64,000 nt of DNA. Source: Candidatus Thiobius zoothamnicola (GTDB taxonomy: Bacteria; Pseudomonadota; Gammaproteobacteria; Chromatiales; Chromatiaceae). The notes under the pieces were generated by a model, which saw only the letters and a program-made list of their open reading frames with translations, searched no databases and was not told the origin of the DNA. The translations under genes and the position numbers were made by a program. Shown piece by piece: positions 1 through 64,000 of the stretch. Where the stretch lies: the NCBI GenBank assembly GCA_030826945.1, contig JAPQLC010000005.1, positions 1 through 64,000 of the forward strand. Direction: 5' to 3'. Positions within the stretch are counted from its first letter, which is position 1, and each line of letters begins with the position of its first letter.

Positions 1-60
1 TATCAACAACTCATCCAGGCTGCTTGATTTGTCTCATAGGTACTGAACCAGCACACAGGC

Positions 61-88
61 TTGAAGTCAAATGCCAGTCAGGTATAAT
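61..88 (+). promoter_or_regulatory. sigma70-type promoter for tRNA-Lys
   Basis: TTGAAG at 61-66 and a perfect TATAAT at 83-88 are separated by 16 bases, followed by a GC-rich stretch (acgcgc) of the kind found at stringently controlled stable-RNA promoters. It lies about 70 bases upstream of the tRNA and points toward it. No gene is visible in 1-160 apart from this element. Confidence 0.7.
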
Positions 89-160
89 ACGCGCTTCCTG
101 TATTTTTGATGATCCATACCTCTTCCTTTGGTGATCAAGATTGCAGGTTTCATCAAATCC

Positions 161-236
161 GGGTCGTTAGCTCAGTTGGTAGAGCAGTTGACTTTTAATC
201 AATTGGTCGGGCGTTCGAATCGCCCACGACCCACCA
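161..236 (+). tRNA. tRNA-Lys (UUU anticodon)
   Basis: A full cloverleaf can be folded: the acceptor stem GGGTCGT (161-167) pairs with ACGACCC (226-232). The D arm contains AGCTCAGTTGGTAGAGC, the anticodon loop CTTTTAA carries TTT at 194-196, and the T arm contains GTTCGAATC. The discriminator A at 233 is followed by an encoded CCA (234-236). It charges lysine for AAA/AAG codons. It is a single tRNA rather than part of a tRNA cluster, with a promoter upstream and a terminator downstream. Confidence 0.97.
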
Positions 237-244
237 ATTAAATC

Positions 245-276
245 AAGGCTTGGCAGCTTGCTGCCAAGCCTTTTTT
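245..276 (+). terminator. rho-independent terminator after tRNA-Lys
   Basis: A perfect 12-bp stem (aaggcttggcag at 245-256, ctgccaagcctt at 261-272) with a 4-base loop runs into a T tract. It sits 9 bases after the tRNA CCA end. The A-rich 5' flank means it may also help terminate the leftward gene at 330-497. Confidence 0.9.
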
Positions 277-329
277 ATTGGCGGTATCAATTTTGCGGTG
301 GTGTGGTTTTTACCGGGTGGATATTATGC

Positions 330-497
330 TTAGCTGAGGAACAGCTTAACCACGCCAACCAGCGCCAAAGTCAAGGTTGCGGTAACGACAATAGGGTACA
401 GCAGAGTTTCGCGGTTAAGCTTGGCGGTTTCAGCCATCAACTTGGCGATTTCTGCTTGGGTTTTTTCGTGTTGATCAAGTTCAGGATTAATATTCAT
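330..497 (-). CDS. small C-tail-anchored membrane protein, 55 aa
   Basis: This is a 55-codon leftward reading frame with ATG at 497-495 and TAA at 330-332. AAGGTG sits 6 bases before the ATG as a ribosome binding site. The product is MNINPELDQHEKTQAEIAKL followed by a charged amphipathic helix rich in K, E and A (to about residue 31), then one hydrophobic segment (about residues 33-53) ending in KLFLS. This layout fits a tail-anchored inner-membrane microprotein with a short cytoplasmic helix. I know of similar short unnamed proteins in gammaproteobacteria but no function. It ends 54 bases from the tRNA terminator. Confidence 0.65.
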   Translation of the reverse strand: MNINPELDQHEKTQAEIAKLMAETAKLNRETLLYPIVVTATLTLALVGVVKLFLS

Positions 498-643
498 GTC
501 TTCACCTTTTGGTGGTTATAAGAATTGCGATCACTCTTCTCTAAAGCGTCAAACAAGCAGTCACTTTCATACTCACACCATACGCTCTGATTCCAGAATC
601 ATTCTCACCCTGATAAGAGAATACATTAAAGAAACAGGAGCGG

Positions 644-730
644 ATGATTGATTTCTTTGCAACGCAAAATGGCGCAGGATCTGAGAAAATAATTTTCGAT
701 GAGATAAGTCGCTTTGGAGACGAACATTGA
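644..730 (+). CDS. 28-codon upstream ORF coupled to panB
   Basis: The ATG at 644 follows AGGAGCGG, a better ribosome site than the one in front of panB. The frame runs 28 codons (starting MIDFFATQNG, ending RFGDEH) and its TGA (728-730) overlaps the TTG start of panB (727-729) as TTGA. That arrangement is typical of translational coupling. No regulatory codon run is visible, so it is not an obvious amino-acid attenuator. It may be a non-functional leader or a real micropeptide; no homology is recognised. Confidence 0.4.
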   Translation: MIDFFATQNGAGSEKIIFDEISRFGDEH

Positions 731-1485
731 AACTAAGGCCTCAAGATTTTATTGGGCAGAAGGGCGGGAAACCTATCGCGATGTTAACCGCCTATACGTG
801 TCCTGTTGCGAAAGCCGTTCAACAGGCGGGTATTAGCGTGATTCTGGTCGGTGATTCTGTCGGCATGGTTGAAATGGGTTTTGACTCAACCCGCGATGTC
901 ACAATGGATCATATGGTTTACCACGTCGGTGCTGTGCGTCGCGGTGCGCCGGAAATACATATTATCGGCGATTTGCCATATCAGGCGGATAAAGATCCGC
1001 AAACCGCACTGGTTAATGCGAGGCGCCTGCTGGACGCAGGAGCGGATAGCGTGAAGCTTGAGGGGGCCAAAATCAAGGTTATCCAGTGCTTGGTTGAGAG
1101 TGACATCGCTGTTGTCGGGCACACGGGTTTAACCCCGCAAACGGCTGCAAATTTCAAACGCGTCGGCGGCACGCAAGCTGAGGCGGTTCAAGTCATGGCG
1201 GATGCCAAAGCCATCGCATCTGCTGGTGCTTTTATGTTGGTGATAGAGCATGTGCCCGGCGCATTGGCGTCCGAGATTTCAAGCGCGTTAAGTATCCCAA
1301 CCATTGGCATCGGCGCTGGTTCAGCCTGTGATGGCCAAGTGCTGGTGATCAATGATGTGGTCGGGTTAGGGGATTACTGGCCGCCGTTTTCCAAACAATA
1401 TGCCCAGACCAGCCAGATTCTTATCAGCGCTGCTGAGACCTTCATCGCTGAAGTCGAGAGTCGCGCTTTCCCCGTCAATCGATAA
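727..1485 (+). CDS. panB: 3-methyl-2-oxobutanoate hydroxymethyltransferase (PanB)
   Basis: PanB transfers a hydroxymethyl group from 5,10-methylene-tetrahydrofolate to 2-oxoisovalerate, giving ketopantoate, the first committed step to pantothenate and coenzyme A. The 252-residue product is close to the usual 260-odd. It shows the family blocks: the N-terminal MLTAYT, the metal-binding GDSVGM, FDSTRDVTMDHM with AVRRG, VKLEG, the GHTGLTPQ loop, VIEHVP and IGIGAG. The TTG start is chosen because GGAGA precedes it by 6 bases and the family N terminus begins here. No panC or panD is in the window. The 3' end overlaps the convergent DUF1826 gene by 11 bases. The enzyme is cytosolic. Confidence 0.93.
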   Translation: MKLRPQDFIGQKGGKPIAMLTAYTCPVAKAVQQAGISVILVGDSVGMVEMGFDSTRDVTMDHMVYHVGAVRRGAPEIHIIGDLPYQADKDPQTALVNARRLLDAGADSVKLEGAKIKVIQCLVESDIAVVGHTGLTPQTAANFKRVGGTQAEAVQVMADAKAIASAGAFMLVIEHVPGALASEISSALSIPTIGIGAGSACDGQVLVINDVVGLGDYWPPFSKQYAQTSQILISAAETFIAEVESRAFPVNR

Positions 1486-2131
1486 AATCCAAGGTCAATA
1501 ACAAACGATTCCCTTTATTGGCTACTTTTGGCGAGCGATGAACCAACCCCGCATTTTCATTGCCTTGCCAAAGCATGCCTTTGAGCAAGGCGACATCTCC
1601 GCAATTCAGTTGCTGGATGTCATGTTGGTGTGGGTAAAGACCCGATTGATGGTCAGCTTGTCCGTCAGCGCCTTCTCCCAGTTTTGTGCGATTCACGACC
1701 TCATGAGGCAGCCATTCTGTTGCCACGCCTTGATAGGTGGTGACCAGACGACAAGGAATCCGATCCACATGGAATTTCGGGCACATGGCGTGATCCAGAA
1801 TTTTCAAGCGCAAGCCTGCGCGTTTAAGTTCAAACAAATAGCAAAACATCTCCACCAGTTCGGCGATATTCTCGCGCAATCCGGCTTGCTCATCAGTGCC
1901 GAACGATTCACGCAGGTTTGCAAGCGCATTTTGCGGGGTGACGACCCTTTCAGTGCGGAATGTCGGATTTAAGGCTGAAAAATCTTTCACCGAATCTTGC
2001 AGACTGGCGGATAACTCACGCTGCCAAATGGCGATATGGATATCCTCTTGATAAATATCGCTGAAAATCGTCGGTTCCACACCTTGCGCCAGATGTTGAC
2101 AGGTGAGTGGCATTGAGTTTGCCTCAATCAT
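1475..2131 (-). CDS. DUF1826 family protein, partner of zigA
   Basis: This is a 218-residue protein of the DUF1826 family. The start is placed at 2131 because this ATG overlaps the TGA of the upstream gene as ATGA; an extension to 2218 would lie wholly inside zigA. Visible family features include [32 protein letters not shown], a C-terminal CGDVALLKG block and GLVHRSP. Many His and Cys residues suggest metal binding. The biochemical role is unknown. From general knowledge, such genes often sit beside COG0523 GTPases in zinc-responsive loci, which is the case here: it forms a translationally coupled operon with zigA behind a Zur-like operator. Confidence 0.75.
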
Positions 2132-3336
2132 GCTTTCTGCTCCCAGGCCGGAAAAGGATCGTTCAACGCCGTCCAGTAGGCTTTGCCGCGCAGCATCTCT
2201 TCCTCGCTCAAGAGGCAATCATTCAAAGCTTGGGTGATGGCCTCCTGATCCAGTCCCTGGCCGATAAAAACCAACTCCTGACGCATATCGCCAAAAGGCT
2301 CCACCCACTGTTCCTTGATGGAGGCGAGATAATCCTCATTGGTCGGCCAGTTTTCTTTCGGCACGGCTTTCCAGAACATGCCGGCGAAACCGTAGTGCGC
2401 AATGCCGCCAGCCTGACTCCACTGACCGGCAAACTCAGGGCGCGAAGCCAACCAGAAATAACCTTTGGAACGAATCAGCTTGCCGTAATCTTCGGTGCTG
2501 TGCAGAAACTGGTGGAACTTCTCTGGATGGAAAGGCCGCCGCGCGACATAACTGAAACTGCTGATGCCGTATTCCTCCGTTTCGGGCACATGCTCGCCGC
2601 GCATTTCCTTGAGCCAGCCTGGTGCTTGCTGCGCACGCTCGAAATCAAATAAGTGGGTGTTGAGTACGGCCTCAATATCGACTTGTCCCTGCGTGATCGG
2701 GATGATGTTGGCGTGCGTATTGAGTGTTTTCAGGATGGCGGTCAGGCGTTCGATATCGGCTGTTTCCACTAAATCGATCTTGCTGATGAGGATGACATCA
2801 GCGAATTCGACTTGATCAACCAATAAATCGGCCACACTGCGCTCATCTTCCTCGCCGAGAGACTCACCGGTATCCTGTAAGGATTGGGCTTCTTCGTAAT
2901 CCTTCAGGAAATTCACCGCATCCACCACCGTCACCATCGTATCCAGATCGGCGATGTCAGATAACGAAACACCCTTTTCATCCGCGAAAGTGAAAGTTTC
3001 GGCCACTGGTAAAGGCTCGGAAATGCCCGTGGATTCAATCACCAGATAATCGAAGCGCCCATCCTGCGCAAGCTTGTTGACTTCCTCCAACAGGTCTTCA
3101 CGTAAGGTGCAGCAAATGCAGCCATTACTCATTTCCACCAACTTCTCTTCACTGCGATTGAGCGAAACTTCACTTTGCACAATTGCCGAATCAATGTTGA
3201 TTTCACTCATATCATTCACAATCACCGCCACTTTCTTACCTTGTCGGTTATTCAGAATATGGCTGAGCACTGTGGTTTTGCCTGCGCCAAGAAAGCCTGA
3301 CAGCACGGTGACGGGGAGTTTGCGGGTTTGGGGCAT
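2128..3336 (-). CDS. zigA: COG0523/CobW-type zinc metallochaperone GTPase (ZigA-like)
   Basis: This is a 402-residue P-loop GTPase of the CobW/COG0523 family. The Walker A GFLGAGKT lies at residues 14-21, the metal-binding CxCC (NGCICC) at 71-76, and the guanine-specificity region contains SKIDL. An acidic patch and the CobW C-terminal domain ([12 protein letters not shown]) follow. Length and the CxCC fit the ZigA subgroup, proposed to deliver zinc to client enzymes under zinc starvation. A near-perfect Zur-like palindrome about 50 bases upstream of the ATG supports zinc control. It is the first gene of a two-gene operon with DUF1826. An alternative reading is another COG0523 metallochaperone (cobalt or nitrile hydratase type), less likely given the operator. 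Confidence 0.85.
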
Positions 3337-3385
3337 AAGGATTTTCGCTTGGATGGAAGACGGGTGAAACGGGAGAATAGCATAA

Positions 3386-3404
3386 GACGATATATTATAA
3401 CGTC
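3386..3404 (-). promoter_or_regulatory. Zur-like operator upstream of zigA
   Basis: The 19-base inverted repeat (+ strand GACGATATATTATAACGTC) is symmetric as GACGNTATANTATANCGTC. Read on the minus strand, its core GTTATAATATATC matches the gammaproteobacterial Zur consensus GTTATANTATAAC at 11 of the 12 specified bases. It is centred about 60 bases upstream of the zigA ATG, where an operator overlapping the promoter is expected. Confidence 0.7.
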
Positions 3405-3432
3405 GTGGATTTGTGAGGCAGGCGTGACGCGT

Positions 3433-3456
3433 GATTCCCGCCTGCGCAGGAATGAC
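3433..3456. repeat. short dispersed palindromic element
   Basis: The stretch attcccgcctgcgcaggaat with a trailing gac contains the perfect palindrome cctgcgcagg. It resembles small intergenic palindromes that recur in many proteobacterial genomes. It lies between the 5' end of zigA and the 3' end of the NLR-like gene. Only one copy was seen in this window, so its repeat nature is inferred. Confidence 0.35.
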
Positions 3457-3468
3457 TGGTGTGTTTCT

Positions 3469-6400
3469 TTAACTCGGTGGCTGAAAAGCTTCCATCGGAT
3501 ACATCATCCATGTGTTGGAATCGGGCATGGGGGCATGCCAGCCCAACCAACGCCAGGCGTCTTCACTGTAATGCATCCAGCGGCGGTTCGGGCCGTCCGG
3601 ATCCTGCCAGACGACCCAATTGCCTTCAGGCAGCAGCTCAATCATATGAGTGGTGCAGACTTGGTTCAGATCGCGGATGTCCCAGAAGCGGATGGTTTTG
3701 TCATCTGACCCGGATGCCAGCCACAGGCCTTGCGGATCAACGGCTAAAGCACGAACTTGACCAGTGTGCCCTTCCAGCACTTGGCGGCACTGGCCGGATT
3801 CGACATCCCACACGCGCACCGTTTGATCACTTGACCCCGACGCCAGCCATTGGCCTTGTGGATCGACCGCCAGGGCGTTAACCCAGTCGGTATGACCTTC
3901 CAGCACTTGGCGGCACTGGCCGGATTGGATATCCCACAAGCGCACCGTTTGATCCCACCCTGCCGACGTTAACCACTGGCCTTGTGGATCGACCGCCAGG
4001 GTGTTAACCCGGTCGGTATGGCCTGCTAGCACTTGGTGACACTGGCCGGATTCGACATCCCACAAGCGCACGGTCTGGTCAAACGATCCCGACGCGAGCC
4101 ATTGGCCGTGCGGATCGACCGCCAGAGTGCTAACTGAGTTGGTATGACCCTCTAGCACCTGGTGGCACTGGCCAGATTCGACATTCCACAAGCGCACAGT
4201 CCGGTCACTCGATCCTGATGCCAGCCACTGGCCGTGCGGATCCACCGCCAGGGCGTTAACTGAACCGGTATGATCCTCTAACACTTGATGGAGCTGTCCA
4301 GATTGAGTGTTCCATAAACGCACGATCTTGTCTTTGCCTCCTGATATTAGCCATAGTCCTTGCGGATCAGACGCCAGGGCATTGACTGGGCCAGTATAAC
4401 CTTCAAGTACCTGGCGGCATTGGCCGGGTTGGATATTCCATAAGTGAACTGTCTGCTCAACTATTCCGGAAGCTACCCACAGCCCCTGCGGACCCAGCAT
4501 CAGAATGGAAGCTGAGCCTATATGATTTTCTAACACTAAGTGGCACTGACTGGATTGTGTGTCGAATAAGTGTACTATTTGATCAATTGTTCCAATTGCT
4601 GACCACCGAATGAGGGTTGGGTAGGTATGGCTTTCCAATACTTGGCGGCATTGACCGGATTGGATATCCCATAAGCATACGGTTTGATCAGCTCCTCCTG
4701 ACGCCAGCCATTGGCCTTGTGGAGCAGCAGATAGGATGTTGACTGAGGTGTTATGGCCTTCCAGCACCTGGCGGCACTGGCCAGACTGGATATCCCACAC
4801 GCGCACGGTCTCATCATGTCCCCCCGATGCTAACCACAGGCCTTGCGGATCAACGGCTAAAGCACGAACTTGACCAATGTGCCCTTCTAGCACTTGTTGG
4901 CATTGGCCAGATTGGACATCCCATAGGCGTATGGTTTGATCACTTGATCCTGATGCCAGCCACAGGCCTTGCGGATCAACGGCTAAAGCACGAACTTGAC
5001 CAGTGTGCCCTTCCAGCACATGGCGGCACTGGCTGGACTGGATATCCCACACGTGCACAGTTTTATCACTTGATCCCGACGCGAGCCATTGGCCATGTGG
5101 ATCCACCGCCAGGGCGAGAACAGAGTCGTTATGACTTGCCAATACCTGGTTGCATTGGCCGGACTGGGTATTCCACACGCGCACGGTCTGATCATCCGAT
5201 GCCGACGCCAACCATTGGCCGTGCGGATCCACCATCAGGGCGTTAACCGAGCCAGTATGGCCCTCCAGCACATGGCGGCACTGGCTGGACTGGAGATCCC
5301 ACAAGCGGACGGTCTGATCATCCGCGCCCGATGCCAGCCAGTGACCCTGCGGATCGACCGTCAGGGCACTAACCCATCCAGCATGGCCCGTTATTGAGCA
5401 AGGAGCGGGTGAATTATTAATCATGATTTGATTTGGCGTGAATAAATCAGGCAGTTGGTGGTCTGCAAAACCTTGGGGTAAATCGGTCTGGTTTGGTGGT
5501 GGCGACCAGTGTGTATGGTATAGCCTGGCTTGGCTAAAGTCGGCACCTAAAGTACTGCAATGGTGGAGCTTGACGCCCGTCAGGTTGGATTCATCAGCCT
5601 GGATTTGGTCCAGTCGGCATTGGTCAAACAGTGACCGACTGAGGTCGGTTTGATGAAATCTGGCACCAGTGAAATCGAGCTTTTTGAATTGGCAATTAAT
5701 CATGGTTGACAAACTCAGATCCGCGCCGCGCCAGTTGAGGGTGTCGCCTTTTTTCGCCTGAATGATTAATCCGTTGACATTGGCGCCTTGCAATTGAAAG
5801 CCTTGAAACTCAGCGCCTGGGTAATTTTGTTGATAGGCATGCAGGGCATAGTGCAGGGTGAGTTCACTGGCTTGTGGGTGGTACTGGCTGCGTATCAGCG
5901 TCAGAGTTTGCAAACAGGCTTGCGTATCGCGCGCGGCGATCAGTTCACCGAGAAAATTGAGCGTTTCAGCACTGGGCGGCTTGATAGCCCAGATGTCGGG
6001 TTGGGCCTTGACCAGAGCGCGATGCAGCGCGCGCGCCAGGAAATATTCCATGATGGAGGTATGGGCGAAACGAAAGTGATCATCGTTGGCATGGACGATA
6101 AAGGTGGCATTGCGTAGATCCTGTTGCAGGATGTCCAGACCGCTTTCTTTCTCAATAAAGTGCCGATATTGCATTTCCCAGCGCCTGTCGTCCAGTAATT
6201 GGTCAATTAACCAATTTTCGATGGCCTGGTAATCGAGCGATTTGATTTGTTCAACCCATAGTTTGTAGGCCAAACGTTCCATCAGTAGCAGTTTGTGTTC
6301 CCGTTTCAGGCGATGTTTGGGGTTATCCCTTTGGGTCCATTGATCAACCATATTGTCATACAGGTCGGCCACGCTGATTTTTTTGCCGGTTTTCTGGATG

Positions 6401-8250
6401 GCTTCCAGATGTTCGACCTGGTTCTGGATCAGTTTTAAGTTGTAGGGTCGGCTGGACAGTTCGCGCAAATCGTGAATTTCATCCAGCATTTTGATGATTC
6501 GTACAGCCTGCGCCGGATCATCCTGAAAGACTTGTTGGAAATAACCTTCGATTTGTTCGGCATCGAAGGGTAACAAAGTGATCCACAGATAATCCTGGGA
6601 TTTGACCATTTCGCGTTGTTGGCCGGACAGGGCGTTGATTTGGTCTTGCAAGGTTTGGAAGAAATGGCTGCGGCAGGTCATCAGCAGGCGACCACAGCCG
6701 TCCGGTCTTGGCCTGGCGTGGTCGTTGTCAGCCGATTTCCAGGCGATTGGCGGCAGAATGCTCCACAGGCGTTGAATGAACAGGTTGCATTGATCCGGCG
6801 TCAAGCGGTTCATGACTTCATCCAGGCCGTCAAAGATCACCAGCCCTTTTTGGTGTTGCGCCAGGTATTGAATGTCTTCGACGGTGGGGTGCTGAGCGCC
6901 GACCGGCAGATTGTAGGCGTTGGTTAAAATATGCGCCAACATGTCGCCCAGTTCGGGCAGGCCACCCGCTGCCCAGTCCCAATTCATGCTATTGACGTGA
7001 CGTAAGTCCAGATAGACTGGAAAGGGGAGGTCTGGCTCGTCCTGATGTTGCAACAGGTGGCGGGTCAATCGTTGGCTGAGGGTGGTTTTGCCCATGCCCA
7101 GCTCGCCGAAAATGGCGCAGATCGTGCTGCCTTTATCGTCTTTCAGCCATCTTAGTAAAAAGGGCAGGGCGCTTTGTTCTGCTTTGACGCCCTGGCAACG
7201 AATAGGCTGTTCCATGACGTGCGCGGGAATGGCGTCGTCTTGCTGGCGCGGGTCCTGGGTCAAATGGCGTAGCTTGGCTTGGCGTACGGCTTCCTGGCTC
7301 ATTGGTTTTGTTTCCAGTGAGTTGAATTGTTGTTCTATAGCAGACAGGATTTGTTCAGCGACCTGGTTCACCCAATCCGCTTTTTTATGATGGTTTCGTT
7401 TGATCCAGGCTTTGTTGTCCGCATCCTGAGCGATTTTTTTACCTGCCAATACGGTGCCCGTCAGTTGGTCTGGTTGAACCTGATGCATTAAGAGTGGCAC
7501 TAAAGGCCGGTCAGCAAGGAATGCGTTATCTTCTTTTAACTGAAGCACCAGCTTCGGGCTGAGCAGAAACAGCATGAAATCGGCTTGTCTGATGATTTCT
7601 TGTTGCGCCTCTTTCGTTGTCAGTTCACCAACCGGAATATCGTCGTAATCCAGTTGGCGCCATTTTTTATCAGCCAGTTCAAATTGGTGGTTTAAATCCT
7701 CAGCCAGTTGTTGTGCGTCTTTTTTATCAGCTTCGTTATAAATCACCAGATAGCTCCGTTCATAATCGGCGATTTGAATGGATTGTTCCTGCGCATTTTC
7801 AGAGCCTTGGATTGCGCCTTCGTTATATACCGTGAGCCGGGCTTCGGCTTTGTCCCGCGCCTCGAACCAGAAACGGCGGTTATGTGGATCCGCATTGCGG
7901 TTTTGATCGACCAGCAGTCGTAATGCTTCATTTTTTTCAGCGGCCTTTTGCGCCAGGGTATCGCGGAATTTTTTGAATGCCTTGTCGGCTTTGGTTTTTT
8001 CAGCCGGACTATTCGCCGATTGAGGAAACAGTCTGGCGTAGGCTTGCGCATAGTTGATATAGCCCTGGCCGTCCATCAGTTCGATCAGGTGCTGGATGCG
8101 TGTTTGGGCTGCCTCGCTGAAGGCGTGCTTTTTCAGTAATGCCTGTAACAAGGTTTGTACGACATGTTTGGGGGCTGGGGACAGGAGTTGGGTCATGTGG
8201 TTTGTCGTCAGGTTGGGTTCTGGTTCGCCATTTGATCGCCAATATAGCAT
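3469..8250 (-). CDS. giant NLR-like protein: TIR-like, NACHT, pentapeptide-like, 14 WD40 repeats
   Basis: The 1593-residue product has a helical N-terminal region (to about residue 160), a TIR/SLOG-like sensor or effector fold (about 165-310, beginning SYLVIYNEADKKDAQQL), then a NACHT ATPase with Walker A GELGMGKTT (about 387) and Walker B GLVIFDGLDE (about 474). A pentapeptide-like stretch (about 815-925) follows, then fourteen about 42-residue WD40 units (951-1529), enough for two seven-bladed propellers, and a 64-residue tail. This is the architecture of bacterial STAND/NLR proteins, several of which sense phage and trigger cell death. Propellers probably recognise the ligand while NACHT oligomerises. 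No clear Shine-Dalgarno precedes the ATG at 8250; ATG 8196 (MTQLLSPAPK) is an equally good start. A TIR protein lies 1.3 kb upstream. Confidence 0.88.
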   Translation of the reverse strand: MLYWRSNGEPEPNLTTNHMTQLLSPAPKHVVQTLLQALLKKHAFSEAAQTRIQHLIELMDGQGYINYAQAYARLFPQSANSPAEKTKADKAFKKFRDTLAQKAAEKNEALRLLVDQNRNADPHNRRFWFEARDKAEARLTVYNEGAIQGSENAQEQSIQIADYERSYLVIYNEADKKDAQQLAEDLNHQFELADKKWRQLDYDDIPVGELTTKEAQQEIIRQADFMLFLLSPKLVLQLKEDNAFLADRPLVPLLMHQVQPDQLTGTVLAGKKIAQDADNKAWIKRNHHKKADWVNQVAEQILSAIEQQFNSLETKPMSQEAVRQAKLRHLTQDPRQQDDAIPAHVMEQPIRCQGVKAEQSALPFLLRWLKDDKGSTICAIFGELGMGKTTLSQRLTRHLLQHQDEPDLPFPVYLDLRHVNSMNWDWAAGGLPELGDMLAHILTNAYNLPVGAQHPTVEDIQYLAQHQKGLVIFDGLDEVMNRLTPDQCNLFIQRLWSILPPIAWKSADNDHARPRPDGCGRLLMTCRSHFFQTLQDQINALSGQQREMVKSQDYLWITLLPFDAEQIEGYFQQVFQDDPAQAVRIIKMLDEIHDLRELSSRPYNLKLIQNQVEHLEAIQKTGKKISVADLYDNMVDQWTQRDNPKHRLKREHKLLLMERLAYKLWVEQIKSLDYQAIENWLIDQLLDDRRWEMQYRHFIEKESGLDILQQDLRNATFIVHANDDHFRFAHTSIMEYFLARALHRALVKAQPDIWAIKPPSAETLNFLGELIAARDTQACLQTLTLIRSQYHPQASELTLHYALHAYQQNYPGAEFQGFQLQGANVNGLIIQAKKGDTLNWRGADLSLSTMINCQFKKLDFTGARFHQTDLSRSLFDQCRLDQIQADESNLTGVKLHHCSTLGADFSQARLYHTHWSPPPNQTDLPQGFADHQLPDLFTPNQIMINNSPAPCSITGHAGWVSALTVDPQGHWLASGADDQTVRLWDLQSSQCRHVLEGHTGSVNALMVDPHGQWLASASDDQTVRVWNTQSGQCNQVLASHNDSVLALAVDPHGQWLASGSSDKTVHVWDIQSSQCRHVLEGHTGQVRALAVDPQGLWLASGSSDQTIRLWDVQSGQCQQVLEGHIGQVRALAVDPQGLWLASGGHDETVRVWDIQSGQCRQVLEGHNTSVNILSAAPQGQWLASGGADQTVCLWDIQSGQCRQVLESHTYPTLIRWSAIGTIDQIVHLFDTQSSQCHLVLENHIGSASILMLGPQGLWVASGIVEQTVHLWNIQPGQCRQVLEGYTGPVNALASDPQGLWLISGGKDKIVRLWNTQSGQLHQVLEDHTGSVNALAVDPHGQWLASGSSDRTVRLWNVESGQCHQVLEGHTNSVSTLAVDPHGQWLASGSFDQTVRLWDVESGQCHQVLAGHTDRVNTLAVDPQGQWLTSAGWDQTVRLWDIQSGQCRQVLEGHTDWVNALAVDPQGQWLASGSSDQTVRVWDVESGQCRQVLEGHTGQVRALAVDPQGLWLASGSDDKTIRFWDIRDLNQVCTTHMIELLPEGNWVVWQDPDGPNRRWMHYSEDAWRWLGWHAPMPDSNTWMMYPMEAFQPPS
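3664..5400 (-). repeat. 14 tandem WD40-coding repeats, 126-bp unit
   Basis: Fourteen in-frame units of about 126 bases encode CRQVLEGHTGxVxALAVDP followed by QGxWLASGSxDQTVRxWDxQ. Most are strongly alike at DNA level, pointing to recent duplication or gene conversion. The first unit is two codons short. The seventh is seven codons short and has lost the GH and DP signatures; the eighth is also eroded (ILMLGPQGLWVASGIVEQTV). The eroded pair falls at the junction of the two inferred seven-blade propellers. Confidence 0.9.
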
Positions 8251-8397
8251 ATTGACTGGCTAAACAAATCGATTAAGTAGATATAAAGTAGATACTGTGC
8301 GTGCTGTACTGCCGTGTCGCTAAAACCGAACGGTGTTCTATACTTGACATGAAAACCCTTCCATTTGTCAGTAAAAATCACGCATGAGAAAACCGTT

Positions 8398-9351
8398 ATG
8401 AACTACGTATTAATCGGTCTTGGATGTTTGGTGTGTGCTCTCGTCATCATTTTTTTCGTCGGCCCGCGAGTTGAGATAAAGACTGAGTTAGATCCTGTCG
8501 ATTTGCCTGCCGATCTGGATCGGTATTTAGGGGAGGCGGAAGCAGCCTTTGATGACATCGTGCCAGGCACGGAAAAAACCATTCACTGGGCCGGGGAGGT
8601 TGGCGTTCGCACGCCTCTGTCCGTTGTGTATCTGCACGGGTTTTCCGCCACCCGACAGGAAACGGCGCCGCTTTCAGAGCGGGTTGCGGAGTCATTAGGG
8701 GCTAACGTGTTCTATACGCGGTTCACTGGCCATGGGCGGGATGGAGCGGCGATGCTGGATGGCAGCGTCAATGCCTGGCTCAATGACGCGCATGAGGCAT
8801 TGCGCATTGGGCAACGATTGGGTGAGCGAGTCGTGGTGATTGGAGTTTCGACGGGAGGGACGATTGCCACTTGGTTGGCCGCGCAACTCTCGACGGAGCA
8901 GGTGGCGGCCTATGTTTTGATTTCGCCCAATTTCGCGCCGGCTGATAGTCGGACCGGATTGCTTCTTTGGCCGTGGGGTGGGCATATTGCAGAACTGCTG
9001 ATTGGCCCGGAGCAAAGCTGGGAGCCAAGCAATGCGCGTCACGGACAATATTGGACGCATCGTCATCCGACTCGCGCATTATTACCCATGGCGGGGATGG
9101 TCAGTTTGGTGAATTCGTTGGATCTGAGTTTGATTGATGTGCCGGTTCTTGTGGTGTATTCCCCTGAAGACCGGGTAGTCAATGCGGCTGCGACAGAAAC
9201 AGCATTCGCTGCGCTTGGCTCATCACGAAAACGCCTGACGGCCTATACTGATGCAGACGATCTGGATCAGCATGTTTTGGCGGGCGATATTCTGTCGCCC
9301 GGTTCAACAGAGGCGATTGCGACTATGATTGTCGATTTTGTCATTGATTGA
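8398..9351 (+). CDS. membrane-anchored alpha/beta hydrolase
   Basis: This is a 317-residue serine hydrolase. Residues 1-20 form a hydrophobic signal anchor (MNYVLIGLGCLVCAL...), so the catalytic domain probably faces the periplasm or the membrane surface. The oxyanion strand VVYLHGFSATRQE is followed by the nucleophile elbow GVSTGG with Ser151. The likely acid is Asp in YSPEDRVV and the likely base His in LDQHVLAG. The substrate is unknown; esterase or carboxylesterase-like lipase are the nearest labels. The ATG at 8398 is preferred to an in-frame TTG at 8365 because a GAG precedes it and the hydrophobic segment begins directly after. It is divergent from the NLR-like gene and followed after one base by the antitoxin gene. 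Confidence 0.75.
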   Translation: MNYVLIGLGCLVCALVIIFFVGPRVEIKTELDPVDLPADLDRYLGEAEAAFDDIVPGTEKTIHWAGEVGVRTPLSVVYLHGFSATRQETAPLSERVAESLGANVFYTRFTGHGRDGAAMLDGSVNAWLNDAHEALRIGQRLGERVVVIGVSTGGTIATWLAAQLSTEQVAAYVLISPNFAPADSRTGLLLWPWGGHIAELLIGPEQSWEPSNARHGQYWTHRHPTRALLPMAGMVSLVNSLDLSLIDVPVLVVYSPEDRVVNAAATETAFAALGSSRKRLTAYTDADDLDQHVLAGDILSPGSTEAIATMIVDFVID

Positions 9352-9352
9352 G

Positions 9353-9583
9353 ATGAAAATGGCGAGTTTGGTTGTGCGTCATGTGGATGATGAGATCGTG
9401 TGGGCTTTAAAACAGCGCGCCAGCGCTCGCGGCATTAGCGCTGAAGCGGAGCATCGGCGAATTTTGCAACAAGCATTAATGTCGCCGAAACGCCGCAGTT
9501 TTTTGCAGTTGCTCGCTGAAATGCCGGATGTCGGGCAGGATGAGGATTTTGCGCGGCGGGAAGAAAATCATCAGCCCGGTTGA
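9353..9583 (+). CDS. FitA-type ribbon-helix-helix antitoxin, without toxin
   Basis: This 76-residue protein has an N-terminal MASLVVRHVDDEIVWALKQR segment typical of FitA/VagC-like Arc-type RHH antitoxins, then ARGISAEAEHRRILQQAL, the second helix of the fold, and a C-terminal toxin-neutralising tail. Such proteins normally precede a PIN-domain FitB/VapC RNase by a few bases. Here the next gene is on the other strand and overlaps this one by 13 bases, so no toxin exists. It may be a relic that still binds DNA or an antidote to a toxin elsewhere. A second ATG at 9359 is an equally possible start. It begins just after the hydrolase stop. Confidence 0.75.
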   Translation: MKMASLVVRHVDDEIVWALKQRASARGISAEAEHRRILQQALMSPKRRSFLQLLAEMPDVGQDEDFARREENHQPG

Positions 9584-10056
9584 AATTTATGCACGATTTT
9601 GTCGGCCAGTTCGCTTACAAAAGCGTCTTTTTTATGCCCCTGTCTTTCCGCGAAACATTTTCCGCCAGCGTCGCGGAAAATTTGCACGGATTCCAGGCCG
9701 CGCATATTCACCTTCTTCATATTGACCGGTTTTAAAAAGACCGGAACCAGGGGTTTGTTAATCCGCGCCCGTCCCTCTGATTGGGTGATGAAATGCGCTA
9801 GTTCATTGTCCCGGATGTACTCGCTGGCGAGAAAAGCGGGGGAAACCAGCAGCAAGCCGAAATCACAGGATTGGATGGCTTGCTGGATTTGGTCATGCCA
9901 GTCTGCGCCCACTTCCATCATGTCATCGCGCCAGGGAGTAAATATATGTTTATTAACTATACTTAATTCCACTTTGAGCTGGTCAAAAAAAGGCTGCGCC
10001 ATCTCTTTGTCGGCTCGCGCATAGCTAATGAAGTATTTCAGGTGTTGGGTGGGCAT
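9571..10056 (-). CDS. stand-alone TIR-domain protein
   Basis: The 161-residue protein consists almost wholly of a TIR domain. Seen are the box-1-like KYFISYARADKEMAQPF, a W-R-D-D turn, WHDQIQQAIQSCDFGLLLVSP, then ASEYIRDNELAHF with the Glu where the NAD-cleaving glutamate of TIR hydrolases sits, and PVFLKPV. Bacterial TIR proteins either cleave NAD during abortive infection or act as adaptors or signal producers for partner proteins. The ATG at 10056 is preferred over an upstream TTG (10113) because the domain begins immediately after it. Its proximity to the NLR-like gene suggests, but does not prove, a shared defence role. Its 3' end overlaps the convergent antitoxin gene. Confidence 0.82.
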   Translation of the reverse strand: MPTQHLKYFISYARADKEMAQPFFDQLKVELSIVNKHIFTPWRDDMMEVGADWHDQIQQAIQSCDFGLLLVSPAFLASEYIRDNELAHFITQSEGRARINKPLVPVFLKPVNMKKVNMRGLESVQIFRDAGGKCFAERQGHKKDAFVSELADKIVHKFQPG

Positions 10057-10256
10057 GGCTTTCTTCTTGAGGGGTTCTGGTGTGAATGATAACCAGGTAT
10101 TTTGGTTTGGCAAATGCTATCAGGTAGATAATTAGTAGATAAATATTCGGGAGAGTAGCCGGGCAATCAGTCAGTGTTTGGCGGATCCAAGACTTATTGA
10201 TAGGATGCGCCATTACGTCTTAATTCCCCGCCGTTTGTGGCGGACGCAGATAAAAC

Positions 10257-10709
10257 ATGTTGCGCATCACGCAAAGAAACGCCCAAGGAACGCCAGTTTC
10301 CACCCTGACATTGCCTTTTGAGAAGCGTATTAAAGCGCGCTTGCGCGTGATCTTGGATAATGGCACTAAGGCCGGTTTGTTTTTGGATCGTGGCCCTATT
10401 TTGCGGGGTGGTGATCTGGTCCAGACTGAAACAGGCTCGGTGATTCAAATCATTGCTGCGGATGAGGCGGTTTCGGTGGCGAAATCGGATGATGCGCATT
10501 TGCTCGCGCGAGCTTGTTACCATCTCGGCAATCGTCATATGCCGTTGCAAATTCTCGAACGGGAGTTGCGTTATCAGCATGATCATGTTCTGGATAATCT
10601 ATTGCGTGGGTTAGGTTTGGAGCCGGTTGGCGCGCATTTGCCTTTTGAACCGGAGCCGGGCGCTTATGGCGAGCATGGCGTGGATCACGCGCATGGACAT
10701 ACGCACTGA
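10257..10709 (+). CDS. ureE: urease accessory protein UreE (nickel chaperone)
   Basis: This 150-residue protein has an N-terminal UreE peptide-binding domain (LTLPFEKRIKARLRV, then GTKAGLFLDRGPILRGGDLV) and a C-terminal metal-binding domain containing ACYHLGNRHMPLQI. A His-rich tail ([11 protein letters not shown]) binds nickel. UreE delivers Ni(II) to the UreG-UreF-UreD-apo-urease complex in the cytosol. It is the first gene of an ureEFG operon; ureF starts inside its last codons. No ureABC or ureD is visible upstream, unlike the common ureDABCEFG order. Confidence 0.95.
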   Translation: MLRITQRNAQGTPVSTLTLPFEKRIKARLRVILDNGTKAGLFLDRGPILRGGDLVQTETGSVIQIIAADEAVSVAKSDDAHLLARACYHLGNRHMPLQILERELRYQHDHVLDNLLRGLGLEPVGAHLPFEPEPGAYGEHGVDHAHGHTH

Positions 10710-11376
10710 TTCATTATCCAAAGTCAGGTTGATGCAATTGATCAGCCCGACTTTACCAATTGGCGCCTTCACTTATTCGCAAGGTTTGGAATATGCGGTT
10801 GAATGCGGTTGGACGCAGGATGTCGCCAGCTTGCAAAGCTGGTTACGGGGATTGTTGTTCGACAGCATGGCGCAATTGGAGGTGCCGGTACTTGCGCGTT
10901 TGTATCAGGCTTGTGCCAATCAGGATATTGCTCAATTGGATTATTGGGCGGGTTATTTACTGGCTTCACGCGAGACTGCCGAATTGCGCCAGGAGGACAT
11001 CAATCGGGCGCGAGCTATCACAACCTTGTTGCAGCATCTGGGTATTGAACAAGCGCAAACCTGGCGTAGCGCGTTAATCCAATCGCAGACAGCGCCTTTC
11101 GCCTTGGCTGCCGTCAGTTGGTCAATATCGCTGACCGATGCGGCGCAAGGCTATGTCTGGAGTTGGCTGGAGAATCAAGTGGCGGCGGCGATTAAACTGA
11201 TTCCGCTTGGGCAGACGGATGGGCAGCGGGTGCAGATGCGCTTGGCGGAGCATATTCCCAGCGTGGTTTCGACCGGGTTGGCGTTGCCGGATGACGAGAT
11301 CGGCGCATCTGCTCCGGCGCTGGCGATTGCCAGCAGTTTGCACGAAACCCAATACACACGATTATTCAGGTCATAA
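10693..11376 (+). CDS. ureF: urease accessory protein UreF
   Basis: This 227-residue helical protein carries UreF signatures near its start ([20 protein letters not shown]) and, later, [21 protein letters not shown]. UreF works with UreD and UreG during nickel insertion and carbamylation of urease and acts on UreG GTPase fidelity. The ATG at 10693 is chosen because it overlaps the end of ureE by 17 bases and gives the family N terminus; upstream in-frame ATGs lie deep inside ureE. ureG follows after 2 bases. Confidence 0.93.
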
Positions 11377-11378
11377 AT

Positions 11379-11996
11379 ATGGATGAGAAATCCCCATTGC
11401 GCGTTGGTGTTGGCGGCCCGGTCGGTTCGGGTAAAACCGCATTACTTGAGCTGTTATGTAAAGCCTTGCGGGATCGGTATGAAATCGCGGTGGTCACCAA
11501 TGATATTTACACGCAGGAAGATGCCAAAATATTGATGCGTGCGGAGGCATTGCCGGAAGAGCGCATTATTGGTGTTGAAACCGGCGGTTGTCCGCATACC
11601 GCTATCCGGGAAGATGCCTCCATGAATTTGGCTGCTGTGTCTGATCTACAGATCAAATTGCCAAATCTGGATGTGGTTTTTATTGAAAGCGGTGGGGATA
11701 ACCTTTCTGCCACTTTCAGCCCGGAACTGGCGGATTTGATGATTTATGTGATTGATGTCGCTGCGGGGGAGAAAATTCCGCGTAAAGGCGGACCTGGTAT
11801 CACACGTTCTGATTTATTGGTGATCAACAAGATTGATTTAGCGCCCCTGGTCGGTGCCTCGCTGGCCGTCATGGAGGAGGATACTCAGCGTATGCGCGGT
11901 GATCGTCCTTATGTGTTGGCCAATTTAAAGGCGGGGATTGGCTTGGATCAGGTGGTGGCGTTTATTGAAAGTGAGGGCATGTTGGGCCAAAGGTGA
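11379..11996 (+). CDS. ureG: urease accessory GTPase UreG
   Basis: This 205-residue SIMIBI GTPase has P-loop [12 protein letters not shown] near the N terminus, the metal-binding [30 protein letters not shown] and the guanine-specificity NKIDLAP. It couples GTP hydrolysis to nickel transfer into urease. Length and motifs are canonical. It is the last gene of the ureEFG operon; a strong GC hairpin (12029-12052) follows. Confidence 0.96.
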
Positions 11997-12028
11997 ATTG
12001 ACGGCTTGATTCCCTGGTGTTGATAAGT

Positions 12029-12052
12029 GCGTGGCGCAAGGCTGCGCCACGC
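12029..12052. terminator. GC-rich hairpin between convergent ureG and permease genes
   Basis: A perfect 10-bp stem, gcgtggcgca and tgcgccacgc, with a 4-base loop (aggc). There is no clear T tract on either side, so it is not a textbook intrinsic terminator. Its position in a 66-base gap between two convergent genes makes bidirectional transcription stop or RNA-end protection likely. Confidence 0.55.
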
Positions 12053-12062
12053 CTGTCAGTGA

Positions 12063-14045
12063 TCAAAAGATCAACGTCATCATGATCATCATCACGATCA
12101 GGAACAGAATTGTCATGATGCCGCCAGCGCGTATGAAGTCAGGCACGCGATAGCCCGCCGGCCCCATGATTAAGGCATTCACTTGGTGCGTTGGGATCAG
12201 GAAGGAGTTGGATGTCGCAATCGCCACGGTCAAGGCGTAAACGGCTGGATCCGCCCCTACCTGAATCGCAATATTGACCGCCAGTGGGACTAACAGCACG
12301 GTTGCGCCGACATTGGACATCACCAGAGTGAAAAAAGTCGCCAGCACGGCGATGGCGGTTTGAATAACCCAGGGTGCTGCGCCGCCGACCATAACAACCA
12401 CTTCTTCGGCGATCCATTTGGCGGTGCCGGTGGTTTCGACGGCCAGACCAAGTGGTATCAAGGAGGCGAGCAGGAAGACGGTTTTCCAACTGACGGCCTC
12501 GTAGGCTTCTTCAATTTTCAAGACGCCGGATAACACCATGCCCATGGCACCCGTCAGCAAGGCGACGGATAAACGGACATCGGTGAACAACACCATGAAT
12601 AAGGCGATGCCGAAGAATATCCCGGCCCAGGCGACTTTTTTCGGACGTAATTCTTCGCGTGGGTATTCTGTGGTGACCACGACGAAGTTTTTATCTTTCT
12701 CAATACGGGCCAGCACATCCCATGGGGTGTGGCAGACTAAAGTGTCACCCGCCTGGAAAGGGGTATTGCGGATGTCGTCGCCTTCGCGCATGGTTTCGCC
12801 ATTACGGTGCAGGCCGACCATCGCCAGACCGTAAACTTTACGCATCCATACATCGCGCGCACTTTTGCCGATTAATTTGGAGCCTGGCGGAATAACCACT
12901 TCCGCAATCCCGGCTTTGGTGGCGGCGAGTGCTTCTGAGAAGGTGCGTAATTCAGCGCGTTTGTTTAAGCCGTATTTCTCCACAAACTGGCTCAAATCAT
13001 GTGGATCAGCCACAATGCCGAGCACCATGCCGCCTACGATTTCGGTGTCGCGGGCGAGCGTGCCGGGTCCGACATTGACTTCGCTGCCGGTTCTTTTATT
13101 GGCGATGATGCGCACCCGGTATTGGGTTTCCACGTCATCCAGTTGTTTGCCGACCAGAGAGCTGTCGTCTGGCACAACGATTTCAGACAGGCTGTAATTG
13201 ACGCCATAGACATCCTGGAAATAACGCATGGGGTCGGAGCCTGTGGTGTTGCTTTCAGAGGGGCTGGCAGGTAACACATATCGACCGGCGAGGACGAAAT
13301 AAATAATGCCGGTGGCAACCAGTGCCAGACCGATTGGCGTTACGGAGAACAGGCTCCAGGTGTCCATTTGCTGTGATTCGGGAAGCGCCTGATTGGAGGT
13401 CAGAATCAAGTCATTCAACAAAATCAGTGGACTGGATCCGACCATGGTGACGGTGCCACCCAGAATGGCGCAAAAGCCCATTGGCATGAGCAGGCGGGAC
13501 ATGGGCAGACCGGAGCGTGCTGAAATCCGCGAGACGACCGGTAAGAACAGCGCAGCGGCACCGACATTCTGCATAAAGGAGGAAATAATGCCGACTGAGG
13601 TCGATATGAATGGTATGATTCTTGCTTCAGTTTTTCCGCCAACGGAGAGGATAAAAGTGGCGACTTTGCTCATGATGCCGGTTTTGTCCAGACCGGCACC
13701 AATGATCATAACGGCGATAATGGATATCACGGCATTGGAGGCAAATCCATCGAATAATTTCCCGGTATCCACCAAACCTTCCGCCAAACCCATGTAGGGT
13801 GCGAATAAAGAGCTTAAACCAAGCAACACCATGATGGTGATGGCGGCAACATCCACACCGACGACTTCAAACGCGAATAAATAAATGGTTAATAACAGGA
13901 TTGCGCTGACCCAGGCGATTTCAATGGAAGGTACCATTTGAGCGACGAATACCGCGATGACCGCGAAAATGATGCCGGCAATGAGTTGTTTTTTCATGGG
14001 ATTGGAAGGTGGCGGATTGGCCTCGCTACTGGCAGGCAGATTCAT
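12063..14045 (-). CDS. SLC13/DASS-type permease with two TrkA-C domains
   Basis: This 660-residue inner-membrane transporter has several N-terminal membrane helices, two central cytosolic TrkA-C (RCK-C) regulatory domains (about residues 285-370 with PDDSSLVGKQL, and about 375-460 with IPPGSKLIGKSA), then a second helix bundle. The family ArsB/NhaD/SLC13 carries anions such as sulfate or dicarboxylates with Na+; members with paired RCK-C domains are often annotated as sulfate or sodium-coupled transporters. The paired SNVGATVLLVPLA-type loop and SNSFLIPTHQ are family signatures. AAGGAACCG precedes the start. It is divergent from the Kef-type gene. Substrate not determinable; sulfate would suit the sulfotransferases of the nearby cluster but this is speculation. 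Confidence 0.82.
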   Translation of the reverse strand: MNLPASSEANPPPSNPMKKQLIAGIIFAVIAVFVAQMVPSIEIAWVSAILLLTIYLFAFEVVGVDVAAITIMVLLGLSSLFAPYMGLAEGLVDTGKLFDGFASNAVISIIAVMIIGAGLDKTGIMSKVATFILSVGGKTEARIIPFISTSVGIISSFMQNVGAAALFLPVVSRISARSGLPMSRLLMPMGFCAILGGTVTMVGSSPLILLNDLILTSNQALPESQQMDTWSLFSVTPIGLALVATGIIYFVLAGRYVLPASPSESNTTGSDPMRYFQDVYGVNYSLSEIVVPDDSSLVGKQLDDVETQYRVRIIANKRTGSEVNVGPGTLARDTEIVGGMVLGIVADPHDLSQFVEKYGLNKRAELRTFSEALAATKAGIAEVVIPPGSKLIGKSARDVWMRKVYGLAMVGLHRNGETMREGDDIRNTPFQAGDTLVCHTPWDVLARIEKDKNFVVVTTEYPREELRPKKVAWAGIFFGIALFMVLFTDVRLSVALLTGAMGMVLSGVLKIEEAYEAVSWKTVFLLASLIPLGLAVETTGTAKWIAEEVVVMVGGAAPWVIQTAIAVLATFFTLVMSNVGATVLLVPLAVNIAIQVGADPAVYALTVAIATSNSFLIPTHQVNALIMGPAGYRVPDFIRAGGIMTILFLIVMMIMMTLIF

Positions 14046-14174
14046 GACAGACGGTTCCTTATTTAAATGGTGACTTTGACAATACTGCTAAATTAGTTAT
14101 TCATTATCTAATAATTAACCACTCCAATGCAAAAAAACTGCCAAACAGTCCATTGAAAAAGATGGTCTGAATTT

Positions 14175-14196
14175 GAAAAATCCGGGAGGATTTTTC
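14175..14196 (+). promoter_or_regulatory. perfect hairpin in the Kef-type gene leader
   Basis: A 9-bp perfect inverted repeat gaaaaatcc and ggatttttc with loop ggga lies about 40 bases before the Kef-type ATG, in a 189-base gap between divergent genes. The T run on its 3' arm gives it the look of an intrinsic terminator or attenuator within the leader. The rest of the gap is AT-rich promoter-like DNA. Confidence 0.45.
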
Positions 14197-14234
14197 GGTA
14201 TGGTTTTCGTTTCTCAACCAGTGTCAGGGCTTCC

Positions 14235-16199
14235 ATGGATCACGCAATACTGAACAGTGTCATCACCTTGCTTTTGTTGGCGGTAGTCACCATCGCGATT
14301 GTCAAGCGATTGAATTTACCGCCTATTCTGGGCTATTTATTGGTCGGCATCTTGTTTGGCGAACATACCTTGGGATGGATACCGGCAGGGCATTCGGTCG
14401 AATTACTGGCTGAGCTTGGCGTGGTTTTTCTGTTATTCATGATCGGGCTGGAAGTTTCGGTGCCCCATTTATTGGCGATGCGGCGCGTATTGTTGGGGCT
14501 GGGTGGTTTGCAGGTGACATTATCCACCCTGTCAACCATCACGCTGGCAATGCTGGCTGGCATGCACTGGACATCCGCCGTGGCGGTTGGCGGGGCTTTA
14601 TCCTTGTCCTCCACCGCAATTGTGGTGAAGCAATTGCAGGATCAACTGGAAATCCATGCACCGCACGGGCGTAATGCGTTGGGGATTCTGTTGTTTCAGG
14701 ATTTGGCCGTTGTTCCTTTCCTGGTGGCTATTCCGATTCTGGCTGGTGGGGGGGACAGTATGGGCAACGCCATGCTGTTGGCACTGGCTAAGGCGGTTCT
14801 GGCTTTTTTGTTGATGTTTGGCATTGGGCGTTGGCTGTTGCGTCCGGTATTAGGTTGGATAACCGCCCGCTATTCGATTGAATTATTCACCTTGACGATA
14901 CTGTTGCTGGCGTTGGCGGCGGCGTGGTTGACACAACAAATGGGTTTATCATTGGCGTTGGGTGCCTTTTTAGCCGGGGTCATGCTGGCGGAAACGGAAT
15001 ACCGCCATCAAATTGAAACTGAGATACGTCCGTTTCGGGATGTGCTGTTGGGGTTGTTTTTCATCACCGTTGGCGCTCAGTTAAATCCAGGGGCCTTGTT
15101 GGAGACGGGTCATTTGGCCTTGTTACTGACTTTGGGTGTCGTGATCGGCAAAGGCGGATTGATTGTTGTGCTGACCTGGCTGGCGCAACGTGACCGGCTT
15201 ATTTCATTGCGCACCGGCATCGTGTTAGGGCAGGGTGGGGAATTTGGGTTCGCCTTATTGGCCTTGGCTTTGACGCATGGTTTGGTCGATACGGTGCAAG
15301 TACAACCCTTACTGACCGCCATTGTGTTAAGCATGGCGATTGCGCCTTTATTGATTCGTTACAACCATGTGTTGGCGCAAAAATTGTTGGGTGATTCAAA
15401 TCAGGGCGATGCGCAACAAAAAATGATGCTGGATCATGCCAAGTCTCATCACCAACATGTGATTATCGCCGGGTTTGGTCGGGTCGGACAGAATCTGGCG
15501 CATTTCGTGCGTCAGGAAGGTATGGACTATCTGGCGTTGGATATCGACGCTAAATTAATTCGTGATGCTTTTGATGCGGGTGAGCCTGTGCATTATGGCG
15601 ATGCCTCGCATCCGCAAATCCTGAATGTCGCTGGCATTAAAAATGCTGCCGCACTGGTCATCACTTTTCATGATGAAAATCTGGCGGAACGTATTTTGCA
15701 AGTCGCACGCCGATTGAATAAAGATCTGCCGATTATTGTGCGCACGCGCAATGATCACCGTATGGAATTATTGAAAAGGTTGGGAGCTTCCACTGTCGTT
15801 CCGGAATCGTTGGAATCCAGTCTGATTATCGCCAGCCGCACGTTGGAATTGCTTGGCGTTGATGCCGACGAAATTGATACCTTGATCACGCGCTCGCGTG
15901 AGCGACGTTATGCTGATTTACGCGGCGTGTTTCAGGGCGATGACATTGAAATGGAGCAACCGATTGACCAGACCAGCCTGCATACCATTGTGTTGGAGGA
16001 ACAGGCAAACTGCCTCGGCCAGTCGATTCAGTCATTGCGCCTTGAGCAGCTTAACGTCTCCGTCGAAGCATTGAAACGTGATGATGTGCGCGGCGAACAC
16101 CCGGAGCCTGATACGATTTTACAGGCGGGTGATGCGCTGATTTTACGGGGGGATCATGAGCATTTGGCGCGAGCCGAATGGCGTTTGCTGAAAGGTTGA
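14235..16199 (+). CDS. KefB/KefC-type CPA2 cation:proton antiporter
   Basis: This 654-residue protein has an N-terminal Na+/H+ exchanger domain of about 12 membrane segments (starting MDHAILNSVITLLLLAVV; LPPILGYLLVGI; GGALSLSSTAIVVKQL), then a TrkA-N/RCK domain binding nucleotide (HVIIAGFGRVGQNLAHF, about residue 408) and a C-terminal TrkA-C domain. This is the layout of glutathione-gated potassium efflux systems and of YbaL. It exports K+ in exchange for H+ under electrophile or pH stress. No KefF/KefG-type flavoprotein partner is adjacent. A hairpin in the leader and a terminator after the gene make it look monocistronic. Confidence 0.88.
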   Translation: MDHAILNSVITLLLLAVVTIAIVKRLNLPPILGYLLVGILFGEHTLGWIPAGHSVELLAELGVVFLLFMIGLEVSVPHLLAMRRVLLGLGGLQVTLSTLSTITLAMLAGMHWTSAVAVGGALSLSSTAIVVKQLQDQLEIHAPHGRNALGILLFQDLAVVPFLVAIPILAGGGDSMGNAMLLALAKAVLAFLLMFGIGRWLLRPVLGWITARYSIELFTLTILLLALAAAWLTQQMGLSLALGAFLAGVMLAETEYRHQIETEIRPFRDVLLGLFFITVGAQLNPGALLETGHLALLLTLGVVIGKGGLIVVLTWLAQRDRLISLRTGIVLGQGGEFGFALLALALTHGLVDTVQVQPLLTAIVLSMAIAPLLIRYNHVLAQKLLGDSNQGDAQQKMMLDHAKSHHQHVIIAGFGRVGQNLAHFVRQEGMDYLALDIDAKLIRDAFDAGEPVHYGDASHPQILNVAGIKNAAALVITFHDENLAERILQVARRLNKDLPIIVRTRNDHRMELLKRLGASTVVPESLESSLIIASRTLELLGVDADEIDTLITRSRERRYADLRGVFQGDDIEMEQPIDQTSLHTIVLEEQANCLGQSIQSLRLEQLNVSVEALKRDDVRGEHPEPDTILQAGDALILRGDHEHLARAEWRLLKG

Positions 16200-16237
16200 G
16201 TATTGGTTTAATCAGAATCCATCTGACTTGAACCGGT

Positions 16238-16263
16238 GCCTGATCCAACATTCAGGATCAGGC
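16238..16263 (+). terminator. hairpin terminator after the Kef-type gene
   Basis: gcctgatcc (16238-16246) pairs perfectly with ggatcaggc (16255-16263), followed by tttgt. It sits 38 bases past the antiporter stop and before the convergent methyltransferase gene, marking the left edge of the biosynthetic locus. Confidence 0.65.
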
Positions 16264-16280
16264 TTTGTCGGTGTTATGTT

Positions 16281-17009
16281 TTAGACGGTGATCTTTTTCC
16301 AGGCGAGCACAATGCCGATCTGAAAAGGTGATGTTCTGTGCTCATGCATCTGCCGCTGACCAAACAAACGCGACATGGCATCAAACAGGTTCTCATCCTC
16401 CAAATTCACTTCAGAAACCACGTTGCTAACCTGGTAATGGTTTTTTTGCAAGATTTCCCGGCGGGTTTTATGAATGGTTAAGGCAGACTCCGGCCATAAT
16501 TTGGAGAAATCATCCTCCTCCCCCCAGTTGTTGACCAACATGGCCAAGCCATCCGGCTTGGCGACATATTCCATGATGCCGCCTTTTTCATTCCAATGAA
16601 TATGTCCCCAGGATGAGAAAACCACGTCAAAAGCATTTTCTGTGCGCTCCAACTGCTCAATTGTGCCCGAGCGAAATGTGGTGTTGGTGTATCCGGCGCA
16701 TTTTTGTTTAGCCAACTCCAGGCTATTGCGCGCTGGATCAATGCCAATGAAGTTGATCTTCGGCAGGCGGGGAGCCAAATGCGCGATCATTGCTCCTGTG
16801 CCGCAACCAATATCAAGAAAATCACCGGATTCAATGCCATTATCTTTCAGCGTTTGTTCGATTTGATCCAACAATTCGGATTGGGTGATCTGCTGGGTCG
16901 CGAATACATCATATATTTCCGGATGGTTGTGGTATAGCGCCTCAAAATTAGCTTTGATGGTTTCATAATCTTCATCAGGTAAGTTTAAGGCAGTACGGTT
17001 GATCGACAT
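16281..17009 (-). CDS. class I SAM-dependent methyltransferase
   Basis: This 242-residue Rossmann-type methyltransferase has motif I FLDIGCGTGAMIAHL near residue 65, motif II NFIGIDPARN and motif III-like FDVVFSSWGHIHW. It belongs to the Methyltransf_11/25 group whose substrates range from small molecules to natural-product scaffolds. ATG 17009 is chosen over TTG 17015 because an AGGAA lies 8-9 bases before it. It is the last gene of the leftward biosynthetic operon, 22 bases behind the ABC exporter. As a tailoring enzyme it may methylate an oxygen or nitrogen of the product; the site cannot be read from sequence. Confidence 0.8.
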   Translation of the reverse strand: MSINRTALNLPDEDYETIKANFEALYHNHPEIYDVFATQQITQSELLDQIEQTLKDNGIESGDFLDIGCGTGAMIAHLAPRLPKINFIGIDPARNSLELAKQKCAGYTNTTFRSGTIEQLERTENAFDVVFSSWGHIHWNEKGGIMEYVAKPDGLAMLVNNWGEEDDFSKLWPESALTIHKTRREILQKNHYQVSNVVSEVNLEDENLFDAMSRLFGQRQMHEHRTSPFQIGIVLAWKKITV

Positions 17010-17031
17010 TTCCAATTTCCTGATTTTGCGT

Positions 17032-18927
17032 TTACCCAGTTATCAGTGATCGCTGGGCGTCTTGCTTGGGCGACTCCACTAGCCGCCCTCCTTGCAACAG
17101 TAAAATACGGTCGGCACAGTCCGCCTGGGCGGCGTGGTGAGTGATGGTAATCACGGTGCGGTCATTGACGACATGGCGAATTGTCTGCATTAACCCGGCC
17201 TGGGATGATGCATCCAGGCCATTGGTGATTTCGTCAAGAATCAGAATAGCCGGGTTACGGAGTAGTGCGCGGGCGATCGCGACCTTTTGCCTTTGTCCGC
17301 CTGACAATGCCTTTCCGGCATCACCGACCCGGGTGCCATAACCTGCGGGCAAGTCGGTAATGAAGTCATGAATCTGTGCTTGTTGCGCCGCTCGCATGAT
17401 TTCTTCTTGAGTGGCGTCAGGACGGCTAATGGCAATATTGTCGGCCAGCGTGCCATCAAACAGCATAGGGTCCTGAAAGACGATGCTCATTTGACGGTGT
17501 AAAGAGCTTCGCGTCACATGGCGAATATTGTGCCCGTCAAAGGTGATTTGGCCGGCCGAGGGATCGTAGAACCGCATCAGCAAATTCAGCAGGGTGCTTT
17601 TCCCGGCGCCATTCGCGCCAATAATGGCGACATGTTCTCCAGCCCGGATGGTGAGGTTGGCCTCATCAAGACTGGCTTGTCGGTTATGGTAATTGAAACT
17701 GACGCGTTCAAAACGGATGGCGGTGCGGAAAGACGGTAGTGGGTAAGCGGCAGGTGCGTCTTGCAAACTGGCGGGTTGCGACAGAATGTCATCAAGCCGT
17801 TGTCCAGCCCCAATGGCTGACAACATATCCGGGATGTCGTATTGCGCTGTCCCGGAAAAATTGCTTTTGCCGATAGACCATAATGCCAGAAAGGCCACTA
17901 AGGAACCCGGGGTCATCACTTGGTGTAGAACCATCATCGTACCACTGGCGATGACCATGGCCTCCCCTAAAAACAAGGATTGAGCGCCGGTCACTCTGAG
18001 TCGTGATTTATTCCACAAGGCGTCATATTGACGATTCGTCAAAGTATCGAGCTTTGTGTTGAATTGACGGCTGAAAGTGGCTTCTGCGTCAAAACTTTTA
18101 ATCATGCTTTGTATGCGAAGGTTTTCCTGCACTTGATGGTTAACATCGCCTTCTGCTTCGTGGAAGCGATAAACCGCTTCGACCGCTTTGGGTCTGAAGT
18201 GGTTGTACAGCATGATGGCTATCGGCAAAACGCCTAGCACTAAAACAGTCAGATGCCATTCAATGAACCATAATTGAGCGCAAACCAGCATCATGGCGAA
18301 CAGACGGAAAACGGCGTAAATGAAATTGTAGCTGATCGCCTCGACAAACTCGTCAACATCGTTAATGAAACGGGCGGCGATATCACCCGGTCTCATTTTT
18401 TGCATGAAATCCGATGAAAGCGTTTGTAGTTTATCGAAGAGATCCATCCGAACTTGCGCGGAGATGCCGCTTTGCACCCGGGCGATCAATTGCTCCGCCT
18501 TGACGCTCATCCATAAACCGACTGGATAGGCAATGATTAAGGAGGTGCCCAACAAGGGCAACAGACTCAGCGTGCTGATTCCGGTTGCGCCATCAATCAC
18601 GACTTTCACTAAATAAGCGATCATCATTTGGCTAGCTTGATAGGACGCCAGACAACCAATGATCAGAACGCCGCGCCACCAATAAGGCCGCCAATAGTGA
18701 CGGATATATTTTTGCTCCAACATCAAACCGGATAGGGTGCGATGAATGGCGGATGGACGTGAATCGACGACTGCAGACAATGCCTTGCGTTGTTTCTTGC
18801 GTAATTGCCGAGTGGCTTTTAGCCGACATTCCGCATACCGGTTGGCCGTACGCTGGATAATGCTGTTTGATGCGAGTAGACCGCTTGTCCCTGTGGTGGT
18901 CGCAATCGTTAACGCACTGAGTACCAT
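17032..18927 (-). CDS. fused ABC exporter (membrane plus ATPase domain)
   Basis: This 631-residue type-I ABC half-transporter has an unusual roughly 60-residue basic N-terminal extension, then a six-helix ABC_membrane domain (about 75-375; includes MRPGDIAARFINDVDEF) and a nucleotide-binding domain with Walker A GANGAGKST, Q-loop VFQDP, signature LSGGQRQKVAIARAL, Walker B ILILDEIT and the switch His in ITHHAAQADC. It would work as a homodimer and pump a hydrophobic or peptidic compound out of the cytosol. It lies in the biosynthetic operon and is the best candidate exporter for the cluster product. AAGGAA precedes the ATG with good spacing. A 129-base gap separates it from the preceding gene. 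Confidence 0.88.
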   Translation of the reverse strand: MVLSALTIATTTGTSGLLASNSIIQRTANRYAECRLKATRQLRKKQRKALSAVVDSRPSAIHRTLSGLMLEQKYIRHYWRPYWWRGVLIIGCLASYQASQMMIAYLVKVVIDGATGISTLSLLPLLGTSLIIAYPVGLWMSVKAEQLIARVQSGISAQVRMDLFDKLQTLSSDFMQKMRPGDIAARFINDVDEFVEAISYNFIYAVFRLFAMMLVCAQLWFIEWHLTVLVLGVLPIAIMLYNHFRPKAVEAVYRFHEAEGDVNHQVQENLRIQSMIKSFDAEATFSRQFNTKLDTLTNRQYDALWNKSRLRVTGAQSLFLGEAMVIASGTMMVLHQVMTPGSLVAFLALWSIGKSNFSGTAQYDIPDMLSAIGAGQRLDDILSQPASLQDAPAAYPLPSFRTAIRFERVSFNYHNRQASLDEANLTIRAGEHVAIIGANGAGKSTLLNLLMRFYDPSAGQITFDGHNIRHVTRSSLHRQMSIVFQDPMLFDGTLADNIAISRPDATQEEIMRAAQQAQIHDFITDLPAGYGTRVGDAGKALSGGQRQKVAIARALLRNPAILILDEITNGLDASSQAGLMQTIRHVVNDRTVITITHHAAQADCADRILLLQGGRLVESPKQDAQRSLITG

Positions 18928-19056
18928 GAATAATTCCTTCTATCGAGATTCCATGAGCTTTAAGTTCGGCATAGATTTTTTCTGTCTCATTCGGAATTGA
19001 ATGGACGGTTTTATCAGCCAGGGTTGTTCCAGCATAAGTCCTCGTGCGGGCCGTGA

Positions 19057-20049
19057 TTAGAGTTTAACGGCATCTATCAGCGAAAATAAGTCATCGGTTT
19101 TAGATAATAGACGTACGTTAGTGAAACCTGCATCTAACAACCCGGCACGTGTTTCAGTATAACTGTAGGTTCGTCCGCCTGGAGTGCCAGCCAGCATATT
19201 GACAGCGAATAGTGCACCATTTAAAGGATTTGATTTATCGGCATCCATGACAAAACCACGGATAATGATTCGTCCACCGGAAACCAAAGCTTGATGGACA
19301 TTACGGTAAAGCACGCCGTTTTCTTCGGGGCTGTGTTGATGGGTGATAGCTGACAGCAAGGCGAGATCATAGTCTTGCGGAAGCTGATCTTTAAGGTAGT
19401 CGCCGGTAATAAAATTGACTCGATGACTTAAATTGGCTGATCGAAGTTGTTCTTCAGCAATGGGAGTGACAGTCGGCAAATCAAACAGGGTGGCGCGCAT
19501 CTTGGGATCCGCTTGTAAAAATGCTTGGGTGTAAGTGCCAGCTCCACCGCCGATATCCAATAGTCTGCTTGCGTTATCCGGTTGGATTTGCTGAATGATG
19601 GCCGGTGCTTTGGACGCATTAACCGTATGCATTGCCTTGACGAGTGTTTGCGCGATTTCATCGCTGTCATCGTATTGAATATCGGTATTACTCTCGCCAC
19701 ATACGCGATCCGTCAAATGTGACCAAAGTTTCCACTGGTTGGCGGCGTGTAACACCATTGGCAGAATGGTGGTATCGGATTCAGCTGAGAGTAAATGGGT
19801 TATTTCTGACTGGGTTTGGTAATGTTCATTCTGTTTGTCAAGAAAACCCAATGCAGTAAGAGCGTCCAGCAAGATTCGCAGACCTCGAAGGTCCAACTGA
19901 CTGGTTCTGGCGGCGGCTTCAAGGGTTAAAGGCTCTTTACTGAGCAGGGTGAAAATATCCAGTTCTGCGGCAGTAATCAGGATGCGGCTTTGAATAAAGC
20001 CGCGTGCCAATTGCTGGATTGATTGAGCTGTGTGTTGCGTCCTAGACAT
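19057..20049 (-). CDS. O-methyltransferase-like protein (acetylserotonin-MT family)
   Basis: This 330-residue protein has an N-terminal winged-helix dimerisation domain (ARGFIQSRILITAAELDIF, then LDLRGLRILLDALTALGFL) and a C-terminal SAM-binding Methyltransf_2 domain with LLDIGGGAGTYTQAFLQ, ATLFDLPTV and GGRIIIRGFVMD. This is the fold of plant-type O-methyltransferases and bacterial natural-product O-methyltransferases. The usual catalytic His position reads AITHQHSPEE, so histidines are present there. Its ATG overlaps the end of the preceding NRPS gene, so it is co-translated. It probably methylates a hydroxyl, or possibly a carboxylate, of the product or a building block. Confidence 0.83.
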   Translation of the reverse strand: MSRTQHTAQSIQQLARGFIQSRILITAAELDIFTLLSKEPLTLEAAARTSQLDLRGLRILLDALTALGFLDKQNEHYQTQSEITHLLSAESDTTILPMVLHAANQWKLWSHLTDRVCGESNTDIQYDDSDEIAQTLVKAMHTVNASKAPAIIQQIQPDNASRLLDIGGGAGTYTQAFLQADPKMRATLFDLPTVTPIAEEQLRSANLSHRVNFITGDYLKDQLPQDYDLALLSAITHQHSPEENGVLYRNVHQALVSGGRIIIRGFVMDADKSNPLNGALFAVNMLAGTPGGRTYSYTETRAGLLDAGFTNVRLLSKTDDLFSLIDAVKL

Positions 20050-23000
20050 GAGATGTATATTCCCTTGATTGTGTCAGTTGCTTGATACAAGCCTGGATTT
20101 TTTCCGCCAGAATCCGGGTGTATTGATTGGCGAACATGTTGAAATGGTTGCCCGGTGCTTGATATTCAATGATGGGTTGTCGGGTGAACTGGCTCCAGGC
20201 AGGCACCGGGTCTTTCATTTTTTCATCGAAACGGGTTGTTTCCGTCGCCTGAATAAAGGCGATGCCCGCATGAATGAGGTTATGTGGCCGGTATTGGCAG
20301 AGCAGTCGGTTATGGTGTTTGTGTACCGCCAGCCGTTGTTCGGCCTCTTCCGGTTTGATATCGGGTGGAAACAGACCCAATTGTTTTTTCTGCTCCAGGA
20401 TGAATTGCTTTTTGGCTTGAGCGGTTGTTTGTTGCTCCACCGCATTTTGCAGACTGATACCCGCCGCTGGCTCCAGCCGCTCCAATAGAAAGTCAACATC
20501 GTCCGTTTCATAGGCATCCATATCCGGGGAGGGCGCGTCAATCATGATGATGCCAGAGACGGTTTCACCAGCGCTTTCCAATATCTCCGCCATGGCGAAT
20601 GCGACCGTGCCGCCAAATGACCAACCGGCTAATAAGTAGGGACCATGGGGTTTGATCTGGCGAATCGCCTGTACATAGCACTGCGCCATTTCCTCAATGC
20701 TGGAATAGGGTGTCTCGCCCGGCTCAATGCCTTTAGCCTGCAAGCCATGGAAAGGGTGGCCATATTGCGAACTCATCCATTTTGCGATTTGCATATAGCG
20801 AAACACAATGCCGCCAGCTGCATGCACGCAAAAAATGGGCGCGTCTGAACCTTGGGATTGCAGCGTGACCAAGGGAGAATTGGTTTGATGGTTCTGGTTG
20901 TCTCGGCGCAATAACAAAGCCAGCTGTTCAATCGTGCTGCTTTGAAATAAGGCATTCAGGGGGACTTGGGTGCCGAACTGTTGGTTGATCAAATTGATCA
21001 GGCGGATCGCCAACAAGGAATCGCCGCCAATGTTGAAAAAATCATCGAATACGCTGATTGGAGACACGCTTAATACGTTTTCCCAGATCCGGTTGAGTTG
21101 AAGCTCCAGCGAATTGCGTGGATGCATATAAGTCTGACGCTCAATATTAAAGCCGTCAGGCTCCGGTAGGGCGGGTCGATTGATCTTACCGTTGGGCAGT
21201 AGCGGGAACTCGTTCAGCATGACGAAAAAAGCCGGGATCATATAATCTGGCAGTTCAGTTTGCAGATCGGTTTTCAATTGATCGGCCATGTTCTGTTGCG
21301 CCGCATGATGCGCGGGCAAAATGTAAGCGACTAATTGTTGCTCGCCGGAAGGTATTGTGCGTGGCGTCACCAGCACGCGTCTGACGGCGGGGTTTTGTAA
21401 TAACCGGCTTTCAATTTCACCGGGTTCAATACGAAATCCACGAATCTTAACCTGATGGTCAATACGCCCTAAAAATTCCAGATCGCCATCCGGCAGCCAA
21501 CGGGCTAAATCACCGGTTTTGTAGATCCGTTCCTGGCGACCCATCAGTTCAATATCGATAAACTTTTCCGCCGTCAGCACCGGTCGGTTGAGATAGCCTC
21601 GCGTAACACCATCACCCGCGATGCACAGTTCACCTGGGATGCCGACAGGTTGTATCTGTTGCTGATTGTTCAGGATGTAAATGCGGGTATTGGCGATCGG
21701 TTTGCCAATTGTCGCAGTGGATTCGAGTGTTTTGGAGATCAAGCTTATTGTTGACCAAATAGTGGTTTCTGTTGGGCCATAGACATTCCAAAGTTTGGCA
21801 CTGTTTTGCAGTAAATAGTTGCCTAATTCAGGGGTTAATGCTTCGCCGCCGCATAAGCTTTTCATGGGGTATTGTGCCTGCCAATCACTTTGCCGCAAGA
21901 GTTGCCAAGTCGCCGGGGTTACTTGCATGAGACTGATGTTATTTTCCACCAGTTGTTGTTGCAAAGCGTGAGCTTCACGGGTGATTGCTTGATCTGCTAA
22001 ATAGAGGCGACTACCGGAAATTAGAGGTAGGAATAATTCGAGTATTGATGCATCGAATGACAAAGTAACAACAGCGAGTAATTTGTCGCTTTCATGAATG
22101 TTGGTGCGTTGCTGCACATCTTGCAGAAAGTTTGACAAATTCGCGTGTGTCACCATGACCCCTTTGGGCTTGCCAGTGGAACCCGAGGTGTAGATAACAT
22201 AAGCCAGATCCGTGGGTTGACTGGTCAATGGCGGGTTGTCGGTAGGGCAGGAAGAGAAAGTCATTTCATCCAAGTACAAGACTTGTTGTTGTATGGCGGC
22301 ACTATTTTCGGTGATGGCGGAAGGCAGACGACCATGCAAATGACGTTGGGTCAGAATAATTAGCGCTTGACTATCGATCAACATATGGTGGATCCGCGCT
22401 TGTGGATAATCCGGGTCGATTGGAACATAGGCGGCACCCGCTTTCATCGCGCCCAATACACCGATGAGCATTTCCATTGAGCGCTCCACGCAAACTGCGA
22501 TGCAGGGATTATGGTGATCTTTGCAAGCTGTGTGGCGTAATAGAGAATGAGCCAGTTGATTCACTTGCTGATTCAACGCTTGATAAGTCAATTCTTGGTC
22601 ATTGAACACCACTGCCACTTTATCTGGCGTGCGTGTGACTTGTTCTTCAAATAACCGGATCAGGGTCTTTTCTTTCGCATATGCAACAGCAGTATCGTTC
22701 CATATGCGGAATTGTTGGGTTTCAGTCTGAGTCAGTATGGGGGATTGGGCGATGGGGGCATCAGGTTGGCGCAGCAAGCCATCCACCAGAACCTGGAAAT
22801 GCCCCATCATCCGTTCAACCGTGGCATTGGCGAACAGTGCGGTGCGATATTCAAAGATGACCGCCAGTTTTTCCGCATATTCATGAATAATGACGCTCAA
22901 ATCGAATTTGGCGACCAGAGCATTAAATTCAAGCGGCGAAATATCCAGGCCGGGCAGGCTGAAATGCTCAGTGTGCCCATTTTGCAGGCTGAGCGAGACC

Positions 23001-24268
23001 TGAAAGAGTGGGTTATGTCCTATGCTGCGTGGGATCTTCAGTTCGTCCACCAGTTTCTCAAAAGGCAATTCCTGATACCGGTAAGCCTGCAAAGTGTGTT
23101 GTTTAATAGCCGCCAAGAGTTGATTGAAGCTTTGATCGGGCTTAACCGGCGTACGTAAAACAAGGGTATTGGTGAATAGTCCGATTAATTGTTCCAATTG
23201 CTGATGGGTGCGATTGGCGATAGGACTTCCAATGACGATATCTTCTTTATTGATATAGCGAGCGAGCAGAATAGCCAGGACGGCATGCAGTGCCATGAAC
23301 AAAGTCGCACCATTTCGTTGCGCGAGTTGGCGGAGTTTTTGGGTGGTCTCGGTTTCTAAGGTGAAAGATTGTCTCGCGCCTGCATGGTTGGGCGTTGCGG
23401 GTCTGGCATAGTCAGTCGGCAAGTTGAGCGTAGGCGGTGCATCTTGCAGTTGTTGGCGCCAGAAATCGAGATGTTCACGTAAATAAGGGCCGTTCAGGCG
23501 TTTACGCTGCCAGATGGTGTAATCGGTATATTGAATAGCCGGGTCAGGTAGAGGTGAAGGCTGTTGCTGCATAAAAGCCGGGTACAAAACGCCAAGCTCT
23601 TGCAGAAAGATATCCAGCGATAAGCCATCGAAGATGATGTGATGCACAGTCAGGAGTAAAACATGATTGCGCGGATTGATTTGCAAAACCCGCAACCGCA
23701 ACAAGGGACCCTGGCTCAGATCAAAAGGTGTTTGCAAGGCTTGGGTTGCCTGCTTGTGGATGGCGGATTCGATTTCATCTGGTGCCAGCCGGGTTAAATC
23801 AATGGTTGGCGCATCAATGTTTAAAACGGGTAATACGATTTGCTGCGGTATTGCATCGTTATCCGGCGGTGCGCGAAAGACCGTACGTAAGCTGGCGTGA
23901 CGCTGGATGATTGCGTTCACTGCCTGGCATAAAACAGCGATGTTTAAGTCACCTGCGATACGCCAGAAAATCGGAATGTTGTAGGCACAACTGCCGGGTT
24001 CCAGTTGATCCAGCAACCATAAGCGTTGTTGCGCGAAAGAGCAGGGCAGGTATGGTTCGTCAGATACAGGCGGAATGGTATTGCCCTTGGCGAACGGTGT
24101 TTTCTGCAAGGCGATGAGCGCCGTTTTGTGTTGTTTGACGCGCTGACGCAATTCTGCGGTGATGGCACCTTTAGGCGCGTTTAATTTTAGTTGATCACCG
24201 ACGATGGTGAGGCGGATGCCCAACCGATCCAGATCGGTTAACAGGCTGATCACGTTAGCATTGTCCAT
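20042..24268 (-). CDS. single-module NRPS: docking-C-A-T-TE (Gly-like A domain)
   Basis: This 1408-residue synthetase begins with a TubC-type N-terminal docking domain (about 1-55; MDNANVISLLTDLDRLGIRL). A condensation domain with intact HHIIFDG, an adenylation domain (YVIYTSGSTGKPKG; A10 PNGKINRPALP), a carrier domain with phosphopantetheine Ser1084 in GGDSLLAI and a type-I thioesterase with GWSFGG (Ser1217), Asp in MIDAP and His in PGNHF follow. The specificity residues read by eye are D-A-L-Q-L-G-V-I-W-K, nearest the glycine code D-I-L-Q-L-G-L-I-W-K, so glycine or a small residue is a guess. Start 24268 is preferred to 24334 because AAGGAAAG precedes it and the docking domain begins there. 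It follows the other single-module NRPS by 44 bases. Confidence 0.9.
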   Translation of the reverse strand: MDNANVISLLTDLDRLGIRLTIVGDQLKLNAPKGAITAELRQRVKQHKTALIALQKTPFAKGNTIPPVSDEPYLPCSFAQQRLWLLDQLEPGSCAYNIPIFWRIAGDLNIAVLCQAVNAIIQRHASLRTVFRAPPDNDAIPQQIVLPVLNIDAPTIDLTRLAPDEIESAIHKQATQALQTPFDLSQGPLLRLRVLQINPRNHVLLLTVHHIIFDGLSLDIFLQELGVLYPAFMQQQPSPLPDPAIQYTDYTIWQRKRLNGPYLREHLDFWRQQLQDAPPTLNLPTDYARPATPNHAGARQSFTLETETTQKLRQLAQRNGATLFMALHAVLAILLARYINKEDIVIGSPIANRTHQQLEQLIGLFTNTLVLRTPVKPDQSFNQLLAAIKQHTLQAYRYQELPFEKLVDELKIPRSIGHNPLFQVSLSLQNGHTEHFSLPGLDISPLEFNALVAKFDLSVIIHEYAEKLAVIFEYRTALFANATVERMMGHFQVLVDGLLRQPDAPIAQSPILTQTETQQFRIWNDTAVAYAKEKTLIRLFEEQVTRTPDKVAVVFNDQELTYQALNQQVNQLAHSLLRHTACKDHHNPCIAVCVERSMEMLIGVLGAMKAGAAYVPIDPDYPQARIHHMLIDSQALIILTQRHLHGRLPSAITENSAAIQQQVLYLDEMTFSSCPTDNPPLTSQPTDLAYVIYTSGSTGKPKGVMVTHANLSNFLQDVQQRTNIHESDKLLAVVTLSFDASILELFLPLISGSRLYLADQAITREAHALQQQLVENNISLMQVTPATWQLLRQSDWQAQYPMKSLCGGEALTPELGNYLLQNSAKLWNVYGPTETTIWSTISLISKTLESTATIGKPIANTRIYILNNQQQIQPVGIPGELCIAGDGVTRGYLNRPVLTAEKFIDIELMGRQERIYKTGDLARWLPDGDLEFLGRIDHQVKIRGFRIEPGEIESRLLQNPAVRRVLVTPRTIPSGEQQLVAYILPAHHAAQQNMADQLKTDLQTELPDYMIPAFFVMLNEFPLLPNGKINRPALPEPDGFNIERQTYMHPRNSLELQLNRIWENVLSVSPISVFDDFFNIGGDSLLAIRLINLINQQFGTQVPLNALFQSSTIEQLALLLRRDNQNHQTNSPLVTLQSQGSDAPIFCVHAAGGIVFRYMQIAKWMSSQYGHPFHGLQAKGIEPGETPYSSIEEMAQCYVQAIRQIKPHGPYLLAGWSFGGTVAFAMAEILESAGETVSGIIMIDAPSPDMDAYETDDVDFLLERLEPAAGISLQNAVEQQTTAQAKKQFILEQKKQLGLFPPDIKPEEAEQRLAVHKHHNRLLCQYRPHNLIHAGIAFIQATETTRFDEKMKDPVPAWSQFTRQPIIEYQAPGNHFNMFANQYTRILAEKIQACIKQLTQSREYTSHV

Positions 24269-24312
24269 AGTCTGACTTTCCTTGTCGGGAGTGATGTGGC
24301 GATATTGGTGGT

Positions 24313-27300
24313 TTACCCGGTTTGTTCGAGGCAAGTTTTCATTTTTTGCGCCAATATTGGGCCATTCGCTGGTGAGAACATCGTGAAATGATTGCCAGGC
24401 GCTTCGTGAGTTTCAATGCCACGGCGGGCAAATGGCACCCAGTCAGAAGCGGGATTGCCCATGCGAACGTCAAACGGAATTTTTTCTGTCGGTTTGAAGA
24501 AAGTGATTTTGCCGTTGAAAGGTGAGCTTGGCCGGTAATCGCAAAGGATTTTGTTATGGTGCATATGAATCTTCAAACGTAGTTCAGCCTCTTCAAAACC
24601 AATGTCTGGGCTAAGCAATCCGGCGAATTTTTGTTCTTTGAACAAATACAGTAATTGAGCTTCGCGTGAATCTTGTTCATAAACGGCTTTCAACTCCAAA
24701 CCAGCGGCAGGACGCAGACGTTCCAACAGAAACTCCACGTCATCCTGTTCATAGTTGTCTGTATAAGGGGAAGAAGCATCAATCATGATTAAATGTGGCA
24801 CTTGCTCTCCGGCTTGTTCAAGCTGGCGCGCCATGGCGAAAGCGACAGTTCCGCCAAATGACCAGCCGGCCAGTAGATAAGGCCCGGCAGGTTGTATGGC
24901 GCGAATGGCTTTCACGTAATCGTCGGCCATGTCTTCGATGCTGTCATAGGGCGCATCGCCGGGTTCAATGCCTCTGGCCTGTATGCCATAAAAAGGGCGT
25001 TCGTTGCCCAGAAGAGAGGCGACCTGGAGGTAACGGAAAACGATGCCACCGGCGGCATGGACGCAAAAAATTGGCGGTTTTTCACCTTGGGGTTGTAGGC
25101 AGACCAGTGGTGACCAATTCGTGGTTGCTTGCCCCTGACGCAATAAAGAGGCGAGCTGTTCGATAGAGCCATTCTGGAAAATCGTGTGTACTGGAATCCG
25201 CATACCGAATTCCTGATGGATGTTGGCGATTAAACGAATGGACAATAAGGAGTCCCCGCCAATGGCGAAGAAGTTGTCTTTTATGCTGACCGGGGATTTT
25301 TCCAGAATTTTTTCCCACAATAATGTCAGACGCAGCTCCAAGCTATCACGGGGAGCGACATAATTTTTCAGTAATTGCTGCGTATCGGGCGCAGGCAAGG
25401 CCTGGCGATTGATTTTGCCATTGGGTGTGAGTGGAAAAGCGTCCAGAACGATAAAATAGGACGGCAACATATAGTTCGGCAGCAAAGGTTCCAACCATGC
25501 ACGTAACGCATAGCTTGGATTATCCAACGGATCCGCCAGAACGATATAAGCGACAAGAAATGGCTGATTATCTTTATCCAGCATTAACGTCACGGCTTCC
25601 TTGACGGCGGCATGCCGCAGTAAGGCGGTTTCAATTTCGCTTAGCTCAATGCGCAATCCTCGCAGTTTGACCTGATTGTCCAGACGGCCCATAAAATCCA
25701 GGCCGCCATCCGCCCGCCAACGCGCCGCGTCGCCGGACCTGTACACAGAATGAGTGGCACCATTCAAGGTGAGCTGCAAAAATTTTTCTGCCGTCAGGGT
25801 AGGGCGGTTCAAGTAACCTTGCGCGACGCCGGAACCGCCAATATAGATTTCTCCTTTAACCCCGATAGGAACCGGATTTTGTTGGTCATCCAGCAGATAA
25901 ATATGCGTATTGGCCATTGGCGCGCCAATGGGGAGTACGGCATCATCCGGTAAATTGATGTCCATATTCGCTGCATAGGTACTGTCTATTGTGGCTTCGG
26001 TGACGCCATAGGCACTGATCACCCGGGTCTGTGGACTGCATAGCGCGCGCAAATCCCGATATTCTTTCATATAGCAGGTGTCAGAACTGATGACACAGCC
26101 TTTCATGAAGTCCAAACGTTGCTGGCTGGATTGTAAATAAGCATTCAACTGACGAATGACCGCTGGTACGAATTCCGCGAATTCAACCTGTTCCCGGCGC
26201 ATCAATTGATAGAGCTCTTCAGGTGATCCCAACAGTTCGCCAGGGCATAGTACTAACCTGCCGCCGCTGCATAGGGCGCGTACCCAGTCGCCGGTGAAGA
26301 CATCAAAGGCATAGTTGGCCATTTGTAAATGCGTCTTGATTTTTGAGAGTTGATAAGCTTCATCGTAAGCGTGATAAGCATTGCTCAGGCTGTGGTGATT
26401 GATCATTACGCCTTTGGGTTGGCCGGTCGAACCAGAGGTGTAAATGACATAGGCAAGGTTTTGTCGATGGGTGCGATTTATCGGGTTTTGATCAGAATGG
26501 GTTGCGATATCCGGCCAATCTTTATCCAGATAAAGCATAGGTGCGTCGCCGCCCGATAATGTTGTTTGCTGGTCAGTCTGGGTGATGAGTACGGAAGCCT
26601 GGGCATCCTCTAACATAAACTGTAAACGCTCATCCGGGTAATCAGGATCCAGCGGAATATAAGCGCCACCAGCTTTTAAAATGCCCAGTATGCTGACCAG
26701 TATGTCTGGTGAACGTCTCAGGCAAATGCCGACCAGCGCGCCTGACGGTATGCCGGATTGGATAAGATAATGCGCCAATTGGTTGGCTTTGGCGTTCAAT
26801 TTTCCATAGCTGAGTGAGTTGTTGTGAAAGGTGACGGCAATGCGTTCCGGGTGTTGTTTGGCCTGGATTTCAAAGAGCTGATGCGTCATCAGATCGGATG
26901 GAAGTATCCGGCTGGGCGGGTTAAAGGTTTTCAGTAAAGTCTGTCGTTCGTCAGCACTCAACAGCGGAAGACAAGCCAGTTTATCTTGCGATTTTTCCAC
27001 AATGCCTTGTAGCAAGGTGCGTAAGCGTTCGCTCATACGGGTGATGGTGGCCGGTTCAAATAAATCAGCGGCGTATTCAAAAATGCAAACCAACTTGTTG
27101 GAATATTCGCGCACGATCAAGCTAAGATCGAATTTGGCATCTTCTTGTACGAAGTCCAATGGGGTGAGGTTGAGTTCCGGCAAATGGACACTTTCCAGGT
27201 AAGCATCCTGAAAAGTGAACATGACTTGAAATAACGGATTATGATGCAGACTGCGTTCGACCTTGAGTTCATCAACCAGTTTTTCAAATGGCATGCTTTG

Positions 27301-28524
27301 ATACTGCAAAGATTGAACGACGGTTGTTTTCACTTGCTGTAAAAAATCAGTGAATGCCAGATTGGGTTCAACGTGAAATCGCAAAGCCAGCGTATTGGCG
27401 AAGAATCCCATTAAGGATTCCAATTGGTGGTGATTACGATTGGCGACTGGGGTGCCGATGACTAAATCGGGTTGGTTGGTATGACGGGCGAGAAATACCG
27501 CGAATGCCGCATAAAGCGTCATAAAAAGCGTGGCTTGATGACCTTGACTCAGTTGACGCAGATGCTGGGTTAATACATCATCCAATTCAAAACGGAAACG
27601 CGCGCCTTTCAGTATTTTATGGGCCGGTCTTGGATGGTCTATGGGTAAATCAATGAAAGGTGGTGCGTTTTCCAGGTGTGAGCGCCAAAAGGCCAGTTGT
27701 TGCTCCAGATTTTCGCCATTTAACAGTTGGTTGCGTTGCCATTGGCTGAAATCCGCATATTGAACAGGCAGTGGCGCTAATGGAGAGGGTTTGTTGTTGA
27801 CGAAAGCCGGATACAAACAGGTCAATTCATTCAATAGAACCCGGATGGACAAGCCGTCAAAGACCGTGTGATGGAAATGAAAAAGCAGTATATGCTCTTC
27901 GTCCGCAACTTTAATCAAACGCAAACGGACGAGTGGGCCGACGGATAAATCAAAGTCATGCGCCGCTTCCTGATGAGCGATTTTCTGCACGTTGTTTTTC
28001 TGGGTTTGCGAGTCAGAACCCGTCAGATCGGTAACCGGAACATCCAAGATTAATGCTGGCAATATGTGCTGACAGGGTTCTTTGCTATTCGCTTGAGGTT
28101 CGGTAAAAACGGTTCTGAGTATTTCATGGCGACGAATGATTTCATTCATACTTTGTGCTAAGGCGGAGACTTGTAGTCTGCCCAAAGCGCGTAGAAACAA
28201 TGGCAAATTGTAAATATGGCTTTTATGTTCAGCCAGCTGATCAAGGAACCATAAACGCTGTTGAGCGAAAGAGGCATAGATGGGTTCGGTGCGGTTTGCG
28301 GGTGGTATGGCGTGATCATTTGACATAGCCGATTCAATCTGATTCTTCTGGGCGAGAAAAGTCAGTAACTCAGGCTTGCGGGCTTTCAGTTGCGTGCGTA
28401 ATGCGTCTGATAGATTGTCTTTGGGGCCGTTAACCCTTAAATGATCGCCCTGCAGGCTGATGTTGATATCCAGATTTTTCAGGTGGTTCAGAAAGTCTTG
28501 GGTGTTTTGATGAGAATCAGACAT
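24313..28524 (-). CDS. single-module NRPS: docking-C-A-T-TE (Dab/Orn-like A domain)
   Basis: This 1403-residue synthetase has the same plan as its neighbour: TubC-type docking domain (about 1-58), C domain with HHTVFDG, A domain with YVIYTSGSTGQPKG and PNGKINRQALP, carrier with Ser1092 in GGDSLLSI and TE with GWSFGG (Ser1222) and PGNHF. The specificity residues read D-V-G-E-V-S-A-I-D-K. This differs at one position from the code reported for 2,4-diaminobutyrate in polymyxin-type synthetases (D-V-G-E-I-S-A-I-D-K) and resembles the ornithine code. The adjacent ectB-type gene makes diaminobutyrate. The ATG has GGAA upstream and lies 12 bases after the aminotransferase stop. Confidence 0.92.
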   Translation of the reverse strand: MSDSHQNTQDFLNHLKNLDINISLQGDHLRVNGPKDNLSDALRTQLKARKPELLTFLAQKNQIESAMSNDHAIPPANRTEPIYASFAQQRLWFLDQLAEHKSHIYNLPLFLRALGRLQVSALAQSMNEIIRRHEILRTVFTEPQANSKEPCQHILPALILDVPVTDLTGSDSQTQKNNVQKIAHQEAAHDFDLSVGPLVRLRLIKVADEEHILLFHFHHTVFDGLSIRVLLNELTCLYPAFVNNKPSPLAPLPVQYADFSQWQRNQLLNGENLEQQLAFWRSHLENAPPFIDLPIDHPRPAHKILKGARFRFELDDVLTQHLRQLSQGHQATLFMTLYAAFAVFLARHTNQPDLVIGTPVANRNHHQLESLMGFFANTLALRFHVEPNLAFTDFLQQVKTTVVQSLQYQSMPFEKLVDELKVERSLHHNPLFQVMFTFQDAYLESVHLPELNLTPLDFVQEDAKFDLSLIVREYSNKLVCIFEYAADLFEPATITRMSERLRTLLQGIVEKSQDKLACLPLLSADERQTLLKTFNPPSRILPSDLMTHQLFEIQAKQHPERIAVTFHNNSLSYGKLNAKANQLAHYLIQSGIPSGALVGICLRRSPDILVSILGILKAGGAYIPLDPDYPDERLQFMLEDAQASVLITQTDQQTTLSGGDAPMLYLDKDWPDIATHSDQNPINRTHRQNLAYVIYTSGSTGQPKGVMINHHSLSNAYHAYDEAYQLSKIKTHLQMANYAFDVFTGDWVRALCSGGRLVLCPGELLGSPEELYQLMRREQVEFAEFVPAVIRQLNAYLQSSQQRLDFMKGCVISSDTCYMKEYRDLRALCSPQTRVISAYGVTEATIDSTYAANMDINLPDDAVLPIGAPMANTHIYLLDDQQNPVPIGVKGEIYIGGSGVAQGYLNRPTLTAEKFLQLTLNGATHSVYRSGDAARWRADGGLDFMGRLDNQVKLRGLRIELSEIETALLRHAAVKEAVTLMLDKDNQPFLVAYIVLADPLDNPSYALRAWLEPLLPNYMLPSYFIVLDAFPLTPNGKINRQALPAPDTQQLLKNYVAPRDSLELRLTLLWEKILEKSPVSIKDNFFAIGGDSLLSIRLIANIHQEFGMRIPVHTIFQNGSIEQLASLLRQGQATTNWSPLVCLQPQGEKPPIFCVHAAGGIVFRYLQVASLLGNERPFYGIQARGIEPGDAPYDSIEDMADDYVKAIRAIQPAGPYLLAGWSFGGTVAFAMARQLEQAGEQVPHLIMIDASSPYTDNYEQDDVEFLLERLRPAAGLELKAVYEQDSREAQLLYLFKEQKFAGLLSPDIGFEEAELRLKIHMHHNKILCDYRPSSPFNGKITFFKPTEKIPFDVRMGNPASDWVPFARRGIETHEAPGNHFTMFSPANGPILAQKMKTCLEQTG

Positions 28525-28536
28525 GGGGATATTCCG

Positions 28537-29814
28537 TTATTTTCTGGCCAGGCAGGCGTGCAGGCTGTCAGCGAGCCGATTCAATCCTGAATCCAATTCA
28601 GACTCGGTAATCGTCAGCGGCGGCATACATTTGATGACATGATTGCGTGAGCCGCTGGTTTCGATGATCAGCCCTCTATCAAAAGCCTCGCGGCAAACGG
28701 CCTGCGCCAGCCCATCTTGCGGGCAATGCAACGCTTGGATCATGCCTCGCCCGCGTATCTTGATCGGTGAGGCGCTGATTGGCTCTGCGATCATCTGAAT
28801 CAGGCTTTCACGAAGGTATTGCGCTTTGCGCTGGATGGTCGTGGAAAAATGATTATTTGACCAATAATGCTGGATGGCGGTTGCGCCTGCGACAAAGGCC
28901 AGATTATTGCCACGGAAAGTCCCTGTGTGTTCGCCGGGCTGCCACTGATCAAGTTCCGGGCGCATTAACACGATGGACATGGGTAGGCCGTAACCACTGA
29001 TTGACTTGGATAGCGTGATAATGTCTGGCTGGATACCGGCCTCTTCAAAACTGAAGAATTCACCTGTGCGCCCACATCCCATCTGGATGTCATCCACAAT
29101 GAGTAAAATATGATGCCGTTGGCAAATGGCTTGCAGATTGCGTAGCCATTGTATGGAAGCGACATTAACGCCGCCTTCTCCTTGCACGGTTTCCACAATA
29201 ATAGCCGCTGGCATATCAATACCGCTGCCGGGATCCTCAATCATCTGTTCCAGATATTGAGTCGTGTCAATGTTATCTCCCAGATAACCCTCAAAAGGCA
29301 TGAAACATCCGCCAGGTGGGAGTATGCCGGCGGCATGCCGATATTGGTGGTTGGCCGTTGCGGCCATGGCGCCCAGCGTCATGCCGTGAAACGCTTGAGT
29401 AAAAGCCAGCATTGTTTGCCGACCCGTGACTTTACGGGCTATTTTGAGAGCGGCCTCAACGGCATTGGTGCCAGTAGGGCCAGTAAACTGGACTTTGTAA
29501 CGGAGGTGGCGGGGACGCAGAATATAGCGCTCAAATGCGTCCAGGAAATCCGCTTTAGCAACGGTCGCCATATCTAAAGCATGGATAATATTGTCCCCAG
29601 CAATGTAGTCGAGAATTTTTTGCTTGAGAATAGGGTTATTGCTGCCGTAATTCAGCGCGCCAGCCCCGGCGAAAAAATCAATGTAGGGTTTGCCCAAGGC
29701 ATCTTCCAATGTGGCGTTATACGCCCGTTGGAAAATCGTGGGAAAACTGCGGGAGTAGCTACGTACATTGGATTCCAGATGCTCAAATATGTCCATATAT
29801 TCGAGAGCATTCAT
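28537..29814 (-). CDS. diaminobutyrate-2-oxoglutarate transaminase (EctB-like)
   Basis: This 425-residue class III PLP aminotransferase closely follows EctB/Dat. N-terminal FEHLESNVRSYSRSFPTIFQ, then FFAGAGALNYGSNNP, GPTGTNAVEAALKIARKVTG, AFHGMTLGAMA, VDDIQMGCGRTG, the PLP Lys270 in TLSKSISGYG, and GEHTGTFRGNNLAF. It should convert L-aspartate-4-semialdehyde plus glutamate to L-2,4-diaminobutyrate. No ectA or ectC is nearby, so the role here is precursor supply, not ectoine. The ATG at 29814 is chosen since it lies one base after the upstream stop with GGGAG in front; a longer form would overlap the previous gene. It is immediately followed by the NRPS with a Dab-like code. Confidence 0.9.
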   Translation of the reverse strand: MNALEYMDIFEHLESNVRSYSRSFPTIFQRAYNATLEDALGKPYIDFFAGAGALNYGSNNPILKQKILDYIAGDNIIHALDMATVAKADFLDAFERYILRPRHLRYKVQFTGPTGTNAVEAALKIARKVTGRQTMLAFTQAFHGMTLGAMAATANHQYRHAAGILPPGGCFMPFEGYLGDNIDTTQYLEQMIEDPGSGIDMPAAIIVETVQGEGGVNVASIQWLRNLQAICQRHHILLIVDDIQMGCGRTGEFFSFEEAGIQPDIITLSKSISGYGLPMSIVLMRPELDQWQPGEHTGTFRGNNLAFVAGATAIQHYWSNNHFSTTIQRKAQYLRESLIQMIAEPISASPIKIRGRGMIQALHCPQDGLAQAVCREAFDRGLIIETSGSRNHVIKCMPPLTITESELDSGLNRLADSLHACLARK

Positions 29815-29815
29815 G

Positions 29816-31087
29816 TCAAATCTCCCATTCTTCGCGGGTTTCATCTTGTGCCGTGAAACTTTCGCGCTCATACCCTAATGACTGAGCTAATGTCCAACTG
29901 GCGTCACAGAGGAAATCTTCCTGATAATGATCACGCCAACGTTCCGCCGCGTTGGCGTTGATCGTTTGATGGGTATGAAATTTTTGATCTCCCAAGGTTT
30001 TACCCAGTGCTGTCACGCCATCTGTCATGCGTCGTTGTTTCTCCTGGTAGGGTTCTAACAGGTTGGTTGAAAAAGAGATATTCAGGAAATCACAAAGTGG
30101 ACGAATGCTTTGCTCCGGGGCAACAACCAGATCTTCATAATGCAACCGGAATTGGCGGTTGGCGGGCACGTTTTGCAGGAACGATAGAATATTGCAGTGG
30201 CCGGTCAGCCACCATAATTCACCTTTCTGGCGTGGGCTGAGTGGCAGATCATCTGTTGTTGGATCTTGGGTCACCAAGTCCACCCGAATTTCTTCAAAAG
30301 AGCGGATGGTTGCCATGGGGTGGCGTACGAGATGAATGAATAGCGCTTCAGTGAATTCAGTCTCGGCGCGTTGCAAGCTGGTTGGATTGAATGCATAACC
30401 TGGGGTTTTATCGATGATACGGCGTTGACCAGCCCATTCCTGCATCAGTCCATAAAGTTTCTTTGTGCTTATACCTTGTTGCTCCAGTTCATCCAGCAAA
30501 ATTTCCGCCTGAGAATAGGTATGCTGCTTGAGTTCCATCAAGGCTCGTAACAAACCTTCACGAAAGAATTTGAGTGGTCCTGAGAAGTGTTCTCGCCGCT
30601 GTTGCAGTGTGTTGAATGACAATAAATAAAGCTCTGGTGGACTAAACAATGCCGGACTGCCAGCTAACATGACGCGTAACAAAGTGGAGCCGGAGCGAGG
30701 TGGGCACAGGATGAAAATGGCTTGTCGGTTATTCGGTTCAGTCGTGTTGATTTGTAGATCTTCAGCGACATTGCGCTGTTGCAGATGTTCCTTGGCTGAG
30801 GCGATTTGCGCATCCGTCACCATTTGAGCCGTGGTTGTGAGTGCTTTCTGCGCAAAAATCGCAGGATAATGATTGAGACAATAGGCGCTCAATTCATTGA
30901 CCGTCGGCGCAGCGAAAATAGAGGCCGGATGGAAAATGGCATTCATTTCATCCTGCAAACGATTCATGATGCGCGCCGCTTTGATGGAGTCGCCTCCCAA
31001 AGCAAAAAAGTCGTCATCCGGCGCAACCGGGGTTTCCAGCACTTCTTCCCATAATTGGGTGAGTAATGTGTGGAGAGATATGCTCAT
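29816..31087 (-). CDS. carrier protein-sulfotransferase fusion (PCP-ST)
   Basis: This 423-residue protein has an N-terminal peptidyl-carrier domain (about 1-75; FALGGDSIKAAR with Ser34 for the phosphopantetheine arm) joined by a short linker to a PAPS-dependent sulfotransferase domain (about 120-400). The latter has the 5'-phosphosulfate loop PPRSGSTLLRVMLAG, IIDKTPGYA and LVRHPMATIRSFEE (3'-phosphate site). This arrangement implies sulfation of a substrate held on the carrier, or delivery of a carrier-bound unit. No adenylation domain is fused, so loading must occur in trans. Its ATG overlaps the racemase stop as ATGA, and the aminotransferase follows within one base. Confidence 0.87.
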   Translation of the reverse strand: MSISLHTLLTQLWEEVLETPVAPDDDFFALGGDSIKAARIMNRLQDEMNAIFHPASIFAAPTVNELSAYCLNHYPAIFAQKALTTTAQMVTDAQIASAKEHLQQRNVAEDLQINTTEPNNRQAIFILCPPRSGSTLLRVMLAGSPALFSPPELYLLSFNTLQQRREHFSGPLKFFREGLLRALMELKQHTYSQAEILLDELEQQGISTKKLYGLMQEWAGQRRIIDKTPGYAFNPTSLQRAETEFTEALFIHLVRHPMATIRSFEEIRVDLVTQDPTTDDLPLSPRQKGELWWLTGHCNILSFLQNVPANRQFRLHYEDLVVAPEQSIRPLCDFLNISFSTNLLEPYQEKQRRMTDGVTALGKTLGDQKFHTHQTINANAAERWRDHYQEDFLCDASWTLAQSLGYERESFTAQDETREEWEI

Positions 31088-31806
31088 ACGAATAATTCCT
31101 GTCGGTTGGCAATGTGTTCGGCCGAAATCTGGGCCAGTAATTGCAGGGAATCAAATACCATCAATCCGCATGTTTCTTCCTCCAAATCACCGGTCAAATC
31201 GGTGCATGCCAGCACAACGCTGTCTGCTTGAGTGGTTGCCGCCAGTTTTCTGACGTTGTCAGCGAACAAAGGTTTGGCACTATCCTCAATACTTCGATCC
31301 AGCGCATGACGAATGTAGGTTTCAATGAAATTCTGCTGGGCTGAATTGGGATAAATGCATTGGATGCCCTGTTGGGTCAGGCGTCTGCCATACAAATCGT
31401 CGTGATAAGTACTGGCTGTGCCAAGGATTAGTACGCGTTTGGCGTTGCGCGCGCGAATGGCATTGACAGTGGCACTGATCATGTTGAGGTTGGTCAGGCC
31501 ACTGGTCGCGCACAAGTGGGTCAGTTCGTCCTGTAATGTGTTGCAGGCCATCGCCACAGTTTTGACTTGGTTCGCCAAAAAGTGTTCGACAGCCTCATTC
31601 AGCAAAGCTCTGACTTGTTGGCGGGGAACCGCCTGTTCTTCCACTGAGCTTTTCAGAAAAGCATTTTCAATGGCTGGACTCATGGCGACATTGTAGAGAA
31701 CCAGGCGTGGTAAGCGGCCTGAAGTGCGGCGGGTGATCTTATTCATCAGAGATGAATAGAATTGGACGGTCGCTCTGGGACCTAAACCAGTAATAATACC
31801 GAACAT
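31084..31806 (-). CDS. Asp/Glu racemase family protein
   Basis: This 240-residue protein is of the aspartate/glutamate/hydantoin racemase family. The two catalytic cysteines are present in AMACNTLQ (Cys88) and VLACTDLT, with the N-terminal GIITGLGPRATVQFY typical of the aspartate racemase branch. The likely role is interconversion of D/L-Asp or a related acidic amino acid as a building block. It opens the leftward operon: the ATG at 31806 has a strong AAGGAGGAG ribosome site, better than the extension to 31830. The relation to the adjacent diaminobutyrate aminotransferase, whose precursor is also aspartate-derived, is suggestive. Confidence 0.82.
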   Translation of the reverse strand: MFGIITGLGPRATVQFYSSLMNKITRRTSGRLPRLVLYNVAMSPAIENAFLKSSVEEQAVPRQQVRALLNEAVEHFLANQVKTVAMACNTLQDELTHLCATSGLTNLNMISATVNAIRARNAKRVLILGTASTYHDDLYGRRLTQQGIQCIYPNSAQQNFIETYIRHALDRSIEDSAKPLFADNVRKLAATTQADSVVLACTDLTGDLEEETCGLMVFDSLQLLAQISAEHIANRQELFV

Positions 31807-32771
31807 GGATGCCCTCCTCCTTGAGGTCATAAATACCGTTTAATGTGCTTAACAGACTGTTGGAATGCTATTGATGTGATGTAAAAGGCAACCTCGGAAT
31901 CTGCTGATTTACGTCCTGTAAATCCCACTTCTCGGCATACCCTTAACACCTTCTCACGGCTTTAACGGCCATTCTCACCTTATTCCGCACCCGTTTGAGT
32001 GGGTCTCAACCACTGAGTTAAAACGCTATTGCAATTAACGCCAGATTTCAAGCGCATATTTCTCGATGGCTGAAATTTTGCGCTGGTTTTCTGCTTGAGT
32101 ATGCGCATATACTGAAACCTCATCAGGTTTGTCGTTTCAAGGAGGAATGCTGCTGATGCCTGAATCAAAACAAGTTCCTGTTGATCCAACAGACGAAATT
32201 GACCGGATTGTCCGCAATTGGGCTTCAATGCCTTCGCCAATCCGTCCTTCATCCCGTGATAAAGCGTGTTACTCGGCGGAATTTCTATCCCCCCGATGAA
32301 CGCATTACAGACTTTCCTCAAAAAGCATTTTCATGTTTTGCATCAGGGCATCCTTACAAGGAAAAAATGTTTGGGATACAGAATATCTCTTTATGCTAAA
32401 AGGGTTCTTATAAAACTGGAGAGATATTCTGGTCGTCTCGTTACGTATATTAGGATTTAGGTTTATGGATAAACAATCTGCGTTAGAAAGTTTGAAAGTT
32501 GATTTTCAGTTGTCATCGAATTATTAAGTTAAATACACTCTAGAGCAAGCTTCGTCCAACCAGGATTCTTCGGTGAGATCACCATTCCACGATCTACCTT
32601 CTTTAATAAGGTATATCAAGGGACAGAGTTAGCATTCGATTTTAGCTATGCTGCTGAAAGGATATATTTTATTCACCAATTAGAACAGCAGTTCAATGGT
32701 ATACACCCTGCTATTGTCAATTTAGTGGGGCTGAATTGACGAATCCCAAATAACTATCCGAGGATATTTTC
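31807..32771. other. gene-poor divergent control region
   Basis: About 960 bases separate the two divergent biosynthetic operons and must carry both promoters. The left half (31.83-32.3 kb) has short open frames on both strands with no recognisable product; one plus-strand frame starts near 32157 after AAGGAGG and stops within about 50 codons. The right half is AT-rich and contains a coding-like fragment (32465-32739). No regulator gene is present. The mosaic look suggests decayed insertions, but no terminal repeats or transposase motifs could be confirmed. Confidence 0.5.
32465..32739 (+). pseudogene. broken coding remnant, unknown family
   Basis: ATG 32465 opens a frame reading MDKQSALESLKVDFQLSSNY, then a stop at 32525. 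From 32542 to a TGA at 32737-32739 a different frame, lacking any Met, reads as a convincing globular segment (SFVQPGFFGEITIPRST, AFDFSYAAERIYFIHQLEQQ, PAIVNLVGLN). A stop plus a frameshift in what was one roughly 90-residue gene explains both parts. No homology is recognised. It lies just before the JmjC-type gene in AT-rich DNA unlike the flanking operons. Confidence 0.4.
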
Positions 32772-33569
32772 ATGGATATGGAGACACCTGAGATAATGCC
32801 CTGTTCACCTATTGAATGCGTAAATGCTGGTGACCTGACATATCAGGATTTTGTAAAGGGTTACTTTGAACCTCGTAAACCTGCGCTATTTAGGAATGCC
32901 TGCGCCGATTGGGATTTTATACGCCGATGGACGCAAGATTACTTGCGCGAAAAGATGGGCGATTTTGAATGCACAATTGCGCGGGATTCCCGGCCTGCTT
33001 ATTCCGAGGAAATTTGTTCACTGTCAGAATATTTCGAACATTATGCGCATTTGAGTACGATGACATTCAAATCCTATGATGCGGGTCATTCTGATTTACC
33101 CGTTTTTTTGCAGGATATCCCTTTACCGAATCCATTTTTTTCTCAACAAGATATCGGCGCTTATTTTTTCTTTCATGCCAATGCGCAAGGCGGTTCCCTG
33201 CCGCACTGTCACATGGACGCCTTTAACTTACTGCAATATGGGACTAAGCGTTGGATCATGTGGGATGCTGATCCGGATATCTCGCCAGAAGGCTGGCGGC
33301 TACTTAAACAGTGTCATGAACAATATGGCACTGGAACTTTCTCATACGATTGGTTTGCCAACGGCCCAGAACAGGTGCGCCAAGAGGGTGTTGCCACCTA
33401 TGAATGTGAACAGCAGGCGGGCGATATCGTGTTTATCCCTGAACATTATTCTCATGCGGTTTTAAATATGTCAGAGAATCAAGGCATGGTGGTCATTACC
33501 AAGCGACCTGATAAGACTTATCATAAGGAAGCAGATAGCGGCTACTCGCCCAATCATGTTTACGCCTGA
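32772..33569 (+). CDS. cupin_8/JmjC-type Fe(II)/2-oxoglutarate oxygenase
   Basis: This 265-residue protein has the cupin_8 fold of JmjC hydroxylases. An N-terminal YFEPRKPALFRNACADW block is followed by the iron ligands His147 and Asp149 in HCHMDAFNLLQYG and the distal His228 in IPEHYSHAVLN, with GTKRWIMW between them. Such enzymes use Fe(II), O2 and 2-oxoglutarate to hydroxylate peptide side chains or small molecules. As the first gene of the rightward biosynthetic operon it likely beta-hydroxylates an amino acid or the peptide, which could then be sulfated by the next gene. GAGGA precedes the ATG by 7 bases. Confidence 0.82.
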   Translation: MDMETPEIMPCSPIECVNAGDLTYQDFVKGYFEPRKPALFRNACADWDFIRRWTQDYLREKMGDFECTIARDSRPAYSEEICSLSEYFEHYAHLSTMTFKSYDAGHSDLPVFLQDIPLPNPFFSQQDIGAYFFFHANAQGGSLPHCHMDAFNLLQYGTKRWIMWDADPDISPEGWRLLKQCHEQYGTGTFSYDWFANGPEQVRQEGVATYECEQQAGDIVFIPEHYSHAVLNMSENQGMVVITKRPDKTYHKEADSGYSPNHVYA

Positions 33570-33631
33570 TTTTGGATGAGTGAACTTCTTTCTTAACCAA
33601 ATCATTTAATCGTTAACAGGGAGCGTAAATA

Positions 33632-34495
33632 ATGGTTGAATTATTTAGTCAGTGTATGAGTGACCCACTACGTGATTCCTCTCGTTGGAATGCTGTGAAA
33701 GCGCGTTCTGATGACATCATTATTGCGACTTGTTATAAAGCAGGCACGACATTGGTGCAGCAGATTGTGCATGTATTGCTCAATGGTGGTAAAGAGTTTG
33801 ATGCGATGCGCAGTGTCAGCCCGTGGATCGAGTCACGATTGCATGGCCCCTCCCCATCAGTTGTTGAAGCGCTGCCTTCACCACGTTTTCTGAAGACGCA
33901 TTTGCACCCGAAAGCTTTACCCTGGCATACACACTGGAAGTATATTTATATTGGCCGTGACGGACGTGATGTCGGTTTATCCTTATATAACCACATCCGG
34001 GTCATGGCGGAAGAAGCGCTCGCTATGGGAGAGCAGGCCACACATCATGCCATTCCTGTAGAGTTTGCTGTGTTCTGGGATCAGTGGGTGGAGACAGGTA
34101 AGCCGCGTTGGGATTTTTGGGAGAATGTCGCCGGCTGGTGGCAAGTGCGTCATCATCCGAATGTACTTTTGTTGCACTATGCCGATTTGGTCAACCATAA
34201 ACCGCAAACCGTTGAGCGCATTGCGCATTTTCTCGGTTGCCAGTGGAATGAGGAAATTTGTCAACAAGTTTGCGAACAATCTTCTTTAGATTACATGCGC
34301 CAATTGGAACTGGCGGGTAAATTAGGTTCGCCAGATAAGCATAAGAAAAAAACCGGGTTAGTGAATCGAGGGGGCAATGGACGATGGAAAGACCGGTTGA
34401 CTCAGCGACAGTTGGCGCGTTATCAGGACATTGTTGCGCAAAGATTGGAGTCTGAATGTGCTGAATGGTTGCATCCTGATGATTTTCCATTGTAG
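33632..34495 (+). CDS. stand-alone PAPS-dependent sulfotransferase
   Basis: This 287-residue soluble sulfotransferase of the Sulfotransfer_1 type has a 5'-phosphosulfate loop (CYKAGTTLVQQIVH, replacing the usual YPKSGTTW), 3'-phosphate loop YIGRDGRDVGLSLYNH and the C-terminal RGGNGRWKDRLT that closes over PAPS. It transfers sulfate to a hydroxyl or amine of a small molecule. It is the second gene of the rightward operon, 62 bases after the oxygenase, with GGGAG before the ATG. It differs clearly from the carrier-fused and PKS-fused sulfotransferases in the same cluster. Confidence 0.9.
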   Translation: MVELFSQCMSDPLRDSSRWNAVKARSDDIIIATCYKAGTTLVQQIVHVLLNGGKEFDAMRSVSPWIESRLHGPSPSVVEALPSPRFLKTHLHPKALPWHTHWKYIYIGRDGRDVGLSLYNHIRVMAEEALAMGEQATHHAIPVEFAVFWDQWVETGKPRWDFWENVAGWWQVRHHPNVLLLHYADLVNHKPQTVERIAHFLGCQWNEEICQQVCEQSSLDYMRQLELAGKLGSPDKHKKKTGLVNRGGNGRWKDRLTQRQLARYQDIVAQRLESECAEWLHPDDFPL

Positions 34496-34662
34496 TGGTT
34501 CTATCCGTGGATAGGTGAGAAAAAACCACTTATCCGTGGTCGTTTGGTGGGCTGCTTGACGCGATGACGCATTTGCAGCTACTGTGAATTGGGTTCGATG
34601 CTGCACGATGCATATCTTAAACGCCTTACGAAGTCCATGTCGTAAATAACTAAGGATGAGAA

Positions 34663-34998
34663 ATGATTTATCGTATGATCAGTATGACTGCGAAATCCGG
34701 GAAAGAACGGGAAGCTCGTCAATTATTGCTGGATGTTGCAAACCATGTCATGGAGAACTATTCGCACAAAGCTGAAGTTTGGGGTAGTAGCAGTGGCTCC
34801 GCGAATCAATTGCACTTTATTGGCCATCATCGGTCTTTAAGTACGCTTGATCGGGTTTTCGAGAAATTCTCAACCGATTCAAAAGGCCAGGAACTCATGG
34901 CGAAGTTTCCTGATGTTTTTGAGAATGATCGCGAAATTCGTTTGTACCACCGCATAGAATCTGCGGGTGGTTTCCCGATTGACCAACCAGCGAGTTGA
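34663..34998 (+). CDS. ABM-like dimeric alpha/beta-barrel protein
   Basis: This 111-residue protein begins MIYRMISMTAKSGKEREARQ and has the ferredoxin-like beta-alpha-beta plan of the antibiotic biosynthesis monooxygenase/dimeric alpha-beta barrel superfamily. Members act as cofactor-free oxygenases, cyclases or as yet unknown helpers in natural-product pathways. No catalytic residues can be asserted. AAGGATG lies in front of the ATG. It is the third gene of the rightward operon, after a 167-base gap that contains small inverted repeats (ctatccgtggatag at its start). Confidence 0.6.
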   Translation: MIYRMISMTAKSGKEREARQLLLDVANHVMENYSHKAEVWGSSSGSANQLHFIGHHRSLSTLDRVFEKFSTDSKGQELMAKFPDVFENDREIRLYHRIESAGGFPIDQPAS

Positions 34999-35059
34999 AC
35001 AGTTAAATATAGTTGACCGACGATAAGTTGGTTGAACGGAATCAGCAAGAGGATTATTG

Positions 35060-35292
35060 ATGGAGTTGAACACACTGGATGTTTATCTTTCGCTTGATCA
35101 CGCTAAATTCCGCTGTCATGCATGTCCTCTCGAAAAGCCAGCGTATTCCTTCGCGTTGCGCAATTAGCCACTTACAAAGCACGCCTGCGCCGACAAATCT
35201 CTGCTGGCACTCAACTTGATGGCCTCGTTGCTGACTCACCCCGATTATTCCAAGATATTTTCCAGCTAAAACTCCTTTTGAGGTATGCGTAG
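35060..35292 (+). pseudogene. short coding-like segment(s) ahead of the bimodular NRPS
   Basis: ATG 35060 has an excellent ribosome site (AAGAGG, 7 bases) and opens a 35-codon frame containing HAKFRCHACPLEKPAYSFAL, ending at 35167. An overlapping frame from ATG 35122 runs 56 codons (MSSRKASVFLRVAQLATYKA and on), ending at 35292, three bases before the NRPS ATG. One roughly 75-residue gene broken by a frameshift near 35120-35160 would join them; alternatively the first is a genuine 35-residue peptide. It is not MbtH-like. No homology recognised. Confidence 0.35.
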
Positions 35293-35295
35293 ATT

Positions 35296-38200
35296 ATGAC
35301 TTTGGCACGCGAGAATACAGACGGTAAGTCCTTTTATCCTCTATCCGAAGGGCAAAAGGGATTGTGGTTTATCCATAAGAATGCGGCGGAAAAGGCGGCT
35401 TATAGTCAGCATACGGTCGTCAAGATTAATGCCGCTTTGGATTTGGTGCTTTGGAAATCCGTCTGGAGTCAAATCATTCATCGCCACGCCATTTTACGCA
35501 CCACTTATAGCATTGATCCAAAAGGCGATCCTGTGCAAATGGTTCACCCGGTGACGGATGCACCGATTGAAGTCATTAATGCCTATGGCTGGAGTGAGGA
35601 GCGGCTGACACAGGAAATTCTACAGCGGGTCGAAGCGCCTTATGATCTGGAGCAAGATTCAGTCATTCGCCTGTGTTTATTTGAGCGTGGCGGCGCAGAA
35701 TTCGTCCAGTTACTCGCCATACACCCCATCGCTACCGACGAGACGACGCAAAACCTGCTATTAAAAGAATTCAAGCAATTATATGCAGGTGTGTCTGTTG
35801 GAGAACCTGTCGCTTACACTGACTTCGTCAGATGGGAAATGGCGGAACTGGAGTCACCTCAAGGCAAAGAACTGCGCCGCTATTGGCGGGAACAATTAGG
35901 CGGTGAATTACCTATTCTGGATTTACCCACAGATAAACCCAGATCGGGTGCTATGGTGTTTCGGGGCGATGCTTATTACTTGGACCTGGGCGAATCCTTG
36001 CTATCCCGCCTGAACAGGCTGGCGGATGAGGGGGTTGGTTTGCGCCATACGATGCTGGCGGCGTTTTATACGCTGTTGCATCGTTATTCCGGTCAGGAGG
36101 ATATTATCGTTGCGGTTCCCTCTGAGAACCGTCAGAGACAAACAGCTTTTGCGAATATGGGGGGCTATTGTGCAAACCCATTGCCGCTGCGAGTCGATCT
36201 ATCAGGCGATCCTTCGTTCAAAACATTGCTGGAGCGAGTGGTGCGAACCACGTTGGGTGGCGAGCAACATGGAGGTGCCAATTTCTTGTTGGCGGAATTG
36301 GCCCAGAATCTGGAGTCAGGAGAAAACCTCAACAAAGCGTCGTTTGCTTCCGTCTTGTTTCGCTGGCGCACACGCAATCAAGCTGAAGAGGAAGCTCAGG
36401 ACGGGTTTTTACCGCTTGAACCTTATTTGATGGGGGAATATTGGGGAGCACCTTGCGATATTTCGCTTGACACCCTGGCGGCGGATAATAGGTTTTTAGT
36501 TCGTTGGAGCTATAACGCAGCATTGTTTCAGCCAGCGACCATTGAACGGATGGCGGGGCATTATCGCCAGTTACTGGAGGCGATTATTGATGACCCGGAA
36601 ATGTCGGTATCCCAATTGCGGTTGTTAACGGCAGAGGAGCGCCAGCAATTACTGTTTGAATGGAATAATACGATGGTCGCTTATCCCAAGGAGAAATGCA
36701 TCCATCAATTATTTACCGAGCAGGTGGAGAGAACACCGGATGCGACCGCAGTGGTTTTCAAGGGAAAAGCGCTGACCTACCAGGCGTTGAACAGCCAGGC
36801 CAATCAATTGGCGCGCTATCTGCAAAAGTCAGGTGCAAAACCTGACTCGCTGGTAGGCATCTGTATTGAACGTTCCCCGGAAATGATCATCAGCTTGTTG
36901 GGGGTTCTTAAGGCTGGTGCCGCTTATGTGCCGCTGGATCCGAATTATCCGCGCGAACGGATTGAGTACATCCTGTCCGAAGCGCAAGCTGAACTGCTGG
37001 TGACTTCCAGTCAGTTGCTGGCCGCTCTCAATCAAACCCGGATTCAGGCGGTTTGTCTGGATACGGATTGGGATGACATCGCCTGCGAGAGCCAGGAAAA
37101 CCCTGCAAGTGATGCCAGACCGGATAATTTGGCCTATGTCATTTTTACTTCCGGATCCACTGGCAAACCGAAGGGCGTGCAGATTCGCCATCAATCCCTG
37201 GTGAATTTTATCCATTCCATGCAGGCACAGCCGGGGTTGACGCCGGCGGACCGGTTGGTCGCAGTCACCACCATCAGTTTTGATATTCATACTTTGGAGA
37301 TCTACCTGCCATTGACGGTGGGTGCGACCATGATTCTCGCCAGCCAGCAATTGGTCGCGGATGGTTTGGGTTTGGCGGAATTGATCGCCAGACATCAGGC
37401 AACCGTCATGCAGGCCACGCCAGCAACCTGGCGTATGCTGTTAACAGCGAATTGGCAGGGAAATTCGGACTTGAAAGCTATTTGCGGTGGGGAGGCTTTA
37501 CCGCGCGACCTGGCTGACAGCCTGCTGGAAAGAACCGGTTCCTTATGGAATCTCTATGGGCCGACAGAGACGACAGTTTGGTCAACAATCTGCGAAATCA
37601 AACCGGATCGCATTGCCCGTACGCCAGATGCACCTGAATCCATTGGCCGACCAATCGCCAACACACAAATTTATATTCTGGATAAACGCTTGCAACCTAC
37701 GCCTGTCGGCGTGGCAGGCGAACTTTATATCAGTGGGGATGGCGTGGCGCGCGGCTATTTGAACCGCCCTCAATTAAATCGGGAAAACTTTCTGGGTAAT
37801 CCGTTTCTCAGCAATGCCAATATGTACAAAACAGGCGATTTGGCGCGCTATTTACCTGATGGGAATATTGAATATCTGGGGCGTATTGATAACCAAGTCA
37901 AGATTCGAGGCTTCAGGATTGAGCTGGGTGAAATTGAGAATGTGCTGGAGAAACATCCGGATGTGAGTCAGGGCGTCGTCATGGCACGGACAGACGATGC
38001 TGACGATAAACGACTGGTGGCGTATATCGCACCGGATTTGCAGGCTCACGGCCCGCAAAAGTCGGCAACAGACGAAGCAGACAATATTCTGGAGGAATGG
38101 CAACTGGCATGGGATAGTGCCTATGGTCAGACGGTTGACGAACCGGATTCGACGCTGAATATTTCGGGTTGGAAAAGCAGCTATACCGGTGAACTGATTC

Positions 38201-41200
38201 CCACTGAAGAGATGCGTGAATGGGTGGAGCATACGGTCGCGCGTATTCAGTCTGTTCAGCCTGATCGTGTATTGGAATTAGGTTGCGGCACAGGCATGCT
38301 GTTGTTTCGCATTGCGCCGACATGTTCCGCTTATTGCGGCGTTGATGTATCCAAACAAGGTTTGAATTATATTCAGCAACAACTCGATTCCCTGCCGGGC
38401 GATTGGTCCCAGGTTAATCTTAGGCATCAATTGGCGGATGATTTCAGCGGCATTGAGGCAGGTTCGTTCGATACCGTGGTCATCAACTCGGTGATCCAGT
38501 ATTTCCCCAGTGTCGATTATTTGGTCAAGGTGCTGGAAGGCGCGGTTAAGTCCGTTTCTGCCGGCGGCGTTGTGTTTATCGGGGATGTACGCAGTTTACC
38601 TTTATTGGAGGCTTTCCATGGCAGCATCCAGCTGTATCAGGCTGACGATGAGCTGACTGTTGGGCAACTGCGTCAGCAGATCACCAAACAGATGCAATTG
38701 GAGGAAGAGCTGGCCATTGATCCCGCCTTTTTCACCGCCTTGCAGGCGCATTTACCGCAAATCACCCAGGTCAGGATGCAAATAAAACGCGGGGCCGCCC
38801 ATAATGAAATGAGCAAATTTCGTTACGATGTGATGCTTCAAGTCGGCGGCGAAAGCAAGGATGCCGAACCTGAGACATGGGATTGGCGGGATGCTGAATT
38901 AACCCTGGCGGACGCATCAACCCATTTGCGGGAATTCCAGCCGGCATACTGGGTGGTGAAACAGGTTCCGAACGCTCGTTTGGTGGAGGATATTCGTCTG
39001 CTGGAAGTGTTGCGTGATAATGCCGCCGGGCTGGAGAACGTTAAGCAACTGCGTGAACAACTGCAGCAGACAACCTCTGAAGGGATTGAACCGGAGCAAT
39101 GGTGGGCACTGGATGCGTCCTATGATATCCGCATTGATAACTCGGTGGATAATCCTGGCTGTTACGATGTTTTTTTCCGGCGCAAGCAGCAGACTGGCCA
39201 GCCAGAAACTGCGATATCGTCCGCGCAAACAACGGCCATCGACCCGCTTAAGCCATGGAGCCATTACGCCAATAATCCTTCATTTGGACAATTGGCCAGC
39301 AGCCTGGCGCCGAAGATTCGGGAATATCTGAATAGCAAATTGCCTGATTATATGACGCCTTCCGCCTTTGTCATTTTGCCCGATTTGCCATTGACGCCAA
39401 ACGGCAAAGTGGATCGCCGCGCCTTGCCGGCTCCAGATCAAAGAGCTGTGGCGAATCAGGCTGAATTTGTCGCCCCCCGTAATGAGGTCGAAAAACAGTT
39501 AATCCGGATTTGGGAAGAGATCCTGCAGGTTTCCCCTATCGGTATTTATGATGATTTCATCCAGTTAGGTGGACATTCCTTATTGGGTATTAAAATCATG
39601 GTGCTGATTCAGGCGCGTCTCCATGTCGAGTTGCCTATCCATCGTTTGTTTGAGTGTCCTACTGTCGCTGAACTGGCGTCGTTGGCGCGCGCGGCGGAAG
39701 GTGTCGCTATTGGCGACAACATACAACCGGTCGCTGGCGATGAACCTAGGCCTTTATCGGTTGGTCAGGAGCAAATGTGGTTCTTGAACCAGCTTGCGCC
39801 CGACGAGCCGACCTATAACGAAGATGTCACGATTATCTTCAATGAAGCGCTTGATATTCCCGCGTTGGAACGCAGCTTCACGGAGTTGATTCGTCGGCAC
39901 GAGATTTTACGCACGACATTTCCCGCCATTAACGGGTTGCCTCATCAGGACATTCATGCGCCCTATGAATTCAAGTTGTCGGTGATTGATTTACGGGAAT
40001 CCGCGCAACCAGAGCGGGAAATCATGGCCCGACAAGTCGCCGCCGAACAGCTTTGCGCCCCCTTTAATCTGGCTGAAAAACCATTAATGCGGGCGACGAT
40101 CATCCAGTTGGGTGATGCGGAATATCGGCTGAATGTCACCTTGCATCACATCTTGTTTGATGGTGAATCAGGCAATAGCGTGTTGTTCCCGGAATTGAAA
40201 ACCATTTATATGGCTTTTGCGCAAGGCTTGCCGTCCCCATTGCCGGAATTGTCTTTGCAATACGCGGATTTCGCCGCTTGGCAGCGGGAGTGGTTGCAAG
40301 GCGAATATGTTTCCAGTCAGTTAGCGTATTGGGAGAAACACCTGGCGGGTGCGCATCAGCTGAAGCTGGCCACCGATTACCCCCGTACGCCGCAAACCAC
40401 CTCGGCAGGGTCATGGGTCAAAATTGAGATTCCTCAGGGTTTGACGGCGAAACTCAAAACGTTAAGCCGTCAGGAGGGTGTCACGCTCTACATGACGCTG
40501 GTGACGACGTTACAGATATTGTTATTCCGCCATTCAGGTCAGGAAGATGTTGTCCTGGGAACCCTCTCTTCGCAGCATAACCGTGAAGAGTTGCAAAACA
40601 TGATCGGTTATTTCCTGAACACATTGGCGTTGCGCAGCGATTTGAGCGGAAACCCAAGCTTCCGTGAGTTATTGCAGCGGGTGCGCAAAATCATCCTGGA
40701 AGCGTACGCCAACCAGGATGTGCCATTCCAAAATGTGGTCAATGTTTTTTCCACAGAACGCCAAGCTGGCGAAAACCCGCTTTTCCAGGTTGGTTTTGCT
40801 TTCCAACCACCGGTGACTGAAGACCCGGATGGCTGGAATATCCAGCAATTCATGTTGGACAATGGCAGCTCCAAATTCGATATTTCTTTCCTGGTGGAGG
40901 AACGTCTGGAGGAGGGCGGGGCGAATAGTCGGATTGTTGGAAAAGTTGAATATAAAACGGATTTATTCGTCGCTGCCAGCATTGAAAGGATGTTGGGACA
41001 TTGGTTGAATTTATTGGCGGGGATCGTTTCCAATCCAGATCAAAATATTGCGCAATTGCCGATGCTGACAAAGGCTGAACGCCACCAATTGCTGATTGAA
41101 TGGAATGACACGGCTGTTGATTACCCTGACCCAGACAAATGTTTGCACCAACTGTTTGAGGCGCAGGTTGAAAGAATTCCAGATGAAACGGCGATTGTGT

Positions 41201-44200
41201 GCGGCGATAAAACCCTGACTTATCGGGAATTGAATCAAAGCGCCAATCAATTAGCCCATTATTTGCGCAAAATTGGTGTGCGACCGGAAACCTTGGTCGG
41301 CGTATCAGTGGATCGCTCACTGGAGATGGTCATTGCTTTGTATGCGGTTGTTAAAGCCGGAGGGGCTTATATTCCGATTGATCCAACCTATCCCAAAGAC
41401 CGCATCGCTTATATGCTTGAAGATTCCAATGCGCCTGTTCTGCTGACGCAAAGCGATAGAAAAGAGAATATCGTTGATTATTCAGGACATGTTTTATGCT
41501 TGGATGCCGATTGGGGGGAGATTGCCGAAGAAAGTCATGAAAACCTGTCCAATTGGGTGACGCCTGAAAACCTGATTTACGTGATTTACACGTCTGGCTC
41601 CACAGGCAAACCCAAAGGTTCCATGGTTTATCATCGCAGTGTACGGAATGTGGTGAACTGGTTCACTCGTTACATCAATATCACGCCTCATGATCGCGTA
41701 TTGATTGTTTCTTCATTCAGTTTCGATATCACCAACAAAAATTTTTATGCGCCCTTGCTGGCGGGAGGGCAGATACATCTGTTGCCCGCCGTGCGCTATG
41801 ACCCTCAACTCGCCAGCGAGTTGATTGAACAGCATAAAATCACATGGGTGAATTGCACGCCAGGCGTGTTTTATCCAATGACTGAACCCAAAAATGAACG
41901 CACTTACCAGAAGCTGGCTTCATTACGGTATGCGATTCTGGGCGGCGAACCCATTTCACTATCACAACTTTGGGGGTGGTTGGAATCCAGTCAGTGTCAC
42001 GCCAGAATTATTAATAACTATGGCCCGACCGAGTGCACGGATTTATCGACAACCTACCTGCTGGAAGACCCAGCGGCGTATCTGGACAAACCCATGCCGT
42101 TGGGCAGGTCGGTTTCCAATGTGCAGCATTTCATTCTGGATCAGTACTTACAGCCCGTGCCTGTCGGCGTTGCGGGCGTGTTGTACATTTCTGGAGCCGG
42201 GGTTGGCGCTGGCTATCTGAACCGGCCTGAGTTGACCGCCGAGCGTTTTATTCCAAACCCGTTTTCGCCAGGTTCACGCATGTATAACACTGGCGATTTG
42301 GCACGTTACTTACCTGATGGCGAGATTGAATATTTGGGGCGTATGGATAATCAGGTCAAAATTCGTGGCTTCCGTATTGAGTTGGGGGAGATTGAAGCGG
42401 CGCTGGAGACCCACCCTGATGTCAGTCAGACGGTTGTCGTGGCGCGCGAGGATACCCCTGGTGATAAACGTTTAGTCGCTTATGTTATCCCTGATCTGGA
42501 AGCGGATGGAGCCACGCCGGCGTTGACGGATGCCAGCGCGCATGAAGAACTGGTTGAAAACAAGGTTCACAAGTCGTTAGAGCAGTGGGAATATGTTTTC
42601 AATAATGCTTACAACCAAAGCAATCAAGCAGAAGAAACCCTGGATTTAACCGGTTGGAACAGCAGTTATACCGGCGAATCCATTCCCGCCGATGAAATGC
42701 GTGAATGGGTGAACACCACGCTGGCAAGAATCAAAAGTGAGCAGGCCCGGCGACCCCAACGCGTGCTGGAAATTGGTTTCGGAACAGGCATGTTATTGTT
42801 CCAGCTGGCGCCGGAATCGGCTTATTACTGTGGTACGGAGTTATCCAGACAGGTGCTGGATGACTTGCAAGCCCAGTTAAACCAAGACCCGGAAAAATGG
42901 CGGCATGTTCATCTGCGGCATCAGCAGGCGCACGACTTCTCGGGGATTATCGGGCAGTCATTCGACAGCGTCGTCATTAATTCAGTCAGTCAGTATTTTC
43001 CGAATATTGATTATTTACTCGGCGTGCTGGAGCAAGCGGTAAAAACCGTAGCTGATGGCGGCCTGATTTTCGTTGGTGATGTGCGCAGCCTGCCATTGCT
43101 TGAGGCGTTCCATGCCAGTATTCAGTTCTGTCAAGCTGCTGATGATCTGTCACTGGCGGACTTGAAACAACGGGCGGTTAAAAAAGCTCAATTGGATAAA
43201 GAGTTGGTTATCGATCCTGATTTCTTCAGGGCGTTGCCAGCGCATTTGCCGCAAATCAGCCATGTCACCATTCAGATCAGGCGTGGGGAAGCTCATAATG
43301 AAATGACCAAGTTTCGCTACGATGCAATACTGCATGTTGGTGGCGAAGCTGTCACTGATCAACCGCTCGAACTGGATTGGCGAGAAGATTCATTGAGTGT
43401 CGCGGATGTCTGTGAGCGTTTGCAACAGGACCAACCCTCAAGTCTCCAAATCAAACAGGTTCCCAATGCCCGTTTAATTGAAGACATACGCTTGCTTAAA
43501 CAACTCAAGCATAATTCCGCCGGATTGAAGACAGTGGGCGAATTGCGCAAAGCATTGAGCCATTCAGCACCGGAGGGTGTTGAACCCGAAATGTGGTGGA
43601 GACTTGATGCGCCTTATGTTATTGAGCTGGCGGGTTCGGCTGAGGTATTGGACACCTATGATGTTACCTTCCGGCATAAAAATGCCTCTGGTGTGGCGGC
43701 ACCTAACCAACAAGCCGTCAGGCCCAAACCGCAGCCATGGCGTTCATATGCCAATAACCCGCTATTCGCTCAGGCCGCCGCTGATTTGCCTGACAAGCTG
43801 CAACATTTTCTTAACACCAAGCTGCCGGATTATATGGTGCCTTCCGCTTTTGTCGTCATGGATGCCTTTCCGTTGGCTCCGACCGGCAAAGTGAACCGGA
43901 GCATTCTGCCCGCGCCTGAAAGCGGACGCGCCCGCCTGAAAACTGAATATGTCCAACCGCAAAACGAGACCGAAGCAGTTGCGGCTGATATATGGCGGCA
44001 AGTGTTGCAAATGGAAGGCGTCGGCATTCACGACAATTTCTTTGATCTCGGCGGACATTCTTTGTTGATTGTCCAGGTCAGTGTGAAACTGTCCGAAGCT
44101 TTGGGACAACGGGTTTCCGTGCTGGAATTGTTCCAGTATCCAACCATCCACAGTTTTGCGGAATATTTCGCGCAACGCGCCGATCAAAGCCCGGATATGC

Positions 44201-44307
44201 TGCAAGCCAAATTTAAAGAAAGTGAAAAGCTAGCTTCAAGAAGGCGTAAGACACAGGATATGCGAACGCAACAAAGGCAACGTCGCCGTCATAAAAAAAG
44301 CCGTTAA
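35296..44307 (+). CDS. bimodular NRPS: C*-A(Gly)-MT-T-C-A-MT-T
   Basis: This 3003-residue synthetase has two modules, each with an N-methyltransferase embedded in the A domain. Module 1 starts with a C domain whose HHxxxDG motif reads HPIATDE (His143, Pro144, Asp148), so the catalytic second His is lost. A1 (core YVIFTSGSTGKPKG) gives the code D-I-L-Q-I-G-L-V-W-K, a glycine signature; MT1 has LELGCGTGMLLF (about 996); carrier Ser1428. Module 2 has an intact C domain (HHILFDG, about 1616), A2 with code D-I-K-N-I-G-N-D-L-K (substrate not recognised), MT2 with LEIGFGTG (about 2494), carrier Ser2922. A basic tail (RQRRRHKKSR) may dock to the PKS encoded 31 bases downstream. Expected unit: N-methylglycine then an N-methyl amino acid. 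Confidence 0.93.
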   Translation: MTLARENTDGKSFYPLSEGQKGLWFIHKNAAEKAAYSQHTVVKINAALDLVLWKSVWSQIIHRHAILRTTYSIDPKGDPVQMVHPVTDAPIEVINAYGWSEERLTQEILQRVEAPYDLEQDSVIRLCLFERGGAEFVQLLAIHPIATDETTQNLLLKEFKQLYAGVSVGEPVAYTDFVRWEMAELESPQGKELRRYWREQLGGELPILDLPTDKPRSGAMVFRGDAYYLDLGESLLSRLNRLADEGVGLRHTMLAAFYTLLHRYSGQEDIIVAVPSENRQRQTAFANMGGYCANPLPLRVDLSGDPSFKTLLERVVRTTLGGEQHGGANFLLAELAQNLESGENLNKASFASVLFRWRTRNQAEEEAQDGFLPLEPYLMGEYWGAPCDISLDTLAADNRFLVRWSYNAALFQPATIERMAGHYRQLLEAIIDDPEMSVSQLRLLTAEERQQLLFEWNNTMVAYPKEKCIHQLFTEQVERTPDATAVVFKGKALTYQALNSQANQLARYLQKSGAKPDSLVGICIERSPEMIISLLGVLKAGAAYVPLDPNYPRERIEYILSEAQAELLVTSSQLLAALNQTRIQAVCLDTDWDDIACESQENPASDARPDNLAYVIFTSGSTGKPKGVQIRHQSLVNFIHSMQAQPGLTPADRLVAVTTISFDIHTLEIYLPLTVGATMILASQQLVADGLGLAELIARHQATVMQATPATWRMLLTANWQGNSDLKAICGGEALPRDLADSLLERTGSLWNLYGPTETTVWSTICEIKPDRIARTPDAPESIGRPIANTQIYILDKRLQPTPVGVAGELYISGDGVARGYLNRPQLNRENFLGNPFLSNANMYKTGDLARYLPDGNIEYLGRIDNQVKIRGFRIELGEIENVLEKHPDVSQGVVMARTDDADDKRLVAYIAPDLQAHGPQKSATDEADNILEEWQLAWDSAYGQTVDEPDSTLNISGWKSSYTGELIPTEEMREWVEHTVARIQSVQPDRVLELGCGTGMLLFRIAPTCSAYCGVDVSKQGLNYIQQQLDSLPGDWSQVNLRHQLADDFSGIEAGSFDTVVINSVIQYFPSVDYLVKVLEGAVKSVSAGGVVFIGDVRSLPLLEAFHGSIQLYQADDELTVGQLRQQITKQMQLEEELAIDPAFFTALQAHLPQITQVRMQIKRGAAHNEMSKFRYDVMLQVGGESKDAEPETWDWRDAELTLADASTHLREFQPAYWVVKQVPNARLVEDIRLLEVLRDNAAGLENVKQLREQLQQTTSEGIEPEQWWALDASYDIRIDNSVDNPGCYDVFFRRKQQTGQPETAISSAQTTAIDPLKPWSHYANNPSFGQLASSLAPKIREYLNSKLPDYMTPSAFVILPDLPLTPNGKVDRRALPAPDQRAVANQAEFVAPRNEVEKQLIRIWEEILQVSPIGIYDDFIQLGGHSLLGIKIMVLIQARLHVELPIHRLFECPTVAELASLARAAEGVAIGDNIQPVAGDEPRPLSVGQEQMWFLNQLAPDEPTYNEDVTIIFNEALDIPALERSFTELIRRHEILRTTFPAINGLPHQDIHAPYEFKLSVIDLRESAQPEREIMARQVAAEQLCAPFNLAEKPLMRATIIQLGDAEYRLNVTLHHILFDGESGNSVLFPELKTIYMAFAQGLPSPLPELSLQYADFAAWQREWLQGEYVSSQLAYWEKHLAGAHQLKLATDYPRTPQTTSAGSWVKIEIPQGLTAKLKTLSRQEGVTLYMTLVTTLQILLFRHSGQEDVVLGTLSSQHNREELQNMIGYFLNTLALRSDLSGNPSFRELLQRVRKIILEAYANQDVPFQNVVNVFSTERQAGENPLFQVGFAFQPPVTEDPDGWNIQQFMLDNGSSKFDISFLVEERLEEGGANSRIVGKVEYKTDLFVAASIERMLGHWLNLLAGIVSNPDQNIAQLPMLTKAERHQLLIEWNDTAVDYPDPDKCLHQLFEAQVERIPDETAIVCGDKTLTYRELNQSANQLAHYLRKIGVRPETLVGVSVDRSLEMVIALYAVVKAGGAYIPIDPTYPKDRIAYMLEDSNAPVLLTQSDRKENIVDYSGHVLCLDADWGEIAEESHENLSNWVTPENLIYVIYTSGSTGKPKGSMVYHRSVRNVVNWFTRYINITPHDRVLIVSSFSFDITNKNFYAPLLAGGQIHLLPAVRYDPQLASELIEQHKITWVNCTPGVFYPMTEPKNERTYQKLASLRYAILGGEPISLSQLWGWLESSQCHARIINNYGPTECTDLSTTYLLEDPAAYLDKPMPLGRSVSNVQHFILDQYLQPVPVGVAGVLYISGAGVGAGYLNRPELTAERFIPNPFSPGSRMYNTGDLARYLPDGEIEYLGRMDNQVKIRGFRIELGEIEAALETHPDVSQTVVVAREDTPGDKRLVAYVIPDLEADGATPALTDASAHEELVENKVHKSLEQWEYVFNNAYNQSNQAEETLDLTGWNSSYTGESIPADEMREWVNTTLARIKSEQARRPQRVLEIGFGTGMLLFQLAPESAYYCGTELSRQVLDDLQAQLNQDPEKWRHVHLRHQQAHDFSGIIGQSFDSVVINSVSQYFPNIDYLLGVLEQAVKTVADGGLIFVGDVRSLPLLEAFHASIQFCQAADDLSLADLKQRAVKKAQLDKELVIDPDFFRALPAHLPQISHVTIQIRRGEAHNEMTKFRYDAILHVGGEAVTDQPLELDWREDSLSVADVCERLQQDQPSSLQIKQVPNARLIEDIRLLKQLKHNSAGLKTVGELRKALSHSAPEGVEPEMWWRLDAPYVIELAGSAEVLDTYDVTFRHKNASGVAAPNQQAVRPKPQPWRSYANNPLFAQAAADLPDKLQHFLNTKLPDYMVPSAFVVMDAFPLAPTGKVNRSILPAPESGRARLKTEYVQPQNETEAVAADIWRQVLQMEGVGIHDNFFDLGGHSLLIVQVSVKLSEALGQRVSVLELFQYPTIHSFAEYFAQRADQSPDMLQAKFKESEKLASRRRKTQDMRTQQRQRRRHKKSR

Positions 44308-44338
44308 TCCCGCTACCCCAACAATAGAGACCATTGGA

Positions 44339-47300
44339 ATGAGCAAATTTAATGATTCAGATGAGATTGATCAGTCGGCTATTGCGGTTATTGGCATGTC
44401 AGGGCGTTTTCCCGGAGCTGGTAATATTGATGAATTTTGGCAGAAGTTATGTGACGGCGAAGAGTTAATCACCTTTTTTTCTGACGAGGAATTGCTGGAG
44501 GCAGGCGTAGAGCCGAGCTTGCTTAATAACCCGGACTACGTCAAAGCATCACCTACTCTGGCTGGTCTTGACAGATTTGATGCTTATTTTTTTGACTACA
44601 GCGCCAAAGAGGCGTTGTATATGGATCCGCAGCAGCGGGTTTTTCTGGAATGCGCCTGGGAGGCGTTGGAAAATTCGGGATACCAGGCGAGTAATAATGA
44701 TGACACGATTGGCGTATACGGTGGTTCAACGCTAAGCATCTATTTGCTGAACAATATTATTCACGATAATCAGGTTTATGCCGGACATTTGACGAATTCC
44801 AGGGATGCGATTGTTTTTGGTGGAAATGTCCCCGAAGCGCTGACCACCAGAGTCGCCTATAAATTAAATCTGACGGGTCCGGCAGTACATTTCTCAACGG
44901 CTTGTTCCACCAGTCTGGTGGCTGTTCATCATGCTTGCCAAAGCTTGTTAAGTGGTGAATGTGAAATGGCTTTGGCTGGCGGAGTCTCTTACCTGGGTTC
45001 GCAGAATCAGGGATATTTATACGAAGAAGGTCTGGTATTGTCGCCAGACGGACATTGTCGCAGCTTCGATGCCAAGGCGAAGGGCACGCTTTGGGGGAAT
45101 GGCGTCGGCATCGTCGTGCTTAAACTCTTGGAAGATGCTTTGGCCGATGGCGATCATATTCACGCGGTGATTAAAGGATCCGCCATTAATAATGATGGCA
45201 ATCTGAAAGTCAGCCACAGCGCGCCAAGCGTGGATGCCCAGGCACGCGCTATTTATCAGGCGCAGGAAATGGCGGACATTGACCCGGAAAGCATCGGTTA
45301 TATCGAAGCCCACGGCACGGCCACACCTTTAGGTGATCCAATTGAGATCGCCGCATTAACCCAGGCATTTCGCGCCAAAACGGATAAAAAAACTTATTGC
45401 GCCATTGGCTCCGTCAAAAGCAATATCGGCCATTTAAGTGAGGCAGCAGGCATCGTCAGCCTGATCAAGACCGTCCTGACGCTTAAAAACAAACAAATTC
45501 CACCCAGTTTGCATTTTGATACGCCTAATCCTGAGATTGATTTTGAGAGCAGTCCATTCTATGTCAATACGGAGTTGCAGGATTGGATAAGCGCTGATTA
45601 TCCACGGCGAGCGGGAGTGAGTTCTTTCGGCCTGGGGGGCACCAACGCGCATATCGTGCTGGAAGAATGGGATGAGCCGGTAGAACAGTCAGCGGCAAAG
45701 CGCCAGCAACAATTATTGTTGCTGTCTGCTAAAACGCCAACTGCTTTGGAAACGATGACCGTTAATCTGGCGGATCATTTTAAACGCTATCCCGATCTGA
45801 ATCTGGAGAACGCCGCTTATACCCTGGCTCGTGGACGTAAACCCTTTCGTCATCGTCGCATCGCGGTTGTATCCAACCAGGCGGAAACTGCGGCTAAAAT
45901 ACTGTTTCCTCGTGACAATCAACGTGTTTTCACCAATTCCGGCGAATTCAAACCGCATTCAGTCGCCTTTATGTTGACCGGGCAAGGCTCACAATACATC
46001 AATATGGCGCGTGAGCTTTACGAAACTGAAGCCGTTTTCCGGATGGAGATGGACAAATGCTGCGACTTATTGAAATCTCACCTCGACTTGGATTTACGCG
46101 CCACGCTTTATCCTGCCTCAGAGCATGCTGAAACGGCGGCGACATTGACGCAAACCTCAATAACGCAGCCGGCTTTGTTTGTGACGGAATATGCGCTTGC
46201 GCAATTATGGATGTCCTGGGGAGTGAAGCCAGATGCCTTGATCGGGCACAGTATTGGTGAATATGTGGCGGCGACCTTGGCTGGCGTCTTTGATTTGGAA
46301 GATGCATTACGGCTGGTCAGCGCGCGTGGAAGACTCATGCAGTCCATGCCGATTGGCAGCATGTTGGCGGTACCTTTGTCGGAAGATCAAGTTAAGCCTT
46401 TACTGGCGCGAACGCGTCTGGAGATTGCAACTATTAACAGCCCCAACCATTGTGTTATCTCTGGGGAAACAGGCGAGATTGAAACATTCGTCCAGACATT
46501 GGCTGCAAAAGGCGTTGAAGGGCGGCATCTACAGACTTCACATGCTTTCCATTCGCACATGATGGAGCCTGTTTTGGAGGAATTTACCGATCAGGTCAGA
46601 CAGGTTGCGCTTAACGTGCCTGTTATCCCTTTTATTTCCAATCTTACGGGTACCTGGATAACGGATGAGGAAGCGACTGATCCTACCTACTATGCACAAC
46701 AATTGCGTTCCTGCGTCCGTTTCGCCGACGGTCTCCAACGACTTTTCGCTGACTCTAACCGGATTTTGCTGGAAGTCGGGCCGGGACATACTTTGAGCAA
46801 TTTCGCCAAACGCCATCCTGATAAACCTAAAGCACAATTGTCGCTGACATCTCTCCCTTCCTCTGGGGAATCTGTTTCTGACACTACCTTTTTATTGAAA
46901 ACATTAGGGCGGTTATGGTTATACGGTGTTGATATTGATTGGAAAGCTTATTACGGCGAAGATCAACATTCACGCGTTCCATTGCCGACTTATCCTTTTG
47001 AGCGTCATCGTTATTGGATGGAGGCAAAAGCCCCGGCCAGCCTGGAGCCGGCTTACGCTGGTAAAAAAGCTGATATCGCGGATTGGTTTTATGAGGCTTC
47101 CTGGAAGCGCGTCAATTTACTGATCAGCCAACAAAAGCCGTTAGCGACGCCGATACTGGTTTTTAGCGATCAACAAGGATATGGCGAGCAACTGATTGCG
47201 CAGCTGGCTACGCAAGTTAATCAAGAAGATATCATTACGGTTAACGTCGGAGAATATTTTGAGCAATCAAGCCCCAGGCTTTTTTGCATCAACCCGGCGC

Positions 47301-50300
47301 ATGACCAGGATTACCAGGATCTGATTCAAACGCTGCAAGAAAGCGCGTTAACACCTGCGACAATCATCCATTTATGGAACCTGGCTGATACGGATGTCGC
47401 AACACTGGATGTTGACTCAATCGACGCCACCCAAAATAGCGGTTTTTACAGTTTACTCTATCTGACGCAGGCGCTTGGGCGGGGCAATATTGACAGCCGG
47501 GTTGATCTGCTGGTGGTTTCCAGCCAGTTGCAGAATGTGACAGGTGAGGAAAACGTTTTCCCTTTGAAAGCAATGATAATGGGGCCAGTCCGGGTGATTC
47601 CCCAGGAATATGACAATATTCATTGCCGCAGCGTGGATATCACCATTGATCCTCCCCAAAATAGCGTGCGTGTTGTCGCGCAACTTATCGATGAATTACG
47701 GCATGAAGCGGATGACGACATTATCGCCTATCGAGGCAATACCCGTTGGGTGGAGAGTTTTGAGCCGCGACGCCTGAACAAACCTGCTGATGGTGTTACT
47801 GGCCCGCCCTTTAAACCGCAGGGGGTTTATCTGATTACTGGCGGCATGGGCGGCATGGGGTTGGCGCTTGCCGAGCACCTGGCGAAAACCGTCCAGGCCA
47901 GACTGACATTGGTTGCCCGTTCCACTTTGCCGATACGCGAAGTTTGGGAAGATTGGTTAGCGGGCCATACTGAGGAAGATCCAACCAGCATCAAGATAAA
48001 TAAAATCAAACGCATGGAAGAAATGGGAGCTAAGGTGTTGATTTGCTGCGCAGATGTGGCGAATCAGGCGCAAATGGCCGAAGTCGTCGCGCAAACCCAA
48101 CGACAATTCGGGCGAATCAATGGCGTGGTCCATGCGGCTGGCGTCGCAGGTGGGGGGGTCATACCGTTAAAAACGCGTGATATCGCTCACAAAGTGCTGG
48201 CGCCTAAAGTTGATGGAACCCTTATTTTGGATGCGCTCTTCAAGGATATCTCTCTGGATTTCATGGTGGTTTGTTCTTCCATGGAGGCTGCGTTGGGAAC
48301 TGCCGGGCAAGTTGATTACTGCGCGGCGAATAATTTTCTGGATGCGTATGCGCAGTCAAAAGCTGGCGACCCTGAGCGTTTGACGTTAAGTATTGACTGG
48401 GATGCCTGGCGGGAAGTCGGCATGGCGGTTGAAACCGCCAAATATGGATTGGACAATAAAATCCTGGAAATCAAAAAGCTTGATCACCATCTGTTTGACA
48501 AGTGCATCGTTGAGAAAAACCGGGAAGTTTATTTAACCAGGTTGATTCCCGATAAACACTGGATCATCGGCGAACATATTGTCTTGAATACGCCGAGTCT
48601 GGTGGGTACCGCCTATCTGGAGATAGCGCGTTCCGCTTATGAATGCCATAGTGGTGAATCGACTATGGAATTGCAGGATGTTTACTTCTTAAAATTCCTG
48701 TTTGTTGAAGCGGATGAGGAAAAAGAAGTCCGCACCATTCTGACTCCCACCGATAACGGCGCTGAGTTCTCCATTCAAAGTCTGGATGCTGAATCCGGTG
48801 AATGGCATGTGCATGCGCAAGGCAAGATTGCGCCGAGAGATTTTTCCGCACCCGTGACCTACGATGTTAAAGCGCTGGAAGCGGATTGTGATCAAAATAT
48901 TGAAGTGCCGGACTTGCAAGCCTTGCCGGATTACACGCGCTATGGCCCACGTTGGTTGAGTAATATTCAATGGCGCAAGGCGAATGAGAAGCATAATTTG
49001 GCGTTAATGGAGTTGCCGCAGGCGTTTGCTCAAGATGTGAAATCCTATAAATTTCACCCTTCCTTGGTCGATACCGCCACTTATGTCGTTGCGGATGTAC
49101 TGCCCAATGAATTGACCAGCCAGTTCGATTTTTTTACTGAATCCAGCGCCTATCTGCCTTATTTCTATGAAAGGGTCACGATTAAAGGCGCGCTGCCCAC
49201 CCGGTTCTATTCTTATACGACCCGGGAACTGAAGGGCCATGATTGGAGTATTAATTTATCTTTCCTGGACTCAGATGGCATTGAGCTGGTCTCCATCAAG
49301 AATTACTTGCTTAAGTATATTGATTCGGCCTACACGCTCAAAGATGATCAAAAATCCAAGGAAAGCCAGCAACGCCAGGCGCGACCAGCAGATGTCTCGC
49401 TGGCTAACGCTATTCTGCCGCATGAGGGTATTGAGAGCCTGGAACGCCTTCTACTGAATCGATTGCCTCAACTGGTTGTTTCAACCACGGATTTTCATTA
49501 TCAAAGACAATTGCTCAAGCAAAAATCGCCAGAAGCAGTGGACGAGGAAATTCTGTTTGAACGTCCACAACTGACACAGGCTTATGAAGCGCCGCAAAGT
49601 GCTACTGAAAAAGCCATTGCTAAAATCTGGGAGCAGGTGTTAAGCATCAAGGATATTGGCGTTCATGACAATTTCTTTGATTTAGGTGGTGATTCACTGA
49701 TTATCGTGCAAATTCTGCAGAAATTGAGACAAACGCTCAAATCGGATCTGAGCATTAATGATCTGTTGAATGCGAATACGATTGCCGAATTGGCGCAGGT
49801 TATCGAGCCATCAACGGAAGATGCGCAGAATTTGCCTGCCTGTCTGGTCAGATTCCGCGCGGGCGACAGTCATGTTACGCCTATTTTCCTGGTGCACCCG
49901 ATTGCAGGCAATACGCATAACTATGTCAATCTGCCTAATGCGCTTGCCCCCGAACAGCCTATTTATGCCTTACAGCACCCTAAATGGACCGACGAAAAAC
50001 AAAGTTTTAACCGTATTGAAGCAATAGCGGCTTATTATCTGCAAGCTGTTCGTCAGGTGCAGCCTAAAGGTCCCTACAATATTGCCGGTTATAGCGGCGG
50101 CGTTTACATCACCTATGAAATGGCCCAACAATTGACCACGCAAGGTGAAGAAGTCAGCTTTCTAGGTTTGATTGATAAGCCGCATTGGGAAACTGATGCA
50201 GATAAACCGAATTGGGATAGCCCTGAGTTCGGCACGCCGCTGGAAACCATGGTGTATTTCGCGGACTTACGCACCCCCAAAACGAATGGTGAAAGCCATT

Positions 50301-51850
50301 TGGTTGAATATCAGCAGCTTGGTGGTTTTGATGAGCAACTCAGTTACTTCATTAAAAACTCGCCATGGATCCATGACATGTTGCCTGCGGATGCAACCCT
50401 GAATGACTGGAAACAGCTTTGGGAGATCTTCGTGGAGCTGCGCGTGATGAACGTCAATTATTCACCCCAGATTTATCATGGAAGCGCCGTCTATTACGCA
50501 GCGGCGGAGCGTGACATCTATTACCCCAGGTTGGATGAAAAGCCCTGGTTCAAATTTATCCCCAAACTGATAGTTGAGGAAGTGCCTGGTGACCACGTCA
50601 GCATGTGGCATCAACCGAATGTGCAAATTCTGGCGCAGAAAATGACACCCTATTTTCATCAGGCCAGGCAAATCCAGAGCAGTGCTGTGACTCATGCCGC
50701 CGACCCGGTTGAACTCAGCAGGGATTTCTTATTGGAAACGGCGCAGCAGAAGGCTGGATTGGATGATTTTGGCGATCAACGTTTTCTGGTTGGCCTGGAG
50801 CAGTTGCTGACTTCCATTCATGAAGAAGCGCAATTACATGCAATGGGCAGGAGCCTCGTTCAGCAGTTAATGATTCGTCTGTTGGTCAACCGTTTACAGA
50901 TGCAGGATGAATTCAAGCGGTGCCCTGACATTTTGCAGACGCCAATTAAACAGCCGCTATTTGTGATGGGTTTGCCGAGAACCGGATCTACTTATCTGCA
51001 TAACCTGTTGTCTCAGGATCCGGCTAGCCGCTGGTTGCATTTATGGGAAGCTTATACGCCATCACCATCGCCTGATCCTGGAACGCTGGCGAGCGATCCA
51101 CGTATCGCAAAAGCTGAAAAAAGCTTTAAAGCTTATGAGGTGTTTAATCCTGAAGCAACAGCGATGCACAAATATGATGTCAACGCGCCTGAAGAGTGTT
51201 TATGGCTGTTGCAACATGATTTCGCCTGCATCAGTTTCAGCTTTTTGATGTCGATCCCTTCTTATACGGAGTGGCTTAAAACACAGGATATGACGCCGGT
51301 TTATGCTTACTATCGCCAGCAACTACAATTACTCAGTTGGAAGTGGTCAGGAGATCATTGGCTGCTGAAAAATCCGTTCCATATCGCCGATTTATCGGCA
51401 TTAATGACGGTCTTTCCTGATGCTCAAATGATCCAAACACACCGGGACCCACTGAAAGTGACGGCATCGTACAGTAGGTTGATAGAGAAACTGCGGACGG
51501 CCTATTCAGACAAGATTGACAAACATTTGATAGGCGAGGAGGTTCTCAATATGCTCACCTGGCAAATGGAGCAGGGCATGCAGGCGCGTTCGTCAATCCC
51601 CGCCCGGCGAATTGCCGATATCTCGTTCGATCATCTTGTTAAAAACCCGATTGGCACAGTCCAGCAGATTTATGATTATTTTGGTTATGAGCTGACACAG
51701 GAGGTCATTGGCGATTTGGGCAAATATATCGCTGATAACCCGCGTTATAAACATGGTGAATATGTTTACTCTCTGGAGGAATTTGGTCTTGATGCCAAAG
51801 ATCTTACGATAAGGTTTGGCGCGTACTTAAAAAATAATGGAGCGCTATGA
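44339..51850 (+). CDS. one-module PKS: KS-AT-KR-DH-ACP-TE-sulfotransferase
   Basis: This is a 2503-residue type I PKS. KS has TACSTS (Cys189), EAHGTAT and NIGHLSEAAG; AT has GHSIGEY (Ser638) and HAFHS, indicating malonyl-CoA. KR has ITGGMGGMG (about 1166) with S, Y and N catalytic residues (CSSMEAALG, DYCAANNF) and no LDD, suggesting A-type. A DH-like domain follows (H1413 in GEHIVLNTPSLVG; HPSLVD), in which the usual G and P of HxxxGxxxxP are N and V. ACP Ser1786 (GGDSLIIV). TE with GYSGG (Ser1919) and GDHVSM. C-terminal sulfotransferase with GLPRTGSTYLHNLL (about 2211) and THRDPLKVTASY. KR before DH and TE before ST are unusual orders. It probably extends the dipeptide by one ketide and releases it. 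Confidence 0.93.
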   Translation: MSKFNDSDEIDQSAIAVIGMSGRFPGAGNIDEFWQKLCDGEELITFFSDEELLEAGVEPSLLNNPDYVKASPTLAGLDRFDAYFFDYSAKEALYMDPQQRVFLECAWEALENSGYQASNNDDTIGVYGGSTLSIYLLNNIIHDNQVYAGHLTNSRDAIVFGGNVPEALTTRVAYKLNLTGPAVHFSTACSTSLVAVHHACQSLLSGECEMALAGGVSYLGSQNQGYLYEEGLVLSPDGHCRSFDAKAKGTLWGNGVGIVVLKLLEDALADGDHIHAVIKGSAINNDGNLKVSHSAPSVDAQARAIYQAQEMADIDPESIGYIEAHGTATPLGDPIEIAALTQAFRAKTDKKTYCAIGSVKSNIGHLSEAAGIVSLIKTVLTLKNKQIPPSLHFDTPNPEIDFESSPFYVNTELQDWISADYPRRAGVSSFGLGGTNAHIVLEEWDEPVEQSAAKRQQQLLLLSAKTPTALETMTVNLADHFKRYPDLNLENAAYTLARGRKPFRHRRIAVVSNQAETAAKILFPRDNQRVFTNSGEFKPHSVAFMLTGQGSQYINMARELYETEAVFRMEMDKCCDLLKSHLDLDLRATLYPASEHAETAATLTQTSITQPALFVTEYALAQLWMSWGVKPDALIGHSIGEYVAATLAGVFDLEDALRLVSARGRLMQSMPIGSMLAVPLSEDQVKPLLARTRLEIATINSPNHCVISGETGEIETFVQTLAAKGVEGRHLQTSHAFHSHMMEPVLEEFTDQVRQVALNVPVIPFISNLTGTWITDEEATDPTYYAQQLRSCVRFADGLQRLFADSNRILLEVGPGHTLSNFAKRHPDKPKAQLSLTSLPSSGESVSDTTFLLKTLGRLWLYGVDIDWKAYYGEDQHSRVPLPTYPFERHRYWMEAKAPASLEPAYAGKKADIADWFYEASWKRVNLLISQQKPLATPILVFSDQQGYGEQLIAQLATQVNQEDIITVNVGEYFEQSSPRLFCINPAHDQDYQDLIQTLQESALTPATIIHLWNLADTDVATLDVDSIDATQNSGFYSLLYLTQALGRGNIDSRVDLLVVSSQLQNVTGEENVFPLKAMIMGPVRVIPQEYDNIHCRSVDITIDPPQNSVRVVAQLIDELRHEADDDIIAYRGNTRWVESFEPRRLNKPADGVTGPPFKPQGVYLITGGMGGMGLALAEHLAKTVQARLTLVARSTLPIREVWEDWLAGHTEEDPTSIKINKIKRMEEMGAKVLICCADVANQAQMAEVVAQTQRQFGRINGVVHAAGVAGGGVIPLKTRDIAHKVLAPKVDGTLILDALFKDISLDFMVVCSSMEAALGTAGQVDYCAANNFLDAYAQSKAGDPERLTLSIDWDAWREVGMAVETAKYGLDNKILEIKKLDHHLFDKCIVEKNREVYLTRLIPDKHWIIGEHIVLNTPSLVGTAYLEIARSAYECHSGESTMELQDVYFLKFLFVEADEEKEVRTILTPTDNGAEFSIQSLDAESGEWHVHAQGKIAPRDFSAPVTYDVKALEADCDQNIEVPDLQALPDYTRYGPRWLSNIQWRKANEKHNLALMELPQAFAQDVKSYKFHPSLVDTATYVVADVLPNELTSQFDFFTESSAYLPYFYERVTIKGALPTRFYSYTTRELKGHDWSINLSFLDSDGIELVSIKNYLLKYIDSAYTLKDDQKSKESQQRQARPADVSLANAILPHEGIESLERLLLNRLPQLVVSTTDFHYQRQLLKQKSPEAVDEEILFERPQLTQAYEAPQSATEKAIAKIWEQVLSIKDIGVHDNFFDLGGDSLIIVQILQKLRQTLKSDLSINDLLNANTIAELAQVIEPSTEDAQNLPACLVRFRAGDSHVTPIFLVHPIAGNTHNYVNLPNALAPEQPIYALQHPKWTDEKQSFNRIEAIAAYYLQAVRQVQPKGPYNIAGYSGGVYITYEMAQQLTTQGEEVSFLGLIDKPHWETDADKPNWDSPEFGTPLETMVYFADLRTPKTNGESHLVEYQQLGGFDEQLSYFIKNSPWIHDMLPADATLNDWKQLWEIFVELRVMNVNYSPQIYHGSAVYYAAAERDIYYPRLDEKPWFKFIPKLIVEEVPGDHVSMWHQPNVQILAQKMTPYFHQARQIQSSAVTHAADPVELSRDFLLETAQQKAGLDDFGDQRFLVGLEQLLTSIHEEAQLHAMGRSLVQQLMIRLLVNRLQMQDEFKRCPDILQTPIKQPLFVMGLPRTGSTYLHNLLSQDPASRWLHLWEAYTPSPSPDPGTLASDPRIAKAEKSFKAYEVFNPEATAMHKYDVNAPEECLWLLQHDFACISFSFLMSIPSYTEWLKTQDMTPVYAYYRQQLQLLSWKWSGDHWLLKNPFHIADLSALMTVFPDAQMIQTHRDPLKVTASYSRLIEKLRTAYSDKIDKHLIGEEVLNMLTWQMEQGMQARSSIPARRIADISFDHLVKNPIGTVQQIYDYFGYELTQEVIGDLGKYIADNPRYKHGEYVYSLEEFGLDAKDLTIRFGAYLKNNGAL

Positions 51851-52992
51851 TGGAGAGTTTCACCGCTTTTAATCCTACGAAGCTTCATTTTGGCCGCGAT
51901 GTAGTGAAGCAGATTGGCGACCATGCGACGCAAATTGGAGCGCATGCCTTGCTGATGTATGGATGCGGCTCAGTCCTTAAAAACCGCAGCTATGCGGATA
52001 CTGTTGGCCGACTTAAACAAAACGATATCAAAGTGACCGAATATAGCGGTATCAAACCGAATCCTTCGGTTGATGATGTGATGGAGGCAGCTCAGATCGG
52101 CAGGGATAATAAAGTGGATATGGTTGTTGCCGTAGGCGGCGGCAGCGTTATAGATGCCGCTAAAGTTGTCGCCATCTGCATTGCGGATGATGACTGCAAT
52201 GCCTGGGAGGTGATGACCAGAGAGCATGATCCGCAAGCAGCCGTGCCTATTCTGGCGGTATTAACCCTGGCGGCTACTGGAACGGAAATGAATCCGGCGG
52301 CTGTGCTTCAGAATCGCCAGACCAAACAGAAAATAGGTTTCAGGCATAAACTGATGTATCCGATGCATTCTTATCTGGATCCCGCCTACACCCTTTCAGT
52401 TCCACAGAACTATACGGCCTATGGCATTGTGGATCTGGTGTCTCATTGCCTGGAAGCTTGGTTTGGGAAAGGAAATGCTTCATTGTCTGACCGGTTTGTC
52501 ATATCCATAATCAAGGAAGCCATGGAATATGGCCCGGCTTTAATGGAGGATCCAGAGAACTTTGAACTACGTTCTAAAATTATGTGGGCCGCCACCAATG
52601 CCTTGAACAGTCTGACAATATATGGCAGAAGCTGTTGTGACTGGGGAGTCCATATTCTTGGCCATAATCTTTCGGTTCTCTACGATATGCCGCATGGTGC
52701 CACGCTTTCCATTATCTATCCTGCATGGATGAAAGTGATGCGCGACAGAGCTGGTGAAAGAATTGCGAAATTAGGTCAGGGGCTATTTGGAAACCCTTCT
52801 ATTGATGAAACCATAGCTTCTCTCGAAACATTTTTCTCTGGTTTGGGCAGCCCGGTTAAATGCATGGAAGCTGGAATTGAGCCTGCATGCAAAAAAGAAA
52901 TCCTTCAGCTTGTCAACAAAAATCAAGCGGAAGGACTCAATTATCAACTTTCCAATGTAGAACGCGAAGCCATATTAACGCACATTTTTTAA
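51847..52992 (+). CDS. iron-type (group III) alcohol dehydrogenase
   Basis: This 381-residue Fe-ADH of the butanol-dehydrogenase/YqhD-like branch begins FNPTKLHFGRDVV, with NAD(P)-binding VVAVGGGSVIDAAKVV, LAATGTEMNP, and metal ligands Asp and His in GIVDLVSHCLE, His in HILGHNLS and His in DMPHGATLS. It reduces aldehydes or oxidises alcohols. Its ATG overlaps the PKS stop by 4 bases (ATGATG; the second ATG could be used), so it is translationally coupled. Possible roles are reducing an aldehyde on the product or recycling a semialdehyde linked to diaminobutyrate metabolism. Confidence 0.88.
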   Translation: MMESFTAFNPTKLHFGRDVVKQIGDHATQIGAHALLMYGCGSVLKNRSYADTVGRLKQNDIKVTEYSGIKPNPSVDDVMEAAQIGRDNKVDMVVAVGGGSVIDAAKVVAICIADDDCNAWEVMTREHDPQAAVPILAVLTLAATGTEMNPAAVLQNRQTKQKIGFRHKLMYPMHSYLDPAYTLSVPQNYTAYGIVDLVSHCLEAWFGKGNASLSDRFVISIIKEAMEYGPALMEDPENFELRSKIMWAATNALNSLTIYGRSCCDWGVHILGHNLSVLYDMPHGATLSIIYPAWMKVMRDRAGERIAKLGQGLFGNPSIDETIASLETFFSGLGSPVKCMEAGIEPACKKEILQLVNKNQAEGLNYQLSNVEREAILTHIF

Positions 52993-53007
52993 ACGAGGAG
53001 ATGATTT

Positions 53008-53883
53008 ATGAAACAAGAAGCTGTTTCTGAAAACCGTTCCATTCGTCCCGTGACTCAGGATGAGGTTAATTTTTACCATGAAAATGGTTATGTGATTGTT
53101 CGCGGCATGTTCGATGTTGAAGAAATGAGACTGGTGCAAGCGGTTTGCCAATCTGACCCCAACCTTGATGCTTCTCTGAAAAAAGTTGTTGATGCAAACG
53201 GCAATATTTGGGGAGCATCTGTCTGGACAGGACTGAATGACAGCCTGGTTAGCGCAGTGACCCGCACTGCGCGAATGGTTGAAGCTGTGGAATCATTGGT
53301 AGGTGAGCGGAATTGTTATCATATGTATTCCAAGATTGTTCAAAAATACCCTCATGACGAGAGTATTGTTCACTGGCATCAGGCATTCCCTTCCTGGTAT
53401 GACGATGGTGTTCCTTTCCCGGATAAAGCGACTGATTGTTCAATCGCTGTTACTGAAAACACCAAGGAAAATGGTTGTCTTCAGGTGATTGAAAAATCTC
53501 ATCTGCTAGGACGCATTGACCGGGTTGAGGTTGGTAACACGGTTCAATGTGATCCGCAACATATTGAAAGAGCCTTACATGATCTAAAGATTATCGATTG
53601 TGAAATGGATGCTGGAGATATTGTATTTTTCCACCCCAATATGGTGCATGGTTCTATAGAAAATACAACCGATAAAACCCGTATTCTGATGCATGGTCAT
53701 TATAACGCTATGTCGAACCGTCCTTTTGCAGAAGGCTTGGAGGCGCATACTTGCCTGCCATTAGAGAAATTACCGGATTCCGCTATTAAGGATGGCATTT
53801 ATACAATGGGATTTGATCCTAACGCCAAGGACTGGAATTGGTATAACAGAGACCCTGAGGAATATTTGGAAGCAACGGCTTAA
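53008..53883 (+). CDS. putative Fe(II)/2-oxoglutarate halogenase (PhyH fold, HxA motif)
   Basis: This 291-residue protein of the phytanoyl-CoA dioxygenase superfamily begins QDEVNFYHENGYVIVRGMFD. The first iron-ligand motif, normally HxD in WHQD, reads His124-Gln125-Ala126 (HWHQAFPSW). The distal His214 (MVHGS) and the 2-oxoglutarate-binding Arg225 are kept, as is ENGCLQVIEKSH. Loss of the carboxylate ligand with Ala (or Gly) in its place is the established hallmark of SyrB2/CytC3/Cur-Hal-type halogenases, where chloride takes that coordination site. Predicted role: radical chlorination of an unactivated carbon on a carrier-bound or free building block. A strong GAGGAG ribosome site precedes the ATG. 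Length is near SyrB2 (310). An alternative is a catalytically altered hydroxylase. Confidence 0.8.
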   Translation: MKQEAVSENRSIRPVTQDEVNFYHENGYVIVRGMFDVEEMRLVQAVCQSDPNLDASLKKVVDANGNIWGASVWTGLNDSLVSAVTRTARMVEAVESLVGERNCYHMYSKIVQKYPHDESIVHWHQAFPSWYDDGVPFPDKATDCSIAVTENTKENGCLQVIEKSHLLGRIDRVEVGNTVQCDPQHIERALHDLKIIDCEMDAGDIVFFHPNMVHGSIENTTDKTRILMHGHYNAMSNRPFAEGLEAHTCLPLEKLPDSAIKDGIYTMGFDPNAKDWNWYNRDPEEYLEATA

Positions 53884-54031
53884 AAGATTGACGGCCTTGA
53901 TCCTTATCAATCGTTTGTGGCTGACGCGATGACACTATCCTTCATTTCTCGACGAAAATCGGGGAATGGAGGGTTTTCCTGATTAATGCTTATCTCTATT
54001 TCTGTTTGCGCAAGTCTGCGAATATCTCCAA

Positions 54032-54829
54032 ATGGTTGATGTCAATCAACAAAATATCGCATTTCCTGCTGTTGGTTTTATCAGTGCTCCAGCTTGGCAT
54101 GATCCTGCACCTTATGAATTTACAACCGCTGTTGAGGAAAGAGTTCTTACCCAACAAGCTTTTCCATTACTCCCCGAGTTTGATTATTCTCTGGAAAGCA
54201 TCGCCTCTGAAATTGTTGCAGAAAGGTTTTGTTTGTGTGCGAAAACGCTAAAGGCATCAGGGTGTCATTTAGTTGTCCAGGTTGGCAGTCCTTTTGCCTG
54301 GGCGAAAGCAGAATCAGAATTACAGGCGCGTCAACGTAATAAGCGAATAAGGCTTGCAGCCAACATTCCCAGCATCATGAATGCTCTCGCCATTGTCGAT
54401 GCCTTGCGCGCCCATCAGGTTAGCAATATTGCAGTATGCAGCTATTACAACCCAAGCTGGAAAAAGGGCTTTGTTGACTTCCTAAAGTCGTGCGGTTTCC
54501 AAGTATCGTATGCCGCGAGTTTCTCTGAACAAGGATTAATGAAGGAAGGAGATGTAGAAAAACTGTTTAAAGATGCCTGGAATAGTCCATCAGGCATGAT
54601 CAAGACGTCAGTCGCCCTAACTAGAAAATCTGCTCCGGAAGCTGAAGCCATTGTGATTACAGGAACAGGAGTCAGGACGTTAGAGATATTATGTGAATTG
54701 GAAATAATCGCCCAGTGCCCTGTTATCCCGGCGGATACTGTTTTATATTGGCTTGGTGCGCGTTATTTAAATTTGACGTTGTCGCCTCAAATGGGTTGTT
54801 TTCAGAATCTGCCTTTACATCCAGAATAA
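54032..54829 (+). CDS. Asp/Glu racemase-maleate isomerase-AMDase superfamily protein lacking both cysteines
   Basis: This 265-residue protein fits the maleate isomerase/arylmalonate decarboxylase plan: IPSIMNALAIVDALRAHQV, IAVCSYYNPSWKKGFVDFLK, VSYAASF and AIVITGTGVRTLEILCELE. The catalytic Cys positions of the family appear to be Gly/Ser (VVQVGSPFAW) and Gly/Thr (ITGTGVRT), so classical two-thiol racemisation is unlikely. Role unknown; it might be a decarboxylase- or isomerase-like enzyme with altered chemistry. The ribosome site is weak and the start is uncertain. It follows the halogenase-like gene by 148 bases and precedes the PhzF gene. Confidence 0.6.
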   Translation: MVDVNQQNIAFPAVGFISAPAWHDPAPYEFTTAVEERVLTQQAFPLLPEFDYSLESIASEIVAERFCLCAKTLKASGCHLVVQVGSPFAWAKAESELQARQRNKRIRLAANIPSIMNALAIVDALRAHQVSNIAVCSYYNPSWKKGFVDFLKSCGFQVSYAASFSEQGLMKEGDVEKLFKDAWNSPSGMIKTSVALTRKSAPEAEAIVITGTGVRTLEILCELEIIAQCPVIPADTVLYWLGARYLNLTLSPQMGCFQNLPLHPE

Positions 54830-54849
54830 TTTACTCTAGTCGATATTCC

Positions 54850-55629
54850 ATGAAATTATCCATCTATCAAATAGACGCTTTTGCTGAAAAGCCCTTTACC
54901 GGTAATCCGGCAGCGGTATGTCCTTTGGAAACTTGGTTGCCGGATGAGGTGATGCAATCCATTGCCGAAGAAAATCACCTTTCTGAAACCGCTTTTTTCA
55001 CACCGCTTGGCGATGACTTCCATATTCGTTGGTTTACCCCGGTGGCTGAGGTCGATTTATGTGGTCATGCGACATTGGCGTCAGCTTACGTTGCCTTTAC
55101 GTTTTTGGGTTATCAGAGAGAGAAAATACGTTTTCAGTCAAAATCCGGCTGGTTGACGGTGACGCGTGATCATGATTTGTTGGTGATGGATTTTCCGTCT
55201 CATCCTGCGATGGTATGCCAGGTGCCGGATGAACTGGCGGCGGCGTTTGATCCTACGCCAATTGCATGCTTGAAGGCTCAGGATTATATCGTGGTTTTTA
55301 ACACCGAAGAAGAAGTGTGTTCAGCGCAACCAGCATTGGATCGGCTGAAAGCGGTTGACTTGAGAGGTGTGGTGATTACCGCACGATCCGATCAATATGA
55401 TTTTGTGGCGCGTTTTTTTGCGCCTAAATATGGCATAGATGAAGATCCGGTAACTGGCTCCGCCTACACACAGTTGGCTCCTTACTGGTCAACCGTGTTA
55501 GGTGCTAAGAAATTGCATGCAAAACAAGTGTCAGCCCGAGGTGGCGAGTTATTTTGCGAGTTGGTTGGTGATCGGGTGAAAATAGCGGGTAGGGCGGTGA
55601 CTTATTTAACGGGCGAAATTGCGGTATGA
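54850..55629 (+). CDS. PhzF-family isomerase-like protein
   Basis: This 259-residue protein has the PhzF/diaminopimelate-epimerase fold. N-terminal YQIDAFAEKPFTGNPAAVCPL, the catalytic Glu in AEENHLSETAFF, WFTPVAEVDLCGHATLASAY, and C-terminal GIDEDPVTGSAYTQLAPYW are family hallmarks. Family members isomerise small acids or amino-acid derivatives (PhzF in phenazine synthesis). The ATG at 54850 gives the canonical N terminus; a longer frame would overlap the previous gene. It may be the last gene of the cluster or an unrelated metabolic gene. Confidence 0.85.
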   Translation: MKLSIYQIDAFAEKPFTGNPAAVCPLETWLPDEVMQSIAEENHLSETAFFTPLGDDFHIRWFTPVAEVDLCGHATLASAYVAFTFLGYQREKIRFQSKSGWLTVTRDHDLLVMDFPSHPAMVCQVPDELAAAFDPTPIACLKAQDYIVVFNTEEEVCSAQPALDRLKAVDLRGVVITARSDQYDFVARFFAPKYGIDEDPVTGSAYTQLAPYWSTVLGAKKLHAKQVSARGGELFCELVGDRVKIAGRAVTYLTGEIAV

Positions 55630-55638
55630 ATCTTGGGG

Positions 55639-56730
55639 TTATGAGGCGATCATATGATTATCCCAACGTCTGTCTGCATAGTGCCAGGATGCTGTCTGTT
55701 GAAATTTATTGTTAATCTTGATTAATTCGCCTTGACCGTCACTGATGAGCAGGCCGTCAGTTAATGCGGCCAGTCCGCAAGCATCAGTGTGGGGTTGAAC
55801 GCGCAGATAACCGCCGTCAGTTGACCAGTAAGTTACTAACCCGCCGCGTGGCGATGACACCGCAAAATATTGGCCGGTTTTATCAAAGGCGACGCTGCCG
55901 CAATAGTTGCGCATTTTGCGTTGAATGTTTGGCGGTGCGCTGAGCAATTTTAGGGGTTGGTCGCCTTGTTGCAGGGCGATTAGAGGCGGTTGGTGATGCG
56001 CTTGACCTTCGTATTGCATGGCGATGGCGATTTGGTCATCGTCTGGCGCAATCGCCAGGTGCCTGATGCTGAGTTGACGCCATTTTGCTGGCGGCTCGAA
56101 CCGCTGCATCCGTCCACCGCTCTTTATATCAACATAAGCCAGGTTGGGTGCCATGGTGGTGAGATTGGTTTTGATGCGCGGCAAGTCAGGATGCGTGTGG
56201 ATACCACCGTTGGCGACGACTAAAGTGTTGTCATCGCCTATCAAGCCAATTTCATGTGGGCCTATGCCATGGCTGGGGATTTCACCGAGATAATCGCCAT
56301 TTTTTGTGGCGTAAATGCCGATCATGCCAACGCCATTGGCATAATCATTCTCACTACAGAACAAATATTGACCATCAGCACTGAATACGCCGTGTCCATA
56401 ATAATGGCGGTTGGCTTGTGGTTGAATCCGGTAGGCGAGGGTTTGTGTTTCCAGATTGATCAGGTCAACGAACCATCCGGGGCGTCGTCCGAATACCGCC
56501 AATTGTTCACCGGATGGATGAAGCGCCACACCATGTCCGCGGTCGGGCAACGGGATATCGATGCAGGTTTTTTGCGTCAAATCAAGCAGGCTGACAAAGT
56601 GCTGATGCTGCTGATTGGTATGGCAACTGAACAGGTGGGGAGTGGATTGCGTGGACGCTATGATTTGGCGGGTTGGTAACAGTAATCCGCCTAACCCCCA
56701 TTGTATGAATCGCCTTCGGTTAATCGCCAT
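55639..56730 (-). CDS. DUF1513 Tat-exported beta-propeller-like protein
   Basis: This 363-residue protein begins with a twin-arginine signal (NRRRFIQWGLGGLLLP), implying folded export to the periplasm. The body has repeated GHGVFSADGQYLFCSEND, GIGPHEIGLIGDD and HLAIAPDDDQIAIAMQYEG stretches, typical of DUF1513 and suggestive of a beta-propeller. The family accompanies imelysins and DUF1111 di-heme proteins in iron-regulated operons; the precise role is unknown. It is the last gene of this operon and overlaps the upstream imelysin gene by 11 bases. It is convergent to phzF with a 9-base gap. Confidence 0.85.
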   Translation of the reverse strand: MAINRRRFIQWGLGGLLLPTRQIIASTQSTPHLFSCHTNQQHQHFVSLLDLTQKTCIDIPLPDRGHGVALHPSGEQLAVFGRRPGWFVDLINLETQTLAYRIQPQANRHYYGHGVFSADGQYLFCSENDYANGVGMIGIYATKNGDYLGEIPSHGIGPHEIGLIGDDNTLVVANGGIHTHPDLPRIKTNLTTMAPNLAYVDIKSGGRMQRFEPPAKWRQLSIRHLAIAPDDDQIAIAMQYEGQAHHQPPLIALQQGDQPLKLLSAPPNIQRKMRNYCGSVAFDKTGQYFAVSSPRGGLVTYWSTDGGYLRVQPHTDACGLAALTDGLLISDGQGELIKINNKFQQTASWHYADRRWDNHMIAS

Positions 56731-57730
56731 CGAGATTATTAAATCCGAGTGAGAGGTTAAGTATGGTGGCCATTTCTTGTTTGATGAGCTGGTGTAATTG
56801 CTTCAGCTTGGTTTGCAATTGAATCAGTTTGGGACGTTCTTGCGGATTTTTAACGGCTTGGTCCAACGGTAAGCGCAGGGTTCCAGTCAGCTTGATGGCT
56901 TGCGTAAATTGGTCATTAATTTGTTGGGCAATGGGTTGATCACCCAGTTCCTTGGCGAAGGTGTGTTGATACAAGGTTTGGCAGGCCTGGATATTGCGTC
57001 TTAATGCGGTGATGGATGTGCCGCTGCGCCAGCCTTCCGCGCGTTTGCTGCGTGCTTTTTTCTGGTTTTTACCCAGTGGGCGAGCTAGCTTTTGAGTGAT
57101 CAGAATTTCGAACTGGGTGTGCAGATTGTTGAGTATTTCACCAGCCAGTTCGGTTTCGGTGGCGTACAGTGGATTATTTTCATTCGGCTGGGTAAACCAT
57201 TGTTGGAAGGGCGCTTCACCGGTTGTCCAGTCAGCGAGGGTGGCGTTGGCCATTTGGTACAGATTGATGCTGATTGCGTTTATGACGCGGCAAGTCTCCA
57301 ATCTGGGTTGTGGAAACAATAGCTGTTCTAATGCGCTGAACCCTTGCACCGCGACGCTTTTTCTCGCAATGTTGAGTGAGGCGGTTTCCGGTTCATTGAG
57401 CAATTGCGCCAAGTGTTTGCTGACGGTACTGCGTTTGTCTGGCCAGAGTTGGAAGCGGTGTTCGCGCATCAGGTATTGAATGGGGCCAAAACGGATATGT
57501 TGTATGCTTTGCCAGGCCAGAAAGGCATCGATATAACCTTGTTGAATGTGTGCTGCAGATGTCGCACTGGGTGATTCACAGTATGTTTTGGCGGTATGTC
57601 GTAGTGCATCGGTATGCATCGCCAGTTGTTGGTAGCCGGGTATGATGTGCTGTTCAGCCAGCGCCTTGAAATCATAAGCCAGCGCGGTTTGGCTAAGGAA
57701 CAGGGTCAGGGCGATAAGGAGTTTATACAT
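56720..57730 (-). CDS. imelysin family protein (second copy)
   Basis: This 336-residue periplasmic imelysin-like protein has a signal peptide (MYKLLIALTLFLSQTALA) followed by helical bundles rich in Gln and Leu. The family GxHxxE site is changed to GFSALEQLLF, so the His of the motif is missing. Imelysins are iron-regulated periplasmic or lipoprotein peptidase-like proteins (family M75) thought to assist iron uptake. It lies between the DUF1111 and DUF1513 genes, an arrangement seen in IrpA/IrpB-type iron operons. It differs from the canonical copy at 60882-62147. Confidence 0.82.
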   Translation of the reverse strand: MYKLLIALTLFLSQTALAYDFKALAEQHIIPGYQQLAMHTDALRHTAKTYCESPSATSAAHIQQGYIDAFLAWQSIQHIRFGPIQYLMREHRFQLWPDKRSTVSKHLAQLLNEPETASLNIARKSVAVQGFSALEQLLFPQPRLETCRVINAISINLYQMANATLADWTTGEAPFQQWFTQPNENNPLYATETELAGEILNNLHTQFEILITQKLARPLGKNQKKARSKRAEGWRSGTSITALRRNIQACQTLYQHTFAKELGDQPIAQQINDQFTQAIKLTGTLRLPLDQAVKNPQERPKLIQLQTKLKQLHQLIKQEMATILNLSLGFNNLDGD

Positions 57731-57782
57731 GGTGTTTTTCCATTGATGGACAGATTCAGGATCTTTTCCTTGCCAGTTTGGT

Positions 57783-59102
57783 TTATAAACTTTGTATAAA
57801 TCGAATCAGTTGATCGCGTTGCGTGGCGTCAAGTGCCAAAACCGCATCACGTTGCGGTTGGGCTTCGCCGCCGTGCCATAAGATGGCTTCCATCAGGCTG
57901 AGCGCGCGGCCATCATGCAGGTAATAAGTATTGCCATTGACTTGTTCTGTCAAACCGATGCCCCAAAGCGGTGCCGTACGCCATTCGGCATTGCCGTCAG
58001 ATAAACCTTCACCCATATCATGTAGCAGTAAATCAGTGTAAGGCTGGATAGATTGTCCGCCCAGCCGCCAACTGGGTCGATGGCAGGAAGCACAGCCAAT
58101 TTGCGTAAACAGGGTTTTTCCGGCCAATACATCAGGATCATCCGGTTGACGCGGCAGAGGAGGTGTCAGATGTCTCAAATAATGTGCGATCAAATTAACA
58201 AGCGGTTGGTGGATTTCCAGATTGTCATATTGCGGGCTGTCGCCATGCGGTGCGGATAAACAAAGTTCTTGCGCTTGGGTGCAATCACCGGCGTGTTGCG
58301 GAAATAAGGGGGTGGATAAACCCATATCCATCGTAAAAGCGTGTTGAACTTGTTCGCTTAGTGTGGCGATTTCTGCTTTATGGCCAAACCGGCCAGGTAT
58401 CTTTTGTTGTTGCTCCCGGCTCCAGACCCAACTGACTTCACCGGAGACGCCATCGCCATTGTTATCCTGTGGATCGGCTTGGATTTCGATCTCTGAGGCG
58501 GGTATTGAAGCGAGCATACCGGGCGCGATGAGCGCCGGAGCCAAGCGGGGAGAATATTCAGTTTGAGGGTTTAAAGGGCCGTAGGATAAGCCATTAATGC
58601 GGTAACTGGGTTTACGTAAGTTGATTTGCGCACCATCGTCAAATTGAACCGGGATATTTTCGTAACTGATGGCGATATAACCCTCGCTTTGATGACCAGC
58701 AATGGCGAATGGTTGTAGTTGATAGCCATATTTCGGATCCGGTTTGTTAGCTGGCTGGCGTAAGCGCATCACCAGAGACAAGGGTTTTTCCTGGGTCGCC
58801 GGGATCCTGCCCCGGCCATTATGGGGATGACAATGGATGCAGGCACGTGCATTGTAAAGTGGACCAAGTCCATCAACTGTTTGGGTGGAGGCTGGCGCAC
58901 TGATCCAGGGGCGGCGGAAAAGTCGGCGGCCTATTTGAGCATCCAGTTGTTGTTCCGATGATAAATCCGGGTTGATTCGAGAGAATGCGGCTTGGATTGG
59001 GCTGGCGTCAGCCGGAGTGATAGCAATAGAAAGGAGCGAGAAACAAATGCCTATCGCGGTGCGGGATCTGAGTGGGATACGGTAACGCAGCGAATCGCTC
59101 AA
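57783..59102 (-). CDS. DUF1111 di-heme oxidoreductase
   Basis: This 439-residue exported c-type cytochrome has a signal peptide (FSLLSIAITPADA), first heme site CIHCH (about residue 90), second heme site CASCH (about 340) and the C-terminal YYLHDGRALSLMEAILWHGG typical of the family. It is also called thiol oxidoreductase; the physiological substrate is unclear, but it is usually encoded with imelysins in iron-responsive operons. The start codon is a TTG with no better ATG nearby. It is followed 52 bases later by the second imelysin. Confidence 0.87.
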   Translation of the reverse strand: MSDSLRYRIPLRSRTAIGICFSLLSIAITPADASPIQAAFSRINPDLSSEQQLDAQIGRRLFRRPWISAPASTQTVDGLGPLYNARACIHCHPHNGRGRIPATQEKPLSLVMRLRQPANKPDPKYGYQLQPFAIAGHQSEGYIAISYENIPVQFDDGAQINLRKPSYRINGLSYGPLNPQTEYSPRLAPALIAPGMLASIPASEIEIQADPQDNNGDGVSGEVSWVWSREQQQKIPGRFGHKAEIATLSEQVQHAFTMDMGLSTPLFPQHAGDCTQAQELCLSAPHGDSPQYDNLEIHQPLVNLIAHYLRHLTPPLPRQPDDPDVLAGKTLFTQIGCASCHRPSWRLGGQSIQPYTDLLLHDMGEGLSDGNAEWRTAPLWGIGLTEQVNGNTYYLHDGRALSLMEAILWHGGEAQPQRDAVLALDATQRDQLIRFIQSL

Positions 59103-59147
59103 TGGGTTGTCTGGATGATGTGAATCGGCGGGTGGATCAATGGATCA

Positions 59148-59184
59148 AGGCGACGCACTGCGGGAATTCCACAGTGCGTCGCCT
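59148..59184 (-). terminator. strong hairpin after hfq
   Basis: A perfect 13-bp inverted repeat (aggcgacgcactg at 59148-59160, cagtgcgtcgcct at 59172-59184) with an 11-base loop lies 23 bases past the hfq stop. The T run downstream is weak. It may terminate most hfq transcripts while allowing readthrough, or the DUF1111 gene may have its own promoter in 59103-59147. Confidence 0.6.
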
Positions 59185-59207
59185 GCTGATGCAGGGATAT
59201 CGGTTGA

Positions 59208-59489
59208 TCAGTCTTTATAAGGGTAATTGGTATCCGATGTGGATTCAGTTTCTTCCTCCTCATCCAGCGGTGGGTGGGCGATTTTCACATTACGTGATGG
59301 CACTACAGTGGATATGGCATGCTTATAGACCATCTGGCTGACATTGTTTTTCAGTAGTACGACAAATTGGTCAAATGACTCAACGATGCCTTGCAGCTTG
59401 ATGCCATTAACCAGAAAAATCGAAACGGGTACGCGTTCCTTACGCAAAGTATTTAAAAAAGGATCTTGTAGAGATTGCCCTTTTGACAT
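59208..59489 (-). CDS. hfq: RNA chaperone Hfq
   Basis: This 93-residue Sm-like protein is a full match to Hfq: [41 protein letters not shown] and the Sm2 [12 protein letters not shown]. It has a short acidic C-terminal tail ([12 protein letters not shown]). It forms hexamers that pair small RNAs with mRNAs. AGGAG precedes the ATG. Its usual partners miaA and hflX are not adjacent; instead it lies between two c-type cytochrome genes in an iron locus. Confidence 0.96.
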
Positions 59490-59662
59490 TGTTTTCTCCT
59501 GTTTTTTGTATTTAATTCAGACTCGCGGTCCGTGGGTAGCCATTCCGTGCCTGTTCGGGATTCCGGCCAAACGCAAATCTGCGTGAGACTATAACATAAT
59601 TTATTGTTTGCTATTACTCGGCGCCGGTTTGGAGAGCCGTCAGCTTGTTTAAGAAAAACGGA

Positions 59663-60784
59663 TTATTTTTCATAGCGACGGTCTGTTAACGTCTGCATAA
59701 AAGCGACCAGCGCGTCGATACGTCGATCATCCAAAGCCGGACCTGTTTTGAGTTCTTTTAGGGACAGGTTCTCTGGAATTTCAGCAGGTTGCCAAGTTTC
59801 CCCGGTTTCTGGATTAATCCGGCTTCGTGGACTACGGCTGTTATATTGATTGTAAAACAGCACGACGGTGCGCAAGTCTTTGAATACGCCGTTATGCATG
59901 TAAGGCCCGGTCACCGCGACATTGCGTAGGGTAGGCGTCTTGAACTTACCGGCTTGTTGCCGATCCGTCACTTTGGGATTGTCCAGCAGTCCTTGATCCT
60001 GATGTTTGACGCCCAGCCCATTGAGCTGGCGTACGGTCTGATTCGCCGGCACGCCAATATTATGGTAGCTGTAGTCGGTGAAGGTTTCGCGTTGCCGGTG
60101 CGGCGTGGAGCGTAGTTGGTGGCACAAATGGCAGTTGGTGAATTGTTCGGAGAAAAACAACGTCATACCCAACTCTTCCTGATCTGTCATCTGGTATTCA
60201 CCGCGCAGGTAACGATCATATTTGGCGTCAAAAGGCGAAAATAAATCGGTTCTTTCGAATGCCTGAATACTGTCAGTCATTGCTTGGTAAGCGGTTTCGG
60301 TATCGCTGAAGACATCCTCGCCATATAATGCCTTGAAGGCTTTGACGTACGCTGGGTTTTCTTGGATGCGCTGTATGATCGCCATTTTATCCGGCATGCC
60401 CATCTCAATGGGGTTGAGCGGCGGCCCGCCCGCCTGATCTTGCAGGTCATTGGCGCGCCCATCCAGAAACTGACCGCCAATGTAGTCACCTGCCGCATTG
60501 CGGTGGAAGCGTGGACTGAAGGCGGCGTAGCTGGCGGTTGGGGTATTGCGATCACCTAACGATACGCCATCATCGCCGGATGAGACGGCGCGCCCAGCGG
60601 CATTCGTCCGTGGGTCAATGAATCCATGCTCGGGGGAATGGCAAGTGGCGCAAGATTGCGTGCGGTTTTTTGACAGACTGGGGTCAAAATAAAGCGCTTG
60701 CCCCAGTGCCTCTTGAGTGTTGGGCGCTGCGCCGTGTGCAGTAGATAAAACCAGAACGGTAAGACTGATCAGGTATCGGTACAT
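59663..60784 (-). CDS. di-heme cytochrome c peroxidase/MauG-like protein
   Basis: This 373-residue periplasmic protein has a signal peptide (MYRYLISLTVLVLSTAHGAA), heme site 1 CATCH (about residue 45), heme site 2 CHLCH (about 218) and LGDRNTPTASYAAFSPRFH, TPTLRNVAVTGPYMHNG characteristic of CCP/MauG. It reduces H2O2 using c-type electron donors or oxidises a protein partner. It begins a new unit after the terminator at 60817-60858. Its company with imelysins and a DUF1111 protein suggests a role in iron-linked redox at the cell surface. Confidence 0.87.
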   Translation of the reverse strand: MYRYLISLTVLVLSTAHGAAPNTQEALGQALYFDPSLSKNRTQSCATCHSPEHGFIDPRTNAAGRAVSSGDDGVSLGDRNTPTASYAAFSPRFHRNAAGDYIGGQFLDGRANDLQDQAGGPPLNPIEMGMPDKMAIIQRIQENPAYVKAFKALYGEDVFSDTETAYQAMTDSIQAFERTDLFSPFDAKYDRYLRGEYQMTDQEELGMTLFFSEQFTNCHLCHQLRSTPHRQRETFTDYSYHNIGVPANQTVRQLNGLGVKHQDQGLLDNPKVTDRQQAGKFKTPTLRNVAVTGPYMHNGVFKDLRTVVLFYNQYNSRSPRSRINPETGETWQPAEIPENLSLKELKTGPALDDRRIDALVAFMQTLTDRRYEK

Positions 60785-60816
60785 GTAAAGCTCATGATCA
60801 AACGGTTATGACAACG

Positions 60817-60858
60817 CAAAAAAACCTACCGGTGCAGCAGCATCGCATCGGTAGGTTT
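60817..60858 (-). terminator. intrinsic terminator after imelysin gene
   Basis: Read on the minus strand, aaacctaccg pairs perfectly with cggtaggttt around a 17-base loop and is followed by a run of seven T. It lies 24 bases past the imelysin stop and separates the hemP-imelysin unit from the cytochrome peroxidase unit. Confidence 0.85.
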
Positions 60859-60881
60859 GATTCGGCGTTTGTTAATGAGAA

Positions 60882-62147
60882 TTATTGTACCTTATAAGGT
60901 GCATCCAAGCTGTCTGAACCTTCAAAAGCGATAGCAGACAGATCCATGGCGTTGATGGCGTTCTCAATCGCTTTGGTTTGAGCGACCAAGGCATCAACAG
61001 CGGCTTTGACTTTGGCGTTACCTGAAGTATTGCCTTCGCCGATCATCTGATCATAAGCTTCGCCATTCTCCGCCGTGTCCACCAGAACCTGCATTTTAGC
61101 CAGTGTGGTATTCAGGCGTTGGCGTAAGGTGGCGTCAACTCGCGCATTTTTTGCGGCGACCAGATCGGATAAACTGGGGCCTTCCACTTTGCGACCATCA
61201 ATCCGGGTATAGGAACCAGTGTAGACATTTTTGATGCCTAGCGCGTCGTTGTAGTGTGACCAATGAGTGTTATCACTGAAGCAATCATGTTCTTCTTCAG
61301 GGTCATGCAACATCAAACCGAGCTTCATGCGTTCACCAGCCAGTTCGCCATAGGATAAGCTGCCCATGCCGGTAAAGATGGTCGCCAAATTGCTGCGCAG
61401 GTCGCCAGTGGTGACGGCTCTGCGCGCATCGCCATGGGCCGACCATTGCTGAACCATCCATTGCAGATCATCAATCAGCAAGTCGGTCACTGTCTGCAAA
61501 TACGCCGCGCGGCGGTCACAGTTACCCCATGAGCAATTTTGAGTATCAAAATCACTGGCTGGACGTGCGCCTGCTCCCGGCCCTGTGCCGTTCAAGTCTT
61601 GTCCCCACAGCAGGAATTCAACCGCATGGTAGCCAGTCGCCACATTGGCTTCGACATCGTCCGCTTCATGCAAAGTATCTGTCAGCAGGGTTTTCGTGAT
61701 CTCACTGACGTTAACCCGCTCGCCAGCGATGGTTAAGGTTTTGTTGGCGATAATATTGGCGGTGTACAACGGGTTCTCATCGGAGTCCCAGCCGTAACTG
61801 GCAGCGACATAGTCGATCATGCCTTCATCCAATGGCCAAGCGTTCACCTTGCCTTCCCAGTCATCCACAATAGCATTGCCGAAGCGGTAAGCTTCGGTTT
61901 GTTGGTAGGGATGACGCGCTGTTACCCAAGCGTCTTTAGCGGCTTGCAGATTGGTTTCGGTAGGTTTGGTAATGAGTTGATTGACAGCTTTCTGTAACTG
62001 TTTTGCTGTCGTTAGCGAATCGGCGTACATGGCGTGCGCCAGATCAGCATAGTGGTCCATGACGGCTTGTGGTGTTACGTTCGCCGCAAACGATGGTGCA
62101 CTCAGCACCAAAGCGCTGAGCAGACTGATTAAACGGGTGAATTTCAT
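60882..62147 (-). CDS. imelysin family protein (IrpA-like)
   Basis: This 421-residue exported protein has a signal peptide (MKFTRLISLLSALVLSAPSFA), then an M75/imelysin domain with the hallmark GYHAVEFLLWGQD (GxHxxE), an insertion with four Cys (DTQNCSWGNCDRR and EEHDCFSD) and SYGELAGERMKLGLM. IrpA-type imelysins are induced by iron starvation and needed for growth under iron limitation in some bacteria. It follows the LbtU-like gene by about 27 bases and ends at an intrinsic terminator. Confidence 0.9.
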   Translation of the reverse strand: MKFTRLISLLSALVLSAPSFAANVTPQAVMDHYADLAHAMYADSLTTAKQLQKAVNQLITKPTETNLQAAKDAWVTARHPYQQTEAYRFGNAIVDDWEGKVNAWPLDEGMIDYVAASYGWDSDENPLYTANIIANKTLTIAGERVNVSEITKTLLTDTLHEADDVEANVATGYHAVEFLLWGQDLNGTGPGAGARPASDFDTQNCSWGNCDRRAAYLQTVTDLLIDDLQWMVQQWSAHGDARRAVTTGDLRSNLATIFTGMGSLSYGELAGERMKLGLMLHDPEEEHDCFSDNTHWSHYNDALGIKNVYTGSYTRIDGRKVEGPSLSDLVAAKNARVDATLRQRLNTTLAKMQVLVDTAENGEAYDQMIGEGNTSGNAKVKAAVDALVAQTKAIENAINAMDLSAIAFEGSDSLDAPYKVQ

Positions 62148-62174
62148 CTTGGGTTCCTGGCGGTGTTGAGCGGA

Positions 62175-63130
62175 TTAAAATTCGATGGCGAGCTTGCCGG
62201 TAATGGTGTCAGTTTCTGTACCGGCATAAGATTCAGCTTGGGCATATTCGAGTCCCAAGGTTGCGCCTGCCATTAATTCAACACTGAAACTTAAGCGGCA
62301 GGTTTTTCATCATCGGCATCGGCAAAACTTTCGGCAGCCGCCAAATATTCGCCGATCAAGGTGAAGTCACTGATGTTCAGTGAAGTCGATAACACCCAAC
62401 CGGCGGATTCATTACCAGCGCTGAACCAAGCTGGATCAGCATCAACAATGCCGTTGCTTTCACCCAGATTATTGATGTATCCCAGATGGCCGTTGAGGCT
62501 CATGGCGTCATTTTCCATGCTGGCGTTTAGCGCCAAACCATAGTTGTCAATTTCTGTGGTGTGGTTGCCTTGAAAAAGGTAGGCGGAAGCACCAAAGTTG
62601 TCATTTGCGAAGCCGAATTCAATCGCACTATCGCCAGCCTCGCCAAGATCTAAAGTGATCGGATCTGACACCATGTGCGTTTCATAAACGCCAAAGGGTA
62701 AGGTGAATTGACCGGCGTTGACGAACCACTGACTATCCGGGTTGGCGATGGTGACTTTTGCGGTGTCAATATTCAGAGTGCCATTGTTGTTGGTTTCTTC
62801 TTCATATTTCGCCACAATTTCAGCATTGATCCAGTCATTCACCTGCCCGGCAATGCCCAATTCGACGGTGGATGCTTTGATATCACTTGTATCATTGGCA
62901 TTGTCAGCAGAGGTTTGAGACGCTTCAATTTCAATCACACCACTGAGTTCGATTTTATCGAACCAATTATCGCCAGTTGCGTTGATCGCCTGGTCTTGTG
63001 ATTGCACCCGCTGCTCCAGATAGGCAGTGCGTTTTTCCATCGCGGCCAAGCGGTCTTTCATGGCAGTGGCCGAAGCGTGGGCGGCGATAAAGGTGGAACC
63101 GACGGCCACAGCGAGTAGCATTTTTTTCAT
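62175..63130 (-). pseudogene. LbtU-like outer-membrane porin, frameshifted near the 3' end
   Basis: The first frame (63130 to 62291) has a signal peptide (MKKMLLAVAVGSTFIAAHAS), a short coiled coil (MKDRLAAMEKRTAYLEQRVQ) and beta-barrel strands (VTIANPDSQWFVNAGQFTLP), like the LbtU siderophore porin family, but stops after DDEKPAA. In the minus-one frame the sequence continues as SFSVELMAGATLGLEYAQAE to ITGKLAIEF and a stop at 62175, ending in Phe as outer-membrane barrels do. A one-base deletion near 62292 explains this. CAGGAG before the start supports 63130; ATG 63133 and 63148 are alternatives. Either a strain mutation or a sequencing error. Confidence 0.72.
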
Positions 63131-63169
63131 CATTGACTCCTGGGTCATAAATATTGGGAGAGGCTGAAA

Positions 63170-63340
63170 TTATTTGGTCAGAATGAGTTTGCCTTGACGG
63201 GTGATTTGCAAACGATAAATCTCCTTTCGGTGAGAGATTTCGATCAGTGATTGGCCTGCAAATAAGGTTTCCGTATCCCAACGCTGGATGGGGTCATTTC
63301 TATGGCGTTTATCTGAATTTTTATCGGAAGAGTGATTCAT
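63170..63340 (-). CDS. hemP: hemin uptake protein HemP
   Basis: This 56-residue protein starts MNHSSDKNSDKRHRNDPIQR and ends with the HemP signature EIYRLQITRQGKLILTK. The frame runs from ATG 63340-63338 to TAA 63170-63172. HemP homologues are small cytosolic proteins encoded ahead of heme or iron uptake genes and strongly Fur-regulated; some activate transcription of the receptor gene. Here it precedes the LbtU-like porin. A Fur-box-like palindrome lies 9 bases upstream of the start. Confidence 0.88.
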   Translation of the reverse strand: MNHSSDKNSDKRHRNDPIQRWDTETLFAGQSLIEISHRKEIYRLQITRQGKLILTK

Positions 63341-63348
63341 TAAATATC

Positions 63349-63367
63349 AATAATAAAAATTATTATC
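63349..63367 (-). promoter_or_regulatory. Fur-box-like operator upstream of hemP
   Basis: The near-palindrome AATAATAAAAATTATTATC, read on the minus strand as GATAATAATTTTTATTATT, matches 14 of 19 bases of the Fur consensus GATAATGATAATCATTATC. It lies directly before hemP, where Fur with iron would block transcription. Confidence 0.6.
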
Positions 63368-63422
63368 CTTTTTGTAGCTTTAAGCGGAATTGAGAGTAAG
63401 AATAGGCGTGTAACCGTGTTAT

Positions 63423-63605
63423 CTAACGCTGAGTTGATTTATCCGATGGTTTTTTTGTGGATTGCCGACTTAATTCGCGGATGTGTCGCCAACGCTTGGC
63501 ATAATCACTTTTTCTATGCAGATGAATAAAAAAATCCGTTAAAGCTTGCAGCCAAGTGTTCTTCAAGCGGGTGTATATGGGATTAAGTTGCGGCAAATGG
63601 TTCAT
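63423..63605 (-). CDS. small basic protein downstream of bfd
   Basis: This 60-residue protein starts MNHLPQLNPIYTRLKNTWLQ and continues with an amphipathic LTDFFIHLHRKSDYAKRWRH helix and a strongly basic tail (KKPSDKSTQR). Its ATG overlaps the end of bfd by 23 bases, so it is probably co-translated. No family is recognised. The positive charge could mean nucleic acid or membrane surface binding. Confidence rests on operon context and protein-like composition. Confidence 0.45.
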   Translation of the reverse strand: MNHLPQLNPIYTRLKNTWLQALTDFFIHLHRKSDYAKRWRHIRELSRQSTKKPSDKSTQR

Positions 63606-63786
63606 GAATTTCTTGCATTTGTGAATTTTGGGCACTGTGTAACGTGCGTATGGCGTATTCCTTGCAGCGACCACAGCATGTCGCCACATTCAGCATTTTT
63701 TGCAAGCATTCAAATGAACATGCGCCATTCTCACAAGCGCCATGAATATCATGGTCGGTGATTTTGTTGCAGATACAAATGTACAT
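63583..63786 (-). CDS. bfd: bacterioferritin-associated ferredoxin (Bfd-like)
   Basis: This 67-residue [2Fe-2S] protein has the Bfd/BFD-like ligand pattern CIC near the N terminus (MYICICNKITDHDI) and CCGRC later. Bfd reduces the ferric core of bacterioferritin to mobilise iron and is typically Fur-repressed. The ATG at 63786 yields the canonical N terminus; an upstream ATG (63855) adds a non-family extension. A Fur-box-like site about 130 bases upstream supports iron control. No bacterioferritin gene is in the window. Confidence 0.87.
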   Translation of the reverse strand: MYICICNKITDHDIHGACENGACSFECLQKMLNVATCCGRCKEYAIRTLHSAQNSQMQEIHEPFAAT

Positions 63787-63918
63787 ATGCAGCACCCAAT
63801 TAGCTGGAATAAAAAGCGTGACTCTCTGATTCAAACGTTGCGAATCAGAGAGCACGATAAGTGCAGAAGGAAATTAGATGTTGTTGATGAACCACATCTT
63901 TCTTTAATTTAATGCAAT

Positions 63919-63933
63919 TGATAATGATTTGCA
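63919..63933 (-). promoter_or_regulatory. Fur-box-like operator upstream of bfd
   Basis: TGATAATGATTTGCA matches the 7-1-7 Fur pattern TGATAATNATTATCA at 12 of 14 specified bases. It sits in an AT-rich stretch about 130 bases before the bfd ATG. The remaining 63934-64000 shows nothing else recognisable. Confidence 0.55.
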
Positions 63934-64000
63934 ACAACAAAGTTAATTATATTTAGTTTGTCTTTATAAAACAATAACTTAAAGTTGTTGCTGATGTTGG

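Follow-up and report, generated by a model that had tools for sequence, protein, structure and literature searches.

The question raised by this locus is whether a protein of the phytanoyl-CoA-dioxygenase (PhyH) fold that lacks one of the customary iron ligands of Fe/2OG oxygenases attaches chlorine to a natural product. The window, meaning the whole 64,000-nucleotide stretch analyzed, carries the gene and its iron-site codons at the following positions:

53008..53883, + strand: PhyH-fold Fe/2OG protein, putative radical halogenase (291 aa; Pfam PhyH, 4.6e-30)
53377..53385, + strand: H124-Q125-A126, the proximal iron histidine and an alanine replacing the aspartate ligand (codons CAT CAG GCA)
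53647..53649, + strand: H214, predicted distal iron-binding histidine (aligned to GriE His210)
53680..53682, + strand: R225, predicted 2OG-binding arginine

The His-Gln-Ala reading proposed in the initial annotation was obtained again by reading the codons directly. The assignment to the PhyH fold, a double-stranded beta-helix, also held: PhyH is the single Pfam match of the protein (105.9 bits), and the AF2 model (pLDDT 76.9, pTM 0.79) has as its nearest folds the leucine hydroxylase GriE, the proline hydroxylase H11 and EctD, which are also the closest solved proteins by sequence. The metal ligands of GriE are reported as His110, Asp112 and His210 (PMC5676206). In our alignment, H124, A126 and H214 fall on these three residues, after an offset of 3 between the chain index and the published numbering was reconciled by hand. 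H214 and R225, which had been described as retained, are invariant in all aligned relatives, as are the flanking active-site residues. Judged from its sequence, the protein has thus lost the acidic iron-holding residue of its oxygen-adding relatives, as have the known chlorinating enzymes.

Four further genes of the same strand bear on the function of this one, and each has an orthologue in the cyanobacterium Planktothrix:

35296..44307, + strand: NRPS, C-A-MT-PCP-C-A-MT-PCP (61% identical to the Planktothrix orthologue)
44339..51850, + strand: PKS, KS-AT-KR-DH-ACP-TE-sulfotransferase (65% identical)
51847..52992, + strand: iron-containing alcohol dehydrogenase, Fe-ADH (4-nt overlap with the PKS stop; 68% identical)
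54032..54829, + strand: arylmalonate-decarboxylase (AMDase)-like protein, conserved beside PhyH (55% identical)

The NRPS, PKS and Fe-ADH genes lie 5' of PhyH, in the same direction and tightly spaced. The PhyH gene starts 15 nt past the Fe-ADH stop, has GAGG 5' of its ATG, and is followed on its 3' side by the genes for the AMDase-like protein and a PhzF-type protein. When the window PhyH protein was used in tblastn searches of plasmids, three Planktothrix agardhii plasmids matched at ~62% identity and the next matches were at 34%. The five-gene block recurs on the P. agardhii plasmids at 55–68% protein identity. There the order is NRPS (in opposite orientation), PKS, Fe-ADH, PhyH, AMDase-like gene and then a second PhyH, so that the locus is co-linear with the window from PKS to AMDase-like gene. 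The Planktothrix PhyH copies are 62% and 58% identical to the window protein and carry WHQG (first copy) and WHQA (second copy). Pocket residues of both A domains, extracted with hand-chosen anchors, are nearly identical in the two organisms, and the peptide part of the product is therefore probably the same in both.

Two features of this block were noted in passing. The last three domains of the PKS (44339-51850) are ACP, thioesterase and sulfotransferase (Sulfotransfer_3, 142 bits), in that order, and its Planktothrix counterpart has the same ending; in CurM the sulfotransferase precedes the TE. The AMDase-like proteins (54032-54829; Planktothrix L002:20929-21921) have GTGVRTL or GTGARTL at the presumed catalytic-Cys site, with Cys residues only elsewhere; we take the catalytic Cys of AMDase to lie within SCGG, at the site matching these motifs.

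The change at position 126 is unusual among PhyH proteins. Outside the clade formed by the window protein and its HxA/HxG relatives, and outside SyrB2 and CytC3, the aligned PhyH rows have HxD (32 of 33) or HxE (1 of 33). All 30 additional gammaproteobacterial PhyH proteins likewise have HxD; with a small overlap between the two sets, ~60 proteins were sampled. Besides the clade, the only HxA proteins in this sample are SyrB2, CytC3 and one SyrB2 homologue. The other PhyH protein encoded in the same genome has WHQD, i.e., HxD. Within the clade, position 126 is always A or G, and D is never regained. The codons are GCA in the window and GGT and GCT in the Planktothrix copies; all three differ, and GCA is two bases away from any Asp codon. 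That both Planktothrix copies have G or A, via different codons, argues that the motif is not due to chance.

Searches for additional members gave few relatives. A scan of genome contigs with one alignment (A1), whose two short peptide patterns were weak, returned only 6 HxD loci and no further HxA/G member, leaving rarity unproven. Among viral contigs there was no match from A1 and one distant HxE protein from a second alignment (A2). No PhyH relative and no matching PKS were found in 55 relatives, and a profile search of 369 Gammaproteobacteria gave one HxD relative only.

A tree was built with the trait column (HxA/G versus HxD) removed from the alignment. In it, the five HxA/G proteins fall into a single clade (support 100/100), whose sister group consists of ten HxD proteins from Planctomycetota, Acidobacteriota, Chloroflexota, Bacteroidota and Gammaproteobacteria (~34% identity; support for the union 99/93). 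SyrB2 and CytC3 are placed elsewhere, so that at least two losses of the Asp are needed. Forcing the HxA/G clade to join the SyrB2 group cost 23.5 log units (AU p = 0.016, with long branches present), which makes the case for separation good but not final. Membership in the SyrB2 family (TIGR01762) was likewise rejected, both by this placement and by a match of 42.1 bits covering residues 16-172 only, below the curated cut-off of 226.3. Because the clade is sister to HxD proteins and its union with SyrB2 is rejected, the carboxylate appears to have been lost independently. On this tree, the clade is a new one of a known kind of enzyme, descended from a GriE/EctD-like hydroxylase. No larger HxA clade of known non-halogenases encloses it.

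The PhyH genes are intact and maintained, with substitution patterns of purifying selection. Between the window and Planktothrix, pS is ~0.77 (saturated) and pN is ~0.25; within Planktothrix, dN/dS is 0.36 for the first copy and 0.13 for the second. In the Planktothrix tandem (L002:19974-22867 and L003:19974-23584), the HxG copies of two strains differ by 14% and the HxA copies by 2%, which suggests recombination or unequal selection.

We consider the window protein to be an Fe(II)/2OG radical C-H halogenase in which chloride would fill the vacant iron site, with a probability of roughly 0.72. The facial triad would be reduced to two histidines, H124 and H214, which would hold Fe(II) while 2OG chelates the metal in bidentate fashion and chloride enters the site freed by the Asp-to-Ala change. 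Reaction of O2 and 2OG would then yield a chloroferryl species able to abstract hydrogen from an sp3 C-H, and the substrate radical would recombine with Cl. The enzyme would in this way tailor a building block or an intermediate of the NRPS-PKS product. This course, from the two-His iron to Cl rebound, is established for SyrB2. For the window protein, the motif, the retained ligands, the fold family, the clade and the synteny are observed, while binding of iron and 2OG, binding of chloride, halogenation and the substrate are inferred.

Halogenation of a natural product is probable because the same motif change has been kept in matching clusters of a very different bacterium, Planktothrix. The halogenase reading of the initial annotation is well backed by comparison, in that a conserved HxA/HxG clade exists and no acid obviously replaces the lost ligand; its association with SyrB2 and CytC3 does not hold, the origin being apparently independent. 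In P4H, the D414A/G substitutions gave neither hydroxylase nor halogenase activity, and the same loss of activity on replacement of the Asp was reported for TauD (PMC2767507). In FLS, activity of D230G was undetectable, and loop swaps were required for even 1.9% halogenation (PMC12346261). Since bare loss of the Asp is usually fatal to activity (P4H, FLS), long-term retention of HxA/G implies a function. Residues 119-122 and 128, which flank the motif, have changed in step with D126, a pattern that fits the reports that an Asp swap alone is insufficient.

The alternative that fares best is an Fe/2OG oxygenase lacking the carboxylate, in which water or substrate fills the site and the outcome is hydroxylation, desaturation or cyclization, not halogenation. 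The closest characterized relatives by fold and sequence are hydroxylases, and HXG/A, though an accepted halogenase marker, carries a published warning of false positives (PMC12871659). This alternative is nonetheless unlikely, given that the Asp-to-Ala/Gly change ended oxygenation in P4H, FLS and also TauD (PMC2767507) and that the clade has the A or G of known halogenases at this position and never another residue.

A rearranged triad, with D117, D133/E133 or a substrate carboxylate as the third ligand of an ordinary oxygenase, is more improbable still. Of the positions acidic in all five clade members, only D117, 7 residues before H124, lies close before the motif and is largely clade-specific, nine of the ten near HxD relatives having a non-acidic residue there. 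SyrB2 also carries D/E in the DEG segment that precedes its WHQA, and only His116 and His235 are reported as its iron ligands (PMC2767507). Position 133 is D or E throughout the clade, but by eye GriE, EctD and H11, all HxD proteins, also have an acid just before the post-motif Gly. In the automatic alignment, where this column is poorly fixed, GriE has T, EctD has E, and eight of the ten near HxD relatives have no acid. No conserved acid obviously replaces D126, and D117 and D133 are left as improbable candidate ligands.

Equally improbable is a PhyH-fold pseudoenzyme that serves the cluster structurally or as a regulator: ligand loss is often a mark of pseudoenzymes, and RESC14, a PhyH-fold member of an RNA-editing complex, is among the fold matches, yet both His, Arg225 and the flanking active-site residues are invariant, and purifying selection and the Planktothrix duplication fit an enzyme. 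Sequencing error is ruled out by the different codons in independent genomes, and a pseudogene by the intact and conserved state of the gene.

If the halogenase reading is correct, the product is the next concern. The orphan NRPS/PKS hybrid PNL1 lies on the megaplasmid of PCC 7805 (PMC5259702), and in the annotation of that whole plasmid the only NRPS and PKS pair is the window-like one. By orthology, the window cluster matches PNL1. The latter is described as one of the two orphan clusters in NIVA-CYA 98 and, from its NRPS-PKS make-up, probably corresponds to NRPS-like gene cluster 1 of PMC2739229. It has been known since 2009, and publications of 2009, 2017 and 2019 assign it no product. PNL1 is also reported from Spirulina major PCC 6313, at 66% AAI. 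The open-access papers that we consulted neither connect the PhyH genes of PNL1 with halogenation nor report a halogenated product of this cluster. A chlorinated compound, oscillaginin A, is produced by NIVA-CYA 98, yet no complete halogenase was found in 2009 (PMC2739229); its genome contains a cluster that is apparently PNL1. Microginin clusters have since been assigned an enzyme of the CylC type (PMC8406957), so that a connection of PNL1 with oscillaginin A chlorination is a lead only.

With regard to the substrate, a free one is as likely as a carrier-bound one, since the nearest characterized enzymes use free amino acids and no stand-alone A-T protein comparable to SyrB1 was found in the conserved block. 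The substrates of GriE, EctD and H11 are small free amino acids. More tentatively, the clade could be an independent halogenase lineage acting on a small acid or on an amino acid in free, not carrier-bound, form, with the HxG/HxA pair of Planktothrix providing either two halogenations or a cryptic chlorination that is converted by the Fe-ADH and AMDase-like enzymes, toward the PNL1 product.

Laboratory attempts to turn a hydroxylase into a halogenase by replacing the Asp ligand usually fail. A conversion that arose separately in nature, in which both the Ala and the Gly form have persisted and close HxD sister proteins exist, would be a natural experiment on the other changes required. Halogenation is also predicted for an orphan cluster of bloom-forming cyanobacteria, and its product can be sought by isotope pattern.

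Several other genes in the window were recorded. A second, divergent NRPS operon (16281-31830, − strand), absent from the Planktothrix block, encodes two single-module C-A-PCP-TE synthetases (domains assigned by eye), a class III aminotransferase, methyltransferases and an ABC transporter. Within 5 kb (29816-34495) are two extra sulfotransferases, one fused to a carrier domain (29816-31087, − strand) and one stand-alone (33632-34495, + strand), adjoining an Asp/Glu racemase and a Cupin_8/JmjC-like protein (32772-33569). A 1593-aa protein (3469-8250, − strand) with, by eye, TIR-type, NTPase, pentapeptide and WD40 repeats and a separate TIR-like protein nearby (9571-10113, − strand) are possible defence or signalling genes. 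By eye, the genes at 55639-62147 (− strand) encode a series of imelysin-like proteins and di-haem proteins of the MauG/cytochrome type, which together resemble a locus of iron-uptake or oxidative function.

Four comparisons place the protein among known systems. GriE (leucine 5-hydroxylase), H11 and EctD are its nearest solved relatives and have HxD, whereas the window protein has HxA and so lacks an intact HxD...H triad. The near structural neighbours of the model by Foldseek include no solved halogenase (SyrB2 is at rank 50), and there is none among the 50 fold matches listed by VIA-align, an absence with no value for exclusion. The CurA halogenase domain and BtnX (PDB 9pv1, titled biotin halogenase) are PhyH-related halogenases reached through the family profile, although as weak matches (E 0.0012 and 0.0032). 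SyrB2 and CytC3 share with the window protein the PhyH fold, the WHQA tetrapeptide, the distal His and the layout of a 2OG enzyme; they differ in belonging to a separate clade and to a family for which the window protein scores 42 bits against a cut-off of 226, and no SyrB1-like stand-alone A-T partner was seen in the conserved block. PNL1 (PMC2739229, PMC5259702) has the same NRPS, PKS, Fe-ADH, PhyH and AMDase-like genes as the window, and differs in that Planktothrix has a second PhyH (HxA), HxG in the first copy and the NRPS on the opposite strand.
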